Positions 1 to 54,855 of a stretch of DNA of 54,855 nt are shown here, piece by piece. Within the stretch, counting starts at the first letter, position 1, and the number at the start of each line of letters is the position of its first letter. Under the pieces are notes generated by a model. The model was not told the DNA's origin. It saw only the letters and a program-made list of their open reading frames with translations, and ran no database searches. Source of the stretch: Desulfobacterium sp. (GTDB lineage: Bacteria; Desulfobacterota; Desulfobacteria; Desulfobacterales; Desulfobacteraceae); contig JAEINR010000032.1 in assembly GCA_016342325.1 (NCBI GenBank), positions 1 to 54,855 of the forward strand, written 5' to 3'. The translations under genes were made by a program, and so were the position numbers.

Positions 1-712
1 CCTTGATATCGGCCAGGGCCTTGGACAGGAACCCTTTCTCGGCGGTGAGATCGCCCTCGGTGGTCGCCTGGGCTTGCTTTTGGGCTTGTCTTGATGCCTC
101 TACATTCCCCAGGGCGGCAAGCCGATCTTTAGCATCCTGGAGCGCACGGGATTCTTGGAGCGCAGAACCGTTCAAGGTGTTGCAACATTGTTTTGACGTG
201 TCGGCGTAGACTGCGAACCGGTCCAAGCGCAAGAACTCCACGAACAACGCCTTTAACTGTCCGGTGGTCAGTTTCGAGAATTTAACGGCGTCCTGGGCAC
301 AGAACACAGAGTTATAAAACAATGTTGATGATCCACAAAGGGCCTTTATGTATGCGTCATACTCGCTGACTTTCCCCTTCACCTGGGGAACATCATTCTT
401 CCATATGAAACCTTCGCTTTTGCCGGTTTCAGCGTCCAGTTTTATCAGTGTCCGGTACCGGTCCCCATTGAGCAAGAACAGCTTATCAATGAAGGAGTCT
501 CTCAGGTAGAAATGAGAGCTTAAAGTCCCCTTCCTAGATACCAGGCCCCGGAAGGGAGAGAAGAACTCCAACAGCGTAGTTTTCCCGTAACCGTTCGGAC
601 CAGACAGCCCTATCAATCCCGTCAAGTTGGACAGGTCAAGGTTGATCTCCTCGGCACCCATGTCTTTTTGGAATCCTATCGCACCCCGGATATGTACACT
701 TAACATTTTCAT
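1..712 (-). CDS. sbcC: SbcC/Rad50-like exonuclease ATPase subunit, N-terminal part (runs off window)
   Basis: About 237 codons are visible, read from ATG at 712 (RBS GGGAGAG) to the left edge, so the 3' part is outside the window. The N-terminus has the Rad50/SbcC ATPase plan: a short beta start, Walker A GPNGYGKTT at about residues 38-46, then a Q-loop-like FCAQDAVKF at about residue 150, followed by Gln/Ala-rich sequence that looks like the start of a coiled coil. SbcC with SbcD forms a DNA end and hairpin nuclease; phage homologues (T4 gp46/gp47 type) resect ends for recombination-dependent replication. The start codon overlaps the stop of the SbcD gene in an ATGA, so the two are translationally coupled. 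Family assignment is firm; phage-specific role is inferred. Confidence 0.88.
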   Translation of the reverse strand, partial: MKMLSVHIRGAIGFQKDMGAEEINLDLSNLTGLIGLSGPNGYGKTTLLEFFSPFRGLVSRKGTLSSHFYLRDSFIDKLFLLNGDRYRTLIKLDAETGKSEGFIWKNDVPQVKGKVSEYDAYIKALCGSSTLFYNSVFCAQDAVKFSKLTTGQLKALFVEFLRLDRFAVYADTSKQCCNTLNGSALQESRALQDAKDRLAALGNVEASRQAQKQAQATTEGDLTAEKGFLSKALADIK

Positions 713-1917
713 CCCACTCTCCCTCCTACTTCTGCAACAACTTCCTCTGGATTCATGCTTTCCAGCATCTTAATCTTATCGATAACTCCCGCCGGTAACT
801 CTTCCTCTCTCAATTCCGACATGCTACGGAATTTATCCAGGAGAGACACGGCCTCAATGATCGTTACAGCCCGGACTGTTTCCCTTGGGACAAGGGTGAA
901 ATGGATATCCACACTCTCCGCACCCCGTTGTAACAAGGCTTCTTCCATCTTTTGCGGATCCACCTGGGGCCTTTCATCCTGCCATAGCTTTAAGTCGATT
1001 TTGATGTGCTTGCCTTTGACATCTTTGTCCTCACCAATGGGAGATATAGCCTTACCCGTGAAATCGTCCTCCCATTTTTCGAGGACCCTGGTCGGCACCA
1101 GGACGAACCGAGATTCTTTGAGGTCCCAAACCTCGGCACGAGCCTTTTCAAGGCCATGGAGGTAAAAGCCCTTTTCCTCCAGTTCTCCAAAGTCCTTCCG
1201 GTAGATGGAACCGGAATAAAAAATGTTGTGCTTGATCTGCTGGGCCATGTGAATATGTCCCAGGCAAATGACCGTTGCGTTTGCCCTGGCAAGCTGATCC
1301 TCGCTTACTTCAATGTCCCGCCCTACGAGTTGCTGGGTCTCGGAGATCGAGGAGCCCCTGACCTGGAAATGTCCGGAAAGGATATGTGGGCAATCGTATT
1401 GAGACGCTATGACCCCGAAAGAGCCCAGGATATAGCCCAAGACTTCGGACACCTCTGCATCCGTTTTTGCAATGGATCCATCCATGCTGAAATGTTCTTT
1501 TGTCGGTGTGGGGACCTGGGTGATGATGGCCGTGACTTTCTCACCCGGTGGGACACCGTCAACCGGATAGAGATGCTTGTTAATCAGGAACAGTTGTTCC
1601 GGCCTGCTGGAGACGTGGACCTGATACCGGCCTTTGACATATTCTAAAATCTCGGCCGAACGGCCATCATGGGAGTGGGTCCCAATAATGATACAGACAG
1701 GAGCGATGTTTGCCAATTCCGATACCTGACGAAAAATGGTCCTGGAGGATAAGGTGTCAAGTTTCAAGTTCTGAGAATTTGTGATATCCCCAGAGATAAC
1801 AATTATGTCCGGAAGGGCTATTTTTGCCTCACAAATTAGGGCATCGACACATTTCGCTATTTCGTCATGGTCCTTGTCATTATAGTGCCAGTCTGCGGTG
1901 TGCAGGACGTTAACCAT
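709..1917 (-). CDS. sbcD: SbcD/Mre11-like nuclease subunit
   Basis: A 402-residue calcineurin-like phosphoesterase. All metal-binding motifs are in order: ADWH near the N-terminus, ISGDITN, GTHSHDG (a GNHD variant in which the usual Asn is Thr), SGHF and LGHIHM. The protein opens directly with MVNVLHTADWH, the usual SbcD beginning. I start it at ATG 1917, which has a GGAG box eight bases upstream, although the frame is open to 2001. It overlaps the end of the upstream gene by eight bases and its stop overlaps sbcC, so the three genes are one leftward operon. It should act as the endonuclease and 3'-5' exonuclease half of the SbcCD complex in phage recombination. The Thr for Asn change is worth noting but many SbcD-like proteins vary there. 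Confidence 0.88.
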   Translation of the reverse strand: MVNVLHTADWHYNDKDHDEIAKCVDALICEAKIALPDIIVISGDITNSQNLKLDTLSSRTIFRQVSELANIAPVCIIIGTHSHDGRSAEILEYVKGRYQVHVSSRPEQLFLINKHLYPVDGVPPGEKVTAIITQVPTPTKEHFSMDGSIAKTDAEVSEVLGYILGSFGVIASQYDCPHILSGHFQVRGSSISETQQLVGRDIEVSEDQLARANATVICLGHIHMAQQIKHNIFYSGSIYRKDFGELEEKGFYLHGLEKARAEVWDLKESRFVLVPTRVLEKWEDDFTGKAISPIGEDKDVKGKHIKIDLKLWQDERPQVDPQKMEEALLQRGAESVDIHFTLVPRETVRAVTIIEAVSLLDKFRSMSELREEELPAGVIDKIKMLESMNPEEVVAEVGGRVG

Positions 1918-2932
1918 TCGTGTTCTCCAGTTTTTTGAGACTGACGACCAAATGGTCGTAAAATTCGAGTCTTTTATGTTTAGATAATTGATCAGGACCA
2001 AGCACCTCAGCTTTTCTGCAAAAGTCCTTGATGTCGTAACCTGCTTTCTCGGCGAATTGAATTAAGATAGCCCCTTGAGTCTGGGCATCATATGGAATGA
2101 ATTGTTCACGTTCTGTAGGGACATTGTCTTCTACGGGCTTATTCTCTTTTTTTGGTTCGTCCTCCACGATCACTCCTACAACCTCAGTGACTTCGGAGTT
2201 ATAATATGGCAATGCCTTTACTGGGGGACTATTCGCCCCATAAAGACAGCCCATCCGCTGTTCTTCGGTTCTAAGGAGGAGCGTTTTTACATCGGAATTT
2301 GTGTAATCCAAAACGAATCGAACTATTAAGAAAGGGATTCCCACAATGGACATCTTGTTGGGATATTCGCCTTTAACGCCTAAGAGAGCACGGAGGACCC
2401 TTGCTTTCGCCCCAGATTCGGCACGGGTACGCTTTGTTCTTCTCTTCTGGATCATATCTCTGTGAGTACAGTAAGCAACCCAATCAGCAAATTGAATGTC
2501 ACTCTTTTTTGCGTGTTTCTCCCATGTCCTTTTTCTGAGATAACCGGCACGGGTTTCTTCTTCCACAATTTTAAAATCGATGTCGTAATCGGCTTGAACC
2601 GGGAATGGCCTACCATCATTCTTAATGACGGAGGCAACGGCTCTATAGGCGACATAGTCGTCATCTGAACGATCATCTATCCTGCATGAATAATCAGGGC
2701 TCCACTCGATTCCAGCGGCGTTCCCTAACCTCACAAGCCCAGTAAATTTAATCCTGATTTTTCCATCCGAGACATAAACGTCATCATCAGAAAGTTCTAT
2801 CTGTTCTATAATTGGTTTGTGGAAACTGATGTTGCTTAGGCTTGATGGCTGGTAGACAAGAGCCCCTCTTGATTTTTCATCATCAAGAAAATCTTGCATC
2901 TTTTGTGTTGATTCGAACTCCGGGATTTCCAT
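1910..2932 (-). CDS. Uncharacterised recombination-operon protein, possible ssDNA-annealing protein
   Basis: About 340 residues from ATG 2932 (MEIPEFES). The frame stays open upstream to a TTG at 3172, which would add 80 residues; the first about 39 of those resemble the second half of a DNA-binding HTH (see 3163). I prefer 2932 because the added stretch is poor in protein character after residue 39 and a TTGAAC / TACAAT promoter-like pair lies between. The body has an acidic N-terminus, a central basic stretch with RRTKRTRAESGAKARVL, then an acidic linker and a helical C-terminal domain. I do not recognise the family. Position directly before SbcD and SbcC suggests a partner such as an annealing protein, since phages often pair an exonuclease with one. 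That function is inference only. Confidence 0.5.
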   Translation of the reverse strand: MEIPEFESTQKMQDFLDDEKSRGALVYQPSSLSNISFHKPIIEQIELSDDDVYVSDGKIRIKFTGLVRLGNAAGIEWSPDYSCRIDDRSDDDYVAYRAVASVIKNDGRPFPVQADYDIDFKIVEEETRAGYLRKRTWEKHAKKSDIQFADWVAYCTHRDMIQKRRTKRTRAESGAKARVLRALLGVKGEYPNKMSIVGIPFLIVRFVLDYTNSDVKTLLLRTEEQRMGCLYGANSPPVKALPYYNSEVTEVVGVIVEDEPKKENKPVEDNVPTEREQFIPYDAQTQGAILIQFAEKAGYDIKDFCRKAEVLGPDQLSKHKRLEFYDHLVVSLKKLENTNG

Positions 2933-3162
2933 ACTCGACTCTTTTAATGATCTGGATGAATAATTTTGTGGTGCCCTGGGCCAGGGTTTGTAAGTTGACG
3001 GGCTCAAAAGCCAAGCATTTACTTTTAAGTATTGTAACGATAAGGAACAATAATGGTTCAATATCCCGTCGCAAACAGAGTCAAAGGTTGGCCCAGGGCT
3101 GATTTTAACGAATGGTTGCCGGTTTTTTAAGACCGCCGACACGGTCTGGTTTGATACACGCA

Positions 3163-3246
3163 TGGAATACAATTTTACATAAAAAAGGTCCCTTGTTTGC
3201 GCTGAACAGCGTTAATATTTACGTTCTCTCTATCCAATGTTTTCAT
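3163..3246 (-). other. Candidate slippage-linked start of an HTH segment (copy 1; copy 2 at 3795-3878)
   Basis: Downstream of the terminator an ATG at 3246 opens a 23-codon frame (MKTLDRENVN...) ending with a run of six T just before ATG TAA. Moving back one base at the T run joins it to the frame reading YVKLYSMRVSNQ and on into a segment with the look of a LacI-type recognition helix (VSNQTVSAVLKNR, then ISPGPTFDSV). Either there is ribosomal or transcriptional slippage, or this is a decayed or separate start. No good Shine-Dalgarno is visible before 3246. Confidence 0.3.
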
Positions 3247-3326
3247 CTTTTTTTTTCGGCCTACACCTCTTCTTTTTTTGATCAAGAAAAAAATCTTTTT
3301 AAGTTCGATTTTGAATCCGATCCCCC

Positions 3327-3371
3327 AAAAAAAGGAGGAAGGGAACCGACCCCTCCCCTCCTTTTTTTTTG
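3327..3371. terminator. Bidirectional terminator after HTH gene (copy 1)
   Basis: A run of A, a GGAGGAAGGG arm, a short loop, a CCCTCCCCTCC arm and a run of T make a hairpin with T tracts on both strands. It sits right after the stop of the chimeric HTH gene. An identical element is at 3959-4003 after the intact HTH gene. Confidence 0.75.
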
Positions 3372-3393
3372 AGAGACATCTTTTGATCAGCGA

Positions 3394-3795
3394 TTAGGTT
3401 TCTTCATCGAGTTTTATTAAATAAGCAGCCACATCAACCCCTTTGCGTGACAAGGATGCAAAACGTTTTTTTACCTCAGAGTCCCCATAAAAGTTTTTTT
3501 CATGAAGTTCATTCATTTCATCCTCAGATAACTCAGGGATGTTCTTCTTCAACTCCGCCACAGTGACAACTCCTCCACCAATAAACGATGCTAAAACCTT
3601 CTCATTGATTGGTACCTTATGTTTTTCATAGTTTCTGATTTCGCTCAACCGGCTAGGATGCACACCAAGTTTCTTGGCAAGCTCAACATTCAATATCCCG
3701 TCGCAAACAGAGTCAAAGGTTGGCCCAGGGCTGATTTTAACGAATGGTTGCCGGTTTTTTAAGACCGCCGACACGGTCTGGTTTGATACACGCAT
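3394..3795 (-). CDS. Chimeric HTH protein created by tandem duplication
   Basis: Open from TTG 3804 or ATG 3795. The first about 36-39 residues (MRVSNQTVSAVLKNR... to DGILN) are identical to the segment upstream of the 1910-2932 gene. From VELAKKLG on, the remaining 97 residues are identical to the C-terminal part of the repressor at 4026-4412. The joint falls exactly at the duplication boundary (3689/3690) and is in frame. The product would keep the repressor's XRE-like helix (KKLGVHPSRLSEIRNYEKHK) and its C-terminal domain, but replace its first helix with another HTH-like segment. It has no promoter of its own that I can see apart from whatever lies in the duplicated gap, and a terminator separates it from the upstream copy. 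It may be expressed weakly or be a by-product. Confidence 0.55.
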   Translation of the reverse strand: MRVSNQTVSAVLKNRQPFVKISPGPTFDSVCDGILNVELAKKLGVHPSRLSEIRNYEKHKVPINEKVLASFIGGGVVTVAELKKNIPELSEDEMNELHEKNFYGDSEVKKRFASLSRKGVDVAAYLIKLDEET

Positions 3796-4321
3796 GGAAT
3801 ACAATTTTACATAAAAAAGGTCCCTTGTTTGCGCTGAACAGCGTTAATATTTACGTTCTCTCTATCCAATGTTTTCATCTTTTTTTTTCGGCCTACACCT
3901 CTTCTTTTTTTGATCAAGAAAAAAATCTTTTTAAGTTCGATTTTGAATCCGATCCCCCAAAAAAAGGAGGAAGGGAACCGACCCCTCCCCTCCTTTTTTT
4001 TTGAGAGACATCTTTTGATCAGCGATTAGGTTTCTTCATCGAGTTTTATTAAATAAGCAGCCACATCAACCCCTTTGCGTGACAAGGATGCAAAACGTTT
4101 TTTTACCTCAGAGTCCCCATAAAAGTTTTTTTCATGAAGTTCATTCATTTCATCCTCAGATAACTCAGGGATGTTCTTCTTCAACTCCGCCACAGTGACA
4201 ACTCCTCCACCAATAAACGATGCTAAAACCTTCTCATTGATTGGTACCTTATGTTTTTCATAGTTTCTGATTTCGCTCAACCGGCTAGGATGCACACCAA
4301 GTTTCTTGGCAAGCTCAACAT
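3690..4321. repeat. 632-bp tandem duplication, copy 2
   Basis: Second unit of the same duplication. Its right boundary (4321/4322) lies within the intact repressor gene at the codons preceding VELAKKLG. Undoing the duplication leaves one intact repressor and one copy of the downstream N-terminal HTH-like segment, so the ancestral order can be read directly from the sequence. Confidence 0.93.
3959..4003. terminator. Bidirectional terminator after HTH repressor (copy 2)
   Basis: Same hairpin as at 3327-3371: GGAGGAAGGG pairs imperfectly with CCCTCCCCTCC, flanked by A and T runs. It ends the repressor transcript started at the 4452-4480 promoter, so the repressor is probably monocistronic. Confidence 0.75.
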
Positions 4322-4412
4322 CCAACCACCCATCGTTCTTAAACTCCTGTATCTTTTGTGCAAAATAAACTGTTACCTTTGCGTAAAATGCTTTTTTTTG
4401 TGCCTTTCGCAT
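4026..4412 (-). CDS. XRE-family HTH transcriptional regulator (candidate phage repressor)
   Basis: 128 residues from ATG 4412, chosen because GAGAGGGG lies just before it; the frame is open to 4451. N-terminal region is basic and helical; the HTH is around ELAKKLGVHPSRLSEIRNYEKH, the XRE/Cro pattern of a conserved Gly before the recognition helix. The C-terminal half is charged and helical (VKKRFASLSRKGVDVAAYL) with no LexA-type protease Ser/Lys visible, so it is not a self-cleaving CI. It has a strong leftward promoter and its own terminator, and faces a rightward gene across about 280 bp. That arrangement is typical of an immunity or copy-control switch. Which operator it binds is unknown; dyads at 4528 lie nearby. 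Confidence 0.7.
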   Translation of the reverse strand: MRKAQKKAFYAKVTVYFAQKIQEFKNDGWLDVELAKKLGVHPSRLSEIRNYEKHKVPINEKVLASFIGGGVVTVAELKKNIPELSEDEMNELHEKNFYGDSEVKKRFASLSRKGVDVAAYLIKLDEET

Positions 4413-4451
4413 GACCCCTCTCTGGATTAAGTGTTTTCCCGTTAAGGGCAT

Positions 4452-4480
4452 ATATTAGCTCCCCCAGAATCAGCTGTCAA
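4452..4480 (-). promoter_or_regulatory. Sigma-70 promoter for the HTH repressor
   Basis: On the minus strand TTGACA (4480-4475), a 17-base spacer, then TAATAT (4457-4452). Near-consensus. The start point would be near 4445, giving a leader of about 30 bases before ATG 4412. Confidence 0.8.
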
Positions 4481-4527
4481 GGGCCTTCAAAAAAAAATCC
4501 TCATAAATTCTATATCCATTCGCTCTG

Positions 4528-4580
4528 GATTCGATTTAGAATCTTTTCTCTTGACATTCCTACTTTTCCCAGGCATTTAT
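4528..4580 (+). promoter_or_regulatory. Operator-like dyad followed by rightward promoter
   Basis: GATTCGATTTAGAATC (4528-4543) is an inverted repeat with five-base arms. Eight bases further comes TTGACA (4551-4556). The -10 is poor (ATTTAT near 4575, 18-base spacer), which would fit a promoter needing an activator. It points to the gene at 4694. Confidence 0.45.
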
Positions 4581-4591
4581 GTGGCGTCATG

Positions 4592-4635
4592 CAGCCAGGG
4601 CAGCGGGACACACGGGTTTTCCGCTGCCCTGGCTG
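4592..4635 (+). other. Perfect 15-bp stem-loop in leader of the 4694 gene
   Basis: Arms CAGCCAGGGCAGCGG (4592-4606) and its exact reverse complement (4621-4635) around a 14-base loop. There is no T run on either strand, so it is not a classic terminator. It lies between the promoter-like TTGACA and the RBS, and also inside the repressor/4694 divergent region. Confidence 0.75.
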
Positions 4636-4693
4636 TGTTTGAAGGACTTTGCTTATGTCTGATAAAACTTTACGAGACGGGGAAGATTAAAAG

Positions 4694-5152
4694 ATGAAAA
4701 GTATAAACGTTATGACAACCGAGGGATCCTTTCGGTTCCAAGGCAAGCATCGGCCCGAAATGGAAAAGCCCAATTGGCATTACTACGAAACGGATAAAGG
4801 GGAAATCTTTCATTTTCGGAAAGAACACATGGTTGCTGTGCTTGAAGGAGATGTAAAAAAAAACCTGGAAGGGGACCAGAAAATGGAACAACCAGAAAAT
4901 GGGAAAGATGAAGGCTTCGAACAATTCATGGCATCGTTACTGAAGGCTCTTGAGGGGCCAGGGAAAGAGATAGGTATCGACGGCATCGAAGAATTATTCA
5001 AATGTTCGTCCAAGTCTATTATTGAGGCGGGACTCTTGAGCAAGGATGGCGCAGAGACGTGGAGAATCACGATTGAAAGAGTCTCCGAGTCAGCGGACGA
5101 GCCAGCGGACCCTGAACAGGAGTCAGCAGAGCCCGAACAAATGGAATCATAA
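4694..5152 (+). CDS. Acidic hypothetical protein, divergent from the repressor
   Basis: 152 residues, ATG 4694 with GGGGAAG nine bases upstream. The N-terminal 60 residues look like a small folded domain (FRFQGKHRPEMEKPNWHYYETDKGEIFHFRKEHMVAVL); the middle is helical (EGFEQFMASLLKALEGPG... FKCSSKSIIEAGLL) and the last 20 residues are a Glu/Pro/Ala-rich acidic tail (EPADPEQESAEPEQ). I do not recognise the family. It is the only rightward gene in the left half and sits opposite the repressor, the place of a cro or antirepressor gene, but it has no HTH that I can see. An acidic tail could mark a DNA mimic or protein-binding partner; that is speculation. It converges on the 5181-6521 gene with only 28 bp between. 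Confidence 0.65.
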   Translation: MKSINVMTTEGSFRFQGKHRPEMEKPNWHYYETDKGEIFHFRKEHMVAVLEGDVKKNLEGDQKMEQPENGKDEGFEQFMASLLKALEGPGKEIGIDGIEELFKCSSKSIIEAGLLSKDGAETWRITIERVSESADEPADPEQESAEPEQMES

Positions 5153-5180
5153 TCTTCCCCAGTACTGACAGGATGACGGC

Positions 5181-6521
5181 CTACTCCGCATTCTGCCAGT
5201 ATCTCTTCAACCTCTTCGCCAGCCTGGAATCCATCCGCTTCTTTTTCTCGTACATGGCAATGGACGTTGTCATCATAGCCGTGGGGCGTTCCTTCCCGTC
5301 TTTTATCTCCTTCACAGCCAGGATTACGGCATCCTCGTTGTCCAGGAACTCTAAAAAAGCCTCTTCATCTGCCAGTTCTTGCTCTCTTTGCCGGATTTTC
5401 TTTTTGGCATTCAAAGCCTGCTCTTTGATCTCAAGAGATTTTGCCGCTGCGGCCACATCCTCTGTCTCTAAACGGGCTTTTATCTCTTCCGGGTACTCGA
5501 ACCCTTCGGGACGGTTCATCCCGCCCTTAACGGTAATAATCTTGAAGATAACGCTTACAGGCTTACGTGAGTTTTTTACAGACGAGTCGAACTCGCCCTT
5601 CTGGAGGTTCTTCATGATGAACTCGGGGGAGAGGTCATGGTCATTCATCCATTCTTGGACCTGGATAAACGATAATTCTTGTTTCTTCCAAAAATCAGAA
5701 TTTTCGAGATAGTAAGTTAGTTTAGATATAGAACTTACTAACTTACTATTATAAGAGCTGTTCTCTGACAGACTGGGTATAGACCCTGTACTGGGTACTG
5801 GACCCTGACTGGGTATAGACTGGGTACTGGGTATAGACTGGGTACTGGGCATAGACTGGGTACTGGACCCGGTACTGGGTACTTTTTCAATTTGGATTTC
5901 GGTGTTCAAGCGATATGGACATATCCTATAAACAGGGTCATAATCTCCAATTTCTATGACCTTAAACTTTTTAAATTTTATAATTGCTTTCTTGATGGTG
6001 TGCGCTGAAATGCCCGTTTGACGGGATATCTCCCCTTTATTGAAATATCCCGTAAAGCCATTTCCTAAAAACCAATTGTAAATAAGTTGTTGCTTTGGGG
6101 CTAATCGAATACTGGGTACTGAACCTACACTGGGTACAGACTGGATACTGGGTACTATACTGGATACTGGACCCTGATCGGGTACAGACTGGGTACTGGG
6201 TATAGACTGGGTACTGGACCCTGACTGGGTACTGGACCCAATGCTGGGTACTGGACCCTGACTAGACCCTGACTGGTCCCTAACTGGACCCTGACTAGAC
6301 CCTGACTGGTCCCTAACTGGACCCTGACTAGACCCTGACTGGTCCCTAACTGGTCCCTGACTAGACCCTGACTGGGTACAGACTGGACCCTGGCTGGGTA
6401 CTGCCCCTTGATCCCCGAAATTGAAGAGAGTCGATCCCTCATCCTTCTTTTGTTGGCTTGACTCTATGATCCTTTCGGACAAGCCCTTTCTTTTTCTCTC
6501 CTTCTCTCTCTTCGTCATCAT
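5181..6521 (-). CDS. Winged-helix replication/partition protein with embedded DNA repeats
   Basis: 446 residues from ATG 6521, just past the parA stop, with GAGGAAAG upstream; the frame is open to 6563 but that would overlap parA. Order: a basic N-terminus (MTKREKERKRKG), a 100-residue low-complexity stretch of SQGPV/STQS/PSIQS repeats, a winged HTH (about residues 140-210, including NKGEISRQTGISAHTIKKAIIKFKKFKVI), a second low-complexity stretch, then a helical C-terminal domain with WMNDHDLSPEFIMKNL and a charged coiled coil. The wHTH plus C-terminal plan resembles plasmid and phage initiators; pairing with ParA equally suits a centromere-binding ParB analogue. The low-complexity parts are encoded by 11-bp-phased DNA repeats (see 5771 and 6111), reminiscent of lambda O, whose gene contains the origin iterons. 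Function is therefore replication or partition, not settled. Confidence 0.7.
   Translation of the reverse strand: MMTKREKERKRKGLSERIIESSQQKKDEGSTLFNFGDQGAVPSQGPVCTQSGSSQGPVRDQSGSSQGPVRDQSGSSQGPVRDQSGSSQGPVPSIGSSTQSGSSTQSIPSTQSVPDQGPVSSIVPSIQSVPSVGSVPSIRLAPKQQLIYNWFLGNGFTGYFNKGEISRQTGISAHTIKKAIIKFKKFKVIEIGDYDPVYRICPYRLNTEIQIEKVPSTGSSTQSMPSTQSIPSTQSIPSQGPVPSTGSIPSLSENSSYNSKLVSSISKLTYYLENSDFWKKQELSFIQVQEWMNDHDLSPEFIMKNLQKGEFDSSVKNSRKPVSVIFKIITVKGGMNRPEGFEYPEEIKARLETEDVAAAAKSLEIKEQALNAKKKIRQREQELADEEAFLEFLDNEDAVILAVKEIKDGKERPTAMMTTSIAMYEKKKRMDSRLAKRLKRYWQNAE
5771..5883. repeat. ACTGGGTA-type repeats inside the wHTH gene, right of the HTH
   Basis: About 113 bp made almost only of ACTGGGTA, TATAGACTGGGTACTGG and ACTGGACCC words. 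In the gene's frame they encode PSTQSIPSQGPV. Same word set as at 6111-6403, on the other side of the HTH-coding part. Confidence 0.85.
6111..6403. repeat. Iteron-like array inside the wHTH gene, with three perfect 33-bp units
   Basis: Three perfect 33-bp units lie at 6253-6285, 6286-6318 and 6319-6351, with a partial fourth. Each unit is three related 11-mers (TGACTGGTCCC, TAACTGGACCC, TGACTAGACCC type). Outside the units are ACTGGGTA words as at 5771. Eleven bp is one helical turn, so the words would face the same side of the DNA. Encodes SGSSQGPVRDQ repeats. Confidence 0.88.
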
Positions 6522-6525
6522 CGGC

Positions 6526-7332
6526 TTAACTTTCCTCGAAGAATTTAATAAATTCAGTGGCAATTCTTCGGAATGCTTGGGCTCCTTTTGACTGAGCCCG
6601 GTATGTAAAAATAGAATGTCCCTTTAGCGCCTCAAGGTTTTGGAAGTCGGCAGATGTCGGGATGGGGGTCCGTAGGATATTCTCCTCCCCAAACCGAAGT
6701 TTCGCCATTTCGATATTCGCCTTGCAAGCAGACACCCGCCTGTCCACTCGGTTGGTCACGATTTTGGCAAATTTGAAGTCTTTGTTCCCAGACTTCGCAA
6801 TGCCTTGGGCCAGACCTAAAACTCCCTTTATCCCTTCCAGAGAATTCCCGCTCCCGGCTTCGGCAGGGATTAATAGAAAATCAGAAGTATGTAATGCCAA
6901 GGATAGGAAAATAGCCAGCGTAGGAGGCACATCTACAAATGTAAAATCATAATTTTGAATAGCATAATCCCTGATAGTCTCTTTTAACAAGGTATTTGAT
7001 TGTGGGAAATCCAGGGTTAAAGGCATTTCAAGCCCCGAAGACTCGATAACATTCGGGAGAATGAAAAGATTAGGGTGAACTGTGGGATAGATGCAATCCT
7101 CAATGGCTGGGGGGGGAGTTTCTTTGTCCAGCAACTCATACAGAGTGTCTTTAATCTTCGTATGCGAGGGTAACAGATAAGAGGTGCTGTTACTTTGGGG
7201 ATCGCTGTCTACGACTAAGACTTTAAATTTTTTTAGAGCTAAAGCCGCTGCCAAATTCACCGTGGTGATAGTTTTTCCCACGCCTCCCTTGTGATTTGCT
7301 ATGGCCCCGATGTATCCACGTTTTAATTTCAT
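6526..7332 (-). CDS. parA: ParA-family partition ATPase
   Basis: 268 residues, ATG 7332 with GGGAGG upstream. Deviant Walker A KGGVGKT at residues 15-21 with the signature Lys, Walker A' region DSDPQSN at 42-48, Walker B FVDVPPT near 130. No N-terminal HTH, so it is the short (Soj/type Ib-like) kind and probably does not bind an operator by itself. ParA proteins move plasmid or chromosome copies along the nucleoid with a centromere-binding partner. No classical ParB is in the window; the next gene, starting five bases after the stop, is the obvious partner. Preceded by a near-consensus promoter. Presence of parA in a phage genome points to a plasmid-like lysogenic state, as in P1, N15 and similar phages. 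Confidence 0.92.
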   Translation of the reverse strand: MKLKRGYIGAIANHKGGVGKTITTVNLAAALALKKFKVLVVDSDPQSNSTSYLLPSHTKIKDTLYELLDKETPPPAIEDCIYPTVHPNLFILPNVIESSGLEMPLTLDFPQSNTLLKETIRDYAIQNYDFTFVDVPPTLAIFLSLALHTSDFLLIPAEAGSGNSLEGIKGVLGLAQGIAKSGNKDFKFAKIVTNRVDRRVSACKANIEMAKLRFGEENILRTPIPTSADFQNLEALKGHSIFTYRAQSKGAQAFRRIATEFIKFFEES

Positions 7333-7374
7333 CCTGCCTCCCTATGGGTTGGGTTTAAAATGCCGCTCTATTGA

Positions 7375-7403
7375 CCGATACCCGAAAAACCGCACAATGT
7401 CAA
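7375..7403 (-). promoter_or_regulatory. Promoter of the parA operon
   Basis: Minus strand TTGACA (7403-7398), 17 bases, TATCGG (7380-7375). Leader of about 35 bases to the GGGAGG box and ATG 7332. Confidence 0.65.
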
Positions 7404-7474
7404 CCCCCTTCACCTACAGAAGCATAGTGAAAGCAAAGCCCAAGAGGTTGGACTGCATGGTCTTTCACGGCCCT

Positions 7475-7511
7475 AAAAAAAAACCCTCGGCATCTTTTGG
7501 GATGCCAAAGG
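7475..7511 (-). terminator. Rho-independent terminator between lysis operon and parA
   Basis: Minus strand: CCTTTGGCATC, short loop, GATGCCGAGG, then a run of nine T. Stops leftward transcription from the lysis cassette before parA. The other strand has a shorter T tract, so weak rightward activity is possible. Confidence 0.75.
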
Positions 7512-7534
7512 TTCTTTTTAAACGGGAAAAAACT

Positions 7535-7550
7535 TTCACACCTATGTGAA
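7535..7550. promoter_or_regulatory. TTCACA-CCTA-TGTGAA palindrome upstream of parA
   Basis: Perfect six-base arms around four bases. TTCAC or GTGAA words recur nearby (about 7411, 7430 and 7462). The arms share TTTCAC/GTGAA with the chromosomal parS core, but with extra bases in the centre. Could be a centromere or operator site. The rest of the 7333-7655 gap is the parA promoter, the terminator at 7475 and A/T-rich sequence without a frame. Confidence 0.35.
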
Positions 7551-7655
7551 TTACTAAGTGACGCTATATTATTTATTTTAGCTTGTCAAACAGTTTGGAT
7601 GCTATTTTTTCAGGGTGTTACGATGTGGTAGAAAACCGATTAAATGGGGTATTTA

Positions 7656-8063
7656 TTACATAATAGGCCACCTTTTTTTTCCAAAATGGAAATATCTATT
7701 CCCACCGGCTAACACTCCGATAAAATAGAGGTCTGACCAGTGCTTGTATATTTGGCGAACGACGAAGTCAGGAAGAAGCTGGTCGTCCATAATCAGATTG
7801 TTTCTTAATGTTCCAATGTCAAGGTTTGATATCTGAATTCTTATTCTATGTCTTAACCGCCAGTCGGCTTTAACCTTGTCCCAAGGGGAACCTCCCACTG
7901 CGTAATCGTAATCATGAGGCTGGCAAGGGAGCCTGAACAGATCCGCATGGCCAGGTTTAAACCAAGAATCTTTTCCACCGCACCCGTTACAAATTTCGGC
8001 CTCCAGGTCTACGGTCAAATCCTGGAAAAGAACAGGCTTTTCAGTTTGCCATTGAATGTCCAT
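7656..8063 (-). CDS. Phage phospholipase-A2-like protein
   Basis: 135 residues, ATG 8063 sharing its A with the TAA of the lipoprotein gene. A Ca-loop-like CNGCGG (residues 25-30) is followed by CQPHDYDYAVGG (47-58) with the His50-Asp51 pair and Tyr54 that mark the PLA2 catalytic helix, then DKVKADWRLR. The C-terminal part (YKHWSDLYFIGVLAGGNRYFHFGKK) is like that of phage proteins with NGCG...C.HD..Y. PLA2 enzymes cut the sn-2 acyl ester of phospholipids, and a Gram-negative phage could use one on the inner or outer membrane during lysis. Last gene of the lysis cassette and followed by a terminator. Activity is inferred from the motif only. Confidence 0.55.
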   Translation of the reverse strand: MDIQWQTEKPVLFQDLTVDLEAEICNGCGGKDSWFKPGHADLFRLPCQPHDYDYAVGGSPWDKVKADWRLRHRIRIQISNLDIGTLRNNLIMDDQLLPDFVVRQIYKHWSDLYFIGVLAGGNRYFHFGKKRWPIM

Positions 8064-8239
8064 TAGTCATGCCCCTCCTGTACAATTTCAATTCCATGTC
8101 CTTTGAATAAATCTGGGGTGACAGCTTTAAATCGAACATTCAATCCATCTGCACCCAGGTCCACGGCCACACCCATACACCCCTGGCAGATCATGCAGGC
8201 AACGACCAACCCAACGACCAATATTCTTTTCATTGTCAT
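8063..8239 (-). CDS. Small lipoprotein of the lysis cassette (candidate o-spanin-like)
   Basis: 58 residues, ATG 8239. MTMKRILVVGLVVACMICQGC is a type II signal peptide: basic n-region, hydrophobic core, and lipobox-like ends at Cys15 (VVAC) and Cys21. The mature part is short (about 37-43 residues: AVDLGADGLNVRFKAVTPDLFKGHGIEIV). It overlaps the end of the endolysin gene by four bases and the start of the PLA2-like gene by one. Outer-membrane lipoproteins in this position are commonly o-spanins, but those are usually Pro-rich and paired with an inner-membrane i-spanin, which I do not see. It may also anchor or serve the PLA2-like protein. Confidence 0.7.
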   Translation of the reverse strand: MTMKRILVVGLVVACMICQGCMGVAVDLGADGLNVRFKAVTPDLFKGHGIEIVQEGHD

Positions 8240-8535
8240 TTTTCTCCGTAGCTATAATGGTTCCCATCTTTCTTCTTGAAACGACCGCCCCAGGTCCCGC
8301 CAAGCGATTCCCAGAATTCTCCAAGCTCTTGATGATCATCTGTCTCTGTTAGATAGATCCCATCTTTGAAGAGGTTTAAGTCGATGGCTAACCTTTTATA
8401 ATGGAAACTCCCATCTTTATGGCCGTCTTTGGCCCAGGCGTCACCGAAAGTAAGTTCATACCCTTTTATCGTTGCGAAGACGATTAACAACCCGACCATT
8501 CGGGCAAATTCAGATTGACGTTTGCGTCGACTCAC
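8236..8535 (-). CDS. Endolysin, peptidase M15 (L-Ala-D-Glu endopeptidase type)
   Basis: 99 residues from GTG 8535, preceded by GAGGAGG; the longer frame to 8574 has no such site. Opens SRRKRQSEFARMVGLLI, as typical short M15 phage endolysins do. Zinc ligands in order: His45 in SFHYKRLAIDLNLF, Asp52, and His93 in DGNHYSY; the intervening LGEFWESLGGTWGGRF is the family's conserved block. These enzymes cut the peptide cross-link stem of Gram-negative peptidoglycan. No signal peptide, so release depends on the holin-like protein. The gene starts 26 bases inside the end of the holin-like gene and its stop overlaps the lipoprotein start. Confidence 0.9.
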   Translation of the reverse strand: MSRRKRQSEFARMVGLLIVFATIKGYELTFGDAWAKDGHKDGSFHYKRLAIDLNLFKDGIYLTETDDHQELGEFWESLGGTWGGRFKKKDGNHYSYGEK

Positions 8536-8740
8536 CTGTCCTCCTCTGTTTGGACCTTTTTTTGAAAATGTCATTTTTGAGTCGCAGGATCACCAATACC
8601 AGAGCAAGGAATCCGGCCAGAGTATTGAAGAGGTCTCCCCATTCAGGGCATGACCGTGGGAGATACTCTTTGAAAAGTAGCGCCCATGCGAAAGCCCCGG
8701 CGAAGTAAGTTTTTAGTGCTTCAATTAAATCAGAACTCAT
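8510..8740 (-). CDS. Holin-like small membrane protein
   Basis: 76 residues from ATG 8740, AGGAG seven bases upstream (a GTG lies one codon earlier). Hydrophobic segments at about 12-24 (YFAGAFAWALLF) and 38-54 (LFNTLAGFLALVLVILRL), then a strongly basic tail (KKRSKQRR), the plan of class II holins. It directly precedes and overlaps the endolysin. No family signature beyond topology and position. Confidence 0.7.
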   Translation of the reverse strand: MSSDLIEALKTYFAGAFAWALLFKEYLPRSCPEWGDLFNTLAGFLALVLVILRLKNDIFKKRSKQRRTGESTQTSI

Positions 8741-8749
8741 CACACACTC

Positions 8750-8821
8750 CTATTTCAGAAGAATCGCTAAAACTCCGATTCCTGTCCAAACTCCCCAGAA
8801 AGAATAATACAAAACGTCCAT
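8750..8821 (-). CDS. 23-residue single-pass membrane peptide
   Basis: ATG 8821 with GGAGGG seven bases upstream, stop TAG at 8752. MDVLYYSFWGVWTGIGVLAILLK is one hydrophobic helix with a terminal Lys. Nine bases separate it from the holin-like start. The good RBS and tight spacing argue that it is translated. A role as antiholin or pinholin-like peptide is only suggested by position. Confidence 0.55.
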   Translation of the reverse strand: MDVLYYSFWGVWTGIGVLAILLK

Positions 8822-8852
8822 TTAACCCTCCATTAACCACGATGATAACCAC

Positions 8853-8975
8853 GCCTATGGACACGCCTATGGAATAGTCCTTTTATAGTCCTTTTATAGT
8901 CGTGTCATAGGCTTGACATTTTTAATTTAGCGATATTTCAAACGAAAATCTATATATATTCTTTTTCGAATCTAT
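8853..8975. promoter_or_regulatory. Control region of the lysis operon: inverted repeat and AATCTAT pair
   Basis: GCCTATGGACACG (8853-8865) and CGTGTCATAGGC (8901-8912) form an inverted repeat with one bulge; between them TAGTCCTTTTA is repeated. AATCTAT occurs at 8947-8953 and 8969-8975, 22 bp apart, the second ending at the giant gene's stop. A TTGACA at 8913 points rightward without a clear -10. No leftward consensus promoter is obvious. Confidence 0.45.
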
Positions 8976-11900
8976 TATCGTTTGGATTTTTTCGTGGACA
9001 TGCTCCTAAGAGCCGTCTTGACACTTTTGTCGGTGATATAGGTTGCTCCCCTGCCCCTGACCCCTTTATCCCGAACCCTGCGGTTATAGGCCAACACCAT
9101 GCCCCTGATCCGCATCATATCAGCCGGGTTCCGCTTCTCCGGAGGCTTGATAAAGTGCCCCTTCAGGTGCATGTAAATGTCTGACCGCATATCCTGGTAC
9201 TTGGCTTTGATCTTCTTGTCAGCGTAGAGCTTGTTCAACTTGCTGGCAGATCGGGTGGGCCGGAAAGACAGCGCCTCCAGGAGCGCATCCAGTTCGTCAT
9301 GCTTGATACGTTTCCCTTCATAGAACACCGGGGCTCCGGAATAGGTCGTGGTGCCCTGGTCATATTTCCGGGCCGCTTCAAACATATTCTGAACGAATGC
9401 CGGGGAAAAATCCTCTGCTGCCCTCCAGTAGAAACCCTTGGTAACGTTCCTGGCGCCATCCCATATATCGCCACACATGGAACCGAACGCTCCCAGGCCG
9501 GCATCCGGAATACCCATCTTCAAAGATCCGGACAGATCCGCTCCGTGCTCGGGGATACCCATCACACCGTACCGGGCAATGCGCTCGGCCATGGGACCGT
9601 AATTCGTATCCAGGTATTTATAGAAATCATCCTCGGGGTCATCGCTGCCCATGAGTTTGCCAATCAGGGTAATGAGTGCACTAGCACCCAGGGAAGATCC
9701 TACGCCAAACATGGTTGGTGCAAATGCCAGCCAAAGAGCGCCCTGGGCATTGTCGTTCATCCAGGTCCCAGGCTTCTTGATTTCTGCATCACGGATACCT
9801 CTCCATCCCATTTTGGCCATGTTGAGCATATAGTTATGGGTAAAAGTCATGAAGATGTAGGGCACCTGGAGCATCCGGGCCGCCGGTTTCTCCCCTTTCA
9901 TCCAGCCGGGCTTATTGGCCCGTTCGTAAACACCATGGGCATCATCAGAGAGTTCCTTTGCCCTTTGCAACAGATCAAAATTAACGTTGCCATCTTCATT
10001 GACCAGGTCAACCTTTGCCTGGCCGGCCAGGGTTTTATATAAGCCGGCAATGGTGGCCGCCCGGTTGATCTGCTCCGTGACGGAAAAACCAAACATCAGG
10101 GCATTCATCATCTTGTCAAAGCCTTTGCCTACCTTTGTCTGGAGCGTGTCAAATGCTTCTTGGTTAAGTTTCGGTTGATCCAGGCCCTTATCGGCAATGG
10201 CCTGGAACAAGGCTTTATGGGCAGGGTCCAGGGTCTGGGACCCAAATTTGAATTGCCCGTAGAGTTTGATACTTTTGGCCACATTGGTGCCCACGGCCTG
10301 GAAGGACAACCCGGCAGCTTTGGCCACCCCGGGGACGCCCAGGGCAAGGTTGGTCAGGTTGATCGCCGCCGAACTGACCCGGCCTGCCAAGAAATAAAAC
10401 ACCGTGGCCGCCCTGACTTTGTTGATAGCCCGGTCAATGGCGTCATCATTCCGGAGGATATCCTCCATGGAATCGGTAAGCTCGGCGTGTAGGTTTTCCT
10501 GTTTTACCGGATCGATCTTTGATGAATTGACCAGGTCAGCGTAATCTTTCCAAATGCCAGCGGACAACCGGCCTATCTCTTTCCGGAGTGCCTGGGCTTG
10601 CTGGGAATTTGTGTATTTCAGCCGGGAACCCTTTTGCAATTCCTCGACTTTCTCCAGGATGGCCTTGGCTTCCGAAGCCGAATTGAACTCTTTTTTAAAC
10701 AGCAGTTTTCGAAGCTCGGCAAGTTCTTTCTTTTTCTCCCCGGCCGTGGCAACTTCCTCGGGTGTGCTGATCACCATTTGCTTCAACTGCTCCTGGGCCT
10801 TGAGGAGATCCCGGCTACCTGGGTGCTTGGCCTGGAACTCCTCCCAGGTCGTTTCCATGCCCATCATCATGGAGTATCCCTTTTGTGCGATGGTCTGTTT
10901 TGCAAATCCACCTGCAGCGCCGGCAACAAGTTGGGCTGTGGCCGTGAGTAGGTCCTCTTCATATCCCTTGACGACATCAGTACCCGTGGACTCTGACCTA
11001 GGAATCATCCTGGCCCGGGAGCCACGGGAACGAATCTGGTTTGCGAGTTCTTGGACAAAGTCGGAAACGAACTGTTCATTGACGGATTCGTTAAGTCCTG
11101 CATTTCTGAACAGGGCTTCAACGAGTTGTTTCTCAATGTCCTGGGGAGGATTCCTAAAAACATACTGAGGGGTATATGCCATCCCCTTGGCGGTCAGCTT
11201 CATATCGTCAACGTACACCCCGCCCAGAGACTCCATCAGCTTTTCAAAAGCTGGATCGAAGGGGATGGACCCGGTCAGGATGAACCTATTGCCTTCCAGC
11301 TTGCCATTGAATTTAAGATCAGACAATGACCTTTTGTAGATAGGGATCTTGGACAGGACCTGACTCGTTGCTGCCTGCTCGGCCATGCTGTCCCGGATAC
11401 CTTCAAACATTTTTTCCGGGATCACCGTGTTCTTTTTTAATCCGGAGACTGTGTATCCCTGGGCTTTAAGATCGCTCATCCTTTTGGATGCCATGACCTT
11501 AGAATCAAAATATTCCCTGGTGGAGTGATCCCCTTCCTTACTGGCGAAGACTTCAAATTTTCCGGACTGTCTGATCCTGGGGAAGTAGTACCCACGCCTA
11601 TCGCCCATGATCTTCAAGGCCGCCCGGATATCCACCTCGATGCTGCCCTCGATGGTCTCCATGACAACCTTGGGAATGGGCTCCCCGTTAAGCTCGGCCT
11701 CCTCGATGATGTTCAACCATTCATCGTAATAATGATGAAAGGAGTTCATGACTATGTTTCGGTAAGCCTTCAGGGCTTCCTTTTCCATGTCGTTACCCGG
11801 GTAGGCGGCCATTTCGTGTTCGATGGCGGCCTGCTCGGCCAGGGCTTCAGACTCGTATATGTCTCCAATCCTTTCCCCTTTCACGGCCTGGGCAATCCAT

Positions 11901-14900
11901 CCACCATCCTCTTTCCGGATCTTCCATCCCTTCTGGTTGATATCCCGGTCCATGATGTAGGCGTTCAAGGCCGCATACTTGGCCTTGTGTTTCATCAGGG
12001 GCAGGATTCCATCCGTGAAGTGGTCGAATTCTCCTCTTACACCTGCAGTGCTGGAAAATAGATCCGTCTCTTTCTCCACTTTGATCGAGGTTTTGTTTAG
12101 CATCAGGTCAATGACCTTATCAGCCGTGGCGTCAAGGCCCTTGAAATGGGACAGGATGGACATGACCCGCTCGATGGCAGAGAGGTCTTTCTTGTCTGAG
12201 GCTTTCACCTTTTCGGGCTTGAATATGGCCTTGGCCCAGTCGTTGGCTTCTTTCCATGCCTTGTTGCTTTTCTTCTGCTCGGCCTTGGTTACGGTTGCCT
12301 TGGGCTCTACTGTGGAATACTGAGCCTGTGATTCTCCAAATCCATACGCTTCAAAATCAAATTCGGCACCGTTCGCCCTGGGTAAATCTGCGGTGCCGAG
12401 TTCTTCATTGATTGCCGCCACTTCGGAATCTGTGAGTATCCGGTTAATTTTCATGGCCCCTGATATGATCCATGAGCCCGTCATGTTTGAATTGGTCTTG
12501 TATCTGTATGATCCATCAACGGGAATCTGATCCGTAATGTGGGCGGTCCTGGCGATGGGCTTACCGGCCTTGGTCAAAGTAGCCCTCTTGTTCGCTTCTG
12601 TTTGCCAATCAACATCATTGGGCATTTCAACTTCTGTCCACACCTGATCCGCTGGTCTGAACTGGGGCTTTGAGCTTCCATCTCCTGATTCCCCTATATG
12701 AGTCGCCATAGGGGAATCCCCGCCATGCCATCCTGGACGAAATGCCAGTGGGCCCAGGGTTGATTTTACTTTACCCTTATCGTTCATGGGTCCGATTTCC
12801 GCATCATGCCATAGACCCATTCCAACGGGATCTTTAGCCCCGACAAACAGCGGGAACAGTTTCCCGGGATGCTTCTTTTTCACCTTGAACAATTTGTACG
12901 CCTTGATCGTCTTCTTGGGTTCCGGTTTGGTTCGCAGTTCATAATGGGTATCCTTGTGCTCGATTCCCTCTGTCTCCCTGCTGTAGATCGATCCAGACTC
13001 CATGCCCCTGGCCACCTGCCGTGTAGATGAGTGGCCTAGATTCACCAAGGCGTCCAAAAAGTCGCCCACCTTCTGAACGATCCGGCCCACCAGGGTTCCC
13101 CGGTATGCTTTTCGGTCTGCCAGCACCTGGGCTATCAGGTTTGCCCGGTTTTCAGCCATGTCTTTATTCCAAGGTCCCTTGAATTGTCCCTCACGGTTTA
13201 GAGCCCGGGCTTTCCCGTCCAGGGCGATCTTGTCAGCTTGGGTGATAACCCCTATGTCTTCAAGCCAGTGCGCAACCTCATGGGACAGGGTGCCGGTGTC
13301 GGCAAAGTCACTGGACAAGGTGATGGTATTGGAAACATACTTGCCGGCGATCTCCCCGCCCCTGCCCATCTTGCCGGATTTGATTGCAAACTGGTACTCA
13401 CCGGAAGAGAGGCGCTTTACCGTGTTGATTTGACACCCGGCGCCATTCTTCAATCGCACCCATACAGACTTGTCCGGAGAGAGCCCTACGTTTTGCCCTG
13501 GGAACATCTTCTGTATGTCCTGGAGCGTGACCTCCTGGCCGGGGATGGTTGCGGTGGAATACATGGGTTCCTGCAATTCAGCTTTGTCGAGTCCCTGCTG
13601 GCCGAAACCAGCGGCTCCTATGTCTGGGTGTCTGGTGTCCTTGGTCTTGGGTGTCAGATCCTCATATATCGGGAGGTTATTAATATCTTTGACCTCGGTG
13701 TAAGTGAAAACTTCATGTGCAGAAGTGTCCCCTTCTTTGTGGGCCATGACATAGAACTCTTCTGCCCCGGCCCGGTGCCCCTCAACTTCGTATGCCTTAC
13801 CTTCATGATAAACCAAGGTCCCAATGGGTGCGCCCTGGGTGAGCCATACAGGGGGAGCGTCCGGGAATGCTGCCATGTCAGCCTGGATGGATTCCAGCAT
13901 TGCCTCTTTGTTTTGAAGAGCGGACTCCTGCCCAAAGGTTTCATGCTGAACCTGCTCAAACCTTTTAACGGCCCGGTGTTTGTCTTCAAGTTCCTGGGCA
14001 AGGTTTTCTGCTTTTTTGCCCATTGTTCTCCCGATGGAATCCAGGCTACCCATGACAGGCTGCACATTATAATAGCCCTCTCTGTCCAGGAAATACTCAG
14101 GGGCTACTGCCCACCGGGGTTCCATTACAATGTCAAAACCCCTAAAATGGCCTACGACTATTGACCCGTCATCATTATCTATCCTCTTCCCATGGTTCTT
14201 GATGAACATTTTTTCCAAGGCCACATTTGCTTTTTTACGGTTGGTATATGTCTTCTTACCTACCGTAATAGAAAAGGGTTTTTGCTTTTCTGTTTCAAAG
14301 TTGACAATATCAGAGTTGACCTTGGAAGCGTCTTTTTCAATCTCAGGGATCTTGGTTTTATTTTTTTTGAGCTTTTGCTTTGCTTCAACGATCCCCATGT
14401 CATGGAGGCGTTTTTTCTTGGACAGCTTTTCAATATCTTTTTTGAGTTTTTCGATCATCAGGATACGGGAATCCCCGGCGGCTTCTGCAAAGCTGGCTGT
14501 GATATCGTCAAGCTCGTTGCCTTCGTTCATATCAAGGGCATCACCCTCGATTGATCTCATACCGTCCTTGGCTCTCAAGAAATCAATGATAAGCTTCTGT
14601 TTCTTTGCTAATACCTGCCACCGTCGAGCGTCAATATTATTCGTGATATAACGGAATTCCAAGACAGTGTTCCATCTATTCCCCTGTCTCCAGCCCCGGC
14701 CGTTCCGCTGCTCCAATTCCCCAGGCATCCAGGGGGCATCGAGGTGGTGCATGGCCTTTAGGTTCTCCTGCATGTTCACGCCAGTTCCAAGGGTAGAGGT
14801 CAAGCCTATAACCACCCGGATCTCAGCCTTGTTGACAGCATCCGCAATTGCCAGCCTTTTTTTCTTCGTAGTTTTCCCGGTAACAACAGCTATTTGATGT

Positions 14901-17900
14901 TCAGGTATCCCGCCGGCAATAAGTTTTGCCTGAAGGTCCTTCACGGCATTGAAGGTTTCAACGGTTATTTTGTACTTTTCCCCATCAGCATTCCTACGGG
15001 ATCTCTTTGCTGTGTCGGTGTAGCCCTTTTCCATGAAAACGACCTGTGAAGCCTTTTCATGGGAATTATAGATTTCTGTGATATTTCTGACAGCCCTGTT
15101 AATCTTGTTGTCAGGATGGTCGGACAAATCCTTATCGTAAAGCCTCACATCAAACCCTGCTTTGGCCGCATCCGTCTCTACCAAAACCGGGTTCCTATTG
15201 TCACCGGATTTCATAATTTCCCGGCGTTCCCGCCCCGATGCGTTTTTGAAAGATCGGGATCTCTCAATGATGCTGTCAAGAATCTCCCGTTGTTGCGGTG
15301 ACATATCGGCTACTTCATTGATGACCTTTTTGTATGGCCGGCCCTTTACGGGTCCAGTGTCCGTTCTTCCATCCAACAATTCAAGCTGTTCTTTTTCCGT
15401 CAAACCTTCGGAGTGCAGGGTTTTTCCTGACTCGGTTTCTCGGGGTACAAATTCCGGCATATCCTCGGCAAAAACGATATCCATATATTGACCAGCGAAC
15501 CTACGAAGTTCAGATACGTTGTGGAATCCGGACAGTCTTGAAACCGATTCGTATTCTCCTGCGGCGTTCCTCTCTACATCCGAGTTGACAGAAGCGAAGG
15601 TGTTGAACCATGCGTCCCACCCAAGGACCCCGGCATCTTCCATCTTATCCGACATGGTATAACGCATGTGGTTGTATATCTCGTTCAGGGTGTTGGTGAT
15701 CGGTGTCCCTGTGAAGATGTGAACGCCTTTGCCACTGTTCATTTCCTTGACATAGGATGTCAAAAAGTTAAGGGCAATACTCTTGTTGTTTGTGGCCGTG
15801 TTCAGCCCCTTGACTTTCATCTTGGTGGAAAGGGGCGGCTTCTTGAACTCATGGGCCTCATCAATGATAAGCATGTCAATCCCGAGCATTTCAAAGGGGA
15901 CGGCATCCTCCCGGCTTGAAGCCAGGGCTTGCTTCTGAATATTCTTAATGATCTTGTTTCGTTGCTTGACAATCTCCTTTGCCGTCGAGGCTCCACGAAC
16001 TTTATTCAACTCTTCTTCATCATCAAGGATTTCGGCAATATCAAAGCCTTCCTCTTCAGCCGATTCGATTGCCGCCGTTTCAAGGGCTTCAATCTCTTCA
16101 GCGGCCAGCCGCATCAATGTTTCTTCTGAGAGGGTTAAACGATCAATCAGGGAGTGTGGCATAATAACGGCATCCCAATCGTCATTGGCGATCTGGTACA
16201 GTTTAGATTGAATGGTCGCAGGAGAGAGGTTATCAAGGTATAAAAGGTTGGAGCCCGGGTACATCTGCTGAATGTCATCCGCAACTGAGGCACTGTTCGC
16301 ATTGTGAGCCAAAATCAACGGCTTTTGGGCGATGCCGTACCGTCTGGATTCAATAGCAAGACCACCCATGGTAAAGGTTTTTCCTGTCCCGACCTCATGG
16401 GCGTATAATCCTCTACCGTTGGCAACCCCACGCCATATGGCGTTTACTTGGTGCATTCTGAGGTTAAATTCATCCTGCCCTATGTTCAACATCATGCCTT
16501 CGAAAGAGAGAAAAGAACCATCATATTCAGGGCTTGCAAAGGCATTCATTATTTCATTGTAATGCTTTTCCAGGGCAACCCGGCGATCAATATCTTTCCA
16601 AACCCAATCTTTTAAGGCTTCCCGGAATTCGTCAACCTTTTCATTCGCAATGGTTGATGCTCCAGTGTCGGTAAACTCGTTACCGTCAAGATCTCTTGCT
16701 TTAATAGTTATTAATTGGCCTGTGAAAGCTGCCCTGGCAACCCTTGTAAAATCGCAAATGATATCACCAGACTCTCTTTTCGGGCTCCAAAGGGACCTTA
16801 CTTCTTCCCTATCGTTAAGCATGCGATTATCGTCAAACTTGACAGACCAGCCAGTATTTGATGGTGTCAAGTGTATCGTGTCAGCTAATCCATCAGGGAG
16901 GTTCAAGGAGTCCTTGAAAAAATCTCTGTAAACATCAGAGGGAATCCAGGTTGCCCCGAGATTCACCTCAATGGAAAAATACGGGACATCCTTCGGAAGG
17001 ATCTTTTTAAGAGCCTCAATATTCCGGGCCATGTCCATGCCTTGCTTTTGTGCGTCTTGCGCTTCTGATAACTTGACTCTAACGTTTCCGGACAGGTAAA
17101 TATCTTTGACCTCAAACAAACCTGAAGGTGTCTCAAAGATGGCATCTTTGTCAAACAGCTCTTTTTTTACATCATCAACGGTTTTGCCTGTCGTCTCAGC
17201 AATGCCCTCAAGGTCAACTACCCTGGCATCCTCATTCCGAGCCATGACAAAGGCATCTGTAACAGACGGGTTTGTGAGAACCTTCCTTGTCCTCTGTGTG
17301 GATTCTGTTAAGACTTTTGACGGGGCGTAGACCGGGGCTTTTTTCGTGCCGGTATTGTTTTCAAGAGCCTCCAGCGCAGGGGCTAAAGGATCTTTTACTT
17401 TTTGGAGGACTTTTAGGCCATAGGAACCATTAATGGAACCCCATTGGTTCGTGAAGTTTTTATAGGCGGCATTCAGGTTCGCCCTTATCCCTTCAACGTT
17501 TGATCCCCCTGTCCTCTCTGTATCCAGGAGATTTCCGTATAGTTTTTTGATTTCAACCAGGGACTTGACCTGGGCCTCCCTGTCTTTTGTCACCTTGGCG
17601 TTTTTTACGGAGTATTTGACCACATCTGACAGCCTGGCCAGCCGCTCACCGGCAACAACGTAAATGTCTCCGTCCTTTGTTACTGTGATGCTATTCTGGC
17701 GTTCTTTGGTATTATTGCTGATATACTTGATGTGATCTACATTGGTACGCTTGGTGACGATATCTGCCGGGAAGTTATCAGCCAGGGAATCCAATTTGCT
17801 CCCATAGCCTCTTTCCCTTTCAACAATCATTCCCATCCGGCCCTGGGTCGTGCCGTGGCCCACGGTCATATTTCCAAGGACATGCTTCGGATTATGGTCC

Positions 17901-20900
17901 CAATATTCATTGACGGTGATCTCTCTCCCGTCAGGGTCCACAAAACCATCCCCATAGGAGTCCTTCAATGGCACCTGCTTTTTCCAAGGAGAAGTAGGTT
18001 CACTGATTTTTCCATCGGGGTGTTTCTGGAAGACTAGGATATCTGCAACAACAGAAGTGCCGGCATATTCTTTGAATGCGCCCATGGGCATCCGGTATGC
18101 GGCAATGAGCTTGCCCCTCTTTTCCATCTGGGTCCGGGCAACGGTGCCTTTCTTGTCCATTGTCCCAGAACTGGTAATGCCGATAACCAGCCCACCCGGC
18201 CTTACCTGATCCAGTGCTTTTACAAAAAAGAAATCGTGCAGGCTTAATGCGTATTTATCGTATCTTCTGGTCGCCGGGCCATCTGCTGCGAAAGGCCAGT
18301 TCCCAACCACCAGGTCATAGAACCCATCTGCGGTTGCGCTTTTTTCATATCCCATCTGCTGGACATTGGCATTCGGATAAAGCATCCGGGCCATGTCTGC
18401 GGTTGTTTCGTCCAGTTCGATACCGGTCAAGTCGCTCTTACTCTTGAAATCCTTGGGCATCAAGCCGAAAAAATTACCGATACCCATGGAGGGTTCCAGC
18501 ACCCGGCCACCCTTGAATCCCAATTTTCTGGCGATTTCCCAAATGGCTGAGACAGTCGGTGGGTCCGTGTAATGGGCGTTGATGATAGAAGCCTGGGCAG
18601 ACCGCCACGCAGATTCCCCAAGGTGTTCCCGCAACCAATCGTTTTCTTTCTGCCAGCCGTCTTTATAAATAGGGGCTTTCCATGATCCCTGAAATAGATC
18701 CTGCCCGAACGATCCCCATCCGATATATCCCGCAATGGCGTCCCGTTCTTCTGCTGTCGGATGCCGGCCATCGTTCATAACCTTGTTGAAGGTTTCAATA
18801 GCTGATTTGTTTTTGGCAAAGCGTTTCTTAGGGGTGCCACCAATCAGTTTTTTAGGGTCATCAATGTGATAATTGCCTAACCTTCTTCCCCGGGCTCCTC
18901 CGGATCCATCAGCAACCACGTTTGAGCCGCTTGTTGATGTGCGTCCGTCCGGGGCATCCCGTCCTTCCACATCTGTTCCTCGGCTTCCATCATCTTGCAC
19001 ACCAGAACGTATGCCGTCTCTTTCAGTATCCCCTGGAGATTGAGTTTCTGAAACATCTTCGGTCGGCTGTGTTGCCACACTTCCACCAGGGTCTTCTGGA
19101 GTTGTGTGTTCCCCTTCACTGGCCACGGTTCTTCCTCGTCCTCCTCGAACCGGGCTGTCTCCTTCAATATCCACGCCTTGAACGTCTTGTCGTCCTTCGT
19201 GATCTTGGTCTTGATCTTCGGCATCCGTATTCCCCTCTATTTCTTCATCAACCCAGCGTTCAAAGTAAGGGGAGGCTTTATGGCTTAATGCCTCCATGGC
19301 CACCGTAACAAATTCGGTGATGGATCGTCCAGTCTCTTGAGCATGTCCCCATGCAATATTCAATTGTTCTTTGATCTGCTGGTAGATATTTTCGTCAGCT
19401 TCTTCGGTGGAAAAGCTACCACGGTCCCCAAGGATGTCGTTGATGTTTTTAAAAGCGTCCATCATCTTGGATGCGGAATCCTTCACGTTGTCAGCGGCAT
19501 GGGACATACGTTCCTTGAGTTCGGCGGCCTTCTCATCCCGACCCCGGGCCTCCTCCTCTTTCTTGGCCTTGGCCTGCTTGGCCCATTCGGCTTTTAACTG
19601 ATCGCCCAGGGCAGAGCTTTTTTTCTTTTTCTTGGGTGCTGCATCCTTTTCAGATTTGTCAACAGTATTAACTGGGGTATCTGAGGGAGGGGTAGTTATT
19701 ACGTCCTCCGTTTTTGGGGCCTTGGGTGCGGTTGAAGGGGCTCCATCGTCAAGCCATTTCGACACCTGCGATGCCGTACCAAGGAAAACGTCCTCACCAT
19801 CCTTGGTAATGAACTTCCGGCCACCCTTCTCGCTCCGGGTGGTGTATCCCTCATCCTTGAGCCTGGCGGTTAGGGTCTTGTCCTTGTCCATGAGTTCTTG
19901 TGCCAGGTTGCCGTGCCCCTCGGTCTTCAAGGGAGTGGTAATAGGTGCCGGCTGTTTCTGAACTTCCCAGTCAAAGAGATAACCCTGCGCCGTGTCCACA
20001 TCAGCCGGGGAAAGTTTCTGGCCCATTTGAGTGTTGAACATCCGTAGGTTGGTCTGATCCCCTCGGGCCTTAGCCTCTTCAATGGCGTTTTTGATCAGCC
20101 AGGCGTGATGCTTTTTAACAGAATTATTCACCGTCCTGGACGTGGCCATGTTGAGTTTGGGGAACGGGGTGGTGTCCCTTCCTGTCATGGTCTTTTTAAC
20201 GTCCTTATGTGATTCGGTAGGAGCAGCGAAGCTCTCAGGCCATGGAGATGTCTGTTTTTGCTCGGGTTCCTTATTTGATGGCTGTTTGACAGAGTTTTGC
20301 TCAATAGGTTGAGCCTTATTCGATAGCCCCTTCCTTTGGAAAAGTTCTTTTATGGCTTGTTCATTGAAAGACAAAAGCCCATCTGACGAGTCCACGTATT
20401 TATCAAAGTCTTTAAAATCGCCTTCAAATTCATAGTAGGTGTCGCCATTTGAATCTTTCCCTTGGATCAACTTTGAACCATTCGGGTGCTCAATGACTTT
20501 ACGGGGCTCTCCAGAGACTTTGTAACTATAGGTCTTGAAGCCATCCCCTGACATTTCATGAGATGCTTTCTCTGGAGGCAGTTTCTTGTCAGCGATGGGT
20601 TCCTCAGACTGAGGGACGACATCAACCGGTTTCAAACTCTTTTCCGAAACAAGGACCTTTTTTCCGTCTGCCCTGGCAACCCACCATGACCCGCTTTTAT
20701 GTTTTTCCTGGAGAGTTCCGGAAAGGGGATCCCCTTTTTTTGTTTCCCATTCAACCAGGCTGCCCTTGGGCAACTCGGCAGGCTTAGCGTCCTCCTTTGG
20801 AGAAGCTTCAGCGGTTTCCCCGTCAGAATTATCAATAACCGGCGTTAAGGGTTTGCTTAAAAAGGTTGATACCTCTTTATCCCCACTTTCTCTCTGTCCT

Positions 20901-23044
20901 GCCAAAGTCTCATATCCAGGACCACCTGTTGTCATCTGGTGAACGACATTTTCAGGAACACCATATTTCTCTGCAAGAGCAACCCTTTTTTCTTTAGTCA
21001 TCCGATCTCTGGTATCAATGGCGTCTTGGGCAATATCAACAGCAAGAGGTGTGAGTGATTTTTCTCCATACCTCATGTTGTTTTGTTTCGCTTTGTCGAG
21101 AAGTCCGTTGCTTATCCTGGTTTCGACTTCAAGAACTTGGTGCCGACTTGGTGCCGACTTAGTGCCAGGGTCTGCTTGAGCCTCTTCATCAAGGGTGTCT
21201 ATAGTCTGGGCATCCTTCCCCGAAAGGGACTCGTCACCGGTTGTTAGCGTCTCATCCTTATATGGGATGTCCGGAAGGTCATCCTCCCCGGGCTTGGTCC
21301 CGTCTTGGTCCTGACTTGGTCCTGACTTGGTCCCAGAAGGATCTTGTCCGGCTTCATACTCAACCTTCAACTCCTCCGCTGTTTTGCCGGTGGTCCCCTG
21401 GGGCAACTCTTCCTTGGCCATGGACATCTGGGCATCAAGGTCTTTCTCAATCTCGGCTAAACTGGCCTCCAGGTCATCACCCAGGGCTTGCAATTCCTCC
21501 ATGTCCATGTTCGTGTCAAATAGGTCCGCTTCCTGGTCGGCAGGCACAGGGGCTTGCTCTGGATTGGCTTCTTTTGCCGGCGGCTCCACTTTCGCTCCTG
21601 GGACCATCTCCCCGCTCCCAGGCGTAGGTGGCTGTTCAACAATGGTTTTATCTTCCGGCAAGGGTTGTGTCTCAAGTGTGGCCGGTCCTGGCTCCTGGGG
21701 TTGCTCCTCCATGCCCTGGACCTTTTTTGCTGCCCCGGCCATGAGCCCGTCATACTCTGCTTGATACTCGGCCAGTTTCTGCTTCTGCCGGTCATTGGGT
21801 TTCTTGAACGCTGACAGATTCTTTATCTTGGCCTCAAGCTCGTTAAGGTGATCCTTTTCCGGGAACATCTCCGCTTCTTTTTCGGCCTCGATGGAATCGA
21901 ACTCTTCCTGGTACAGTTCTTCCTGTAACCCGGTGATATCTTCAGGGCGCAGGCCCTTATATTGCTTCAATGCCTCGGGGTCCTGCTTGAGGGCTTCCAA
22001 TTCTTCAATGGAGAACCCCTGCTCTTTCAGATCGGCCATGGCCATGGCACTTTTCTTGTCCCGGTATTTTCCCACGGCATAGGAGGCTCCACCCATGGTT
22101 CCGGACATCAACATTATCGCCGGCAAAACCTCACGGGCCGATACCATCCAATCTTGAGGGCTGGCAAAGGATCGCATGTCGTCCTCGGGCCGCATACCGA
22201 GCTTGACCTCAACATTGGTTTGCCCGATCTGGGTGGCCGCTTCTGACCCGAGTTCGAACATGACAAAGCCAAGGAGTCCCTTCAACGCTTTTGTGGTGAG
22301 CCCACCGGCTGCCAACCGGGCCATGATTCCGGATTCCACGGCATTGGCAATACCTTCCCATCCCGCTTCGTGTAGTCCGTGCTCCCGGAGGAGATCCGCT
22401 GTTTTCCCGGGGAGCATCTGGGCGAACTCTTGGTCCGTGACCTGGCGGCCTTCCTTTTGATTCAGAAACTCTCTGTATTCCCGAATAAAGCCGTTTCGGT
22501 CCATCCGGTATGCTGCTGCACCGGAAGCCGCTGATCCTGCCACAAAACCGGCAACACCACCTGTTGCGCCACCGATCAATCGAGGGGCAAAGGCGGCACC
22601 CATGGCCGTTACAGAGAAGCCCAGGCTCGAAACACCTTCACGCATCTCACGCCGGGTAACGTTCAGACCGGGAAAAATCTCTTCATCCCCTCCAGGGCCA
22701 TTGATATACTCGTTCTGCTTGTTCCGGTTCCATTCGATGAAAGGGTCCAGTATTCCGTTGCTGGTTTCAGGATCGTCAAAGACTTGGGCAATGGACGAAA
22801 GCGTGTCCGGAATGATCCGGGCGGGGATGCCCAGGGCAACATCCTTAATGGCTCCCATGGTGTTGGTATTTGATTCCTCAGTCTTATACGGGTCAAACAG
22901 GTCTTTTTGAGATCCATACAAATCTCGGTATTTTTCGGAATAATCCCAAAGAGACTTATGCTCCTTTTCAACCGCCTTTTGATCTATCCCGTCAATAACG
23001 GATCTAAGTCCACTATCCAACATTTCTTGCGTTAAAAAAGCCAC
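8975..23044 (-). CDS. Giant polyvalent virion protein: DarB-like methyltransferase-helicase, metalloprotease, C-terminal polyvalent domains
   Basis: 4689 residues from GTG 23044 (AAGGGGTGG upstream). Order: Gly/Ala-rich membrane-active segment about 135-185; long acidic Pro/Glu/Gln linkers to about 1430; N6-adenine methyltransferase with GGRVLEPSMGIGNFFG near 1510 and VVGNWPF near 1580 (an NPPY variant); SNF2 helicase with HEVGTGKTF near 2215, IIDEAHEF near 2390, TGTPITNT, and QRNGRGWRQGN near 2778; HEVAHWLED zinc metalloprotease motif near 3255; a conserved block RPGWHGGDSPMATHIG near 3435; then helical regions and a C-terminal part from about 4200 (FYFLAGRVSSAAINLTNLALG) of the kind called large polyvalent-protein domain 38. 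Methyltransferase-helicase fusions such as P1 DarB protect injected DNA from restriction. The whole probably enters the cell with the DNA; the protease may cut it into parts. Lysis genes follow. Confidence 0.85.
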   Translation of the reverse strand: MAFLTQEMLDSGLRSVIDGIDQKAVEKEHKSLWDYSEKYRDLYGSQKDLFDPYKTEESNTNTMGAIKDVALGIPARIIPDTLSSIAQVFDDPETSNGILDPFIEWNRNKQNEYINGPGGDEEIFPGLNVTRREMREGVSSLGFSVTAMGAAFAPRLIGGATGGVAGFVAGSAASGAAAYRMDRNGFIREYREFLNQKEGRQVTDQEFAQMLPGKTADLLREHGLHEAGWEGIANAVESGIMARLAAGGLTTKALKGLLGFVMFELGSEAATQIGQTNVEVKLGMRPEDDMRSFASPQDWMVSAREVLPAIMLMSGTMGGASYAVGKYRDKKSAMAMADLKEQGFSIEELEALKQDPEALKQYKGLRPEDITGLQEELYQEEFDSIEAEKEAEMFPEKDHLNELEAKIKNLSAFKKPNDRQKQKLAEYQAEYDGLMAGAAKKVQGMEEQPQEPGPATLETQPLPEDKTIVEQPPTPGSGEMVPGAKVEPPAKEANPEQAPVPADQEADLFDTNMDMEELQALGDDLEASLAEIEKDLDAQMSMAKEELPQGTTGKTAEELKVEYEAGQDPSGTKSGPSQDQDGTKPGEDDLPDIPYKDETLTTGDESLSGKDAQTIDTLDEEAQADPGTKSAPSRHQVLEVETRISNGLLDKAKQNNMRYGEKSLTPLAVDIAQDAIDTRDRMTKEKRVALAEKYGVPENVVHQMTTGGPGYETLAGQRESGDKEVSTFLSKPLTPVIDNSDGETAEASPKEDAKPAELPKGSLVEWETKKGDPLSGTLQEKHKSGSWWVARADGKKVLVSEKSLKPVDVVPQSEEPIADKKLPPEKASHEMSGDGFKTYSYKVSGEPRKVIEHPNGSKLIQGKDSNGDTYYEFEGDFKDFDKYVDSSDGLLSFNEQAIKELFQRKGLSNKAQPIEQNSVKQPSNKEPEQKQTSPWPESFAAPTESHKDVKKTMTGRDTTPFPKLNMATSRTVNNSVKKHHAWLIKNAIEEAKARGDQTNLRMFNTQMGQKLSPADVDTAQGYLFDWEVQKQPAPITTPLKTEGHGNLAQELMDKDKTLTARLKDEGYTTRSEKGGRKFITKDGEDVFLGTASQVSKWLDDGAPSTAPKAPKTEDVITTPPSDTPVNTVDKSEKDAAPKKKKKSSALGDQLKAEWAKQAKAKKEEEARGRDEKAAELKERMSHAADNVKDSASKMMDAFKNINDILGDRGSFSTEEADENIYQQIKEQLNIAWGHAQETGRSITEFVTVAMEALSHKASPYFERWVDEEIEGNTDAEDQDQDHEGRQDVQGVDIEGDSPVRGGRGRTVASEGEHTTPEDPGGSVATQPTEDVSETQSPGDTERDGIRSGVQDDGSRGTDVEGRDAPDGRTSTSGSNVVADGSGGARGRRLGNYHIDDPKKLIGGTPKKRFAKNKSAIETFNKVMNDGRHPTAEERDAIAGYIGWGSFGQDLFQGSWKAPIYKDGWQKENDWLREHLGESAWRSAQASIINAHYTDPPTVSAIWEIARKLGFKGGRVLEPSMGIGNFFGLMPKDFKSKSDLTGIELDETTADMARMLYPNANVQQMGYEKSATADGFYDLVVGNWPFAADGPATRRYDKYALSLHDFFFVKALDQVRPGGLVIGITSSGTMDKKGTVARTQMEKRGKLIAAYRMPMGAFKEYAGTSVVADILVFQKHPDGKISEPTSPWKKQVPLKDSYGDGFVDPDGREITVNEYWDHNPKHVLGNMTVGHGTTQGRMGMIVERERGYGSKLDSLADNFPADIVTKRTNVDHIKYISNNTKERQNSITVTKDGDIYVVAGERLARLSDVVKYSVKNAKVTKDREAQVKSLVEIKKLYGNLLDTERTGGSNVEGIRANLNAAYKNFTNQWGSINGSYGLKVLQKVKDPLAPALEALENNTGTKKAPVYAPSKVLTESTQRTRKVLTNPSVTDAFVMARNEDARVVDLEGIAETTGKTVDDVKKELFDKDAIFETPSGLFEVKDIYLSGNVRVKLSEAQDAQKQGMDMARNIEALKKILPKDVPYFSIEVNLGATWIPSDVYRDFFKDSLNLPDGLADTIHLTPSNTGWSVKFDDNRMLNDREEVRSLWSPKRESGDIICDFTRVARAAFTGQLITIKARDLDGNEFTDTGASTIANEKVDEFREALKDWVWKDIDRRVALEKHYNEIMNAFASPEYDGSFLSFEGMMLNIGQDEFNLRMHQVNAIWRGVANGRGLYAHEVGTGKTFTMGGLAIESRRYGIAQKPLILAHNANSASVADDIQQMYPGSNLLYLDNLSPATIQSKLYQIANDDWDAVIMPHSLIDRLTLSEETLMRLAAEEIEALETAAIESAEEEGFDIAEILDDEEELNKVRGASTAKEIVKQRNKIIKNIQKQALASSREDAVPFEMLGIDMLIIDEAHEFKKPPLSTKMKVKGLNTATNNKSIALNFLTSYVKEMNSGKGVHIFTGTPITNTLNEIYNHMRYTMSDKMEDAGVLGWDAWFNTFASVNSDVERNAAGEYESVSRLSGFHNVSELRRFAGQYMDIVFAEDMPEFVPRETESGKTLHSEGLTEKEQLELLDGRTDTGPVKGRPYKKVINEVADMSPQQREILDSIIERSRSFKNASGRERREIMKSGDNRNPVLVETDAAKAGFDVRLYDKDLSDHPDNKINRAVRNITEIYNSHEKASQVVFMEKGYTDTAKRSRRNADGEKYKITVETFNAVKDLQAKLIAGGIPEHQIAVVTGKTTKKKRLAIADAVNKAEIRVVIGLTSTLGTGVNMQENLKAMHHLDAPWMPGELEQRNGRGWRQGNRWNTVLEFRYITNNIDARRWQVLAKKQKLIIDFLRAKDGMRSIEGDALDMNEGNELDDITASFAEAAGDSRILMIEKLKKDIEKLSKKKRLHDMGIVEAKQKLKKNKTKIPEIEKDASKVNSDIVNFETEKQKPFSITVGKKTYTNRKKANVALEKMFIKNHGKRIDNDDGSIVVGHFRGFDIVMEPRWAVAPEYFLDREGYYNVQPVMGSLDSIGRTMGKKAENLAQELEDKHRAVKRFEQVQHETFGQESALQNKEAMLESIQADMAAFPDAPPVWLTQGAPIGTLVYHEGKAYEVEGHRAGAEEFYVMAHKEGDTSAHEVFTYTEVKDINNLPIYEDLTPKTKDTRHPDIGAAGFGQQGLDKAELQEPMYSTATIPGQEVTLQDIQKMFPGQNVGLSPDKSVWVRLKNGAGCQINTVKRLSSGEYQFAIKSGKMGRGGEIAGKYVSNTITLSSDFADTGTLSHEVAHWLEDIGVITQADKIALDGKARALNREGQFKGPWNKDMAENRANLIAQVLADRKAYRGTLVGRIVQKVGDFLDALVNLGHSSTRQVARGMESGSIYSRETEGIEHKDTHYELRTKPEPKKTIKAYKLFKVKKKHPGKLFPLFVGAKDPVGMGLWHDAEIGPMNDKGKVKSTLGPLAFRPGWHGGDSPMATHIGESGDGSSKPQFRPADQVWTEVEMPNDVDWQTEANKRATLTKAGKPIARTAHITDQIPVDGSYRYKTNSNMTGSWIISGAMKINRILTDSEVAAINEELGTADLPRANGAEFDFEAYGFGESQAQYSTVEPKATVTKAEQKKSNKAWKEANDWAKAIFKPEKVKASDKKDLSAIERVMSILSHFKGLDATADKVIDLMLNKTSIKVEKETDLFSSTAGVRGEFDHFTDGILPLMKHKAKYAALNAYIMDRDINQKGWKIRKEDGGWIAQAVKGERIGDIYESEALAEQAAIEHEMAAYPGNDMEKEALKAYRNIVMNSFHHYYDEWLNIIEEAELNGEPIPKVVMETIEGSIEVDIRAALKIMGDRRGYYFPRIRQSGKFEVFASKEGDHSTREYFDSKVMASKRMSDLKAQGYTVSGLKKNTVIPEKMFEGIRDSMAEQAATSQVLSKIPIYKRSLSDLKFNGKLEGNRFILTGSIPFDPAFEKLMESLGGVYVDDMKLTAKGMAYTPQYVFRNPPQDIEKQLVEALFRNAGLNESVNEQFVSDFVQELANQIRSRGSRARMIPRSESTGTDVVKGYEEDLLTATAQLVAGAAGGFAKQTIAQKGYSMMMGMETTWEEFQAKHPGSRDLLKAQEQLKQMVISTPEEVATAGEKKKELAELRKLLFKKEFNSASEAKAILEKVEELQKGSRLKYTNSQQAQALRKEIGRLSAGIWKDYADLVNSSKIDPVKQENLHAELTDSMEDILRNDDAIDRAINKVRAATVFYFLAGRVSSAAINLTNLALGVPGVAKAAGLSFQAVGTNVAKSIKLYGQFKFGSQTLDPAHKALFQAIADKGLDQPKLNQEAFDTLQTKVGKGFDKMMNALMFGFSVTEQINRAATIAGLYKTLAGQAKVDLVNEDGNVNFDLLQRAKELSDDAHGVYERANKPGWMKGEKPAARMLQVPYIFMTFTHNYMLNMAKMGWRGIRDAEIKKPGTWMNDNAQGALWLAFAPTMFGVGSSLGASALITLIGKLMGSDDPEDDFYKYLDTNYGPMAERIARYGVMGIPEHGADLSGSLKMGIPDAGLGAFGSMCGDIWDGARNVTKGFYWRAAEDFSPAFVQNMFEAARKYDQGTTTYSGAPVFYEGKRIKHDELDALLEALSFRPTRSASKLNKLYADKKIKAKYQDMRSDIYMHLKGHFIKPPEKRNPADMMRIRGMVLAYNRRVRDKGVRGRGATYITDKSVKTALRSMSTKKSKR
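21134..21333. repeat. 11-bp direct repeats inside the giant gene
   Basis: Three units GACTTGGTGCC (21134-21166, small changes) and four units ending in TTGGTCC (21290-21333, two exact TGACTTGGTCC). All spaced 11 bp. They encode a disordered TKSGPSQDQDGTK linker. The word is close to TGACTGGTCCC of the array at 6253-6351. Confidence 0.8.
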
Positions 23045-23055
23045 GATGCCACCCC

Positions 23056-24351
23056 TTACTTATTCGCTAATTTAGATTTCGATTTTCTAATCATTTCGGC
23101 CAGCTTCTCAGGGGAGATGTCCGGATATTTTTTCTGCAATCTTTTTGACATGTTTTTTAAGGTCTGTTTGTCATCACTCAACCCCTGTTTCCTCAAGGCA
23201 GTGGCCACCGTATCTTCTCCAAAGCGTTGAGCCGATCCAGTCTGGGACCACCCAGATCCTTTTTGGACTTTTGTAAGAATGGATTCCGGGTTTGCAGGGA
23301 ACCGTTTCCCCGTTGCAGCCTCAATGGGATTGTCGGCAGGCTTATAATCCCGTTCGGGCCGTTTGAACCTATCCAGCTCTTTTCGGGAAAAAGATGTTTT
23401 TGGCGGTTTCCATCCCCCTTTGGGCTCGGCCTTTGCCCCGTCTACAGGGACGCCCTTTATGGTCGCACGATTTTTGGAGGCTTGTTTATCCTCAGCCTTT
23501 TGTGGGCTTGAAGTAACACTTTTGTTTGTCCCTGACGATTTCCCTCCCAATCCGGATTCTTTGACGATCCTCTGTAGGTAAGGGAGTGCAGCGGGATCAA
23601 CATCAAAATGTTTCAACTCATCTTCTGTCATGCCCTTCATCTGTGAAGCAAGACTACGGGCATATGTCATCATAGCTTTGTCTTCACTTGGTTTGTTTGA
23701 GCCGACATGAGCACCAACATTCATTTGAGTATCAATGAGTTTTAAGCGGTCTACAATCCCCTCATCAGTAAGCCCTGGTTTATCTCCCGTGCCAGCACCC
23801 ACCCCAAGCCCTGAATCTCCATTCTCTCTCTTTGACAAGAACTGGAAATTTTTATCTCCCCTGGAAACATCGAATTGACGGACATCTTCATTGAATTCCC
23901 GGGTATCCTTATTGGCGGTATAGATGAACTTCCTTTTTTCCAGGTTGAGCTTATTGGTTTCGGTTTCGGCCTTGCTCCCGGCCACGGCCATGGCTCCCTC
24001 GTTCTTCAATCTTTGCTGGTCATACCTCCCGATATTCTCCAGCCCCTGGCGTTCAATAGCCCCTGAATTGACCAGCTTTTGCTCGGCAATATCGCCTTTA
24101 TTTTTCAACCCCTGTTGGGCAAGGACACCCTGGTTCACTAACCCCTGCTGGGCAAGAGAACCCCGGTTCTTTACGGCGGCGACATCCACATCCCCCTGAT
24201 TGATCAACCGCTGTTTATCTAGTGCACTCTTTGATTGTAGGCTTTGCATGGTCTGGTCAGACCTGATCTTTGTTTCAAAGTTCTTCTGTTTCTGCCTCAA
24301 GTTCTTGTCAAGGAAATCCCACGCCCGGGACATTACGCTGCCTAAATCCAT
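23056..24351 (-). CDS. Internal virion protein with 11-residue LxNxG repeats
   Basis: 431 residues, ATG 24351 with GAGGAG upstream. Starts with a helical head (MSRAWDFLDKNLRQKQKNF), then six to eight repeats of about 11 residues with the pattern L-x-N-x-G-x-x-x-x-Q (QQGLVNQGVLAQQGLKNKG...), then a charged helix, a Gly/Ser-rich middle and a basic Pro/Lys-rich C-terminus ending in a helical domain (KKYPDISPEKLAEMIRK). Hendecad repeats suit a long straight helical bundle. It lies between structural genes and the giant protein with 11 bp to the next start. I infer an internal or ejection protein. The family is not one I recognise. Confidence 0.6.
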   Translation of the reverse strand: MDLGSVMSRAWDFLDKNLRQKQKNFETKIRSDQTMQSLQSKSALDKQRLINQGDVDVAAVKNRGSLAQQGLVNQGVLAQQGLKNKGDIAEQKLVNSGAIERQGLENIGRYDQQRLKNEGAMAVAGSKAETETNKLNLEKRKFIYTANKDTREFNEDVRQFDVSRGDKNFQFLSKRENGDSGLGVGAGTGDKPGLTDEGIVDRLKLIDTQMNVGAHVGSNKPSEDKAMMTYARSLASQMKGMTEDELKHFDVDPAALPYLQRIVKESGLGGKSSGTNKSVTSSPQKAEDKQASKNRATIKGVPVDGAKAEPKGGWKPPKTSFSRKELDRFKRPERDYKPADNPIEAATGKRFPANPESILTKVQKGSGWSQTGSAQRFGEDTVATALRKQGLSDDKQTLKNMSKRLQKKYPDISPEKLAEMIRKSKSKLANK

Positions 24352-24354
24352 GTT

Positions 24355-25755
24355 CTACTCCTCGTAAAAAGTAATGGGAACAATTACCCATTTTCTGTTT
24401 ATCTCGAAGGGCTTTCCGTTTAGAGAAATGTCAAAATCGTTCATCCCTTCCACGGTACTCCCTGGGGTTCCCCGTCCTGGTTCCAACTGCTCCCAGGTAA
24501 AGTTTTTGCTTTGGATCCCTGGAACTTTTCTCACGGCCACCCGCCCATCTATTTTGTATAGCAAAAAGTCACTGCTTTTCAGGTAAAGATCCTGATCTTT
24601 TACGCGGATCTTATAAACGGCCCCGACTTCCTCCCATGTAAACTGCATCCCTTTTTGAAGATGGTATTCGCCATGGCCATGCTTTTGTTCGTGCTCTGTT
24701 GAGACTTCAGTCACTTCATAGGTGGCCGTGCCGGCTTCTTTGTCCCGGTCCACCTCCTCGATGACGGCCAGCACGATTCCGGACGTGTAATATTCGGTTT
24801 CAAAGAAATTACCGGAATAGGAGATGGGATTCGTTTCTTGATACCACCAGCAATGCGGCGGGACTCCTTGGGCTTTGGCCAACAAGACCATAAACTCTCC
24901 CGGTACCGGGAACTTGTCACTCTTTTTTAACCAATACCGCAACCAGTGGTGAGGAAGGATCTCCTCGGTCCCTACCATCTCTTTTGCGGGATATTCCGTG
25001 TCAGGGTTGTGGATCAGGTAGGTGTCCTCGACCAGGTGTAATCCCATGCAGGCGTTGTCCTGGTGTTCCATGGGTGACAGGAGTTCTCCCCCTGGCTTTG
25101 GCCTCTCCGAATCATCCTGAGATTCGCCGCCCTGGGCCAGGATGCTTTCACTGATCAGGGAAACCACTCTCATTACGCCCAGGGGACCAACCGGGAACGC
25201 CAGGTAGCCGGCGTAAATATCCCCGGGACCGCTCCCTTCGTGATCCAACCCAGGGTCGTTTATCCAATTGGGTCCAGGGGAATCATAGAGCGGGGCACGA
25301 TCATGGAGGAACGTTTCAAAACGCATCTCCTTAATATAAGGGATCCCCTTGGCCTGAAAAAAAGATAGGTCTGGAGTTATTCCTTGGCCTGCTGCTTCTT
25401 TGTTGATGGTGCGTAAGGGTTTGGCCTCTCCTCTGCCTTTGAACAAGGGCTGAAGGACTATCTCCATGAACTCATCCCGTTTATCATGGTCATCAGGGAT
25501 GATATTGACGGTGTGCCAGAGATACCACACGTCATAAGCGATGGGCAGGGACAGGGCCAACCCCGGGGAATCGTCACTTCCAAGGAACGACATATCCCCG
25601 GGATCGATGGAGATGGGAGCCCGGGCCATGTGCTCCTCTTCGTTGGCCATGGAAAACAGTTGAGCCAGCCTGCCGGAAAGGGCACCGGACATCTGCCCCT
25701 CTTTGAGCATGTCGATATCCGGCATGTCAAAGCCTCTATACCAACGTTCAGACAT
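24355..25755 (-). CDS. Virion protein of unknown function
   Basis: 466 residues, ATG 25755, AAAGGAT upstream, three bases from the next gene. Opens with MSERWYRGFDMPD, reminiscent of the SQWYRGKDP near the start of the protein at 27300-28886, so these neighbours may share a docking sequence. Trp- and Tyr-rich globular character with no membrane segment (YDVWYLWHTVN, HWLRYWLKK, CWWYQETNP). C-terminal third is beta-rich. No catalytic motif recognised. Position among coiled-coil proteins and the giant protein suggests a tail-core or internal component. Confidence 0.6.
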   Translation of the reverse strand: MSERWYRGFDMPDIDMLKEGQMSGALSGRLAQLFSMANEEEHMARAPISIDPGDMSFLGSDDSPGLALSLPIAYDVWYLWHTVNIIPDDHDKRDEFMEIVLQPLFKGRGEAKPLRTINKEAAGQGITPDLSFFQAKGIPYIKEMRFETFLHDRAPLYDSPGPNWINDPGLDHEGSGPGDIYAGYLAFPVGPLGVMRVVSLISESILAQGGESQDDSERPKPGGELLSPMEHQDNACMGLHLVEDTYLIHNPDTEYPAKEMVGTEEILPHHWLRYWLKKSDKFPVPGEFMVLLAKAQGVPPHCWWYQETNPISYSGNFFETEYYTSGIVLAVIEEVDRDKEAGTATYEVTEVSTEHEQKHGHGEYHLQKGMQFTWEEVGAVYKIRVKDQDLYLKSSDFLLYKIDGRVAVRKVPGIQSKNFTWEQLEPGRGTPGSTVEGMNDFDISLNGKPFEINRKWVIVPITFYEE

Positions 25756-25757
25756 GA

Positions 25758-27290
25758 TTATCCTTTTCCGATTTTATGAGTCAGGGTGTTGATGATGTTG
25801 GCGGCGGCCATGGTCTTTGCTGCATCAATCGCTGCTCGTTTTGAGTCTACGGCGGCGTTAACCTGGGAATGCGGGACACGGGTGACCTCTTGATCCTGGA
25901 GTTCCTGCCCTGCTCGTTCTTTGGCTGCGATAAGGAGGTCCCGGGAAAAAGATTCCAATTTGACCACGGCCCGGTGCATGTCGAACTCCTGGTCAAGTTC
26001 GGCCATGGTCATTTTATACGTGTGCTCTGCCTGCTGTTGATCTTGCCGGCTACCATGGATCTTCTGTTCCAGTTCTTTATATTCAACCGCTGCATCTATT
26101 TTTGTCCGGAGCACGTCAATTTGGGCTGCAACGGCGTCAAGCTGGACTTGCCGTTTCCGGGGAATTTCATGGGCCAGGTTGTGACGCCTGGTCTCGGCGA
26201 TTCGCCGTTCCAGGGTTAAAAGGCTTTCCCGCATTTTCTTGGCATCCAAGGTGGCAATGTCAGCCTCGATCTCTTTAAGCTGGACCCGGACCTTATCCGC
26301 TTCAAGCTGAGTTTGTGCAATCTGCACCTCCACCATGGCAATGTCAGTCTGTAGTTCAATTTTTCGAGCTTCTTCCCGGGCAGTCTTCACTTCAGTTTCT
26401 TCGATTTCGACATCCACCATAGCCGTGTCAAGTTTTGCTTTTGCAATATCCACGTCCAGGAGAGAGGCGTCCACCTCCTTCCCCGTGGCGTCCAGTTCCG
26501 TCCGGGTCGCCTTGACCTTGTATTCAGCCACCTCGGCGTCCACCATTGCCCGGTTGGTGCCGGCATGAACAATGTCTGCGTCCAGGTTCCGGTCGGCTGC
26601 CTCGATCTCGGCCAGGTTCCCCGGGATCAGGTCCACCTGCTGCTGGGTCCGTTGCCGGTCAAGACGAAGGTCCGCTTCCTGAACCGCCGTGTTGGCGATG
26701 TCGTATTGAAGGGACAACCCACGGTTCCCAGCCTCCAGGACTTGAAGCCGTGTCCTGGTCGCTTCCAATTTTTTCCGGGAAATATCCGCTTCTACGTACT
26801 CCCGGTTGATCTCTGCCTCTGCTATCCTGGCGGTTAATACCTGCACCTCTGCCTCGGCCTTGGCGATGGCCTGGGCCAACTGCTCCCGTTTTGTGGCAAT
26901 GGCAAGACGGTCCTGCTCCAGGGCGGCGAACTTAGCATCAAACTCGGCATCCTGGGCGTCAATCTTGCTCCGGCCGGTAACCATCTTCTGGTCATGGATT
27001 TGCTGGTCCAACACATCCAGGTACCGCTTTGTGGCCAACTCCATCACCGTCTGTTGTTCATCGGCGTCAAGCTGGGCCATGTTGGTATCAAATTGATTGA
27101 CCAGGTTGACCAACTTCTCTCCGGAAATATCCACCAGGTAAGCAAACCCATGGTTAAATCCGTTGGCATAAAGACCAAACAGGACAGCCCGTTTTTCCCT
27201 GGCCACAAATCCAAAAGGATCATGGGCAAAAGGCGTCCATAGATGATCCTCCCTGCCCTGGCCCCTCATGATAATATCGTCAACACCCAT
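25758..27290 (-). CDS. Long coiled-coil virion protein A
   Basis: 510 residues, ATG 27290 with AAGGAG. After an 80-residue globular head (FGFVAREKRAVLFGLYANGFNHGFAYLVD) nearly all the protein to about 480 is one continuous Ala/Glu/Asp/Arg-rich helix with few breaks, with repeated IAxAE, VDAEVAE and ETEVKTAREEA patterns. The end (ANIINTLTHKIGKG) resembles the end of the neighbouring protein (AQITSTLIHQLS). Length would allow a rod of several tens of nanometres if single and straight, which is an estimate from helix geometry. Likely a fibrous internal or tail-core protein; no enzymatic motif. Confidence 0.65.
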   Translation of the reverse strand: MGVDDIIMRGQGREDHLWTPFAHDPFGFVAREKRAVLFGLYANGFNHGFAYLVDISGEKLVNLVNQFDTNMAQLDADEQQTVMELATKRYLDVLDQQIHDQKMVTGRSKIDAQDAEFDAKFAALEQDRLAIATKREQLAQAIAKAEAEVQVLTARIAEAEINREYVEADISRKKLEATRTRLQVLEAGNRGLSLQYDIANTAVQEADLRLDRQRTQQQVDLIPGNLAEIEAADRNLDADIVHAGTNRAMVDAEVAEYKVKATRTELDATGKEVDASLLDVDIAKAKLDTAMVDVEIEETEVKTAREEARKIELQTDIAMVEVQIAQTQLEADKVRVQLKEIEADIATLDAKKMRESLLTLERRIAETRRHNLAHEIPRKRQVQLDAVAAQIDVLRTKIDAAVEYKELEQKIHGSRQDQQQAEHTYKMTMAELDQEFDMHRAVVKLESFSRDLLIAAKERAGQELQDQEVTRVPHSQVNAAVDSKRAAIDAAKTMAAANIINTLTHKIGKG

Positions 27291-27299
27291 GGTCGCTCC

Positions 27300-28886
27300 T
27301 TATGATAATTGATGAATCAATGTACTTGTGATCTGTGCAGCGGCATTGGCCTCTGCCGTTTCTTCCCGGGCGTCTGCTTGTAGCCGGCTAATCTTTTCAA
27401 TGGAACCGTCATGTCCGGACCTAGCCCGGGTAGTGGTCCTCACACTTTCAACCCGGCCATCGATCCGCATTTCAGCCACATCGAACCGGGTATCGACTTC
27501 CTTGGTAACAGCTTCCATCTCTTTGGCAACGACATCTGTTTGTCCTGTTTCTTTCAGTTGCAGAAATTCGGCTGAATTAACGGCATCCGTGTCGATGAGT
27601 GCGGCCCGGTTCTCTGTCTCCAGGCGTTTTAAGATCACATTGGCCTCCACCAGGGCCTGTTGAAACTCTCCCTCGTCCAGGCGTTTTTTCATTATGTCCA
27701 GGTCGGCATCGATCCCATCACGTTTGAGTTTTTCGATATCGAGATGAATCTCTTTGGTGTCTTTCTCTATTCGGGCCATATCTTTGAGAGAATGGGCATA
27801 CTTCAGGGTTTCCTGGGCTTTTCGCAAGAGAGGGGATATCAATTTTCTCAATGCAGCCGCCTTGGCCAGGCTCGGGGCAATCAACTCCTGTCGTTTGATT
27901 GCCAGTTCCCGGACATATGGCACGGTTTCGGCAAGGGCCCGGGCATAATCGGTTCGAGGTTCGATAAGATCCTGCAACTTGGTGGCACGTTTCAGGTAGG
28001 GATCCACAAGCTCCCCCTTTTTGTTGATGTAAACAGTCAGGGCAGCGTTCATTCTTTCCAGGGCAGCGACCATGGCCACGGCGGGCCCCACCTTCTCAGC
28101 CGCCCGGTTCTCGTATTCAAGCCGGGCTTGGGCAAGGAGCTTCTTTTTCCCGGCCACGGCCAGGGTCGGCTGGGTCAAGGCGTCCATGGCGGCCACCAAG
28201 AGCTCCTTGAGGGTGGCCAATTCCTCCTTGATCGGGATCTGGGCCAGGCGTTTGTTGATCAGTTCCTCAGTTAAGGGGATGTTCGCCTCTTCTGCCGTGA
28301 TATGGTCCTCTTCTGCTGCAATCAGAGCCTGAAGGTGTGGGATGATAGCCAGCTTCCTTTGTGCCGTGACAAGCTTTGCCTGGGCAAGCTCCACCTCCTT
28401 GGGCAGGGACCGGCCCTGGGCCTCTACTATTTCTTTCCGGATACCTTCCAGTTCGTTTTCAATAAGGGTCTTGGCATTGATCAGAGCCACCTGGCGAAGC
28501 GAGACTTCCACGGCCAGGTCAGCCAGGACGCTTTCCCGGTCCTCCCGGGTTTTCTTGGAATCGGCCAGTTCCCGCTGTAAGGCATCAAGCAGACGGGCCT
28601 TTTCAAGCTCCCAAAGGATGGCGGCATTCTTATAATCCATGTCCATGTCCAGCCCCTGCTGGGCAAGTTCCCGCTCCACGGCCTCGGCCACGATTTTGTA
28701 GTTCAAGTCAGACAGGGCATGTTTGGTTTTCGTTTCCAGTTCTGTCAATGCGCCGGCCAGGTGCCCAGGAGGATGTTCTACCCGGGACGCCACGGTGTCT
28801 ATGATTGTTCGGCGCTGAGAAGAGAACTCTTCCATGATGGGGTCCTTCCCTCGATACCATTGGGACCGCTCCGCACGTTCGCCCAT
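27300..28886 (-). CDS. Long coiled-coil virion protein B, paralogue of A
   Basis: 528 residues, ATG 28886, GGAGGAGG upstream. Short head with SQWYRGKDP, then almost continuous helix rich in Ala, Leu, Glu and Lys to the end (for example ELAQAKLVTAQRKLAIIP, IEKDTKEIHLDIEKLK). Shares overall plan and C-terminal ending with the 510-residue neighbour, so they look like an old duplication. Tight spacing on both sides indicates one operon. Candidate ejection or tail-rod component. Confidence 0.65.
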   Translation of the reverse strand: MGERAERSQWYRGKDPIMEEFSSQRRTIIDTVASRVEHPPGHLAGALTELETKTKHALSDLNYKIVAEAVERELAQQGLDMDMDYKNAAILWELEKARLLDALQRELADSKKTREDRESVLADLAVEVSLRQVALINAKTLIENELEGIRKEIVEAQGRSLPKEVELAQAKLVTAQRKLAIIPHLQALIAAEEDHITAEEANIPLTEELINKRLAQIPIKEELATLKELLVAAMDALTQPTLAVAGKKKLLAQARLEYENRAAEKVGPAVAMVAALERMNAALTVYINKKGELVDPYLKRATKLQDLIEPRTDYARALAETVPYVRELAIKRQELIAPSLAKAAALRKLISPLLRKAQETLKYAHSLKDMARIEKDTKEIHLDIEKLKRDGIDADLDIMKKRLDEGEFQQALVEANVILKRLETENRAALIDTDAVNSAEFLQLKETGQTDVVAKEMEAVTKEVDTRFDVAEMRIDGRVESVRTTTRARSGHDGSIEKISRLQADAREETAEANAAAQITSTLIHQLS

Positions 28887-28888
28887 AC

Positions 28889-29434
28889 CTACCTCCTCCC
28901 CACGACCGGCACGAATTCAACCGCTTCCAGCCTGTCAAAATCGACTATCCGAATATCCCAATCCCGGCCAATAAGGTTCCGGCCCATGGGGACCCGGTTC
29001 CTCCGGACAGGATAAAGAGCGGATCCGGTTTCTGTTTTGGCCTGGACGGCCACGGAATCAACATCACCCTCCAGGATGGCCGCCCGGAATTTTTTTTTGT
29101 TGGAGATGCCGAAACTGGTTTTCAGCCAGGCGACACCGGTATGGATGGGTTCCCCGTTATCGGTATCCCCTCCCAGCCGGTGGACCCCCTCCGGAGTGGT
29201 CCCGTACACTACCCCGTCAACCTCGCAAAGAGAGTTAAAAAAGGGCAGGCTGTGAATGGATGGCCGCAACCCTTCGGTGTCCAGGCAAAGGACCACATAC
29301 GGTTCCCCGTCACCCAAGAGATCCCCGAGCATGTTAAAAGCATCCTGGACATCCACACGGAAAATTGCCGTATTTGAAAATATACAGTCAAGTTTTAACC
29401 CGTCCTCGACCGTGAAGTTTAAAACCAGTCCCAT
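28889..29434 (-). CDS. Small beta-rich structural protein
   Basis: 181 residues, ATG 29434, AGAGGAG upstream. Contains DGVVYGTTPEGVHRLGGDTDNGEPIHTGVAWLKTSFGI, then KKKFRAAILEGD, a pattern seen in propeller-like or tail-hub proteins that bind a ligand in repeated blades. Ends FVPVVGRR. Not recognised as a named family. It sits between coiled-coil proteins and tail proteins, overlapping the upstream gene's stop in TAATG. Confidence 0.55.
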   Translation of the reverse strand: MGLVLNFTVEDGLKLDCIFSNTAIFRVDVQDAFNMLGDLLGDGEPYVVLCLDTEGLRPSIHSLPFFNSLCEVDGVVYGTTPEGVHRLGGDTDNGEPIHTGVAWLKTSFGISNKKKFRAAILEGDVDSVAVQAKTETGSALYPVRRNRVPMGRNLIGRDWDIRIVDFDRLEAVEFVPVVGRR

Positions 29435-30609
29435 TACTTGATCTCCTCTGTAAAGCCGATTGATTCAGCCAGGGCAACATCCACATACCATTTGAGCAAG
29501 GGGGAATCGGTGCCGGCAAGGGTGTCCTCGATTAATTTTGACAGGACAAATCCCATGGCAGAGTCTACGCTGACTCCGAACCCGTCCTGGAGGGTTTCCA
29601 CATAATCCTGAACCACCGTGGCCAGGACAGAGTCCTCGACCAGGTCCATGGCATCCGTGGCCCCAAGAGCCATGCTCATGGCCAAGGCAACCGTGGTCTT
29701 GACCCGGATATTCTCCTTGAGCATCAAGGCGGTGATGGTGTTGGTCTTTTCCAAGTCACCGGCGACCCCCAGGGTCCCCATCAGCTTTTCAATAAACGGG
29801 GCCTTGATCAGTTCCTCCATGTTTATGTCCTCGAGCATGGATTCGGAGAAGCCCTGGACCTGCTTGTCAACGTCATAGGCAAAGATGGTGGAATTCAAGG
29901 TCTGCTGCCCCTCCCACTTCGATTGCGCCGTGGTCTGGGTGAACAGGTAATCATTGACGGAGAACCCCAGGTATCGGGCCAGGCTGCTCTCTATGACGAA
30001 CCCCTCATCGATGAGCTTTCCCCAGGCGATGGTGGGCCAGCCGTAGGCGAATAATCGCTCTCCAATGAAGTTGTTGAAATTGTAAAGTTGCTCGACCCTA
30101 TGCCGCATGTTGACCCGGTCTAAGGATCTGGCGAAATTGACCTTGACCAGGGTGGCCGGGTCGCCTGCACTCAAGTATTCATACAGGTTCATCCAGTAAT
30201 AATGAACGCCCTTCACGAACCCTGTGGAGTGGATACCACTGGAAACATCTTCCCAGAAGATATCTATTCCATGGAGCACTTCCAGTTCAAAAAAACAGAT
30301 ATCAACCGCCGGCGTCTTCTGGGAATGGATGACATCAAGAATAGAATGTGACACCTGGGCCGGGAACCCATAGAATTCCTGGGCATGAAGGACTTCATTG
30401 ATAATGCAATACGGGGTGTGATGCCGGTCAAAACTCGGAACAATGGACAAGGTTTCAAATATCTCGTCAACGTACACCACGTAGGAAGAAGTCGTAAACC
30501 CAAGCGTCTCCTTAATGATGTCTGAGTATTCAGAGCCATTGAATGGGTTGCCCTGGACATATTCATAGAAGAGTAGAAGTTCTTCAGCGTGAACGTCAAA
30601 AATCGTCAT
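29434..30609 (-). CDS. Alpha-helical tail protein
   Basis: 391 residues, ATG 30609 inside the overlap with the next gene. Repeated helical modules with the pattern D-x-x-x-D-x-L-G-h (KETLGF, ARYLGF, MGTLGVAG, MALGATDAMD), and many Trp/Tyr in the first half. The C-terminal part of the 719-residue protein at 32232 has similar ALLEPL and VEETIGF modules, so the two probably contact the same structure. No known catalytic motif. Likely distal tail. Confidence 0.55.
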   Translation of the reverse strand: MTIFDVHAEELLLFYEYVQGNPFNGSEYSDIIKETLGFTTSSYVVYVDEIFETLSIVPSFDRHHTPYCIINEVLHAQEFYGFPAQVSHSILDVIHSQKTPAVDICFFELEVLHGIDIFWEDVSSGIHSTGFVKGVHYYWMNLYEYLSAGDPATLVKVNFARSLDRVNMRHRVEQLYNFNNFIGERLFAYGWPTIAWGKLIDEGFVIESSLARYLGFSVNDYLFTQTTAQSKWEGQQTLNSTIFAYDVDKQVQGFSESMLEDINMEELIKAPFIEKLMGTLGVAGDLEKTNTITALMLKENIRVKTTVALAMSMALGATDAMDLVEDSVLATVVQDYVETLQDGFGVSVDSAMGFVLSKLIEDTLAGTDSPLLKWYVDVALAESIGFTEEIK

Positions 30610-32222
30610 AATCCCACCTTCGCAAAAGCGAACACTTTCATGTCGAAAAGGTTTGGAGTCGCATAACTAGATTGAGGACCCTTTACCTTGACATGGCTAA
30701 TTTCTAACCCAGGATAGGGATTAAGATAGGTAACCTGATTTCGGGCTATTCCTTCTCCCCAATCGATACCTATAGGTTCTTTTTGAGTCGAAGATCTAGG
30801 GACCTCAGACCATCGAGTTCCATCCGGGCTGACCATGAGTAATGCTACTTCAGAATGGCTCTGTCCGATAACAAACTGAAAGTGCGAAATATTGTTTTTA
30901 GCGGGCAAGGAAATAACAACTTCTGGATAAGGGCTGATTCCCGTTTCCAGATCATTGTCAGTAATGGACGTTGGTTCGTCCCCTTCCCGCCCATCAAGAA
31001 GATATCCGTCTCGGCCAGCCGCTATATCTATGGTCTCTGTTTCGAAAAAACAGTACCCGAATTGCGAGTTTTCCAAGAACTCAAGTGTCCATGGTGTCGT
31101 CAAGGCCGGGTGAACATCGTATGTGGCATTTAGCTCCGAATATAGAAACGGCAACACGGTTTTTTCATAATCTGGCTGGTATGAAATCGCTCCTCCGGAA
31201 GGAAGAACGATAGGCGAAACGATGCCAGGATATTTGAACAACTCGATAGCCAATCCTTTCGCCTGAAGTTTGTGATTAACAGCAAGGATTTGGGTTCCAA
31301 TAGGAATATTGCTTGTATCAAATATAGCCAAGTCTCTTACAAGGGATTGAGAGGCTGTGACAGACATGAACTCAGCATTTTCCTTGTCAAAAACTGGCTT
31401 TGTTACAAATTCCCAGTTACCTCTATCATCATCCTGGACTGTCTCCCCATTTTCCATTCGTTCCCAGTTCGCCTGGTCACCATCGGCACACCCTCTGAGG
31501 GTTGATATGTCATAAGGACCAAGGAAATCGTCGTGGTAAGACAGTGCTTCGTTACAGATATACAAACTGTCGAGAAGACAATCTACTTTCCCAACGGTTA
31601 CACATAGACTGTTGAGGAACGCATTGTCGCTACTCCCACCATTGTCCCACTTGTTTATATCTCCAGTCCTAATATTCGTGATATCTGCAAAAGTGACACC
31701 GTTCAAGGCCACTTTTGCTCGTCCCATCACCGCCTCGGCATCTGTTAGATCGACATAAACTTCCACCAGAATGTAACCATTCAGCACATCCACGAACCCA
31801 TCTTGAGATTCGATCTTTGGATATTCCTCAAACGCATAATCATTAGCTGTAAAAAAATCAATCCGAGCTTTGCCGTGGTCGCTTATGTTTACCGTAACTC
31901 TGAAGTGTTCTAAGATTGAGTGACCTTGACGATAACAAAAATAAAAATGAATGGTATACCTTTCGTTTATATATGAATGATTCCGGCTTACAGGTAGTTT
32001 GAAATACCCCCCAAAGATCAGACGTTTAGACGGGGCCAATGAAGAGACTGTGAGTCCCCAATCCCTTGAAGAGGTTCCATAAGGAACGAACCCTTTAGAA
32101 CCGCCTCTGCCTGCACCCTCAATTATTTGCCCTGAAAACCTATAGTCATCGCTATATCCAAGTTTAAGGTTCTCATAGGACCCTCTTTCAGTGTTGTCAA
32201 AAGTTTCAGTTAAAAGAAGCAT
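30606..32222 (-). CDS. Tail protein with concanavalin-like N-terminal and F5/8C-like C-terminal domain
   Basis: 538 residues, ATG 32222, AGGGAG upstream. The opening MLLLTETFDNTE matches the opening of the next gene's MLLFADGFETFDNTD; both continue as a lectin-like beta-sandwich (GYFKLP...YTIHFYF...ARIDFFTA...YILVEVYVDLTD) followed by LLDSLYICNEALSYHDDFLGPYDI. The C-terminal part (SITDNDLETGI...VVISLPAKNNISHFQFVIG...SPDGTRWSEV) looks like a discoidin-type carbohydrate-binding fold. Likely binds host surface sugars. Paralogue of the 719-residue protein. Confidence 0.65.
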   Translation of the reverse strand: MLLLTETFDNTERGSYENLKLGYSDDYRFSGQIIEGAGRGGSKGFVPYGTSSRDWGLTVSSLAPSKRLIFGGYFKLPVSRNHSYINERYTIHFYFCYRQGHSILEHFRVTVNISDHGKARIDFFTANDYAFEEYPKIESQDGFVDVLNGYILVEVYVDLTDAEAVMGRAKVALNGVTFADITNIRTGDINKWDNGGSSDNAFLNSLCVTVGKVDCLLDSLYICNEALSYHDDFLGPYDISTLRGCADGDQANWERMENGETVQDDDRGNWEFVTKPVFDKENAEFMSVTASQSLVRDLAIFDTSNIPIGTQILAVNHKLQAKGLAIELFKYPGIVSPIVLPSGGAISYQPDYEKTVLPFLYSELNATYDVHPALTTPWTLEFLENSQFGYCFFETETIDIAAGRDGYLLDGREGDEPTSITDNDLETGISPYPEVVISLPAKNNISHFQFVIGQSHSEVALLMVSPDGTRWSEVPRSSTQKEPIGIDWGEGIARNQVTYLNPYPGLEISHVKVKGPQSSYATPNLFDMKVFAFAKVGL

Positions 32223-32231
32223 GATTCTCCC

Positions 32232-34391
32232 TTAATTCCAATCAACATAACCTGTTCTGTCGCCATCCATCCCGGTCCCGCCCCATTGGCCTGTGTCTTC
32301 GATTGGTTCGATTCTGATACTGTTGATAATGACCCCCATAAACCATTCATACCTCCATTGCTGGGTGATACCGGTAAACCATGCGGACAATTCTTCCCTA
32401 CATTCTTCCACCCACCAGCCATCAAAATGATTTTCGATAAAACCAATAGTCTCTTCAACTTTTTGGCCGTATGCAGCAATGGAATATTCCTGATACCAAA
32501 GATACTCTTCAACGAGTGCATGGGCAGACCAGACATGGGTCACTCTGGCGTCTAAGGAATCCTCCAGCGTTTCATGGTTGTCCCAAAGTAGGGGTTCAAG
32601 CAGGGCCAGGATTTCATTGATGTTTTCCCCAGTGTCGGTTCGCACCTTTGCCCCATATATATGGTAAGTATCGGAAAGCTCCTCCACCCATTTATCAATG
32701 CTGTCATCTGTAACACCTAATACCTCTGCGATATCCCCAGCCCAGGCAAACAATAGCTCGTCAGAAACCTTCATGATTTCTTTCAGAAAAAGATACTGCC
32801 AAGGGATTTCATCTTTGACGTAGAGTCTCTCGTCAATTCCCTTGTGGCCACGTTTGGTAATTGTCAAATCAACCATGGTTGCTAAGGTGTCATATGCGAA
32901 AGTTGCCCAGGAATTGTCAGAAACATCGACAAACACGATCTCTTCATTTACCATTCGGTCCCAAAACCGATGAACAAACGGAATGATTCCGAGAATCTCA
33001 TAGAGGGTGTCCTTATAGATCAAGTTGTGCCGCAAATGCCCAGGTAGATAATCTTCAGGGGGCTTTGTCCATGGTTTTATCTGAATCCCCCACTCAGTGT
33101 TATCTACTGCTGCGGTTGACCAGACATCAGATTCTTTCCCAATGGGCAACACTTCATTGTTGTCAAAAGCTAAAGATCGAGTTTCCCACCCTCCGCTTTT
33201 ATTTACAGGCATGATGGAGGATTCGTCTTCTGGTACTTCAACAAGGCCACTCCCCCTTTTTCTACTTATCTTTATATTCGCATGCGTCCCGATGTCGGAA
33301 ACAGCACGATTCATCACCGTGGCAACGCAGCCATGTATTTTCGGTTTTGCGCCAGCATAATTCGGATGTGTGAGGCCAAAGAGTTGAACTCCATCCTCAT
33401 TTAATCGCAGATACTTATCCCTTGGGTCTATCCAGGGGATAAAACCTGGTTCCTGTTCAGGATCAGGAAGAGGATTAGGCAAGCGGTCAACCGTGTTAAC
33501 CTTGTCAGCTTCGACCCCGTAATGCCTGGAACCAGTAAAGTTAAAAGATTCCCCGTTGTTGATACTGCCCTGGATGACAGGGGTCATTCTTTTGATCCGA
33601 ACATCACCCAAAAAAGTATTATTGACGGGACCTTCATCGTTACATATATAGACATCGTCAAGTTGAACAATGTCCTGATCGGGATAATCTATTGCTTCAC
33701 ATTCAAGGGAAACCATATTGACGTAATGGCTATTGTCGTCTCCATGGATAGCTGTTAAAATATTTTCTCTTCGAACCTTATTCTCCCTGGTTCCTATTCT
33801 GTTTTCAACCCAAGCGAATTTATCTGCATCGTTTGGGGTGTTTCCATTAAGGGTCATCCCTACCTGATAATAAACAAAATCCCCCCCTAATGGGTTTTGG
33901 AGGGTATCAATAACCGACACCTGATTAGGGATTCGACTATCCGGGAACTCCCAAGTGCAAAAAACAGATGTGGTGTGGAATGCAAGTCTGCATTCAGCCA
34001 CCAAAAAGGAAGGCCCAAAATTAAAGCCAGGCTCATCCTTATATGGTAAGTTTCGAGTAAAAAATTTAATCCGAAATCCTGCCAAGTGAGAACGAGAATT
34101 ATTATATGCAGAGTTTAATCCAGCAGAGCGCAAGGCAAACCCAACAAAAACTGTGCGAGATTTTTTTATAGGGGTTGCCATTCCCCAACTGTTTGTCCTG
34201 GCGATCTGTAAAGCCCTACCCCCCTTTCTGGCTACACATTGAGGGGGGTCTTTTGTCTCATCAACACCAGAAACTATTTTGATATACTCATCGTCCCATG
34301 AGGGAGGATTGTCAAGACCCGTGGTATATCCCCACTTCCGTTTAAGGTCAGTATTGTCAAAAGTTTCAAAACCATCCGCAAATAAGAGCAT
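32232..34391 (-). CDS. Tail protein with concanavalin-like N-terminal domain, paralogue of the preceding
   Basis: 719 residues, ATG 34391, AGAGGT upstream. Starts DGFETFDNTDLKRKWGY and has QLDDVYICNDEGPVNNTFLGDVRI, the signature shared with the 538-residue protein (DDSLYICNEA...FLGPYDI). Middle part is beta-rich; the last about 230 residues are helical Trp-rich modules (SIDKWVEELSDTYHIYG, ALLEPLLWDNHETL, YEWFMGVIINSI). Probably part of the same host-contact apparatus. The base composition of this and the next gene looks more A/T-rich than the packaging genes, consistent with exchange of receptor-binding genes. Confidence 0.62.
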   Translation of the reverse strand: MLLFADGFETFDNTDLKRKWGYTTGLDNPPSWDDEYIKIVSGVDETKDPPQCVARKGGRALQIARTNSWGMATPIKKSRTVFVGFALRSAGLNSAYNNSRSHLAGFRIKFFTRNLPYKDEPGFNFGPSFLVAECRLAFHTTSVFCTWEFPDSRIPNQVSVIDTLQNPLGGDFVYYQVGMTLNGNTPNDADKFAWVENRIGTRENKVRRENILTAIHGDDNSHYVNMVSLECEAIDYPDQDIVQLDDVYICNDEGPVNNTFLGDVRIKRMTPVIQGSINNGESFNFTGSRHYGVEADKVNTVDRLPNPLPDPEQEPGFIPWIDPRDKYLRLNEDGVQLFGLTHPNYAGAKPKIHGCVATVMNRAVSDIGTHANIKISRKRGSGLVEVPEDESSIMPVNKSGGWETRSLAFDNNEVLPIGKESDVWSTAAVDNTEWGIQIKPWTKPPEDYLPGHLRHNLIYKDTLYEILGIIPFVHRFWDRMVNEEIVFVDVSDNSWATFAYDTLATMVDLTITKRGHKGIDERLYVKDEIPWQYLFLKEIMKVSDELLFAWAGDIAEVLGVTDDSIDKWVEELSDTYHIYGAKVRTDTGENINEILALLEPLLWDNHETLEDSLDARVTHVWSAHALVEEYLWYQEYSIAAYGQKVEETIGFIENHFDGWWVEECREELSAWFTGITQQWRYEWFMGVIINSIRIEPIEDTGQWGGTGMDGDRTGYVDWN

Positions 34392-34407
34392 TTATGAAAC
34401 CTCTTTT

Positions 34408-35052
34408 TTATGAATCTATACTGGAATAATCCATAGAAATCTCATAACTTACTCTGAGAATTTCTCCATTTGCAACAGTCACTGGAGAACTAAGAACGTC
34501 TCTGGCTGTCATGTATCGATATTGGGTGCCAACCATCATTTCCCCATTCCAAAAAAGCCCAATTTCTGCGATAGAGATACTTGCTCCTGATAAATTCGAA
34601 AATTCTTTACTATGAGTTATTGTCCACACTTTTTCTGTGTCATTATATTTGTAGGATGGATCTATTACACCCCCATGGTTCAACTGATCTACAGATACCC
34701 CATTGGGTATTCTTGCTACCAAGTCATATTGCTCAATGTCAAATGGCTCACCCCCTGTTCCTACCCTTATCCCACCAATGGCACTAGAATATCCTGAACT
34801 CGAATCCATGTAGAGGGAAGATGGTTTAGCATAGCGGATTATCTGCCCAACATCATTTCTTAAAGAGAGCTGCCCTGCTCCAAATAAGGCATCAGCCCCA
34901 TTGCAAAAGCCCATAAAAATAAACTGTAAATTCCATCCATTCCGAACCCAAGAATGGCCTTCTTCATATAGATCACTTGTTTTTTCTCCATCATTATTGA
35001 AAGTCGTAAGCCCAATGTGTAAGTCCGGCATTTTAAAACCATTCTCTTTCAT
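34408..35052 (-). CDS. Tail collar/fibre-associated protein
   Basis: 214 residues from ATG 35052, with AGGAG seven bases upstream; the frame is open to 35082. MKENGFKMPDLHIGLTTFN... then beta-strand-rich sequence (IGGIRVGTGGEPFDIEQYDLVARI, ISIAEIGLFWNGEMMVGTQYRYMTARDVL) and a final REYEISMDYSS-like strand. This layout (a TITHS..F.N..G..I.IaEiGLfw pattern) is common to phage fibre-attached proteins. A/T-rich compared with the head genes. Exact role unknown. Confidence 0.55.
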   Translation of the reverse strand: MKENGFKMPDLHIGLTTFNNDGEKTSDLYEEGHSWVRNGWNLQFIFMGFCNGADALFGAGQLSLRNDVGQIIRYAKPSSLYMDSSSGYSSAIGGIRVGTGGEPFDIEQYDLVARIPNGVSVDQLNHGGVIDPSYKYNDTEKVWTITHSKEFSNLSGASISIAEIGLFWNGEMMVGTQYRYMTARDVLSSPVTVANGEILRVSYEISMDYSSIDS

Positions 35053-35120
35053 TTTTTTGCTCCTATATTTTTTCATTCGCATTTGAAATGTTAGGCAACG
35101 GCTTGATTGGCAATGCCTGC

Positions 35121-35327
35121 TTAATTATTATTTATTACCGGTGGCTTCATTAAAGAGACAGACGTTTCAGGCAATGGATTAATAGATATAGTCTGATTGA
35201 CCGTTACAACAGTGGGTTTTATTATGGAAAAAGAAATGTCAGGCATTGTGTTGATTGACAACGATTGTGTTCCATCCCAAGCCCCACCACATTTTCTCAT
35301 CATTCCTAAGATAGCAACATTAAACAT
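35121..35327 (-). CDS. Small hypothetical protein
   Basis: 68 residues from ATG 35327, AAAGGGG eight bases upstream, 12 bp after the fibre stop. MFNVAILGMMRKCGGAWDG is followed by two similar blocks, SLSINTMPDISFSIIKPTVV and TISINPLPETSVSLMKPPVI. The duplicated block is about 24 residues. No family recognised; lies in the fibre cluster. Confidence 0.5.
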   Translation of the reverse strand: MFNVAILGMMRKCGGAWDGTQSLSINTMPDISFSIIKPTVVTVNQTISINPLPETSVSLMKPPVINNN

Positions 35328-35339
35328 CAACGCACCCCT

Positions 35340-36377
35340 TTATGCCTTTCCCCAAGAATTTACACCGGATACCGCTATCCATTTCCAAGCGTTTTCACCG
35401 GTTTGAATAGTCCATAATGTAATGAAATCCCCTATGACCGGAGTTGCAATGTGTATCTGTGAACCAGCAGGCAATGCTACACCATCCAGAATCCCTACAT
35501 CATCAACTCCAATCTTTATGGCAAATGATGTACCTATGATGCTGATTTGAATAATTGTGGCCATAAGAGGGCCTGGCGTAGGAAGCGTCAATACCGAATC
35601 TACCGTTTGCCCATAATTACTGATAATTGTATTGCAAACCTCTTTTTCAGTAAGGGTTGCAGTTTCCGGTTTTGTAACGTGGGTGAGGATATCTTGAGCC
35701 GTGGCCCCCCCTGAATCATTTCCCACCCACATCTTGCCTTTAGGCAGATTCCCAGGATCTCCGGTTTCACCCTTCTCTCCTTTGAGATCAACATAGGAGT
35801 ATTCTGCATTATCCGAAGTCTTGACCCCCAGCCTGGTCCCATCCCAGGCATACTCAAAATTTGCGCCTCTCAGGTCGGTATAGGCAAACTCCGCATCAGA
35901 GTCCCTCTTTATCCCCAAACGGTATCCATCCCAGCGGAATTGAACCCCCAGGCCCACTTCTTGATATGTTTCTTCGTCGGAGGTTTTAATTTTAAGGGTG
36001 GTTCCTTCCCAGACGTATTCGAAATTCGCCCCCCGAAGATCCGTAAACGTGTAATCCTCATCAGTGCCTCTCTTGACCCCCAGCTTGGTTCCGTTCCAGG
36101 AAAAATACATCCCAAGGTCAACACCGGTGAACACCTCATCATCGCTGTGCTTCACCTGTAGACGAGTTCCAACCCACTGAAACTGGAAATCGTACCCCCT
36201 GGGCCCCCTGAGAGCCCAGGGCAGTTCAGACCATTTGTGGATCCCATTCCCCATCTTCATGAGTTGTGTGTCCGGATCATCAGTAAGAAGGAGTCCAAGC
36301 TCCGCCTCAAAGAGGACAGGGTCGGAATCGGCCCATTCTTTAGCTGTGCCTTTTCTGAATTGAATAGGTATCGACAT
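35340..36377 (-). CDS. Tail fibre with four repeated beta modules and a collagen-like link
   Basis: 345 residues, ATG 36377, GGAGG upstream. N-terminus (IQFRKGTAKEWADSDPVLFEAELGLLLTDD...MGNGIHKWSELPW) is the widespread phage fibre attachment module. Then GPRG and four about 30-residue repeats (FQFQWVGTRLQVKHSDDEVFTGVDLG type; FEYVWEGTTLKIKTSDEET; FEYAWDGTRLGVKTSDNAE), a short collagen-like GEKGETGDPGN, and a C-terminal beta domain. Alternating short and long repeats give a fibre shaft. The number of repeats is likely to vary between relatives. Confidence 0.75.
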   Translation of the reverse strand: MSIPIQFRKGTAKEWADSDPVLFEAELGLLLTDDPDTQLMKMGNGIHKWSELPWALRGPRGYDFQFQWVGTRLQVKHSDDEVFTGVDLGMYFSWNGTKLGVKRGTDEDYTFTDLRGANFEYVWEGTTLKIKTSDEETYQEVGLGVQFRWDGYRLGIKRDSDAEFAYTDLRGANFEYAWDGTRLGVKTSDNAEYSYVDLKGEKGETGDPGNLPKGKMWVGNDSGGATAQDILTHVTKPETATLTEKEVCNTIISNYGQTVDSVLTLPTPGPLMATIIQISIIGTSFAIKIGVDDVGILDGVALPAGSQIHIATPVIGDFITLWTIQTGENAWKWIAVSGVNSWGKA

Positions 36378-36574
36378 TATGGCCGTCCTCCATCGAGTGG
36401 TTTTATATTCGTGAAATTGTCAGCAGGCCGCCCACCGTCCAGGGTTAAATAGTCCTGGAACGCCTGGTAAAGGGAAGACCCAAAACCGGCATCAACCTCG
36501 ATGAAATCCACCTGTTGATGTTCAACCTCCAGCAATTCAACATCTACGTCCGGGCTGAAAGGGATCTGCTTCAT
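36377..36574 (-). CDS. Small fibre-cluster protein with LDGGRP repeats
   Basis: 65 residues, ATG 36574. C-terminus reads YLTLDGGRPADNFTNIKPLDGGRP, a duplicated LDGGRP; such short DGG repeats occur in small phage proteins next to fibres. The stop overlaps the fibre's ATG and the start overlaps the upstream gene by four bases. Unknown function. Confidence 0.55.
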   Translation of the reverse strand: MKQIPFSPDVDVELLEVEHQQVDFIEVDAGFGSSLYQAFQDYLTLDGGRPADNFTNIKPLDGGRP

Positions 36575-36933
36575 CGGGTGACCTCTTTTGAGATGGCCAC
36601 GGTCCCCTGCATGAGCCGGTAAACGTCCCCGGCCGCATCGACCAGTTCCAGGTCATAAACCCCCTTGGCCGCTGTAATCGCTGCCGTGGCCGTAGCAGGG
36701 ACATAAAGGGCCAATGTGGTCTTATCTGTGACAACAGTAATGGTGATGCCCCCGTTCTCTGTCGTAAGGTCCAGAATGGCGGCATCATCCTTCAATTTTC
36801 CTCTGACCTGCATCCGGGCCTTGTAACCGGTCAAGTCGATAGGATCTTCGGTGCCCTTTTCAACCATCTCCCAGGCTTTCTTGAAAGAAGATCCTTGGTA
36901 AATGGTCAGGTCAATTTGCTGTGGTTTAAACAT
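36571..36933 (-). CDS. Ig-like/BppU-like phage structural protein
   Basis: 120 residues from ATG 36933, with GGAG 11 bases upstream; a TTG two codons earlier is possible. DLTIYQGSSFKKAWEMVE...IDLTGYKARMQVRGKL...AAKGVYDLELVDAAGDVYRLMQGTVAISKEVTR is the recognisable one-domain beta-sandwich found in many phages beside fibre or baseplate genes, similar to the N-terminus of BppU. Likely an adaptor that holds fibres. Confidence 0.65.
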   Translation of the reverse strand: MFKPQQIDLTIYQGSSFKKAWEMVEKGTEDPIDLTGYKARMQVRGKLKDDAAILDLTTENGGITITVVTDKTTLALYVPATATAAITAAKGVYDLELVDAAGDVYRLMQGTVAISKEVTR

Positions 36934-36935
36934 TG

Positions 36936-39107
36936 TCAAATAATCTCCATGTCAAGAAATATGGGAGCGAATTTTGATTCCGCAGGCTCCACGACTTTTT
37001 CAATCAGTTCTTGAATAGACTTCTCAAACTCCGGGGTTCTCTCCTGGTCCACGGGGTTGCGCCTCTGTTGTCCTTCTTGGAGATCCGCGTAAAGTTCAGC
37101 GGCCCCCATGATCTCGATTTCATTCCGGCTCAATCGGAGAGATTCGGTTTTTTTCTTGCTTTCAGACCAAAGAAAAATTCTGTCCGACACCAGGGATTCA
37201 ATATCCTCCGACGTCAAGGTGTCAAAATGCTTGAGATCACCATCGGGCATGTTGGCATACGCCACCGGGTCCTCTCCGTTTTCGGAAGGGATACAATGGT
37301 AAGGGTCAACCCCTACCATCTGCATCACGAATTTATCCTCCAGTTTGGACCAAAGAGTGATGGCTGTTCGTTGGTTTACGTACAATTGGCAGCCAACAGT
37401 TCGACTGTGTTTACATGTCATCTTGAACTCTTGCAGCAGTGGTTTATCCTGCCGGGCAGACATCATGGCACTGCCCATTTGCATACTGTACAAATACCAG
37501 ACACACGCCTTCCAGTTGGGTGATTGGAACCACATGCTCCCCAAGGGGGTGTCAACATAAACGGCCTCACAACCCCACTTCTGAGCCTGGGAATGGAACC
37601 ACCATGTCGTATCGACACCAAAGGATCCGACCAAGATACCAAAGGTGTTCATCCAATTGTCGTGTCTGTACCAAACGTCAATGTTATCCAATCTGAAGTT
37701 TATTGCGGAAAGGTGAGACGGTTCTTTCTCTTTGTCTTCAGGGATAGGAAGAGTGCGTAACAATAAGCTGCCTTTCATTGCCGGGTGTTGAGTTCTGTGG
37801 AAACATCCCTCGTTAACCCGTTTCAGGCCGCCATAGCTCCATATGCTATTTTCTCCACCTTTACCGGCAAGGGTGATCATCCCAGCAATACCCACCGAAA
37901 TATCCCCAAGTATGGCACCCCCGGCCATCCCCCCGGGTAAAGCTCCACCAATTGCAGCCTTGTCTGCTACGGATATCCAGTTTTCTATCAAACCTGGGAT
38001 AGGGATGTTCGGCGGAAAATCTTCCATCCTGATAAATTTCCACATGGCATCGCAGTAAGAGACGATCATGCCGTCATAGGAGTTGACAGCACACACCCAT
38101 ATCTCGTTTTCACCAAAAGCTGTTTGGATATGCCGGGAATCTGCCGGTTTAAGAGCATGCCCGTCTGTCCCTATGGCATTGGCCTTGTTTAAATCCTTTG
38201 CTCCCTTAACAGGGTATGAGCGATGATCCTGACCAAAGGCAGGGCTTCTGCTATCCCATTTGCTAATCTTTGATTCATGGGACTCCAAAATATCCATGGT
38301 ATCCTGGTAAGTTCCAAGGGCGGCCCCTTCATCATCGAGCATTATGGCAAAGCTCATATCTTCAAACAGGTTGTTGACCGGATTCCCTTCAACATTGTAA
38401 CTGGTCCACCAATCCTTTGGGGCTTCGTTGCCACGGATTTTGTCGCCCATCCCGTCATCCGTCCAGTTAGGGACGAACCCGGCAATCTCCATGTCATCAT
38501 CCTCATTGCCCTGGGGAAAGGATTCAAACATCGTCACCCCTCGAAGCTCCGTGTGCAGCAAAAACGGTTTGACCTTGACTACCGGGCACGGGAATTCAAG
38601 CAAGGATTTTGGGTTATCCGGATCCGGTATTTTTGCAGGGCCCTTGGCTGCAACATCGTACATTGTGCAGAACTCCCCCGGGTTGGCTGCAAGGTCTTCC
38701 AGGTCAAGGGGAGGTAATTCTTTCAAGCTGCAGCGCACCATGACGATGTTGTAGGTGCATTTGATCGGTCCCTCCTTGTGCCCGATAACAACCACATTAT
38801 CGATCTGCCGTTGTTCCCCGACCCGGGGAGTGGTGATCTCGCAAAAGAGCACCACCTTATCCCCTTTGACAAAACCCTTGGCACCATCAATGATGGCCCC
38901 GTTCTCCCGCTCCAAGGACAACGGGTTGCAGTGGTAGAAGATGGGGGCATGATTCCAGGTATAAGCGTACCCGTCCACCAGGACATCAGCCGTATCCCAA
39001 TCCTTTGCCGGAATATCATCCTTTTCAGGAAAAACCCGGACGATTGATCCAGTCAGATAGACATGACGTTGGATGTCGCCCAGGTCGTGGTGGTCAATGG
39101 TTGGCAT
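36936..39107 (-). CDS. Large tail protein of unknown family
   Basis: 723 residues, ATG 39107. Beta-rich first third with many short turns (VLFCEITTPRVGEQRQIDNVVVIG), a Gly-rich hydrophobic centre near residue 395-425 (AAIGGALPGGMAGGAILGDISVGIAGMITLAG) that could insert in a membrane, a Trp- and Cys-containing region (TTWWFHSQAQKWGCEAVY, NWKACVWYLYSMQ), and a helical C-terminus. No catalytic motif recognised. Adjacent to hub genes; candidate tail-tube or penetration protein. The Gly-rich hydrophobic stretch would suit a role in crossing the envelope, which is inference. Confidence 0.6.
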   Translation of the reverse strand: MPTIDHHDLGDIQRHVYLTGSIVRVFPEKDDIPAKDWDTADVLVDGYAYTWNHAPIFYHCNPLSLERENGAIIDGAKGFVKGDKVVLFCEITTPRVGEQRQIDNVVVIGHKEGPIKCTYNIVMVRCSLKELPPLDLEDLAANPGEFCTMYDVAAKGPAKIPDPDNPKSLLEFPCPVVKVKPFLLHTELRGVTMFESFPQGNEDDDMEIAGFVPNWTDDGMGDKIRGNEAPKDWWTSYNVEGNPVNNLFEDMSFAIMLDDEGAALGTYQDTMDILESHESKISKWDSRSPAFGQDHRSYPVKGAKDLNKANAIGTDGHALKPADSRHIQTAFGENEIWVCAVNSYDGMIVSYCDAMWKFIRMEDFPPNIPIPGLIENWISVADKAAIGGALPGGMAGGAILGDISVGIAGMITLAGKGGENSIWSYGGLKRVNEGCFHRTQHPAMKGSLLLRTLPIPEDKEKEPSHLSAINFRLDNIDVWYRHDNWMNTFGILVGSFGVDTTWWFHSQAQKWGCEAVYVDTPLGSMWFQSPNWKACVWYLYSMQMGSAMMSARQDKPLLQEFKMTCKHSRTVGCQLYVNQRTAITLWSKLEDKFVMQMVGVDPYHCIPSENGEDPVAYANMPDGDLKHFDTLTSEDIESLVSDRIFLWSESKKKTESLRLSRNEIEIMGAAELYADLQEGQQRRNPVDQERTPEFEKSIQELIEKVVEPAESKFAPIFLDMEII

Positions 39108-39120
39108 TGAACCGTGGTCC

Positions 39121-39720
39121 TTATGAGGTTGTGGTGGTGATCTGATAGGTCACGTAAATCTCATCATCCGCAATGACCGCCCTGGGCGTACCAAACCGTT
39201 TGGCACACATCAGGGTCCCGCTTGAATCGGTCTTGGCCTGCTTGTTGGTCAGGAACGCACCATAAACCGTGATGGAGGAGTTCATGATAAAATGGGCCTT
39301 GGCGTTTACGTTCGAGATGACCGCCGTGGTCGTATCTTCCGTGGTGTATGCCGGTCGGTTGGTGAGCGGGTTGTCATAGTCGGCATCCTGGCACTCACCG
39401 AAAGCATTACCGCTCCCCAACTTCGTGGCCGTATCTGCCAGGGAAGGGGTGACATTGTTCTTGAAAATGCCGACATACCAAACATGGGCCGCCGCCTTGG
39501 CAATGTCATGGAACATGGTGTTCAGCATGAAAGCCATGCCCTCGGTGGTGAACGTGTTCTTTCCGACCTGCCGGTGGAGAAGTTCACCGCCCCTCATATG
39601 ATCCGTGGTGACCATGCCTTCAAAGGCAACCCCATCCTTGTGGTGTCTAAGGGCATGAGCGATTTCAACATCCGCTGCGAGCTGTGCCCCGAAATCTGTG
39701 CCGATAATCAAATTTTCCAT
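39121..39720 (-). CDS. Conserved phage structural protein (tail/collar)
   Basis: 199 residues, ATG 39720, AGGAG upstream. Contains TEGMAFMLNTMFHDIAKAAAHVWYVGIFKNNVTPSLADTA, RPAYTTEDTTTAVISNVNAKAHFIMNSSITVYGAFLTN and GTLMCAKRFGTPRAVI, a pattern seen in proteins of several tailed phages near head-tail genes. Exact role not known to me. Confidence 0.6.
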   Translation of the reverse strand: MENLIIGTDFGAQLAADVEIAHALRHHKDGVAFEGMVTTDHMRGGELLHRQVGKNTFTTEGMAFMLNTMFHDIAKAAAHVWYVGIFKNNVTPSLADTATKLGSGNAFGECQDADYDNPLTNRPAYTTEDTTTAVISNVNAKAHFIMNSSITVYGAFLTNKQAKTDSSGTLMCAKRFGTPRAVIADDEIYVTYQITTTTS

Positions 39721-39741
39721 CTTCGTACTCCTAATATTGTG

Positions 39742-40956
39742 TTAAATAACCGTTCCTTTTCGTATAACTTCGCAGGCAGCGTCATCACCCATCGCAATGT
39801 TTTGATCGCCGCCATTCTGCTGATATGAAAACATCATCCGGGTTTGTCCATCCTTCACCCGGTATATGGCCGCCCCTGGGTCCTGCTGCGGATCCACTTG
39901 AATCTTTTCCTTGACGACATTGACCACCTGGCCATCAGCTGACCCGGCGTACACTCCACCCTTGCCGATCCAGACCGGCACGTTGGCCCCCAGCCGCCCC
40001 AGGTTGTTGGCATAACAAAGGGTCCCCGGGACCACCCCTGGCGCCACGGATCGCTGGACCATTTCCACCGGGGTCGTACCGGCAAAGAAAAACGTTTCAT
40101 CCTTGCAGCCGACATAGAGACCACCGGTGGTCTTGGCGATCATCCCCACGGGATTTCCCAGGTCAAAAAATCCATCGACCAGCCGGAAAAGCTCGGGCTG
40201 ATAAGGCTCACTGTAATAGAGCCTCCCATCCCGGCCACCCCAAACCCGGCCATGCGCATACCCCATGGAGGACATGGGAAGAGGAGGAGAGGCCCACATT
40301 GTGGGGATGGGTTCGGGAGAGTCCGGCAACTCGGTAATCACGTCTCCGTTCCCGGCATAATAAAGCTGGCTGCCATTGGGATCTGTCATCCAGACTAGGC
40401 CCTGGGCCGGGAGGTTCAGGATGGAGATCCCCCCGGGATCGGTCAGGGTGATACCGACTAAAGAGCCATTCCCGGATGGACGCCCCCTGGGTCCCGGTAC
40501 CGTAAAACAAACTTGATACGTGCCAGCGGGGAGACTCCCGTCACCGGCGACCAGGATAGGAGCGTCAGGGAGAGGGACGCCCCAGGGTTCACAAGATTCG
40601 GTTGCCGGGTCATAGATTCCGGTCCAATGGGCATTGGAGATGTAGATCAGCCCGGATATCTCCAGGTAGGCCGCCGGTGCGTCCGGCTGCCCCGTTGAAA
40701 TGACGGGGTAAGTCTGGGAGCCATCCACAACTCGGTAAAGAACACCCTTGGCCATGCACAAAACCGTGCCCTTGCCATCGGTCCACATTGAGTGAGCCCC
40801 GGGCAGGTCAATCACCTTCTGATATCCTTCCCGCTTCTCTAAAGCCCCGTCAGCATCAACATGGGCGTTCAGGATTGTGGATGGCTCGTTCAGCCCTTTG
40901 GCCTTGGTGAGGACATTGTTCATGCCCTTGAAGGCATCTACCCGTGGATCTTTCAA
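39742..40956 (-). CDS. Beta-propeller tail-hub protein (P22 gp10/stabilisation-like)
   Basis: 404 residues from TTG 40956; TTG is supported by GAGGAGG ten bases upstream and by the TTGA overlap with the previous stop. The sequence is a series of four-stranded blades: NEPSTILNAHVDADGALEKREGYQKVI, SGLIYISNAHWTGIYD, GSQLYYAGNGDVITEL, GRVWGGRDGRLYYSEPYQPELF, GLYVGCKDETFFFAG, WIGKGGVYAGSADGQ. The opening and the blade texts match the stabilisation protein of podoviruses, which plugs the tail tube below the adaptor. Its place after the gp4-like gene fits. Confidence 0.75.
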   Translation of the reverse strand: MKDPRVDAFKGMNNVLTKAKGLNEPSTILNAHVDADGALEKREGYQKVIDLPGAHSMWTDGKGTVLCMAKGVLYRVVDGSQTYPVISTGQPDAPAAYLEISGLIYISNAHWTGIYDPATESCEPWGVPLPDAPILVAGDGSLPAGTYQVCFTVPGPRGRPSGNGSLVGITLTDPGGISILNLPAQGLVWMTDPNGSQLYYAGNGDVITELPDSPEPIPTMWASPPLPMSSMGYAHGRVWGGRDGRLYYSEPYQPELFRLVDGFFDLGNPVGMIAKTTGGLYVGCKDETFFFAGTTPVEMVQRSVAPGVVPGTLCYANNLGRLGANVPVWIGKGGVYAGSADGQVVNVVKEKIQVDPQQDPGAAIYRVKDGQTRMMFSYQQNGGDQNIAMGDDAACEVIRKGTVI

Positions 40957-41624
40957 TCGATGTAATCCTCCTCGTTCTCGACCTGCATGTAATCAGGATC
41001 GGAATCCTCCCCGATAAACACGCCCAGGTCATGAACGCCTTTCTGGAACTCTCGTTCCCAATACATCGTGTTCTTTTTGGGACCATCGATCCCATCTTCC
41101 AGGAGGTTAAAAATCTCTTTGCAGGCGAATCCTACAAGAAGGGGATGGTGGAATCCTTCTTGTAGGCAATCTGGTTCATCGTCCTCATCTTCCATGGGAA
41201 TGGGTGCAGCATAGTAATGGACCTCCAGGGTCTCCTCCGTAGAGGGGATATCCCGGTACAAGAGCTTCTTCCCATTCACGGCGCAAATCCGAACGCTCCC
41301 CACTTCCTTACCTGGGTTCTCTTTCAGGAATTTACGAAAAGATGAAAAGACCCGGAGCGGCTCCCCCTGGTCATTGACCACCTGAAGGAGCCCACGGTTA
41401 AAATCCGTAGGCAAATCGCACACCCCACTATCCACAACCGTTTCAACAGTTCCCTCTGTGTAGAGGTCCGGCAACGGTGGGGATACGGCATACTTGTCAG
41501 GGAGAACTACTCCAGACGCCACGGCCAAGAGTCCCCGATTCAAAATTTCCCCGACCATTTCATCGGTATAGTCCGGGTCCTGAATTGCTTCCTGCACTTT
41601 AGAGATGAGTTCCGAAAACGTCAT
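40953..41624 (-). CDS. Head-tail adaptor (P22 gp4-like)
   Basis: 223 residues, ATG 41624, GAGGT upstream. N-terminal helices FSELISKVQEAIQDPDYTDEMVGEILNRGLLAVASGVVLPD, then a beta domain (TVVDSGVCDLPTDFNRGLLQVVNDQGEPLRVFSS...YRDIPSTEETLEVHYYAAP) and helical end (HHPLLVGFACKEIFNLLEDG), matching the gp4-like adaptor family of podoviruses. It would bind the portal and receive the propeller protein. Confidence 0.7.
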   Translation of the reverse strand: MTFSELISKVQEAIQDPDYTDEMVGEILNRGLLAVASGVVLPDKYAVSPPLPDLYTEGTVETVVDSGVCDLPTDFNRGLLQVVNDQGEPLRVFSSFRKFLKENPGKEVGSVRICAVNGKKLLYRDIPSTEETLEVHYYAAPIPMEDEDDEPDCLQEGFHHPLLVGFACKEIFNLLEDGIDGPKKNTMYWEREFQKGVHDLGVFIGEDSDPDYMQVENEEDYID

Positions 41625-41646
41625 TCATACCTCGCAGAATTAAGGG

Positions 41647-41994
41647 TTACGCCCGACCGTAAGGGTCAAGCTCAAGATTCAGATCGCAGGCCGCCGCCGT
41701 CCCGGCGCTGGTAACCATCTGGATAATATCTCCCTGCTCAAGGACAAAGCGTCCGGTGGCCTCTGATACGTATGTGCTAACGGCCCCGGGAGCGATTGTA
41801 TCCCCGAAAGTCAACACACCCAGGGGCTCACCGGTGCCTTTTTTGGTAAAGGTGATGGTCTGGCTATCACCGGGGTCAGCCTGGACAATGCCCCGGACCT
41901 CCCGGACGGTGCAGCGGTACGGCACCTGAAAAAACTCCGTCACAGCGCCAGAGGCAAAGCTAATCTGTTTCTGATAGTTAAGATCCTGATCCAT
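41647..41994 (-). CDS. Small capsid-associated protein (possible decoration)
   Basis: 115 residues, ATG 41994, AGGAG upstream. All beta, one domain (FFQVPYRCTVREVRGIVQADPGDSQTITFTKKGTGEPLGVLTF...GRFVLEQGDIIQMVTS). It sits just after the coat gene across a hairpin, the place of a decoration or head-fibre protein, but the sequence alone does not prove it. Confidence 0.5.
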   Translation of the reverse strand: MDQDLNYQKQISFASGAVTEFFQVPYRCTVREVRGIVQADPGDSQTITFTKKGTGEPLGVLTFGDTIAPGAVSTYVSEATGRFVLEQGDIIQMVTSAGTAAACDLNLELDPYGRA

Positions 41995-42027
41995 AGTAAA
42001 ACTCCTGTGTAAAGATTATGAGGAAGA

Positions 42028-42048
42028 GGACCCTGGGTCACAGGGTCC
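42028..42048 (-). terminator. Hairpin after the coat protein gene
   Basis: GGACCCTG (42028-42035) pairs with CAGGGTCC (42041-42048) around five bases. On the minus strand it is followed by TCTTCC, not a clean T run, so it is at most a partial terminator or a block to 3' decay, a common way to raise coat-gene output. Confidence 0.5.
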
Positions 42049-42057
42049 CCCTATATC

Positions 42058-43023
42058 CTATTCAGGCTCAGTCAGGCCGGTGTGCCTGCAATGTGCCTTA
42101 CGATTCCGGCAAACCAAATTGCCGATCCACCTGGTGTTGGCAGTCAGAGTATCCGGCTGATCCTTTGAATACTCCCACTTGGGTGTCGTGAACTTGTACT
42201 TGGTGTGGGTCTTGATGCTAAGATGGCGCTTGTTCAGGCCATCGACAACCCCATCAGCCTGTTTGTCATCAGCGACCAGGGGAACCCCGCCAAACAGCAC
42301 ATTGTCAAACCCGGCGTCAACGAGTTTCACGTCTGCATACCGGGCCTGCTGCTGGAGAGTCCGTTCAAAACCATCCTTCAGCACGTCAGTGGTGATATAG
42401 ACATCAGGTTTCCCGGCCTTGCTTTGCCCAATGGCCGCAACCCTACGGATCTCCTGCATGACCTTGAAAGAGATGGCTTCTGCCTTGGTGAGGACATTGG
42501 TTTTCCACAACGCCATTTCATTTTCTGAAATCTGGCCATAAGGAACAGCCTTGTCCGTGTCAAACAGATCCCCGAGCCCGAGAAAGAGTTTCGGGTCAGC
42601 GGCCTTGGCATAGATGTCGGTGCCCATGTCATCCCTGATAGACTTGTGGATATTGCCCAGCAGGGAGTGCACTAGTTCGATCAGGGCAGCACTACCGTTG
42701 TTCTGCACCTGGTCATCGAGGTCAATGGTGTTGGATGCAAAATAACCGGCCCACCGGAAGAAGGCCGCATTCAGGATATCCTTCTTGGACTGCGGAATCT
42801 TGGTGGTGTTTCCGTACCCGCCAGAATGGGACTTGGCGTATTCGAGGAAACACTTAATCTTCTTACCGCCATCCACAAGCTCCCCAGGGGTGACAAGGGT
42901 GTCCTGGAACTTTCCGTTACCCATGAGCATGTACAGGAGGACGTTATCTTCAAAAAAGATATCCACCGGCGTATTTTCGATATAGTCATCGGTGATGACT
43001 TCAAGCTGTTTTAAAAGAGGCAT
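42058..43023 (-). CDS. Major capsid protein
   Basis: 321 residues, ATG 43023, AAGGAA upstream. Called from position (after scaffold, before adaptor genes), size and sequence: MPLLKQLEVITDDYIENTPVDIFFEDNVLLYMLM..., QSKKDILNAAFFRWAGYFASNTIDLDDQVQNNG, KPDVYITTDVLKDGFERTLQQQ...LVDAGFDNVLFGGVPLVADDK, YKFTTPKWEYSKDQPDTL. The block of strand-helix with NVLFGGVPLV is typical of the HK97-fold coat of podoviruses. Not processed by any protease seen here. Confidence 0.75.
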   Translation of the reverse strand: MPLLKQLEVITDDYIENTPVDIFFEDNVLLYMLMGNGKFQDTLVTPGELVDGGKKIKCFLEYAKSHSGGYGNTTKIPQSKKDILNAAFFRWAGYFASNTIDLDDQVQNNGSAALIELVHSLLGNIHKSIRDDMGTDIYAKAADPKLFLGLGDLFDTDKAVPYGQISENEMALWKTNVLTKAEAISFKVMQEIRRVAAIGQSKAGKPDVYITTDVLKDGFERTLQQQARYADVKLVDAGFDNVLFGGVPLVADDKQADGVVDGLNKRHLSIKTHTKYKFTTPKWEYSKDQPDTLTANTRWIGNLVCRNRKAHCRHTGLTEPE

Positions 43024-43057
43024 TTCATTATTCCTTTACCTTTTCAGGCAAGGGTCA

Positions 43058-43819
43058 TTATCCGTCCAGGGCGGCCAACTTGGCCATGGTCTGTTGTTTC
43101 AACGCTCCCGAGGACAAACGTTCAGGTCCCTTGCCGATTTTTGTGGCAGGAGAACCGGGGGCGTTAAGGACTTTCTTTGTCCTTTCATCTCCCCCGGCAA
43201 TCCGATCTGTTTCTTTTTGGGCTGTCAGTGCCTCATTGGCCTCATTGGCCTTGAGGGCGTAATAAGCGGAAAAATCATCATGCAACCCGGGCAAAGATTT
43301 TTTTACCTGCTCTAAAGCTCCGGTCTGCCTGAGTTCCAGAAAATCAGGGTTATCATCCAGGAATTGCTGCTGGGTCTGCTCCACGGTCCTTTTCTGAGTG
43401 ACTTCCTCATACTTGGTCATGGCATCCCTGGTTGCTCTCTGGGTAGCCAGGTCATTGCTTTTCACCAGGGCATCAGCAACGGACATTTCACCGTCTTCAA
43501 CGGCCTTTGAAAGAGTCGCAATCTCACTCTCATAGTCAAAAGCATCGGCTTCCGGTTCCGTGGCGGCTTCCTGACCGCTTTTGGACTGCAACTGCTCCAA
43601 CAGCATCTGGTTCATCTGTTTCAGGTTGCCGTTCTCGTTGCCCTGCTCTCCCAGCTTCTTTTCCAGTTCCGTGTAACCGGCGGCAAGCTCATCCGTCCCT
43701 GCGAATTTTCCAAGCAACGGCTCGGGTTCGGGGTCCGGGGCAGGTGCGGCCTTTTCAGGTGGCATTGATCCTGCTGGCATTACGTTCGGTCTTTCGGTTC
43801 CGTCATTTTCTGCGCTCAT
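43058..43819 (-). CDS. Scaffolding protein
   Basis: 253 residues, ATG 43819, TTGGAG upstream. Acidic, Pro/Glu-rich beginning, then LGKFAGTDELAAGYTELEKKLGEQ (a signature of many phage scaffolds), long Gln/Glu/Ala helix, and a basic end (PATKIGKGPERLSSGALKQQTMAKLAALDG) which would bind the inside of the coat. Directly before the coat gene. The 70 bp to the next gene upstream hold a nine-codon frame and nothing else recognisable. Confidence 0.8.
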   Translation of the reverse strand: MSAENDGTERPNVMPAGSMPPEKAAPAPDPEPEPLLGKFAGTDELAAGYTELEKKLGEQGNENGNLKQMNQMLLEQLQSKSGQEAATEPEADAFDYESEIATLSKAVEDGEMSVADALVKSNDLATQRATRDAMTKYEEVTQKRTVEQTQQQFLDDNPDFLELRQTGALEQVKKSLPGLHDDFSAYYALKANEANEALTAQKETDRIAGGDERTKKVLNAPGSPATKIGKGPERLSSGALKQQTMAKLAALDG

Positions 43820-43888
43820 CGTTTACTCTCCAATGGGGCTGATCTCTCAGTTATCCCGGTTATTATTCGGTGGTTTCATCCGGGCGGG

Positions 43889-44164
43889 TCATGCTCGTTC
43901 CACGATCCCGTTGTCCTTCAGGTGCCGTTTATATTCCGTGCGTGATTCAATGGGCCGCTCGGCTGGGTCCTGCAAGCAACCCCTCACGCTGTCATCAATC
44001 CATGCCGGGTGGTCATCCTGAACACCCCCATGGCCTGGGACCATTATCTGAACTGCGTCTCCATCACATTTCTCGCAAACGGTTTGTTTGACGTGGTTCT
44101 TCAAACTCAGATCGAGGTCAAAGATTTTGCCGCAGTTTGTGCATTCGTAGGTGTATCTGGGCAT
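43889..44164 (-). CDS. FmdB-type zinc-ribbon protein
   Basis: 91 residues, ATG 44164. MPRYTYECTNCGKIFDL...CEKCDGD carries two CxxC knuckles, the FmdB zinc ribbon. The end ESRTEYKRHLKDNGIVERA is the tail seen in phage copies that sit beside scaffold genes. Role unknown; small metal-binding proteins here may regulate or assist head assembly. Confidence 0.7.
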   Translation of the reverse strand: MPRYTYECTNCGKIFDLDLSLKNHVKQTVCEKCDGDAVQIMVPGHGGVQDDHPAWIDDSVRGCLQDPAERPIESRTEYKRHLKDNGIVERA

Positions 44165-44167
44165 GGG

Positions 44168-44755
44168 TTACTCTCCGGACTTTTTCTTGAGCAAGGCATC
44201 GAACAATGACAGTTTCAGTTTTTCAATGTCCTGTGCCCTTGCATCTTGAGACGCCTTAATCTCTTGCCTAGCCAGCTTTAAAGCACCCCTGGTTTCAAGC
44301 AAATCTAACTTTAGCTCGTTCATAAGCTCATTCCCTCGGGTAATGGTCTCGTTCCCTTCAAGGACGGCTTGGTGGTATGACTCGTTTAGGTTCCTGAGAT
44401 GCTCGATCCGAGTCTCCAATTTTTTTTCTGCTTGAGCCTGGAGGACTTCAACTTTTTGGATCAGGGCTGGTTCGCTTCGGGCGATAATTGATTCCAGGAA
44501 TAAGCCCATCATTTTTTCAGGAGACAGGCTTGATAATGTCAGGTTATCCCCTTTCACAAACTGACCTTCATGAAGGGTGTACCCTGCATCCATCATTGCC
44601 CCTTTTAAAGCCGCAAGCCGTTGATACCCAAAGCCCCGTGCCTCACAAAACTTCGATAGTTTATGCTTCGCTATTTCCTCGGGATTCTGAGGGTCTTTAA
44701 TCCCAAAAGCCTTTAGGGAATTACACAAGTTTTTGGGCAAGGAGAGATCACCCAT
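44168..44755 (-). CDS. Coiled-coil hypothetical protein
   Basis: 195 residues, ATG 44755. N-terminal part with PKNLCNSLKAFGIKDPQNPEEIAKHKLSKFCEARGFGYQRLAALKGAM, then two long helices rich in Leu/Glu/Lys (ETRIEHLRNLNESYHQAVLEGNETITR; LETRGALKLARQEIKASQDARAQDIEKLKL). Not recognised. Conserved position between gp49-like and zinc-ribbon genes suggests head morphogenesis or a regulator. Confidence 0.5.
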   Translation of the reverse strand: MGDLSLPKNLCNSLKAFGIKDPQNPEEIAKHKLSKFCEARGFGYQRLAALKGAMMDAGYTLHEGQFVKGDNLTLSSLSPEKMMGLFLESIIARSEPALIQKVEVLQAQAEKKLETRIEHLRNLNESYHQAVLEGNETITRGNELMNELKLDLLETRGALKLARQEIKASQDARAQDIEKLKLSLFDALLKKKSGE

Positions 44756-44757
44756 TA

Positions 44758-45228
44758 TTATTCGCCCTCCCCTTTGACATGATCAAACCCATAAACCGCA
44801 GACTGAAGGAAAAAGCCCAGAAGGAACCAGATTTTGTCCTTAATCTTGCCCAGGCAAAATTCAGCACCCATGGCCTCATCGTAGTTTGCCGGGTCAACAC
44901 ATGAACTCGTCTCCTCCAGGGTGAAGCCATTCAAGAGCGTAACCTGTACGAACGTGGTCTTGATCCCAATGGTCTTCACCAGAACATTGGCAATCATGTT
45001 GTCCACATCTTCCTGGGTGATGGTGTTGTTCTTGCCGGTGATACCGAGGTTCTGGTCTTTAAACATTTCCTTGGGGCACCAGGACACATACCCGTCTTTG
45101 TAAACAACCCTGAACCCCTCTCTATTTGGGTCTTCATCATCCGGGATTGTCCAACCTCTGCTTTTGTTGTAATCGCCCAGAGTCATAGGCTCCGCTTCAA
45201 CAATCTTCACTCCGATATACTTTTTCAT
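44758..45228 (-). CDS. Gp49-family phage protein with an extra N-terminal domain
   Basis: 156 residues, ATG 45228, AAGGAG upstream, ATGA overlap with the portal stop. The second half NNTITQEDVDNMIANVLVKTIGIKTTFVQVTLLNGFTLEETSSCVDPANYDEAMGAEFCLGKIKDKIWFLLGFFLQS is the Gp49 family. The first 60 residues (IGVKIVEAEPMTLGDYNKSRGW...GYVSWCPKEMF) form a second small domain that usually occurs as a separate protein. The fusion is therefore of interest. Function of the family is not known to me. Confidence 0.75.
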   Translation of the reverse strand: MKKYIGVKIVEAEPMTLGDYNKSRGWTIPDDEDPNREGFRVVYKDGYVSWCPKEMFKDQNLGITGKNNTITQEDVDNMIANVLVKTIGIKTTFVQVTLLNGFTLEETSSCVDPANYDEAMGAEFCLGKIKDKIWFLLGFFLQSAVYGFDHVKGEGE

Positions 45229-47120
45229 GCTGCTTTAGCTCCTTGTTGCGCCCTGGGTGTCCCCGCCTGGGGTTGTCCGGCGCTCTGTCCCTGCTGTGCC
45301 TGGGGACCAGTTTGAGGTTCAAGTAAATACTGTTTCAGTTCCATGGCCTGCTCATCGCTCAACCCCGCCTGAACCAGGATCTGAAGGGCCTGGTCAAGCT
45401 GCCCCTCTCCAACCCGCTCGATGACTTCTTTCCAGTTCGGAAAATTGATCGTTTCAAGCAGGGCCTGCCTGTCAATCGCCTGATCCCGGTAAAGGGCCAT
45501 GGCCTGTTCCTGCTGCTGAATGGATGTTCGTGCCACGGTGGACCCGGATTCAACCAGGTAGTTGAACTTCCTCCCGGCCAAGGCGATACCCTGGAGTTCA
45601 TACGCCTCCCCCTTGACCTCGATCTGTTCTATGACCGCTCCATAATTCTGGAATGCGGAGATAGCCCACCTGCCCCGTTCCCTGGCGAGGTATTCAATCG
45701 CTCTGATTTTATGCTGGATCAAAACGGCATTACGCTCTTGCAGCGCCACGATTGCTGAAGCCGCAGTGACGCCGGTCGGCTGAACTCCCCTATCTGCATC
45801 CTCAATCTGATAGATCCGGTCGTGGAAGGAGGTGAACACGTCCAGTATCTGAAAAAATGATTGAGGCAGGTTCGGCACCGGCAAGAATTCAATACGGGCA
45901 TTGGGGCGGGTGGGCATGAGGACCAACCCGGGCTTGTTGTTAACCATGTTTTTGGTGATGCCGCATCCCTTCTCAATGATCATGGGCGGGAACAGGGCAC
46001 GATTGACATATGCGGCCATTCTGGAGACGATTTCATCAATTTTCTTGTTGAGATCACCCACCTGTTCGGCGGCTGAGAATCCCCACATGCTGGTGGCATC
46101 CTCATAGCTGTTGACTTTAGAGAATGGGAACCGTCCCCAGGCGTAAGTCTCTTTAAGGGCTTCAAGGGGCAGTTCCAGGTTGATATTGGGATTTTCCATG
46201 TCAGACAGGATCACCCTTCCCCGGTTGACGATGGTGACGACCCTGATTCCGTCTGGGTACTTCTGCCGGGTTTCGGGCACAATAGACTTTGTCCCATCTT
46301 CATTGACCTGGATTTTTCCTTCCGTGACCGTGCTGTAGTCCCGGAACCAGCACTCAACCACCAGCCCCTCACCCTTGCTACCGCCTGGACGGGTTTCTTC
46401 TCCACCAAGGGTGTGCCGGATCTGTTGATGGACAACCCCGGAATTCCGGCTCATGGTGGTGGCATTGGGCCGGACTTCTTCCCTGTCCTCTTTCCCCAAA
46501 ATGGTGCGGACATCTTCGGCTTCTACTCCCTCGACCTGAAATATCTCCTCAATCTTGCCAACATCCATGGCAAACGCATGGATCAGGTAAGGGGCGTCTT
46601 GGAGATCATGAGGACAATTCGGTGCCGGGAAAAACGTGTATGGGTCAGTCAGCGCAACGTATGGGATCTTCTTCGCCGGGGACCAGCCATGTTTTTCAAT
46701 CGTAAGGCCATAGACCTCATTGTTCTGGCAGGTGGTGCCCAGGGTCGCCTGCTGCTCCGTCTCATGCCACCATTTCCGCAACTTTGCGGAGAGCACCTGG
46801 TCGGCATTGTCTTCATGGCCATCCATGTCAACGACCTCGGCCACCGGGTTCTTTGACGTGATATTGGCCACGGTTCGCTGAACATTGGCAAAGTAGAGAT
46901 TCACAGATATTTTATTCTTGTCTTTCCGCTTCTTCTCTCCCCAATGGTTTCCCCGGAACAGCTTGTAGTTGCTCACCCAGCGATCCATGAGCCCCAGGCG
47001 TTCCTTGTCAGCATATGACGCCTCAAACAACTGCCAAATCCACAAGCCCAAATCCTCATGGTCATCGGGCGGCGGGTTTTGCAGGCTATAATCTTCCAGG
47101 CGTTTATTTTTTTGGTCCAC
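45225..47120 (-). CDS. Portal protein
   Basis: 631 residues from GTG 47120 (GGTGGTG upstream; overlaps the next gene by 17 bp). Features of podovirus portals: helical N-terminus, YKLFRGNHW, SVNLYFANVQRTVANITSKNPVAEV, YVALTDPYTFFPAPNC, INLELPLEALKETYAWGRFPFSKVNSYEDATSMWGFSAAEQVGDLNKKIDEIVSRM, YQIEDADRGVQPTGVTAASAIVALQERNAV (the long crown helix), and a Gln-rich flexible tail. Ring-shaped gate for DNA entry and exit; partner of the terminase. Confidence 0.88.
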   Translation of the reverse strand: MDQKNKRLEDYSLQNPPPDDHEDLGLWIWQLFEASYADKERLGLMDRWVSNYKLFRGNHWGEKKRKDKNKISVNLYFANVQRTVANITSKNPVAEVVDMDGHEDNADQVLSAKLRKWWHETEQQATLGTTCQNNEVYGLTIEKHGWSPAKKIPYVALTDPYTFFPAPNCPHDLQDAPYLIHAFAMDVGKIEEIFQVEGVEAEDVRTILGKEDREEVRPNATTMSRNSGVVHQQIRHTLGGEETRPGGSKGEGLVVECWFRDYSTVTEGKIQVNEDGTKSIVPETRQKYPDGIRVVTIVNRGRVILSDMENPNINLELPLEALKETYAWGRFPFSKVNSYEDATSMWGFSAAEQVGDLNKKIDEIVSRMAAYVNRALFPPMIIEKGCGITKNMVNNKPGLVLMPTRPNARIEFLPVPNLPQSFFQILDVFTSFHDRIYQIEDADRGVQPTGVTAASAIVALQERNAVLIQHKIRAIEYLARERGRWAISAFQNYGAVIEQIEVKGEAYELQGIALAGRKFNYLVESGSTVARTSIQQQEQAMALYRDQAIDRQALLETINFPNWKEVIERVGEGQLDQALQILVQAGLSDEQAMELKQYLLEPQTGPQAQQGQSAGQPQAGTPRAQQGAKAA

Positions 47121-47382
47121 TTTTCACCACCTTGAGTTTACCGGCCGGGGCCAATGCGGATCCACATGCCGGACACTCCAGGACTCCATACCCGGCAGTC
47201 GGATCTTGTGGCGGCCCCTGCCAGCCATACGCCTTGTATTTCGGGATCATTTCAATCATGCCCGAATGCGCTGGCCTTTTTTCGTTGTAGTCGTTTGTGC
47301 AGGCGAAATGGATTCCACCGCACTCCCGGCATTGAACGAACTTTTGAAGTTTCTTGGCCTTTGGTTTGCTCTTTGGGCTCAT
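47104..47382 (-). CDS. Small zinc-ribbon protein beside the portal
   Basis: 92 residues, ATG 47382. Basic N-terminus (SPKSKPKAKKLQK), CRECGGIHFAC and CPACGSALAP knuckles far apart, which would form one zinc site. ATGA overlap with the upstream gene. Unknown role. Confidence 0.55.
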   Translation of the reverse strand: MSPKSKPKAKKLQKFVQCRECGGIHFACTNDYNEKRPAHSGMIEMIPKYKAYGWQGPPQDPTAGYGVLECPACGSALAPAGKLKVVKSGPKK

Positions 47383-47666
47383 GATTTAGGAACCCCCTGT
47401 GCGAGATTTTCGGCGAACTGGTCAACAAAGGCATCGTTGGCCGTCTCAACCTCGGCAGGTAGCCTGGCTGCGCTGGTCGAATCTTCCATTGCCTTGGTCA
47501 AGTCAGACAGTTCGTCATCAACATTAAATGACTCTCCCTTCTGCTCCCCGGAAAACAGCCCTCCCTCGTAATGCTCACGCTTGGTTTTGAAAACCATAAA
47601 ACCGCCCAGGGCAACGCCTGATAGGGTTGAGATCCACGCAAGTAAAAATCCTATAAGTTGTTCCAT
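47379..47666 (-). CDS. Small single-pass membrane protein
   Basis: 95 residues, ATG 47666. One N-terminal membrane helix (LIGFLLAWISTLSGVALGGFMVF) and KTKREHYEGG after it, then an acidic soluble tail (DDELSDLTKAMEDST...). Cytoplasmic tail expected by the positive-inside rule. Between TerL-associated and portal genes. Might be a holin-like or membrane-docking protein; not recognised. Confidence 0.5.
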   Translation of the reverse strand: MEQLIGFLLAWISTLSGVALGGFMVFKTKREHYEGGLFSGEQKGESFNVDDELSDLTKAMEDSTSAARLPAEVETANDAFVDQFAENLAQGVPKS

Positions 47667-47667
47667 G

Positions 47668-48360
47668 TCATGACTCCAAATTGATCGGCTCCCCGTAGCT
47701 CATATCTTCCTGCCACGGGGTTTCAACCATCATCGTGTGAGTGAATGCTCCCAGCAGGCCCACGGCTGGGAAATCATATAGTTTGCCTTTCTCGGCCATG
47801 TCCGGCTGGAATGCCTGGAGGCGGCTGATCAAGTCCTTTTGTCCATTGAGGTGCAGCACCTTCTCGTTCAGGGCGGCGTGAAGCTGGCGCATGTAGAGTG
47901 GGAAAGCATACTGTTCCTGGAAGTCTGCAGGTTCCCGGATGTAGAGACCACGATCATAGCCACCCTTGGCCTCCAGGGCCTGGGACACCTTGGCCACCAC
48001 CGGCTGATACCGGTCAGGATCTCCAATCCATTGCTGCAAAACCCTTTTTGCCTTGCCATATCCCCATTCGTAGCGGATCTCGACCATGGCCTTAATCAGA
48101 TCCAAGACCGCCCCGTGCTCCTGATACTCGAGCACGTCCAGTTTGGGCCCAGGCTGAATCCCCATCACCATCAGGCAGCCAGGCTCAATCCCGGGATAGA
48201 TCATTGCCCCGGCGATGTGGCTGTATGCCCGGTCTGTTTCGGTATCCAAATAGATGGACTGCTTGAGTTGAATGTCCTGCCCCGTCACATCTGCCCAATC
48301 GTGCCGGGCCTGCTCGGTGCCCTGGATGTGCTTGTCACGAACAATCCTGATCCGGCTCAT
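47668..48360 (-). CDS. Terminase-operon protein of unknown function
   Basis: 230 residues, ATG 48360 overlapping the TerL stop. RIRIVRDKHIQGTEQARHDWADVTGQDIQLKQSIYLDTETDRAYSHIAGAMIYPGIEPG... is alpha/beta. TerL itself is complete, so this is not its nuclease half. No motif recognised. Confidence 0.5.
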   Translation of the reverse strand: MSRIRIVRDKHIQGTEQARHDWADVTGQDIQLKQSIYLDTETDRAYSHIAGAMIYPGIEPGCLMVMGIQPGPKLDVLEYQEHGAVLDLIKAMVEIRYEWGYGKAKRVLQQWIGDPDRYQPVVAKVSQALEAKGGYDRGLYIREPADFQEQYAFPLYMRQLHAALNEKVLHLNGQKDLISRLQAFQPDMAEKGKLYDFPAVGLLGAFTHTMMVETPWQEDMSYGEPINLES

Positions 48361-49595
48361 AGCAATCCACCAAAGAAACCGTTGTATTCGATCTCATGGG
48401 CATACCTGGCCGAATCGATGTAGTGATTATCCCTGTCAACGGGAATGGGCAGACTGTTACCGTCCTTGTCCTTCTTCCATTGCCAGACATTCAACTCATT
48501 GATGAGCCCCTGAAGCCTGGAATCCACGATCCATTCGTGCTTCTGCAACCACTTGATGGAGTACAAGAGGGAATCCGGGCCCTTCTTCACCGCCCTGGCA
48601 TCGATCCCGGAATCCCTCAACTCCTGGATGGACTTGGGCTCTGCCGAATCACAAAAAATAGCCTCATCTCCAATGATAGGAGACAGCCTGTCCGCAATCA
48701 TCGGGTTGGTGAGCTTGAGTTCATGCCAGCCATCGAAGGTGTATATCTTCTTGTGATTGGGGTCGTAATGGTTCCTGGTGAACGCATTGGGATCGGCAGA
48801 GTAACCAAAGTCGAGCCCGTTCCTGATCCGGTCGAACTGGGACCGCATGTCAGAGAGATCCGCAACCCTCCAGTTCGTAATAATCGTATCGCCCAGGGCA
48901 CCCCAGTTCCCATACGTGTAGACATTTCGGTAATACTCGTCTTTTTCGTGCTCAAGCTCGTAAATGTCATCGGGCTCAAGGTACTCGTTGTCCTTGTATG
49001 TCGTCTTGAGGATCGAGAGATGCCCATCAGAAAACTCTTTCTGCCCGTCATGCCACCCTTGGGGCTTAAAATAATTTAAGTAAATCCAATGGGTCTTGTA
49101 GATCGGATTAAAAGATAGGATCTGCCGTTTCGGCACCCTGGACCGGCCCCGGAGACGCTTTCCAAGCTGCTTGGTTGCTTCATAGGTATTTTCCGTGGCC
49201 TCTTCCTGCCAAATGTCGGTGATGACGCCACGAATGGGAGTAACTGACTTGATCTTCTCCTCATCATCCAGACCCTTGAACAGGATCTGGTATCCATTGA
49301 CGCAGGTAATCATCATATCGCCGGTCGTGATATGGAATAGGTGTTCAACCTTGTGAAACTTGATCGCCTTGTAAATCTCATTGAAGACCGAAGACCGAAG
49401 GGTGGTGGACACCTGCCGGGTGATCAGGTAGTTGTGCCCACCGGACAAAACGTCCTTAACGCACCGTTGAGCCAGGAAAAAAGATTTCCCGCTTGACGAC
49501 CCACCATAATAAATCTGCACCCTGGTCCCCAGGTTGAGGTAAGGCCGGTAAACATGGTTGTATATCTTGGGATCGATACGGATATTAACAGCCAT
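48357..49595 (-). CDS. terL: Terminase large subunit
   Basis: 412 residues, ATG 49595. ATPase: Walker A GGSSSGKS (31-38), Walker B-like ITDIWQEEA near 125, C-motif LSFNP. Nuclease: GLDFGYSADPNAF near 262, FCDSAEPKSIQELRDSGI near 318 and DRDNHYIDSARY near 388, the three acidic positions of the RNase H-like domain (Terminase_3 plan). Motor and cutter for DNA packaging. Immediately follows terS in TGATG. Confidence 0.92.
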   Translation of the reverse strand: MAVNIRIDPKIYNHVYRPYLNLGTRVQIYYGGSSSGKSFFLAQRCVKDVLSGGHNYLITRQVSTTLRSSVFNEIYKAIKFHKVEHLFHITTGDMMITCVNGYQILFKGLDDEEKIKSVTPIRGVITDIWQEEATENTYEATKQLGKRLRGRSRVPKRQILSFNPIYKTHWIYLNYFKPQGWHDGQKEFSDGHLSILKTTYKDNEYLEPDDIYELEHEKDEYYRNVYTYGNWGALGDTIITNWRVADLSDMRSQFDRIRNGLDFGYSADPNAFTRNHYDPNHKKIYTFDGWHELKLTNPMIADRLSPIIGDEAIFCDSAEPKSIQELRDSGIDARAVKKGPDSLLYSIKWLQKHEWIVDSRLQGLINELNVWQWKKDKDGNSLPIPVDRDNHYIDSARYAHEIEYNGFFGGLL

Positions 49596-50119
49596 CAGTC
49601 GTCACCACTGCCCACGGTAACGAATATCTCCTGTGGGCCTTTCTGGTGATTGTCAGCTTCATACATGCCCTTGATCTTCAGGGCCATGTCCAGGGTCCGG
49701 CGCTGGGTCTCAATGGCATCAGTGCCAATGGCTACCAAGGTTTCCCCATCAGAGAAGTGTTCCTTCCCCTGTTCGTCAGTCTCAATCCGCACCGTGGTTG
49801 CCACCTGGGACACATGGTCAGGCAGTTCACCCGTAACCGGTCCCTTGATTTTCTGAAACTTGGTGTCCTTGGCATTGAGTAAGCCAAGCATCTTCATTTT
49901 CAACGCCGCTTCCGAGAGTCCATTCTCGTCAAGCCATTCATTTATCTTGTCAGATAGCTTTGTAAAGTTCTGACAGCCTATGTTCCGTAGGCTGTCCGGG
50001 TTTGTGGTCTTGTACCCAGCCGCCCTGACAGACGCTGTTTTGTTGAGAAATGTCGTGGAGCAGGACTCATCGAGATAGTGTTTGAGCCATACATTGAGTT
50101 TGCTAACCCTTGCAGCCAT
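49595..50119 (-). CDS. terS: Terminase small subunit
   Basis: 174 residues, ATG 50119, GGGGTAGAGG upstream. Helix-turn-helix NKTASVRAAGYKTTNPDSLRNIGCQNFTKLSDKINEWLDENGLSEAALKMKMLGLLNA, the Terminase_2 pattern; C-terminal part carries the oligomer and TerL contact (TDAIETQRRTLDMALKIKGM). First gene of the long leftward late block. Confidence 0.8.
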   Translation of the reverse strand: MAARVSKLNVWLKHYLDESCSTTFLNKTASVRAAGYKTTNPDSLRNIGCQNFTKLSDKINEWLDENGLSEAALKMKMLGLLNAKDTKFQKIKGPVTGELPDHVSQVATTVRIETDEQGKEHFSDGETLVAIGTDAIETQRRTLDMALKIKGMYEADNHQKGPQEIFVTVGSGDD

Positions 50120-50255
50120 CCTCTACCCCGTCCATTGAAAAGATTTATAGCAATATAGATTTTTATGATGCCATGTATAAATAACCCCGATACCACGTCA
50201 CGCTCTAAAAATTCCAATAAAAAATCTATTTCGAATCTATTTTGTAAGTTTTCCC
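50120..50255. promoter_or_regulatory. Divergent control region with phased AATCTAT sites
   Basis: AATCTAT occurs at 50223-50229 and 50234-50240 (same strand, exactly 11 bp apart) and on the other strand at 50161-50155, within A/T-rich sequence. No consensus leftward promoter for terS is clear: TATAAA near 50144 lacks a -35, which fits a late promoter needing an activator. Contains no gene. Confidence 0.5.
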
Positions 50256-50285
50256 TTGACTGCGCACCCATTCAGGGGATACAAT
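50256..50285 (+). promoter_or_regulatory. Sigma-70 promoter of the rightward operon
   Basis: TTGACT (50256-50261), 18-base spacer, TACAAT (50280-50285). Start near 50292, about 54 bases before ATG 50346. The AATCTAT pair ends 16 bp before the -35. Confidence 0.72.
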
Positions 50286-50345
50286 GCCCTTAATAGGTGG
50301 ATAGGCCACCGAGCCAAAAAACTTCATAAAGAACGGGAAAAAACT

Positions 50346-50546
50346 ATGAAATTTAAAACTGTCACTGATTATTACGCTTGGAAGATCAAGAATTTGGAAA
50401 AGGCCATCAATGGAACAAGGCAGGACATGTCAAAGCTCGAACTATCAAACGCTCCGCAGCATCAGTTTGGGGCTCACCTGGCACAGCTGAACATCTACCA
50501 GAAGAACCTGACCCAGACCAGAACACTGGCTGAGAGGATGGCATAA
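50346..50546 (+). CDS. Small early helical protein
   Basis: 66 residues from ATG 50346; an earlier alternative start at 50256 overlaps the promoter and is unlikely. MKFKTVTDYYAWKIKNLEKAINGTRQDMSK... is a charged two-helix hairpin (coiled-coil like), with QFGAHLAQLNIYQKNLTQTRTLAERM. Not recognised. First gene of the rightward operon; stop overlaps the next ATG in TAATG. Confidence 0.6.
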   Translation: MKFKTVTDYYAWKIKNLEKAINGTRQDMSKLELSNAPQHQFGAHLAQLNIYQKNLTQTRTLAERMA

Positions 50547-50956
50547 TGATCCAGATCACAAAAGAACAGTTCGACTCAATCCCCACCGATTACCGAGGAG
50601 TTTGGAGCCGGGAAGATCACCCGGAATTGGTGGGCAAGAAAACAGCCCTTGAAAATAGCCTTTTGGGTGTGGCCGGGCTCCCCATGAAAGATGGTGCGTG
50701 TGCCCTGGTCATCGAGGGGATCAGCTTTGAAATCATCGAAGAAAAGAAGACCATTGAACCCACCCCACGGATCACGAACTCAATCAATTACAACACCGAA
50801 TGGGAAGAATACAAGGTCGTTGTCCGGGTCCTTGATGGCAAACAAGTGGTGCTCAAACGGGCCTCCTATTACACAGGTGACAAAGAGGATGCCCAGGGCA
50901 CCGAGAAGCTCATGATCGAAGAAATGGAAACCTGGATAGCTAAAAACAATCAATAA
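50546..50956 (+). CDS. Hypothetical early protein
   Basis: 136 residues. IQITKEQFDSIPTDYRGVWSREDHPELVGKKTAL..., a central beta segment (KDGACALVIEGISFEIIEE), then KVVVRVLDGKQVVLKRASYYTGDKEDAQGTEKLMIEEMETW. Alpha/beta, soluble. No known motif. Translationally coupled to the previous gene. Early accessory genes of this kind often counter host functions, but nothing here shows that directly. Confidence 0.6.
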   Translation: MIQITKEQFDSIPTDYRGVWSREDHPELVGKKTALENSLLGVAGLPMKDGACALVIEGISFEIIEEKKTIEPTPRITNSINYNTEWEEYKVVVRVLDGKQVVLKRASYYTGDKEDAQGTEKLMIEEMETWIAKNNQ

Positions 50957-50963
50957 CTCAACC

Positions 50964-50987
50964 GCCCCTCTCTCCCCAGGGAGGGGC
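50964..50987 (+). other. GC-rich hairpin before the 51000 gene
   Basis: GCCCCTC (50964-50970) pairs with GAGGGGC (50981-50987), and the arm ends exactly where the AAGGAG RBS (50988-50993) begins. No T tail. May protect the message or set translation of the next gene. Confidence 0.55.
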
Positions 50988-50999
50988 AAGGAGAATGTC

Positions 51000-51500
51000 A
51001 TGGTAAAAATGCAACTGGTCATGAACTGGCTCTATTCGGACGCAGAAGGAATCATCTCCACAAACGAATTTGCAACGGTCCTTGCCGGGCGGTGTTCTTT
51101 CTCTCTCCGCATAGCCAGCGAGGCCCCGGATGGTGTTGAGGTTACAGAAATCGAAGAGAAGTGGGATGTCAGGGGTGAAAAGATGACTCTGACCGCTCTT
51201 GATAGCGATCTGAACATCATTGGCAAAGGCGGGATACTGGTCTTCACCCATAAGGTAAAGCCGCTCCCGACTCATAAAAAGCACCTGTACAAACTGATCA
51301 TCGAGACACCCGAAGGTGGTGGAGACGTAAATACAACCGAAATCCTGTTTTATTCGACCTTGGAATCTGATTTCCTTCCCGAGTCGTCCACCATCGCAGA
51401 AGTCGTGGACGAATTCGACATCTACGACCAGGACACCGACACCCTGGACGTTGTAAGAGCCCCAGGCATCATTGATTTTGATGAAAAATATTCCGAATAA
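51000..51500 (+). CDS. Hypothetical early protein, beta-rich
   Basis: 166 residues, ATG 51000 with AAGGAG. First half of alternating strands (CSFSLRIASEAPDGVEVTEIEEKWDVRGEKMTLTALDSDLNIIGKGGILVFTH), KPLPTHKKHLYKLIIETPEGGG, then an acidic end (EVVDEFDIYDQDTDTLDVV). Not recognised. Followed by its own dyad and promoter for the next gene. Confidence 0.6.
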   Translation: MVKMQLVMNWLYSDAEGIISTNEFATVLAGRCSFSLRIASEAPDGVEVTEIEEKWDVRGEKMTLTALDSDLNIIGKGGILVFTHKVKPLPTHKKHLYKLIIETPEGGGDVNTTEILFYSTLESDFLPESSTIAEVVDEFDIYDQDTDTLDVVRAPGIIDFDEKYSE

Positions 51501-51508
51501 ATTTAGAA

Positions 51509-51552
51509 TTGACATCCCCTGATTAGGGGCGTATTGTGAGCCTAATCAGGGG
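51509..51552 (+). promoter_or_regulatory. Promoter inside a 12-bp-arm operator dyad
   Basis: TTGACA (51509-51514), 17 bases, TATTGT (51532-51537). A perfect inverted repeat CCCCTGATTAGG (51516-51527) / CCTAATCAGGGG (51541-51552) brackets the -10 with a 13-base centre. A dimer bound here would block RNA polymerase; since transcription would start near 51544 the RNA would hold only one arm. Confidence 0.72.
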
Positions 51553-51579
51553 TAAACCACATCAATAGGAGACTTGGAC

Positions 51580-52233
51580 ATGGAAAAGAAAGCAATCATA
51601 ATCAAAACAGACAATCTTGAAGGCGAGGCAGCACCCCTTCTTTTCAAATATGACGGTCAATGCCAGGACCAGCCAGCCTACGTGGAAATTGACCCCAGGG
51701 GTGACACCATAGAGGTTTCGGCTGACTACTCGGGAGAAATAGGAAATGGAATCTCCGCCTATGTCTGGCATGACCTGGCGAAACGAATTAAATGTCCGGG
51801 TGATGTGCTGGGTTCAGTTCTGATCGAGCACATCAGCAGCCCAGAGTTTAACGATCAAGTCGAAGAACTCTGCAAAGGCTTCAAGGAATCCTGGGATGGT
51901 AGCAACTTCAAAGGCTCATGGAATGACCAAGCGGAAAGCCAGGCCCGGGCCATCGAGGAGGAGCTTTCGTGCCTGCACAAGGCTGAACAATTCTCAGGGG
52001 AGGATTGGATAGAGGATGATATCCGTTACTTTGATGCCCTGGGCAACCCTGCCGGGAGCGATGAAGCTACCAAGGCAAAGTACGAAGATGACAAGGGTGG
52101 TATTGAGATCATCCCCGAGAATCTGGATAGGCTGGTAGAGAACGCAGAAGGATACATCGGTGTCGATCAGGTCGTGACCGGATTAAGAGAAGCATTTGAA
52201 AATATTATCGAAGAACTCAAAGCCAACGAGTAA
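51580..52233 (+). CDS. Acidic hypothetical early protein
   Basis: 217 residues from ATG 51580 (AGGAG eight bases before; the TTG at 51574 is too near it). Strongly acidic throughout. N-terminal alpha/beta part (KKAIIIKTDNLEGEAAPLLFKYDGQCQDQPAYVEIDPRGDTIEVSADYSGEIGNGISAYVWHDLAKRIKCP) and acidic helices rich in Glu after it. Such composition can mark a DNA mimic, but no family is recognised. Own repressible promoter. Confidence 0.6.
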   Translation: MEKKAIIIKTDNLEGEAAPLLFKYDGQCQDQPAYVEIDPRGDTIEVSADYSGEIGNGISAYVWHDLAKRIKCPGDVLGSVLIEHISSPEFNDQVEELCKGFKESWDGSNFKGSWNDQAESQARAIEEELSCLHKAEQFSGEDWIEDDIRYFDALGNPAGSDEATKAKYEDDKGGIEIIPENLDRLVENAEGYIGVDQVVTGLREAFENIIEELKANE

Positions 52234-52242
52234 GATGGACCC

Positions 52243-52264
52243 GCCCTGGTCAAATGGCCAGGGC
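52243..52264 (+). other. Hairpin between early genes
   Basis: GCCCTGG (52243-52249) pairs with CCAGGGC (52258-52264); two inner pairs extend it to an AAAT loop. No T run. It stands just before the AAGGAC box of the next gene. Confidence 0.55.
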
Positions 52265-52293
52265 AACCAATAATTAAGAAAAGGACAAGTAGT

Positions 52294-53067
52294 TTGGACT
52301 CCATGGATTTAGATACAAATGGGACTCTTTGTGATGAGCCCCTTGGATTGTGGAACAAAGAGACGAAAGCAGAACGCAACGCCCGAGACCATGCAACCAA
52401 AGAAAAGAAGCAAAAGGAAGTAGAAAAACGCCGAGCTTATTGCCTCTCCCGGCTGCCTGACCTGGCGTATATTTCAGAGCATTCTTACACCTACACAAAA
52501 ACCGGGTCATTCCATGTTTTGATGGTTCATCAGCGTAACCGGAATGAAAAATTAGCTTTCAAATGTTTCCCATGGGAAAATTATGAGGGTGGCAAAGAGG
52601 AGGCTTTACATTGGGCCAGGGATTGGCGTGACGACATCTATATCGAACTGCTCGAAAAGGGGATTTACCAGGAATTTATATCTCTACAGCCCACACGAAT
52701 GTACGTTCAGAAAAACAACACAACCGGTACGTCTGGAGTCCAACACATCAGTTATGTGCAATATTCAAAAAATGCAAAAGGGGAAAAAGTCCCATACAAA
52801 GCCTATGCCTTCGCAGCTACTTGGACTGAGTACCAAGAAGATGCGTTTGGGAAAATCACCCGGCATCCCATGAAAAAGTCCTTTGGCATCAAAAAATACG
52901 GGTATGACCAGGCTTATGAATCGGCTGTTGAATATAGGAAAAAGAAAGAAAAATATCTTCAAAGCCCGGAACACATGAAGATCCGTGACCGCAGGGCCAA
53001 GTCAACCCGGAAATCTTACGGCACCAAACAGCAACCCAACAAGAAAAGACCCTGCACTAAAAAATAG
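52294..53067 (+). CDS. DNA-binding protein with AP2-like domains
   Basis: 257 residues from TTG 52294 (AAGGA ten bases before) or 254 from ATG 52303. A basic helical lead, then a first module (YTYTKTGSFHVLMVHQRNRNEKLAFKCF...KEEALHWARDWRDDIYIELL) and a second (GTSGVQHISYVQ...YKAYAFAATWTEYQEDAFGKITRHPMKKSFGIKKYGYDQAYESAVEYRKKKEKY). The second has the AP2 order: GV start, three strands with W, SFGI..YG and a helix EA..A..YR. The end is strongly basic. AP2 modules occur in phage homing endonucleases and integrases; no nuclease motif is seen here, so it is probably a stand-alone DNA binder or regulator. Confidence 0.7.
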   Translation: MDSMDLDTNGTLCDEPLGLWNKETKAERNARDHATKEKKQKEVEKRRAYCLSRLPDLAYISEHSYTYTKTGSFHVLMVHQRNRNEKLAFKCFPWENYEGGKEEALHWARDWRDDIYIELLEKGIYQEFISLQPTRMYVQKNNTTGTSGVQHISYVQYSKNAKGEKVPYKAYAFAATWTEYQEDAFGKITRHPMKKSFGIKKYGYDQAYESAVEYRKKKEKYLQSPEHMKIRDRRAKSTRKSYGTKQQPNKKRPCTKK

Positions 53068-53075
53068 GAGGAGTT

Positions 53076-54125
53076 ATGACAGATGACTTTTTAGAAACGT
53101 GTCCAGGTTGTGGGAACACTATTCACAATAAAGAAAATCCTATCCTTTGCGAAAGATGCCAGGATGATCTTGACGGGAAAAGCGAGGCCGATAAAAAGCC
53201 CCAGGAAACGCTTGATGGAGGCCAAACCATAGCTCAGTCCATGCGGTTCCTGTCTGTCCATAAAGCAATGGGACAAGCAGAACTTGACGCCACGTCTTTG
53301 AAAAAAATTGGATCTGACATCGTTTATACTTTTTCAGACAAATCCCAATTAATGATTATTCCTGAACGCAAAAGGGTAAAGGTCCTGGACCGCCTGGGGA
53401 TCTGGATATGGGATCAATGGCTATCTGGGCTGTCTGATAATGAGATCATCGACCTACTGAACAAAAACGAAGGAACTGTATACATCCCCGCTTGGTTAGG
53501 GTTCCACCACCAGCCCGATATCGGGCAGGCTCAACTATGGGATATCGAACTTGGGGACTCCCCCGAGGCTACCTGGTGGACTTTGGTTGACGACCGGGGA
53601 GGCGCTTGCCTCAGTGACGGAGAGAAGGATGAGTTCAGGCTTGATGATGATGGGGAAGAGGATATTGTAAAGACCTGGGAACGAGCCAGCAATTTTATAG
53701 CCCAAATGGCAGATGCTGCTGAATATATCCTGGACGTAAATGAAAGATTAAGTCTCAAACCCGTTGAAGACCTAAAAACTCTGGCCCTCTGGTATAATCA
53801 AGAGGTCGAATCGGGTGGAGAAGCAGGGTCCTATGCAATGGCATTAGCCGAAAAAGCCATTGAAGACTTCGGAATATATGGAGAATGGTTTCAAGATATG
53901 GAAGAAGGGTGCTGCGAAGAAGATTTGTTGGATGACCTCAATGACCATGAGTTTTGTGGCCATAAAGCTTTCATAGAAGAGTTGAATGACCAATTAAAGA
54001 TTCTGGTCGATCTTATTTTGCTCTCTAATAGTCTGCAAAATCCAGCGACAAAGATTATGACTTCGGATCTACTCAAAATGTGTGAAGACATAATAGAAAG
54101 CAAGGGGAAAGGAGATCAAGTATGA
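53076..54125 (+). CDS. Zinc-ribbon hypothetical protein
   Basis: 349 residues, ATG 53076, AGGAGGAG upstream. CPGCGN...CERCQDD at residues 9-30 is a zinc ribbon; a second part (GIWIWDQWLSGLSDNEIIDLLNKNEGTVYIPAWLGFHHQP) is Trp-rich; the remainder is acidic helices (EEGCCEEDLLDDLNDHEFCGHKAFIEELNDQLK). No catalytic motif. Rightward operon member, overlapped by the next gene. Confidence 0.6.
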   Translation: MTDDFLETCPGCGNTIHNKENPILCERCQDDLDGKSEADKKPQETLDGGQTIAQSMRFLSVHKAMGQAELDATSLKKIGSDIVYTFSDKSQLMIIPERKRVKVLDRLGIWIWDQWLSGLSDNEIIDLLNKNEGTVYIPAWLGFHHQPDIGQAQLWDIELGDSPEATWWTLVDDRGGACLSDGEKDEFRLDDDGEEDIVKTWERASNFIAQMADAAEYILDVNERLSLKPVEDLKTLALWYNQEVESGGEAGSYAMALAEKAIEDFGIYGEWFQDMEEGCCEEDLLDDLNDHEFCGHKAFIEELNDQLKILVDLILLSNSLQNPATKIMTSDLLKMCEDIIESKGKGDQV

Positions 54126-54394
54126 GAACCAAGTATGACGGTGTAGTTTATGACACGAAAAAAGCAATCACACTCACGGACACAATCCGGTACAACCAAA
54201 AAGAGGCATGCACAACCTGGGAAGGCAAACTATATAAAACACCCAGGTCCGGCAGGTACTTTGTCGCAGGCAAGGGTGGATCAATGACCGTGTTCGCCGG
54301 TAAGGAAAAAATAATCAGACTGAGCGAGAAAAAGGCTAAAGCCTGGGTCTTGGAGTTCTTTAGCGAGGGATATGTTACAGAAATTTTCAATTAA
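54122..54394 (+). CDS. Small hypothetical protein, last of the rightward operon
   Basis: 90 residues, ATG 54122, AAGGAG upstream within the end of the previous gene. MRTKYDGVVYDTKKAITLTDTIRYNQKEACTTWEGKLYKTPRSGRYFVAGKGG... beta then a helix (LSEKKAKAWVLEFFSE). The layout is that of small phage or plasmid proteins of unknown role with WEE.LY.TP.G.yF. Not recognised with certainty. Confidence 0.6.
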   Translation: MRTKYDGVVYDTKKAITLTDTIRYNQKEACTTWEGKLYKTPRSGRYFVAGKGGSMTVFAGKEKIIRLSEKKAKAWVLEFFSEGYVTEIFN

Positions 54395-54513
54395 TACAGA
54401 TGAGGTAAAAAAAGGCTTTCTTTTTTATATTTTTTATCCTAAGTTGAGTTTTTTTTAAACTGTAGGGAATTGATTTTTCCTCTGGTTACCAAATTTGTTG
54501 AAAGTTCATAGCG

Positions 54514-54550
54514 AGGGCCGTTATTCCATCGGGGAGTGACGGCCCTTTCT
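54514..54550 (+). terminator. Terminator of the rightward operon
   Basis: AGGGCCGT (54514-54521) pairs with ACGGCCCT (54539-54546) across 17 bases, then TTCTA. The long loop makes it moderate in strength. Confidence 0.55.
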
Positions 54551-54583
54551 ATATGTTCTGATTCTTTAGAAGATTCCGGTTTT

Positions 54584-54641
54584 AATCGACTGTCCAAATC
54601 TGGACAGTCGATTTTTCACTCCTCAGATTTGAGGAGTGAAA
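54584..54641 (+). terminator. Two back-to-back perfect hairpins with complementary loops
   Basis: First: 13-bp arms AATCGACTGTCCA (54584-54596) and 54601-54613, loop AATC, then T5. Second: 12-bp arms TTTCACTCCTCA (54614-54625) and 54630-54641, loop GATT. Not a base lies between them. The loops are complementary (with flanks CAAATCTG / CAGATTTG), so they could kiss. The first is also a good terminator. Confidence 0.7.
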
Positions 54642-54709
54642 CACTGTCGATGAAAAAGTTTTAAAATGTTCAGATGCAGAAATAGGCTTTTCTGTAACTG
54701 AATCGACAC

Positions 54710-54748
54710 AAAGTAAAGTAAAGGAAAGGAAAGGAAAGTAAAGTAAAG
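54710..54748. repeat. Mirrored pentamer array
   Basis: AAAGT x2, AAAGG x3, AAAGT x2, then AAAG: a purine tract of 5-bp units arranged symmetrically. Seven full units. Confidence 0.85.
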
Positions 54749-54771
54749 CCTTTTTTCTCCTTTTGGAAAAT

Positions 54772-54794
54772 CAACTTAATATATTATTAAGTTG
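54772..54794. promoter_or_regulatory. 23-bp palindrome
   Basis: CAACTTAATA (54772-54781), TAT, TATTAAGTTG (54785-54794). Perfect ten-base arms in A/T-rich DNA, of operator size. Confidence 0.6.
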
Positions 54795-54855
54795 CGTCTG
54801 GTTTGAAGATCACAACAGCGGATGGAAAAGGTGCTCTCCCTGTCTTTTCACCCCT

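Follow-up and report, generated by a model that had tools for sequence, protein, structure and literature searches.

Described systems with binding sites inside the binder's gene

The closest described precedents for the locus analysed here are the RepA_N initiators and the ParT-parS system. In the RepA_N Rep of pSK41, sites for the protein's own winged-helix (wHTH) domain lie within the gene and encode a dispensable linker, the arrangement that we propose below, and in the chimeric Rep of pPR9 the DNA-binding domain and the origin have been exchanged as one unit, the C-terminal domain remaining constant (PMC5703833). Compared with RepA_N, the present locus has arrays on both sides of the wHTH, steps of mostly 7-12 bp, a parA operon, an N-terminus that covaries with ParA and no RepA_N Pfam match. 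ParT-parS of the Streptomyces plasmid SCP2 is likewise intragenic, with parS inside the coding sequence of the ParA partner (PMC12260392); that site is a single 18-bp inverted repeat, whereas here two direct-repeat arrays flank the wHTH domain. Direct-repeat centromeres of short repeats are described for TubR-tubC (a winged-helix binder), omega-parS of pSM19035 (RHH) and pCXC100 (PMC5016525); the TubR and omega arrays are located over promoters or ahead of the operon rather than within the binder's gene. TubR-tubC also differs in its motor, TubZ. The iterons of ori-lambda lie within the initiator gene by an AT-rich region (PMC5043065); they are 19-bp inverted repeats of a cro-cII-O-P module without ParA. 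The earlier note on this DNA had drawn the comparison with lambda O, which is apt for the layout, although RepA_N Rep and ParT stand closer. Among the papers listed by a literature search that covered few subscription papers, none describes arrays flanking a wHTH domain in the gene of a ParA partner.

A parA operon on a phage-plasmid-like contig

The window, i.e., the whole stretch of DNA analysed, is a complete contig (C150; 54,855 bp) of a 6.67-Mb genome. We call it phage-plasmid-like because portal, terminase and ParA genes are on board (Pfam, PHROG); a search of its ends for a terminal repeat found none. The parA gene (6526..7332, minus strand) encodes a partition ATPase of 268 aa which matches AAA_31 (E 5e-36) and PHROG 164, ParA-like partition protein (E 7e-52), and has ParA/Soj as its nearest solved chains by sequence. 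It lies directly upstream of a second gene on the same strand (5181..6521; 446 aa plus stop), hereafter the binder gene, the most likely start of which is the ATG at 6521, four bases past the parA stop codon. The earlier note had likewise described the DNA-binding protein as ParA-linked. Of the hallmarks of type I partition, the locus has the Walker-type ParA ATPase and, directly downstream of its gene, that of a DNA-binding protein, presumably the partner. A putative parA promoter (7369..7403, minus strand) consists of TTGACA (7398-7403), a 17-bp spacer and TATCGGTCAATA (7369-7380). Its TATCGGT is common to five other loci of the family described below: the motif matches at 12/12 positions in pHRM2a (L026), TATCGGT opens the best match in L053, L059 and L070, and in L065 it was read by eye. 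The element may act as a promoter/operator.

The binder gene (all features on the minus strand) opens with a basic N-terminal peptide, MMTKREKERKRKGLSERIIESS (6456..6521), a putative ParA-contacting tail. There follow array 1 (6111..6414), the wHTH domain of HTH type A (5883..6119), array 2 (5771..5883), an AT-rich inverted repeat with perfect 13-bp arms on the border with the C-terminal domain (5709..5749), and the all-helical C-terminal domain with a long helix (5184..5720), delimited by the family profile and AlphaFold2. The arrays thus bracket the HTH-coding region, as had been noted earlier. AlphaFold2 modelling (six sequences; window and L072) predicts the wHTH, disordered linkers and a helical C-terminal domain. 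In the window model, the wHTH (residues 141-210) has pLDDT block means of 83-87, and the linkers are predicted to be disordered (pLDDT <50, residues 1-134 and 215-258), in agreement with the earlier description of the encoded stretch as merely low complexity.

The window protein has no match in Pfam (E<=0.1), PHROG (E<=0.01) or NCBIfam (E<=0.1), and this holds for canonical ParB (ParB_N/CTPase), ParG/omega RHH and KorB (Pfam E<=0.1). The pHRM2a and Do28_1 proteins match nothing in NCBIfam and give sub-cutoff Pfam matches only; P0001, P0002 and three domain pieces, searched in Pfam to E 10, likewise give sub-cutoff matches, none of them to ParB, RHH or KorB. For the C-terminal domain there is no usable Pfam or PDB-sequence match, and a single description-less PHROG match (E 3e-4) was obtained with 1 of 11 members. 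With the window model, the Foldseek matches listed are mostly wHTH regulators, AspA and TubR included, none at E<=0.001. The centromere-binding protein AspA of pNOB8 (5k5q, 4rs8) is among the matches of the window wHTH at non-significant E-values of 0.04-0.08; AspA is part of a ParA system. Relative to ParT, compared by description, the window gene has an intragenic inverted repeat and no ParB HTH match. The layout known from RepA_N, sites inside the gene between domains, is also that of the arrays, which under this comparison would be candidate initiator sites; where RepA_N has a five-helix DnaD-like C-terminus, the C-terminal domain is helical in the AlphaFold2 models and has no Pfam DnaD match.

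Two arrays of shared words in the window gene

The array reported in the earlier note is real, both by TRF and by repeat pairs compared with synonymous-codon shuffles. By TRF there is an 11-bp array of 13.5 copies at 6250-6397 and a 33-bp array of 3.8 copies (98% match) at 6250-6375. The three perfect 33-bp units span 6250-6348, part of array 1, as follows from the identity of the 66-mers at 6250 and 6283. Other repeat rows cover 6111-6276 (48 bp), 6129-6235 and 6187-6263 (both 18 bp) in array 1, and 5771-5866 (36 bp) and 5772-5866 (18 bp) in array 2. Both arrays are built of ACTGG words, with the sense-strand words CCAGTCAGGGT and CCAGTACCCAGT, and array 2 carries the words of array 1 in equal orientation. 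The 11-bp phase that had been claimed needs qualification: 11-bp steps are present, but the lattice is not purely 11-bp and has 7-bp steps mixed in, the CCAGT core recurring at spacings of 11 bp (11 times), 7 bp (nine times) and 22 bp (five times). The repeated 8-mers match 295 times within the gene, always on the same strand; outside the gene there are 74 matches, against a Markov expectation of 67 for the whole window (mean of five runs). No tandem array was found upstream of parA in the window. Other 11-bp repeats occur in the window at 21135-21334, within a frame of 4689 aa.

A family of parA-linked binder genes

On plasmids, the window protein matches a single protein, the hypothetical one encoded after parA on pHRM2a (L026), a plasmid of Desulforapulum autotrophicum HRM2, three genes of which are described as plasmid-maintenance genes of the Par family (PMC2702500). 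The pHRM2a gene has the layout of the window gene, with the words GAGCAACA/GAGCAAGT in 8-bp steps. A first search of 58 relatives gave eight with a match, and profile searches of order and class genomes gave 18/389 with the C-terminal profile and 10/389 with each of two wHTH profiles. Among 27 ORF matches, 22 were kept (>=300 codons, with both the wHTH and the C-terminal region present); L055, L042 and both L043 pieces were short or split, and L068 is a MarR protein. Addition of Do28_1 of Desulfosarcina ovata (L071) gave 23 full-length genes, the window's included. HTH type C was assigned by eye, as were the domain limits in L013, L036 and L071. L016 and L019 were rejected as members, having only 11-bp linker words in common with the family, and ten later loci from a phylum search (L109-L118) stand outside the 23-gene statistics.

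Most family genes carry two arrays each, with words that differ between lineages. parA is directly upstream in 22/23 genes (in L061 the contig ends within parA); only L066 lacks it, on a 6-Mb contig with no ParA within the 10.5 kb fetched. Searches of phages by tblastn with the window binder and the pHRM2a protein gave no matches, viral contigs searched with the window protein and the A3 and A2 queries no loci, and genome contigs searched with the window protein again no loci; the A5 query found six loci in genome contigs (G011, G378 twice, G010, G003 twice) and no new genes.

Probable selection on the DNA rather than the peptide

Low-complexity linkers could grow by slippage, neutrally or driven by the peptide, with no binding role for the repeats. 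The linkers are indeed predicted to be disordered, and 11-bp repeats of a similar kind are seen in the linkers of other proteins (the 4689-aa frame of the window; L016). We compared the genes with synonymous-codon shuffles, which preserve both peptide and codon use. Out-of-frame 9-mer pairs number 270 in the window gene, whereas 100 shuffles give 5.3 on average and 17 at most. Across the family, 17/22 genes have more out-of-frame pairs than any of their 100 shuffles, and 15/22 do so for out-of-frame pairs linking array 1 with array 2. The first of these excesses is lacking in L013, L036, L066, L054 and L058; the repeats of L013 and L036 are in frame only, with 12-bp steps. As a control, we examined 106 mechanical ORFs of 250-600 codons from pHRM2a, Do28_1 and the window. 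Four exceed their shuffles, including the binder genes of pHRM2a (267 versus a maximum of 64) and the window (270 versus a maximum of 19). The remaining two (2/104 other ORFs) are marginal window ORFs (15 versus 13 and 9 versus 7), the former corresponding to codons 1-600 of the 4689-aa frame, which hold the other 11-bp repeats. Do28_1 contributes none (0/57), its own binder gene being among the 57.

Comparison of relatives points the same way. Between the window and L050, the wHTH is identical at 32/78 residues, and third positions at identical residues agree in 13/31 cases; despite these saturated synonymous sites the words are kept, CCAGTCAGGGT occurring six times in the window and 12 times in L050. 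The counter-case raised in the earlier note, a relative that keeps the peptide and loses the words, was not encountered in that form. L013 and L036 have in-frame repeats only, and L066, lacking a nearby parA, keeps the wHTH and C-terminal domain without an out-of-frame repeat excess. The repeats are a DNA-level feature, and the suggestion of the earlier note that selection acts on the DNA and not on the peptide is well supported by these sequence comparisons: words are shared across frames and, in most members, between arrays 1 and 2, change with the wHTH between lineages, survive saturated divergence, and in some relatives also occur elsewhere than in the gene or in a disrupted copy of it (see below). 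Slippage with no binding role is accordingly very improbable in our estimate, given the cross-frame sharing, the use of one word in two separated arrays, its persistence at saturated divergence, the out-of-gene and broken-copy words, and the rarity of such repeats in the 104 control ORFs.

Words covary with the wHTH, and the N-terminus with ParA

In 19/23 genes, the window included, the closest match of array 2 is the array 1 of the same gene (k=6). Words are more alike where the wHTHs are more alike (Mantel r=0.42, p=0.0005; 23 genes) and hardly track the C-terminal domain (r=0.10, p=0.10), and the wHTH and C-terminal domain are themselves unlinked family-wide (r=0.015). In a set of 21 loci, words again correlate with the wHTH (r=0.45, p=0.0002), weakly with the C-terminal domain (r=0.17, p=0.014) and not with ParA (r=0.01). 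The N-terminal peptide, by contrast, covaries with ParA (Mantel r=0.39, p=0.0008; 21 loci, L066 and L054 left out) and more weakly with the wHTH (0.16, p=0.025) and the C-terminal domain (0.175, p=0.015). Step length also goes with wHTH type: 8 bp in 10/11 type B genes (not L066), 11 bp in 6/9 type A genes (the others being L028 with 10, L053 with 6 and 5, and L058 with 22 and 6) and 12 bp in 3/3 type C genes. L050 represents a natural swap, having the words and wHTH type of the window and the C-terminal domain of L060/L070, which carry different words; L013 and L028, which share a genome, resemble each other in the C-terminal domain and differ in wHTH and words. The arrays of L036 have no common words, and words are weak within the genes of L054, L056 and L058. 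Physical linkage of neighbouring segments could produce part of the word-wHTH and N-terminus-ParA covariation; against linkage as the full explanation, the window and L050 keep identical 11-mers many times despite wHTH divergence, and the natural swaps agree.

Words outside the gene and co-resident copies

The idea that words are confined to the gene had to be rejected, as several members have them elsewhere. Inverted clusters of a locus's own words lie upstream of parA in 3/15 loci with 700 bp of upstream DNA, recalling type Ib and III centromeres. Reverse matches number 52 in L065 (maximum of 200 Markov runs, 18), 41 in L057 (14) and 12 in Do28_1 (2), and the clusters begin about 300-415 bp before parA. 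The other 12/15 loci, the window included, have no word excess beyond chance in these 700 bp. Left out were L061, L028, L066 and L054, with the parA start not located, and L026, L063, L053 and L058, with less than 700 bp upstream. L054, weak within its gene, carries a related word as an 11-bp array upstream of parA. No open frame longer than 73 aa covers the upstream arrays of L065, L057, Do28_1 or L054, and no annotated gene lies beneath the Do28_1 cluster. In G082:C2, the intact gene, itself weak, is followed after 0.4 kb by a second, broken copy; the N-terminus and C-terminal pieces of this copy match, its wHTH frame is not open, and yet it holds 12.4 copies of the intact gene's 11-bp word, a larger array than that of the intact gene, together with another small cluster and an inverted repeat of the form (AGT)n. 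Words thus last without an intact protein, as expected from a DNA-level role.

These upstream words bear on the reading of the arrays as operators for autoregulation, by roadblock or looping, rather than as a maintenance site. Centromere-binding proteins of types Ib and III double as repressors (PMC5016525), and three to four family members have words upstream of parA. The upstream clusters, however, stand away from the parA -10/-35, the window and pHRM2a (180 bp seen) have no upstream words, and dozens of sites within the second gene exceed what a repressor needs. We regard autoregulation as the sole function of the arrays as unlikely.

Nine pairs of copies share a genome. Their C-terminal domains are more similar (median 0.50) than those between genomes (0.11), whereas word similarity within genomes (median 0.058, maximum 0.14) equals that between genomes (median 0.056); the equal medians are consistent with, and no proof of, avoidance of shared words. 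Word similarity exceeds 0.3 in 13/244 between-genome pairs, so that fewer than one such pair is expected among nine. The phylum search found the family in 6/375 genomes, G753 having five copies with C-terminal DNA 75-97% identical, wHTHs at 28-53% amino acid identity and five array sets; parA is seen on 4/5 of the copy-bearing contigs, and L120 and L121 have a CACCTGG piece in common. Incompatibility among co-resident replicons would select such divergence, if the five G753 contigs are separate replicons.

An inverted repeat after array 2 and a possible origin

The inverted repeat at 5709-5749 in the window scores 13, against a maximum of 8 in 40 codon shuffles. An AT-rich inverted repeat (75-82% AT) follows array 2 in 21/23 genes and exceeds all 40 shuffles in 16/23; it is within the shuffle range in L028, L058, L064, L065 and L066, and none was found after array 2 in L054 and L056. 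Three arm types recur: AGAAAGAAAGAT, AAGTTAGTTAGT and AGTAGTAGT. Its sequence covaries with the C-terminal domain (r=0.36, p=0.0002) and not with the wHTH (r=-0.07; 21 genes, L054 and L056 left out), for which linkage is a sufficient cause, because the repeat also encodes the start of that domain. An RNA-hairpin reading was rejected: folding energies are mostly weak relative to 30 codon shuffles, with 2/23 genes below z -5. We therefore speak of an inverted repeat and not of a hairpin, the DNA score being clearer than the folding energy. In viral contigs, the pattern has one match (L099), which is in no family gene. Candidate roles of the inverted repeat are an unwinding element, a second binding site or a recombination border of the cassette proposed below.

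An unwinding element would suit an intragenic replication origin, in which the arrays would be iterons and the protein an initiator, as in pSK41 RepA_N Rep or lambda O: the wHTH would bind the arrays, the AT-rich inverted repeat would open and the C-terminal domain would recruit host replication proteins, while ParA may also be the partition partner of the initiator. Besides the position of the inverted repeat beside the arrays, the boxes inside pSK41 rep, with their dispensable encoded linker, and the pPR9 swap of DNA-binding domain and origin on a constant C-terminal domain, a pattern as here, argue for this reading. The detrended GC-skew minimum of Do28_1 is at 91.3 kb, within parA and less than 1 kb from the middle of the gene; the pHRM2a gene, more weakly, is among the lowest 3.3% of skew positions, with the minimum at 9.8 kb, and no initiator domain is present in the 15 other pHRM2a proteins scanned (63 annotated features). 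A candidate replication module at 11-14 kb of pHRM2a was rejected, as it comprises IstA/IstB-like transposition proteins, a CHC2 zinc-finger protein and a KorB-like protein. Against an origin, the N-terminal peptide covaries with ParA, and parA is linked in 22/23 genes; the GC-skew minimum of G082:C2 is 16 kb off; a DnaA-box consensus is absent from 15/23 fetched loci; and no RepA_N or DnaD Pfam match was found at E<=10 (P0001, P0002, the window and pHRM2a wHTHs, and the window C-terminal domain) or up to E 5 (11 C-terminal domains). RepA or DnaD titles are also absent among the 50 matches listed for either Foldseek-searched model. We regard an origin as the main rival of the reading given below, less likely than that reading, and both could be true.

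A proposed intragenic centromere as an exchangeable cassette

The reading that we lean towards, with modest confidence and from sequence comparison, is that the two arrays are the cognate sites of the wHTH between them and together form an intragenic, parS-like centromere for ParA. Many copies of the protein would coat the arrays through the wHTH, and their basic N-terminal tails, concentrated there, would engage ParA and stimulate its ATPase, so that the replicon would be moved; the array-encoded linkers would serve as spacers. We regard a centromere as roughly twice as likely as an origin, because of the ParA operon, the covariation of the N-terminus with ParA and the upstream word clusters in some members; both may be true at once. 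The origin or centromere and the self-contained replication/partition cassette of the earlier note are candidate readings. Against a centromere, the type C 12-bp in-frame repeats (L013, L036 and most of G753) fit a peptide repeat equally well, and another ParB-like gene is present elsewhere on both pHRM2a and Do28_1; against an intragenic one, the arrays within the gene are not always the only arrays.

If the arrays are such a centromere, array-wHTH-array would constitute an exchangeable specificity cassette, in which one swap would carry sites and reader along and leave the ParA side and the C-terminal domain unchanged, so that the incompatibility group would change in one step. We judge it slightly more probable than not that one recombination can exchange lock and key at once, preserving the ParA interface and the C-terminal domain and giving rise to a new incompatibility group.

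Implications for plasmid incompatibility and typing

How a binder and its sites can shift specificity together without a broken intermediate is an old question of plasmid incompatibility, and here reader and sites would form one physical cassette. Under the cassette reading, the five co-resident copies in G753 would be five incompatibility groups. The roughly two dozen natural word-wHTH pairs on a common frame make a wHTH code directly testable. A caution also follows, in that low-complexity linkers can be cis-acting DNA. The binder genes on sulfate-reducer plasmids are annotated as 'hypothetical protein', and their words and wHTHs offer a typing handle for these plasmids.

Word arrays and the putative parA promoter

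Comparison of the sequences upstream of parA points to a putative promoter motif, TTGACA followed by TATCGGT, at positions 7369-7403 of the window and 122-156 of locus L009. TATCGGT lies 3' of TTGACA in the putative parA promoters of the window and of loci L009, L053, L059, L065 and L070, and the form TATCGGTCAATA is found in both the window and pHRM2a, a plasmid of Desulforapulum autotrophicum HRM2. The motif spans loci with wHTH domains of types A and B and seems to track the ParA type; it is perhaps a ParA-dependent operator. Words, the short repeated motifs of the binder gene, also occur upstream of parA outside that gene, as inverted-orientation clusters in L065, L057 and the Desulfosarcina ovata replicon Do28_1 (sequences L081, L092 and L071, respectively) and as an array of a related word in L054 (sequence L090).

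Copies and layout of the binder gene, and a duplication in the window

One genome, G753, carries five binder-type loci (L119-L123, on contigs C59, C67, C102, C113 and C201) with similar C-terminal domains and differing wHTH/array segments. In G082, a broken second copy (L108; contig C2, 100329-101121) lies downstream of the intact gene and contains that gene's word in larger arrays than the intact gene does. In L110 (G641, contig C42), a 12-bp array of a single word flanks the wHTH on both sides, and the array reappears after the (AGT)n-type inverted-repeat region. The window contains an exact tandem duplication (3057-4321; 633-base match, offset 632), which is either a recent event or an assembly artefact.

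Word arrays in other proteins

A single 4689-aa open reading frame (window 8975-23044), apparently a multi-domain phage/plasmid protein, carries 11-bp repeats of the related word GGGACCAAGT in its linkers (21135-21334). The same related word forms 11-bp repeats in linkers of a large protein from another genome (L016, 1501-1586), which is not a member of the binder family and whose wHTH-like C-terminus adjoins the repeats. Judging from these sequences, word arrays within genes beside wHTHs may be a wider phenomenon than the binder family.
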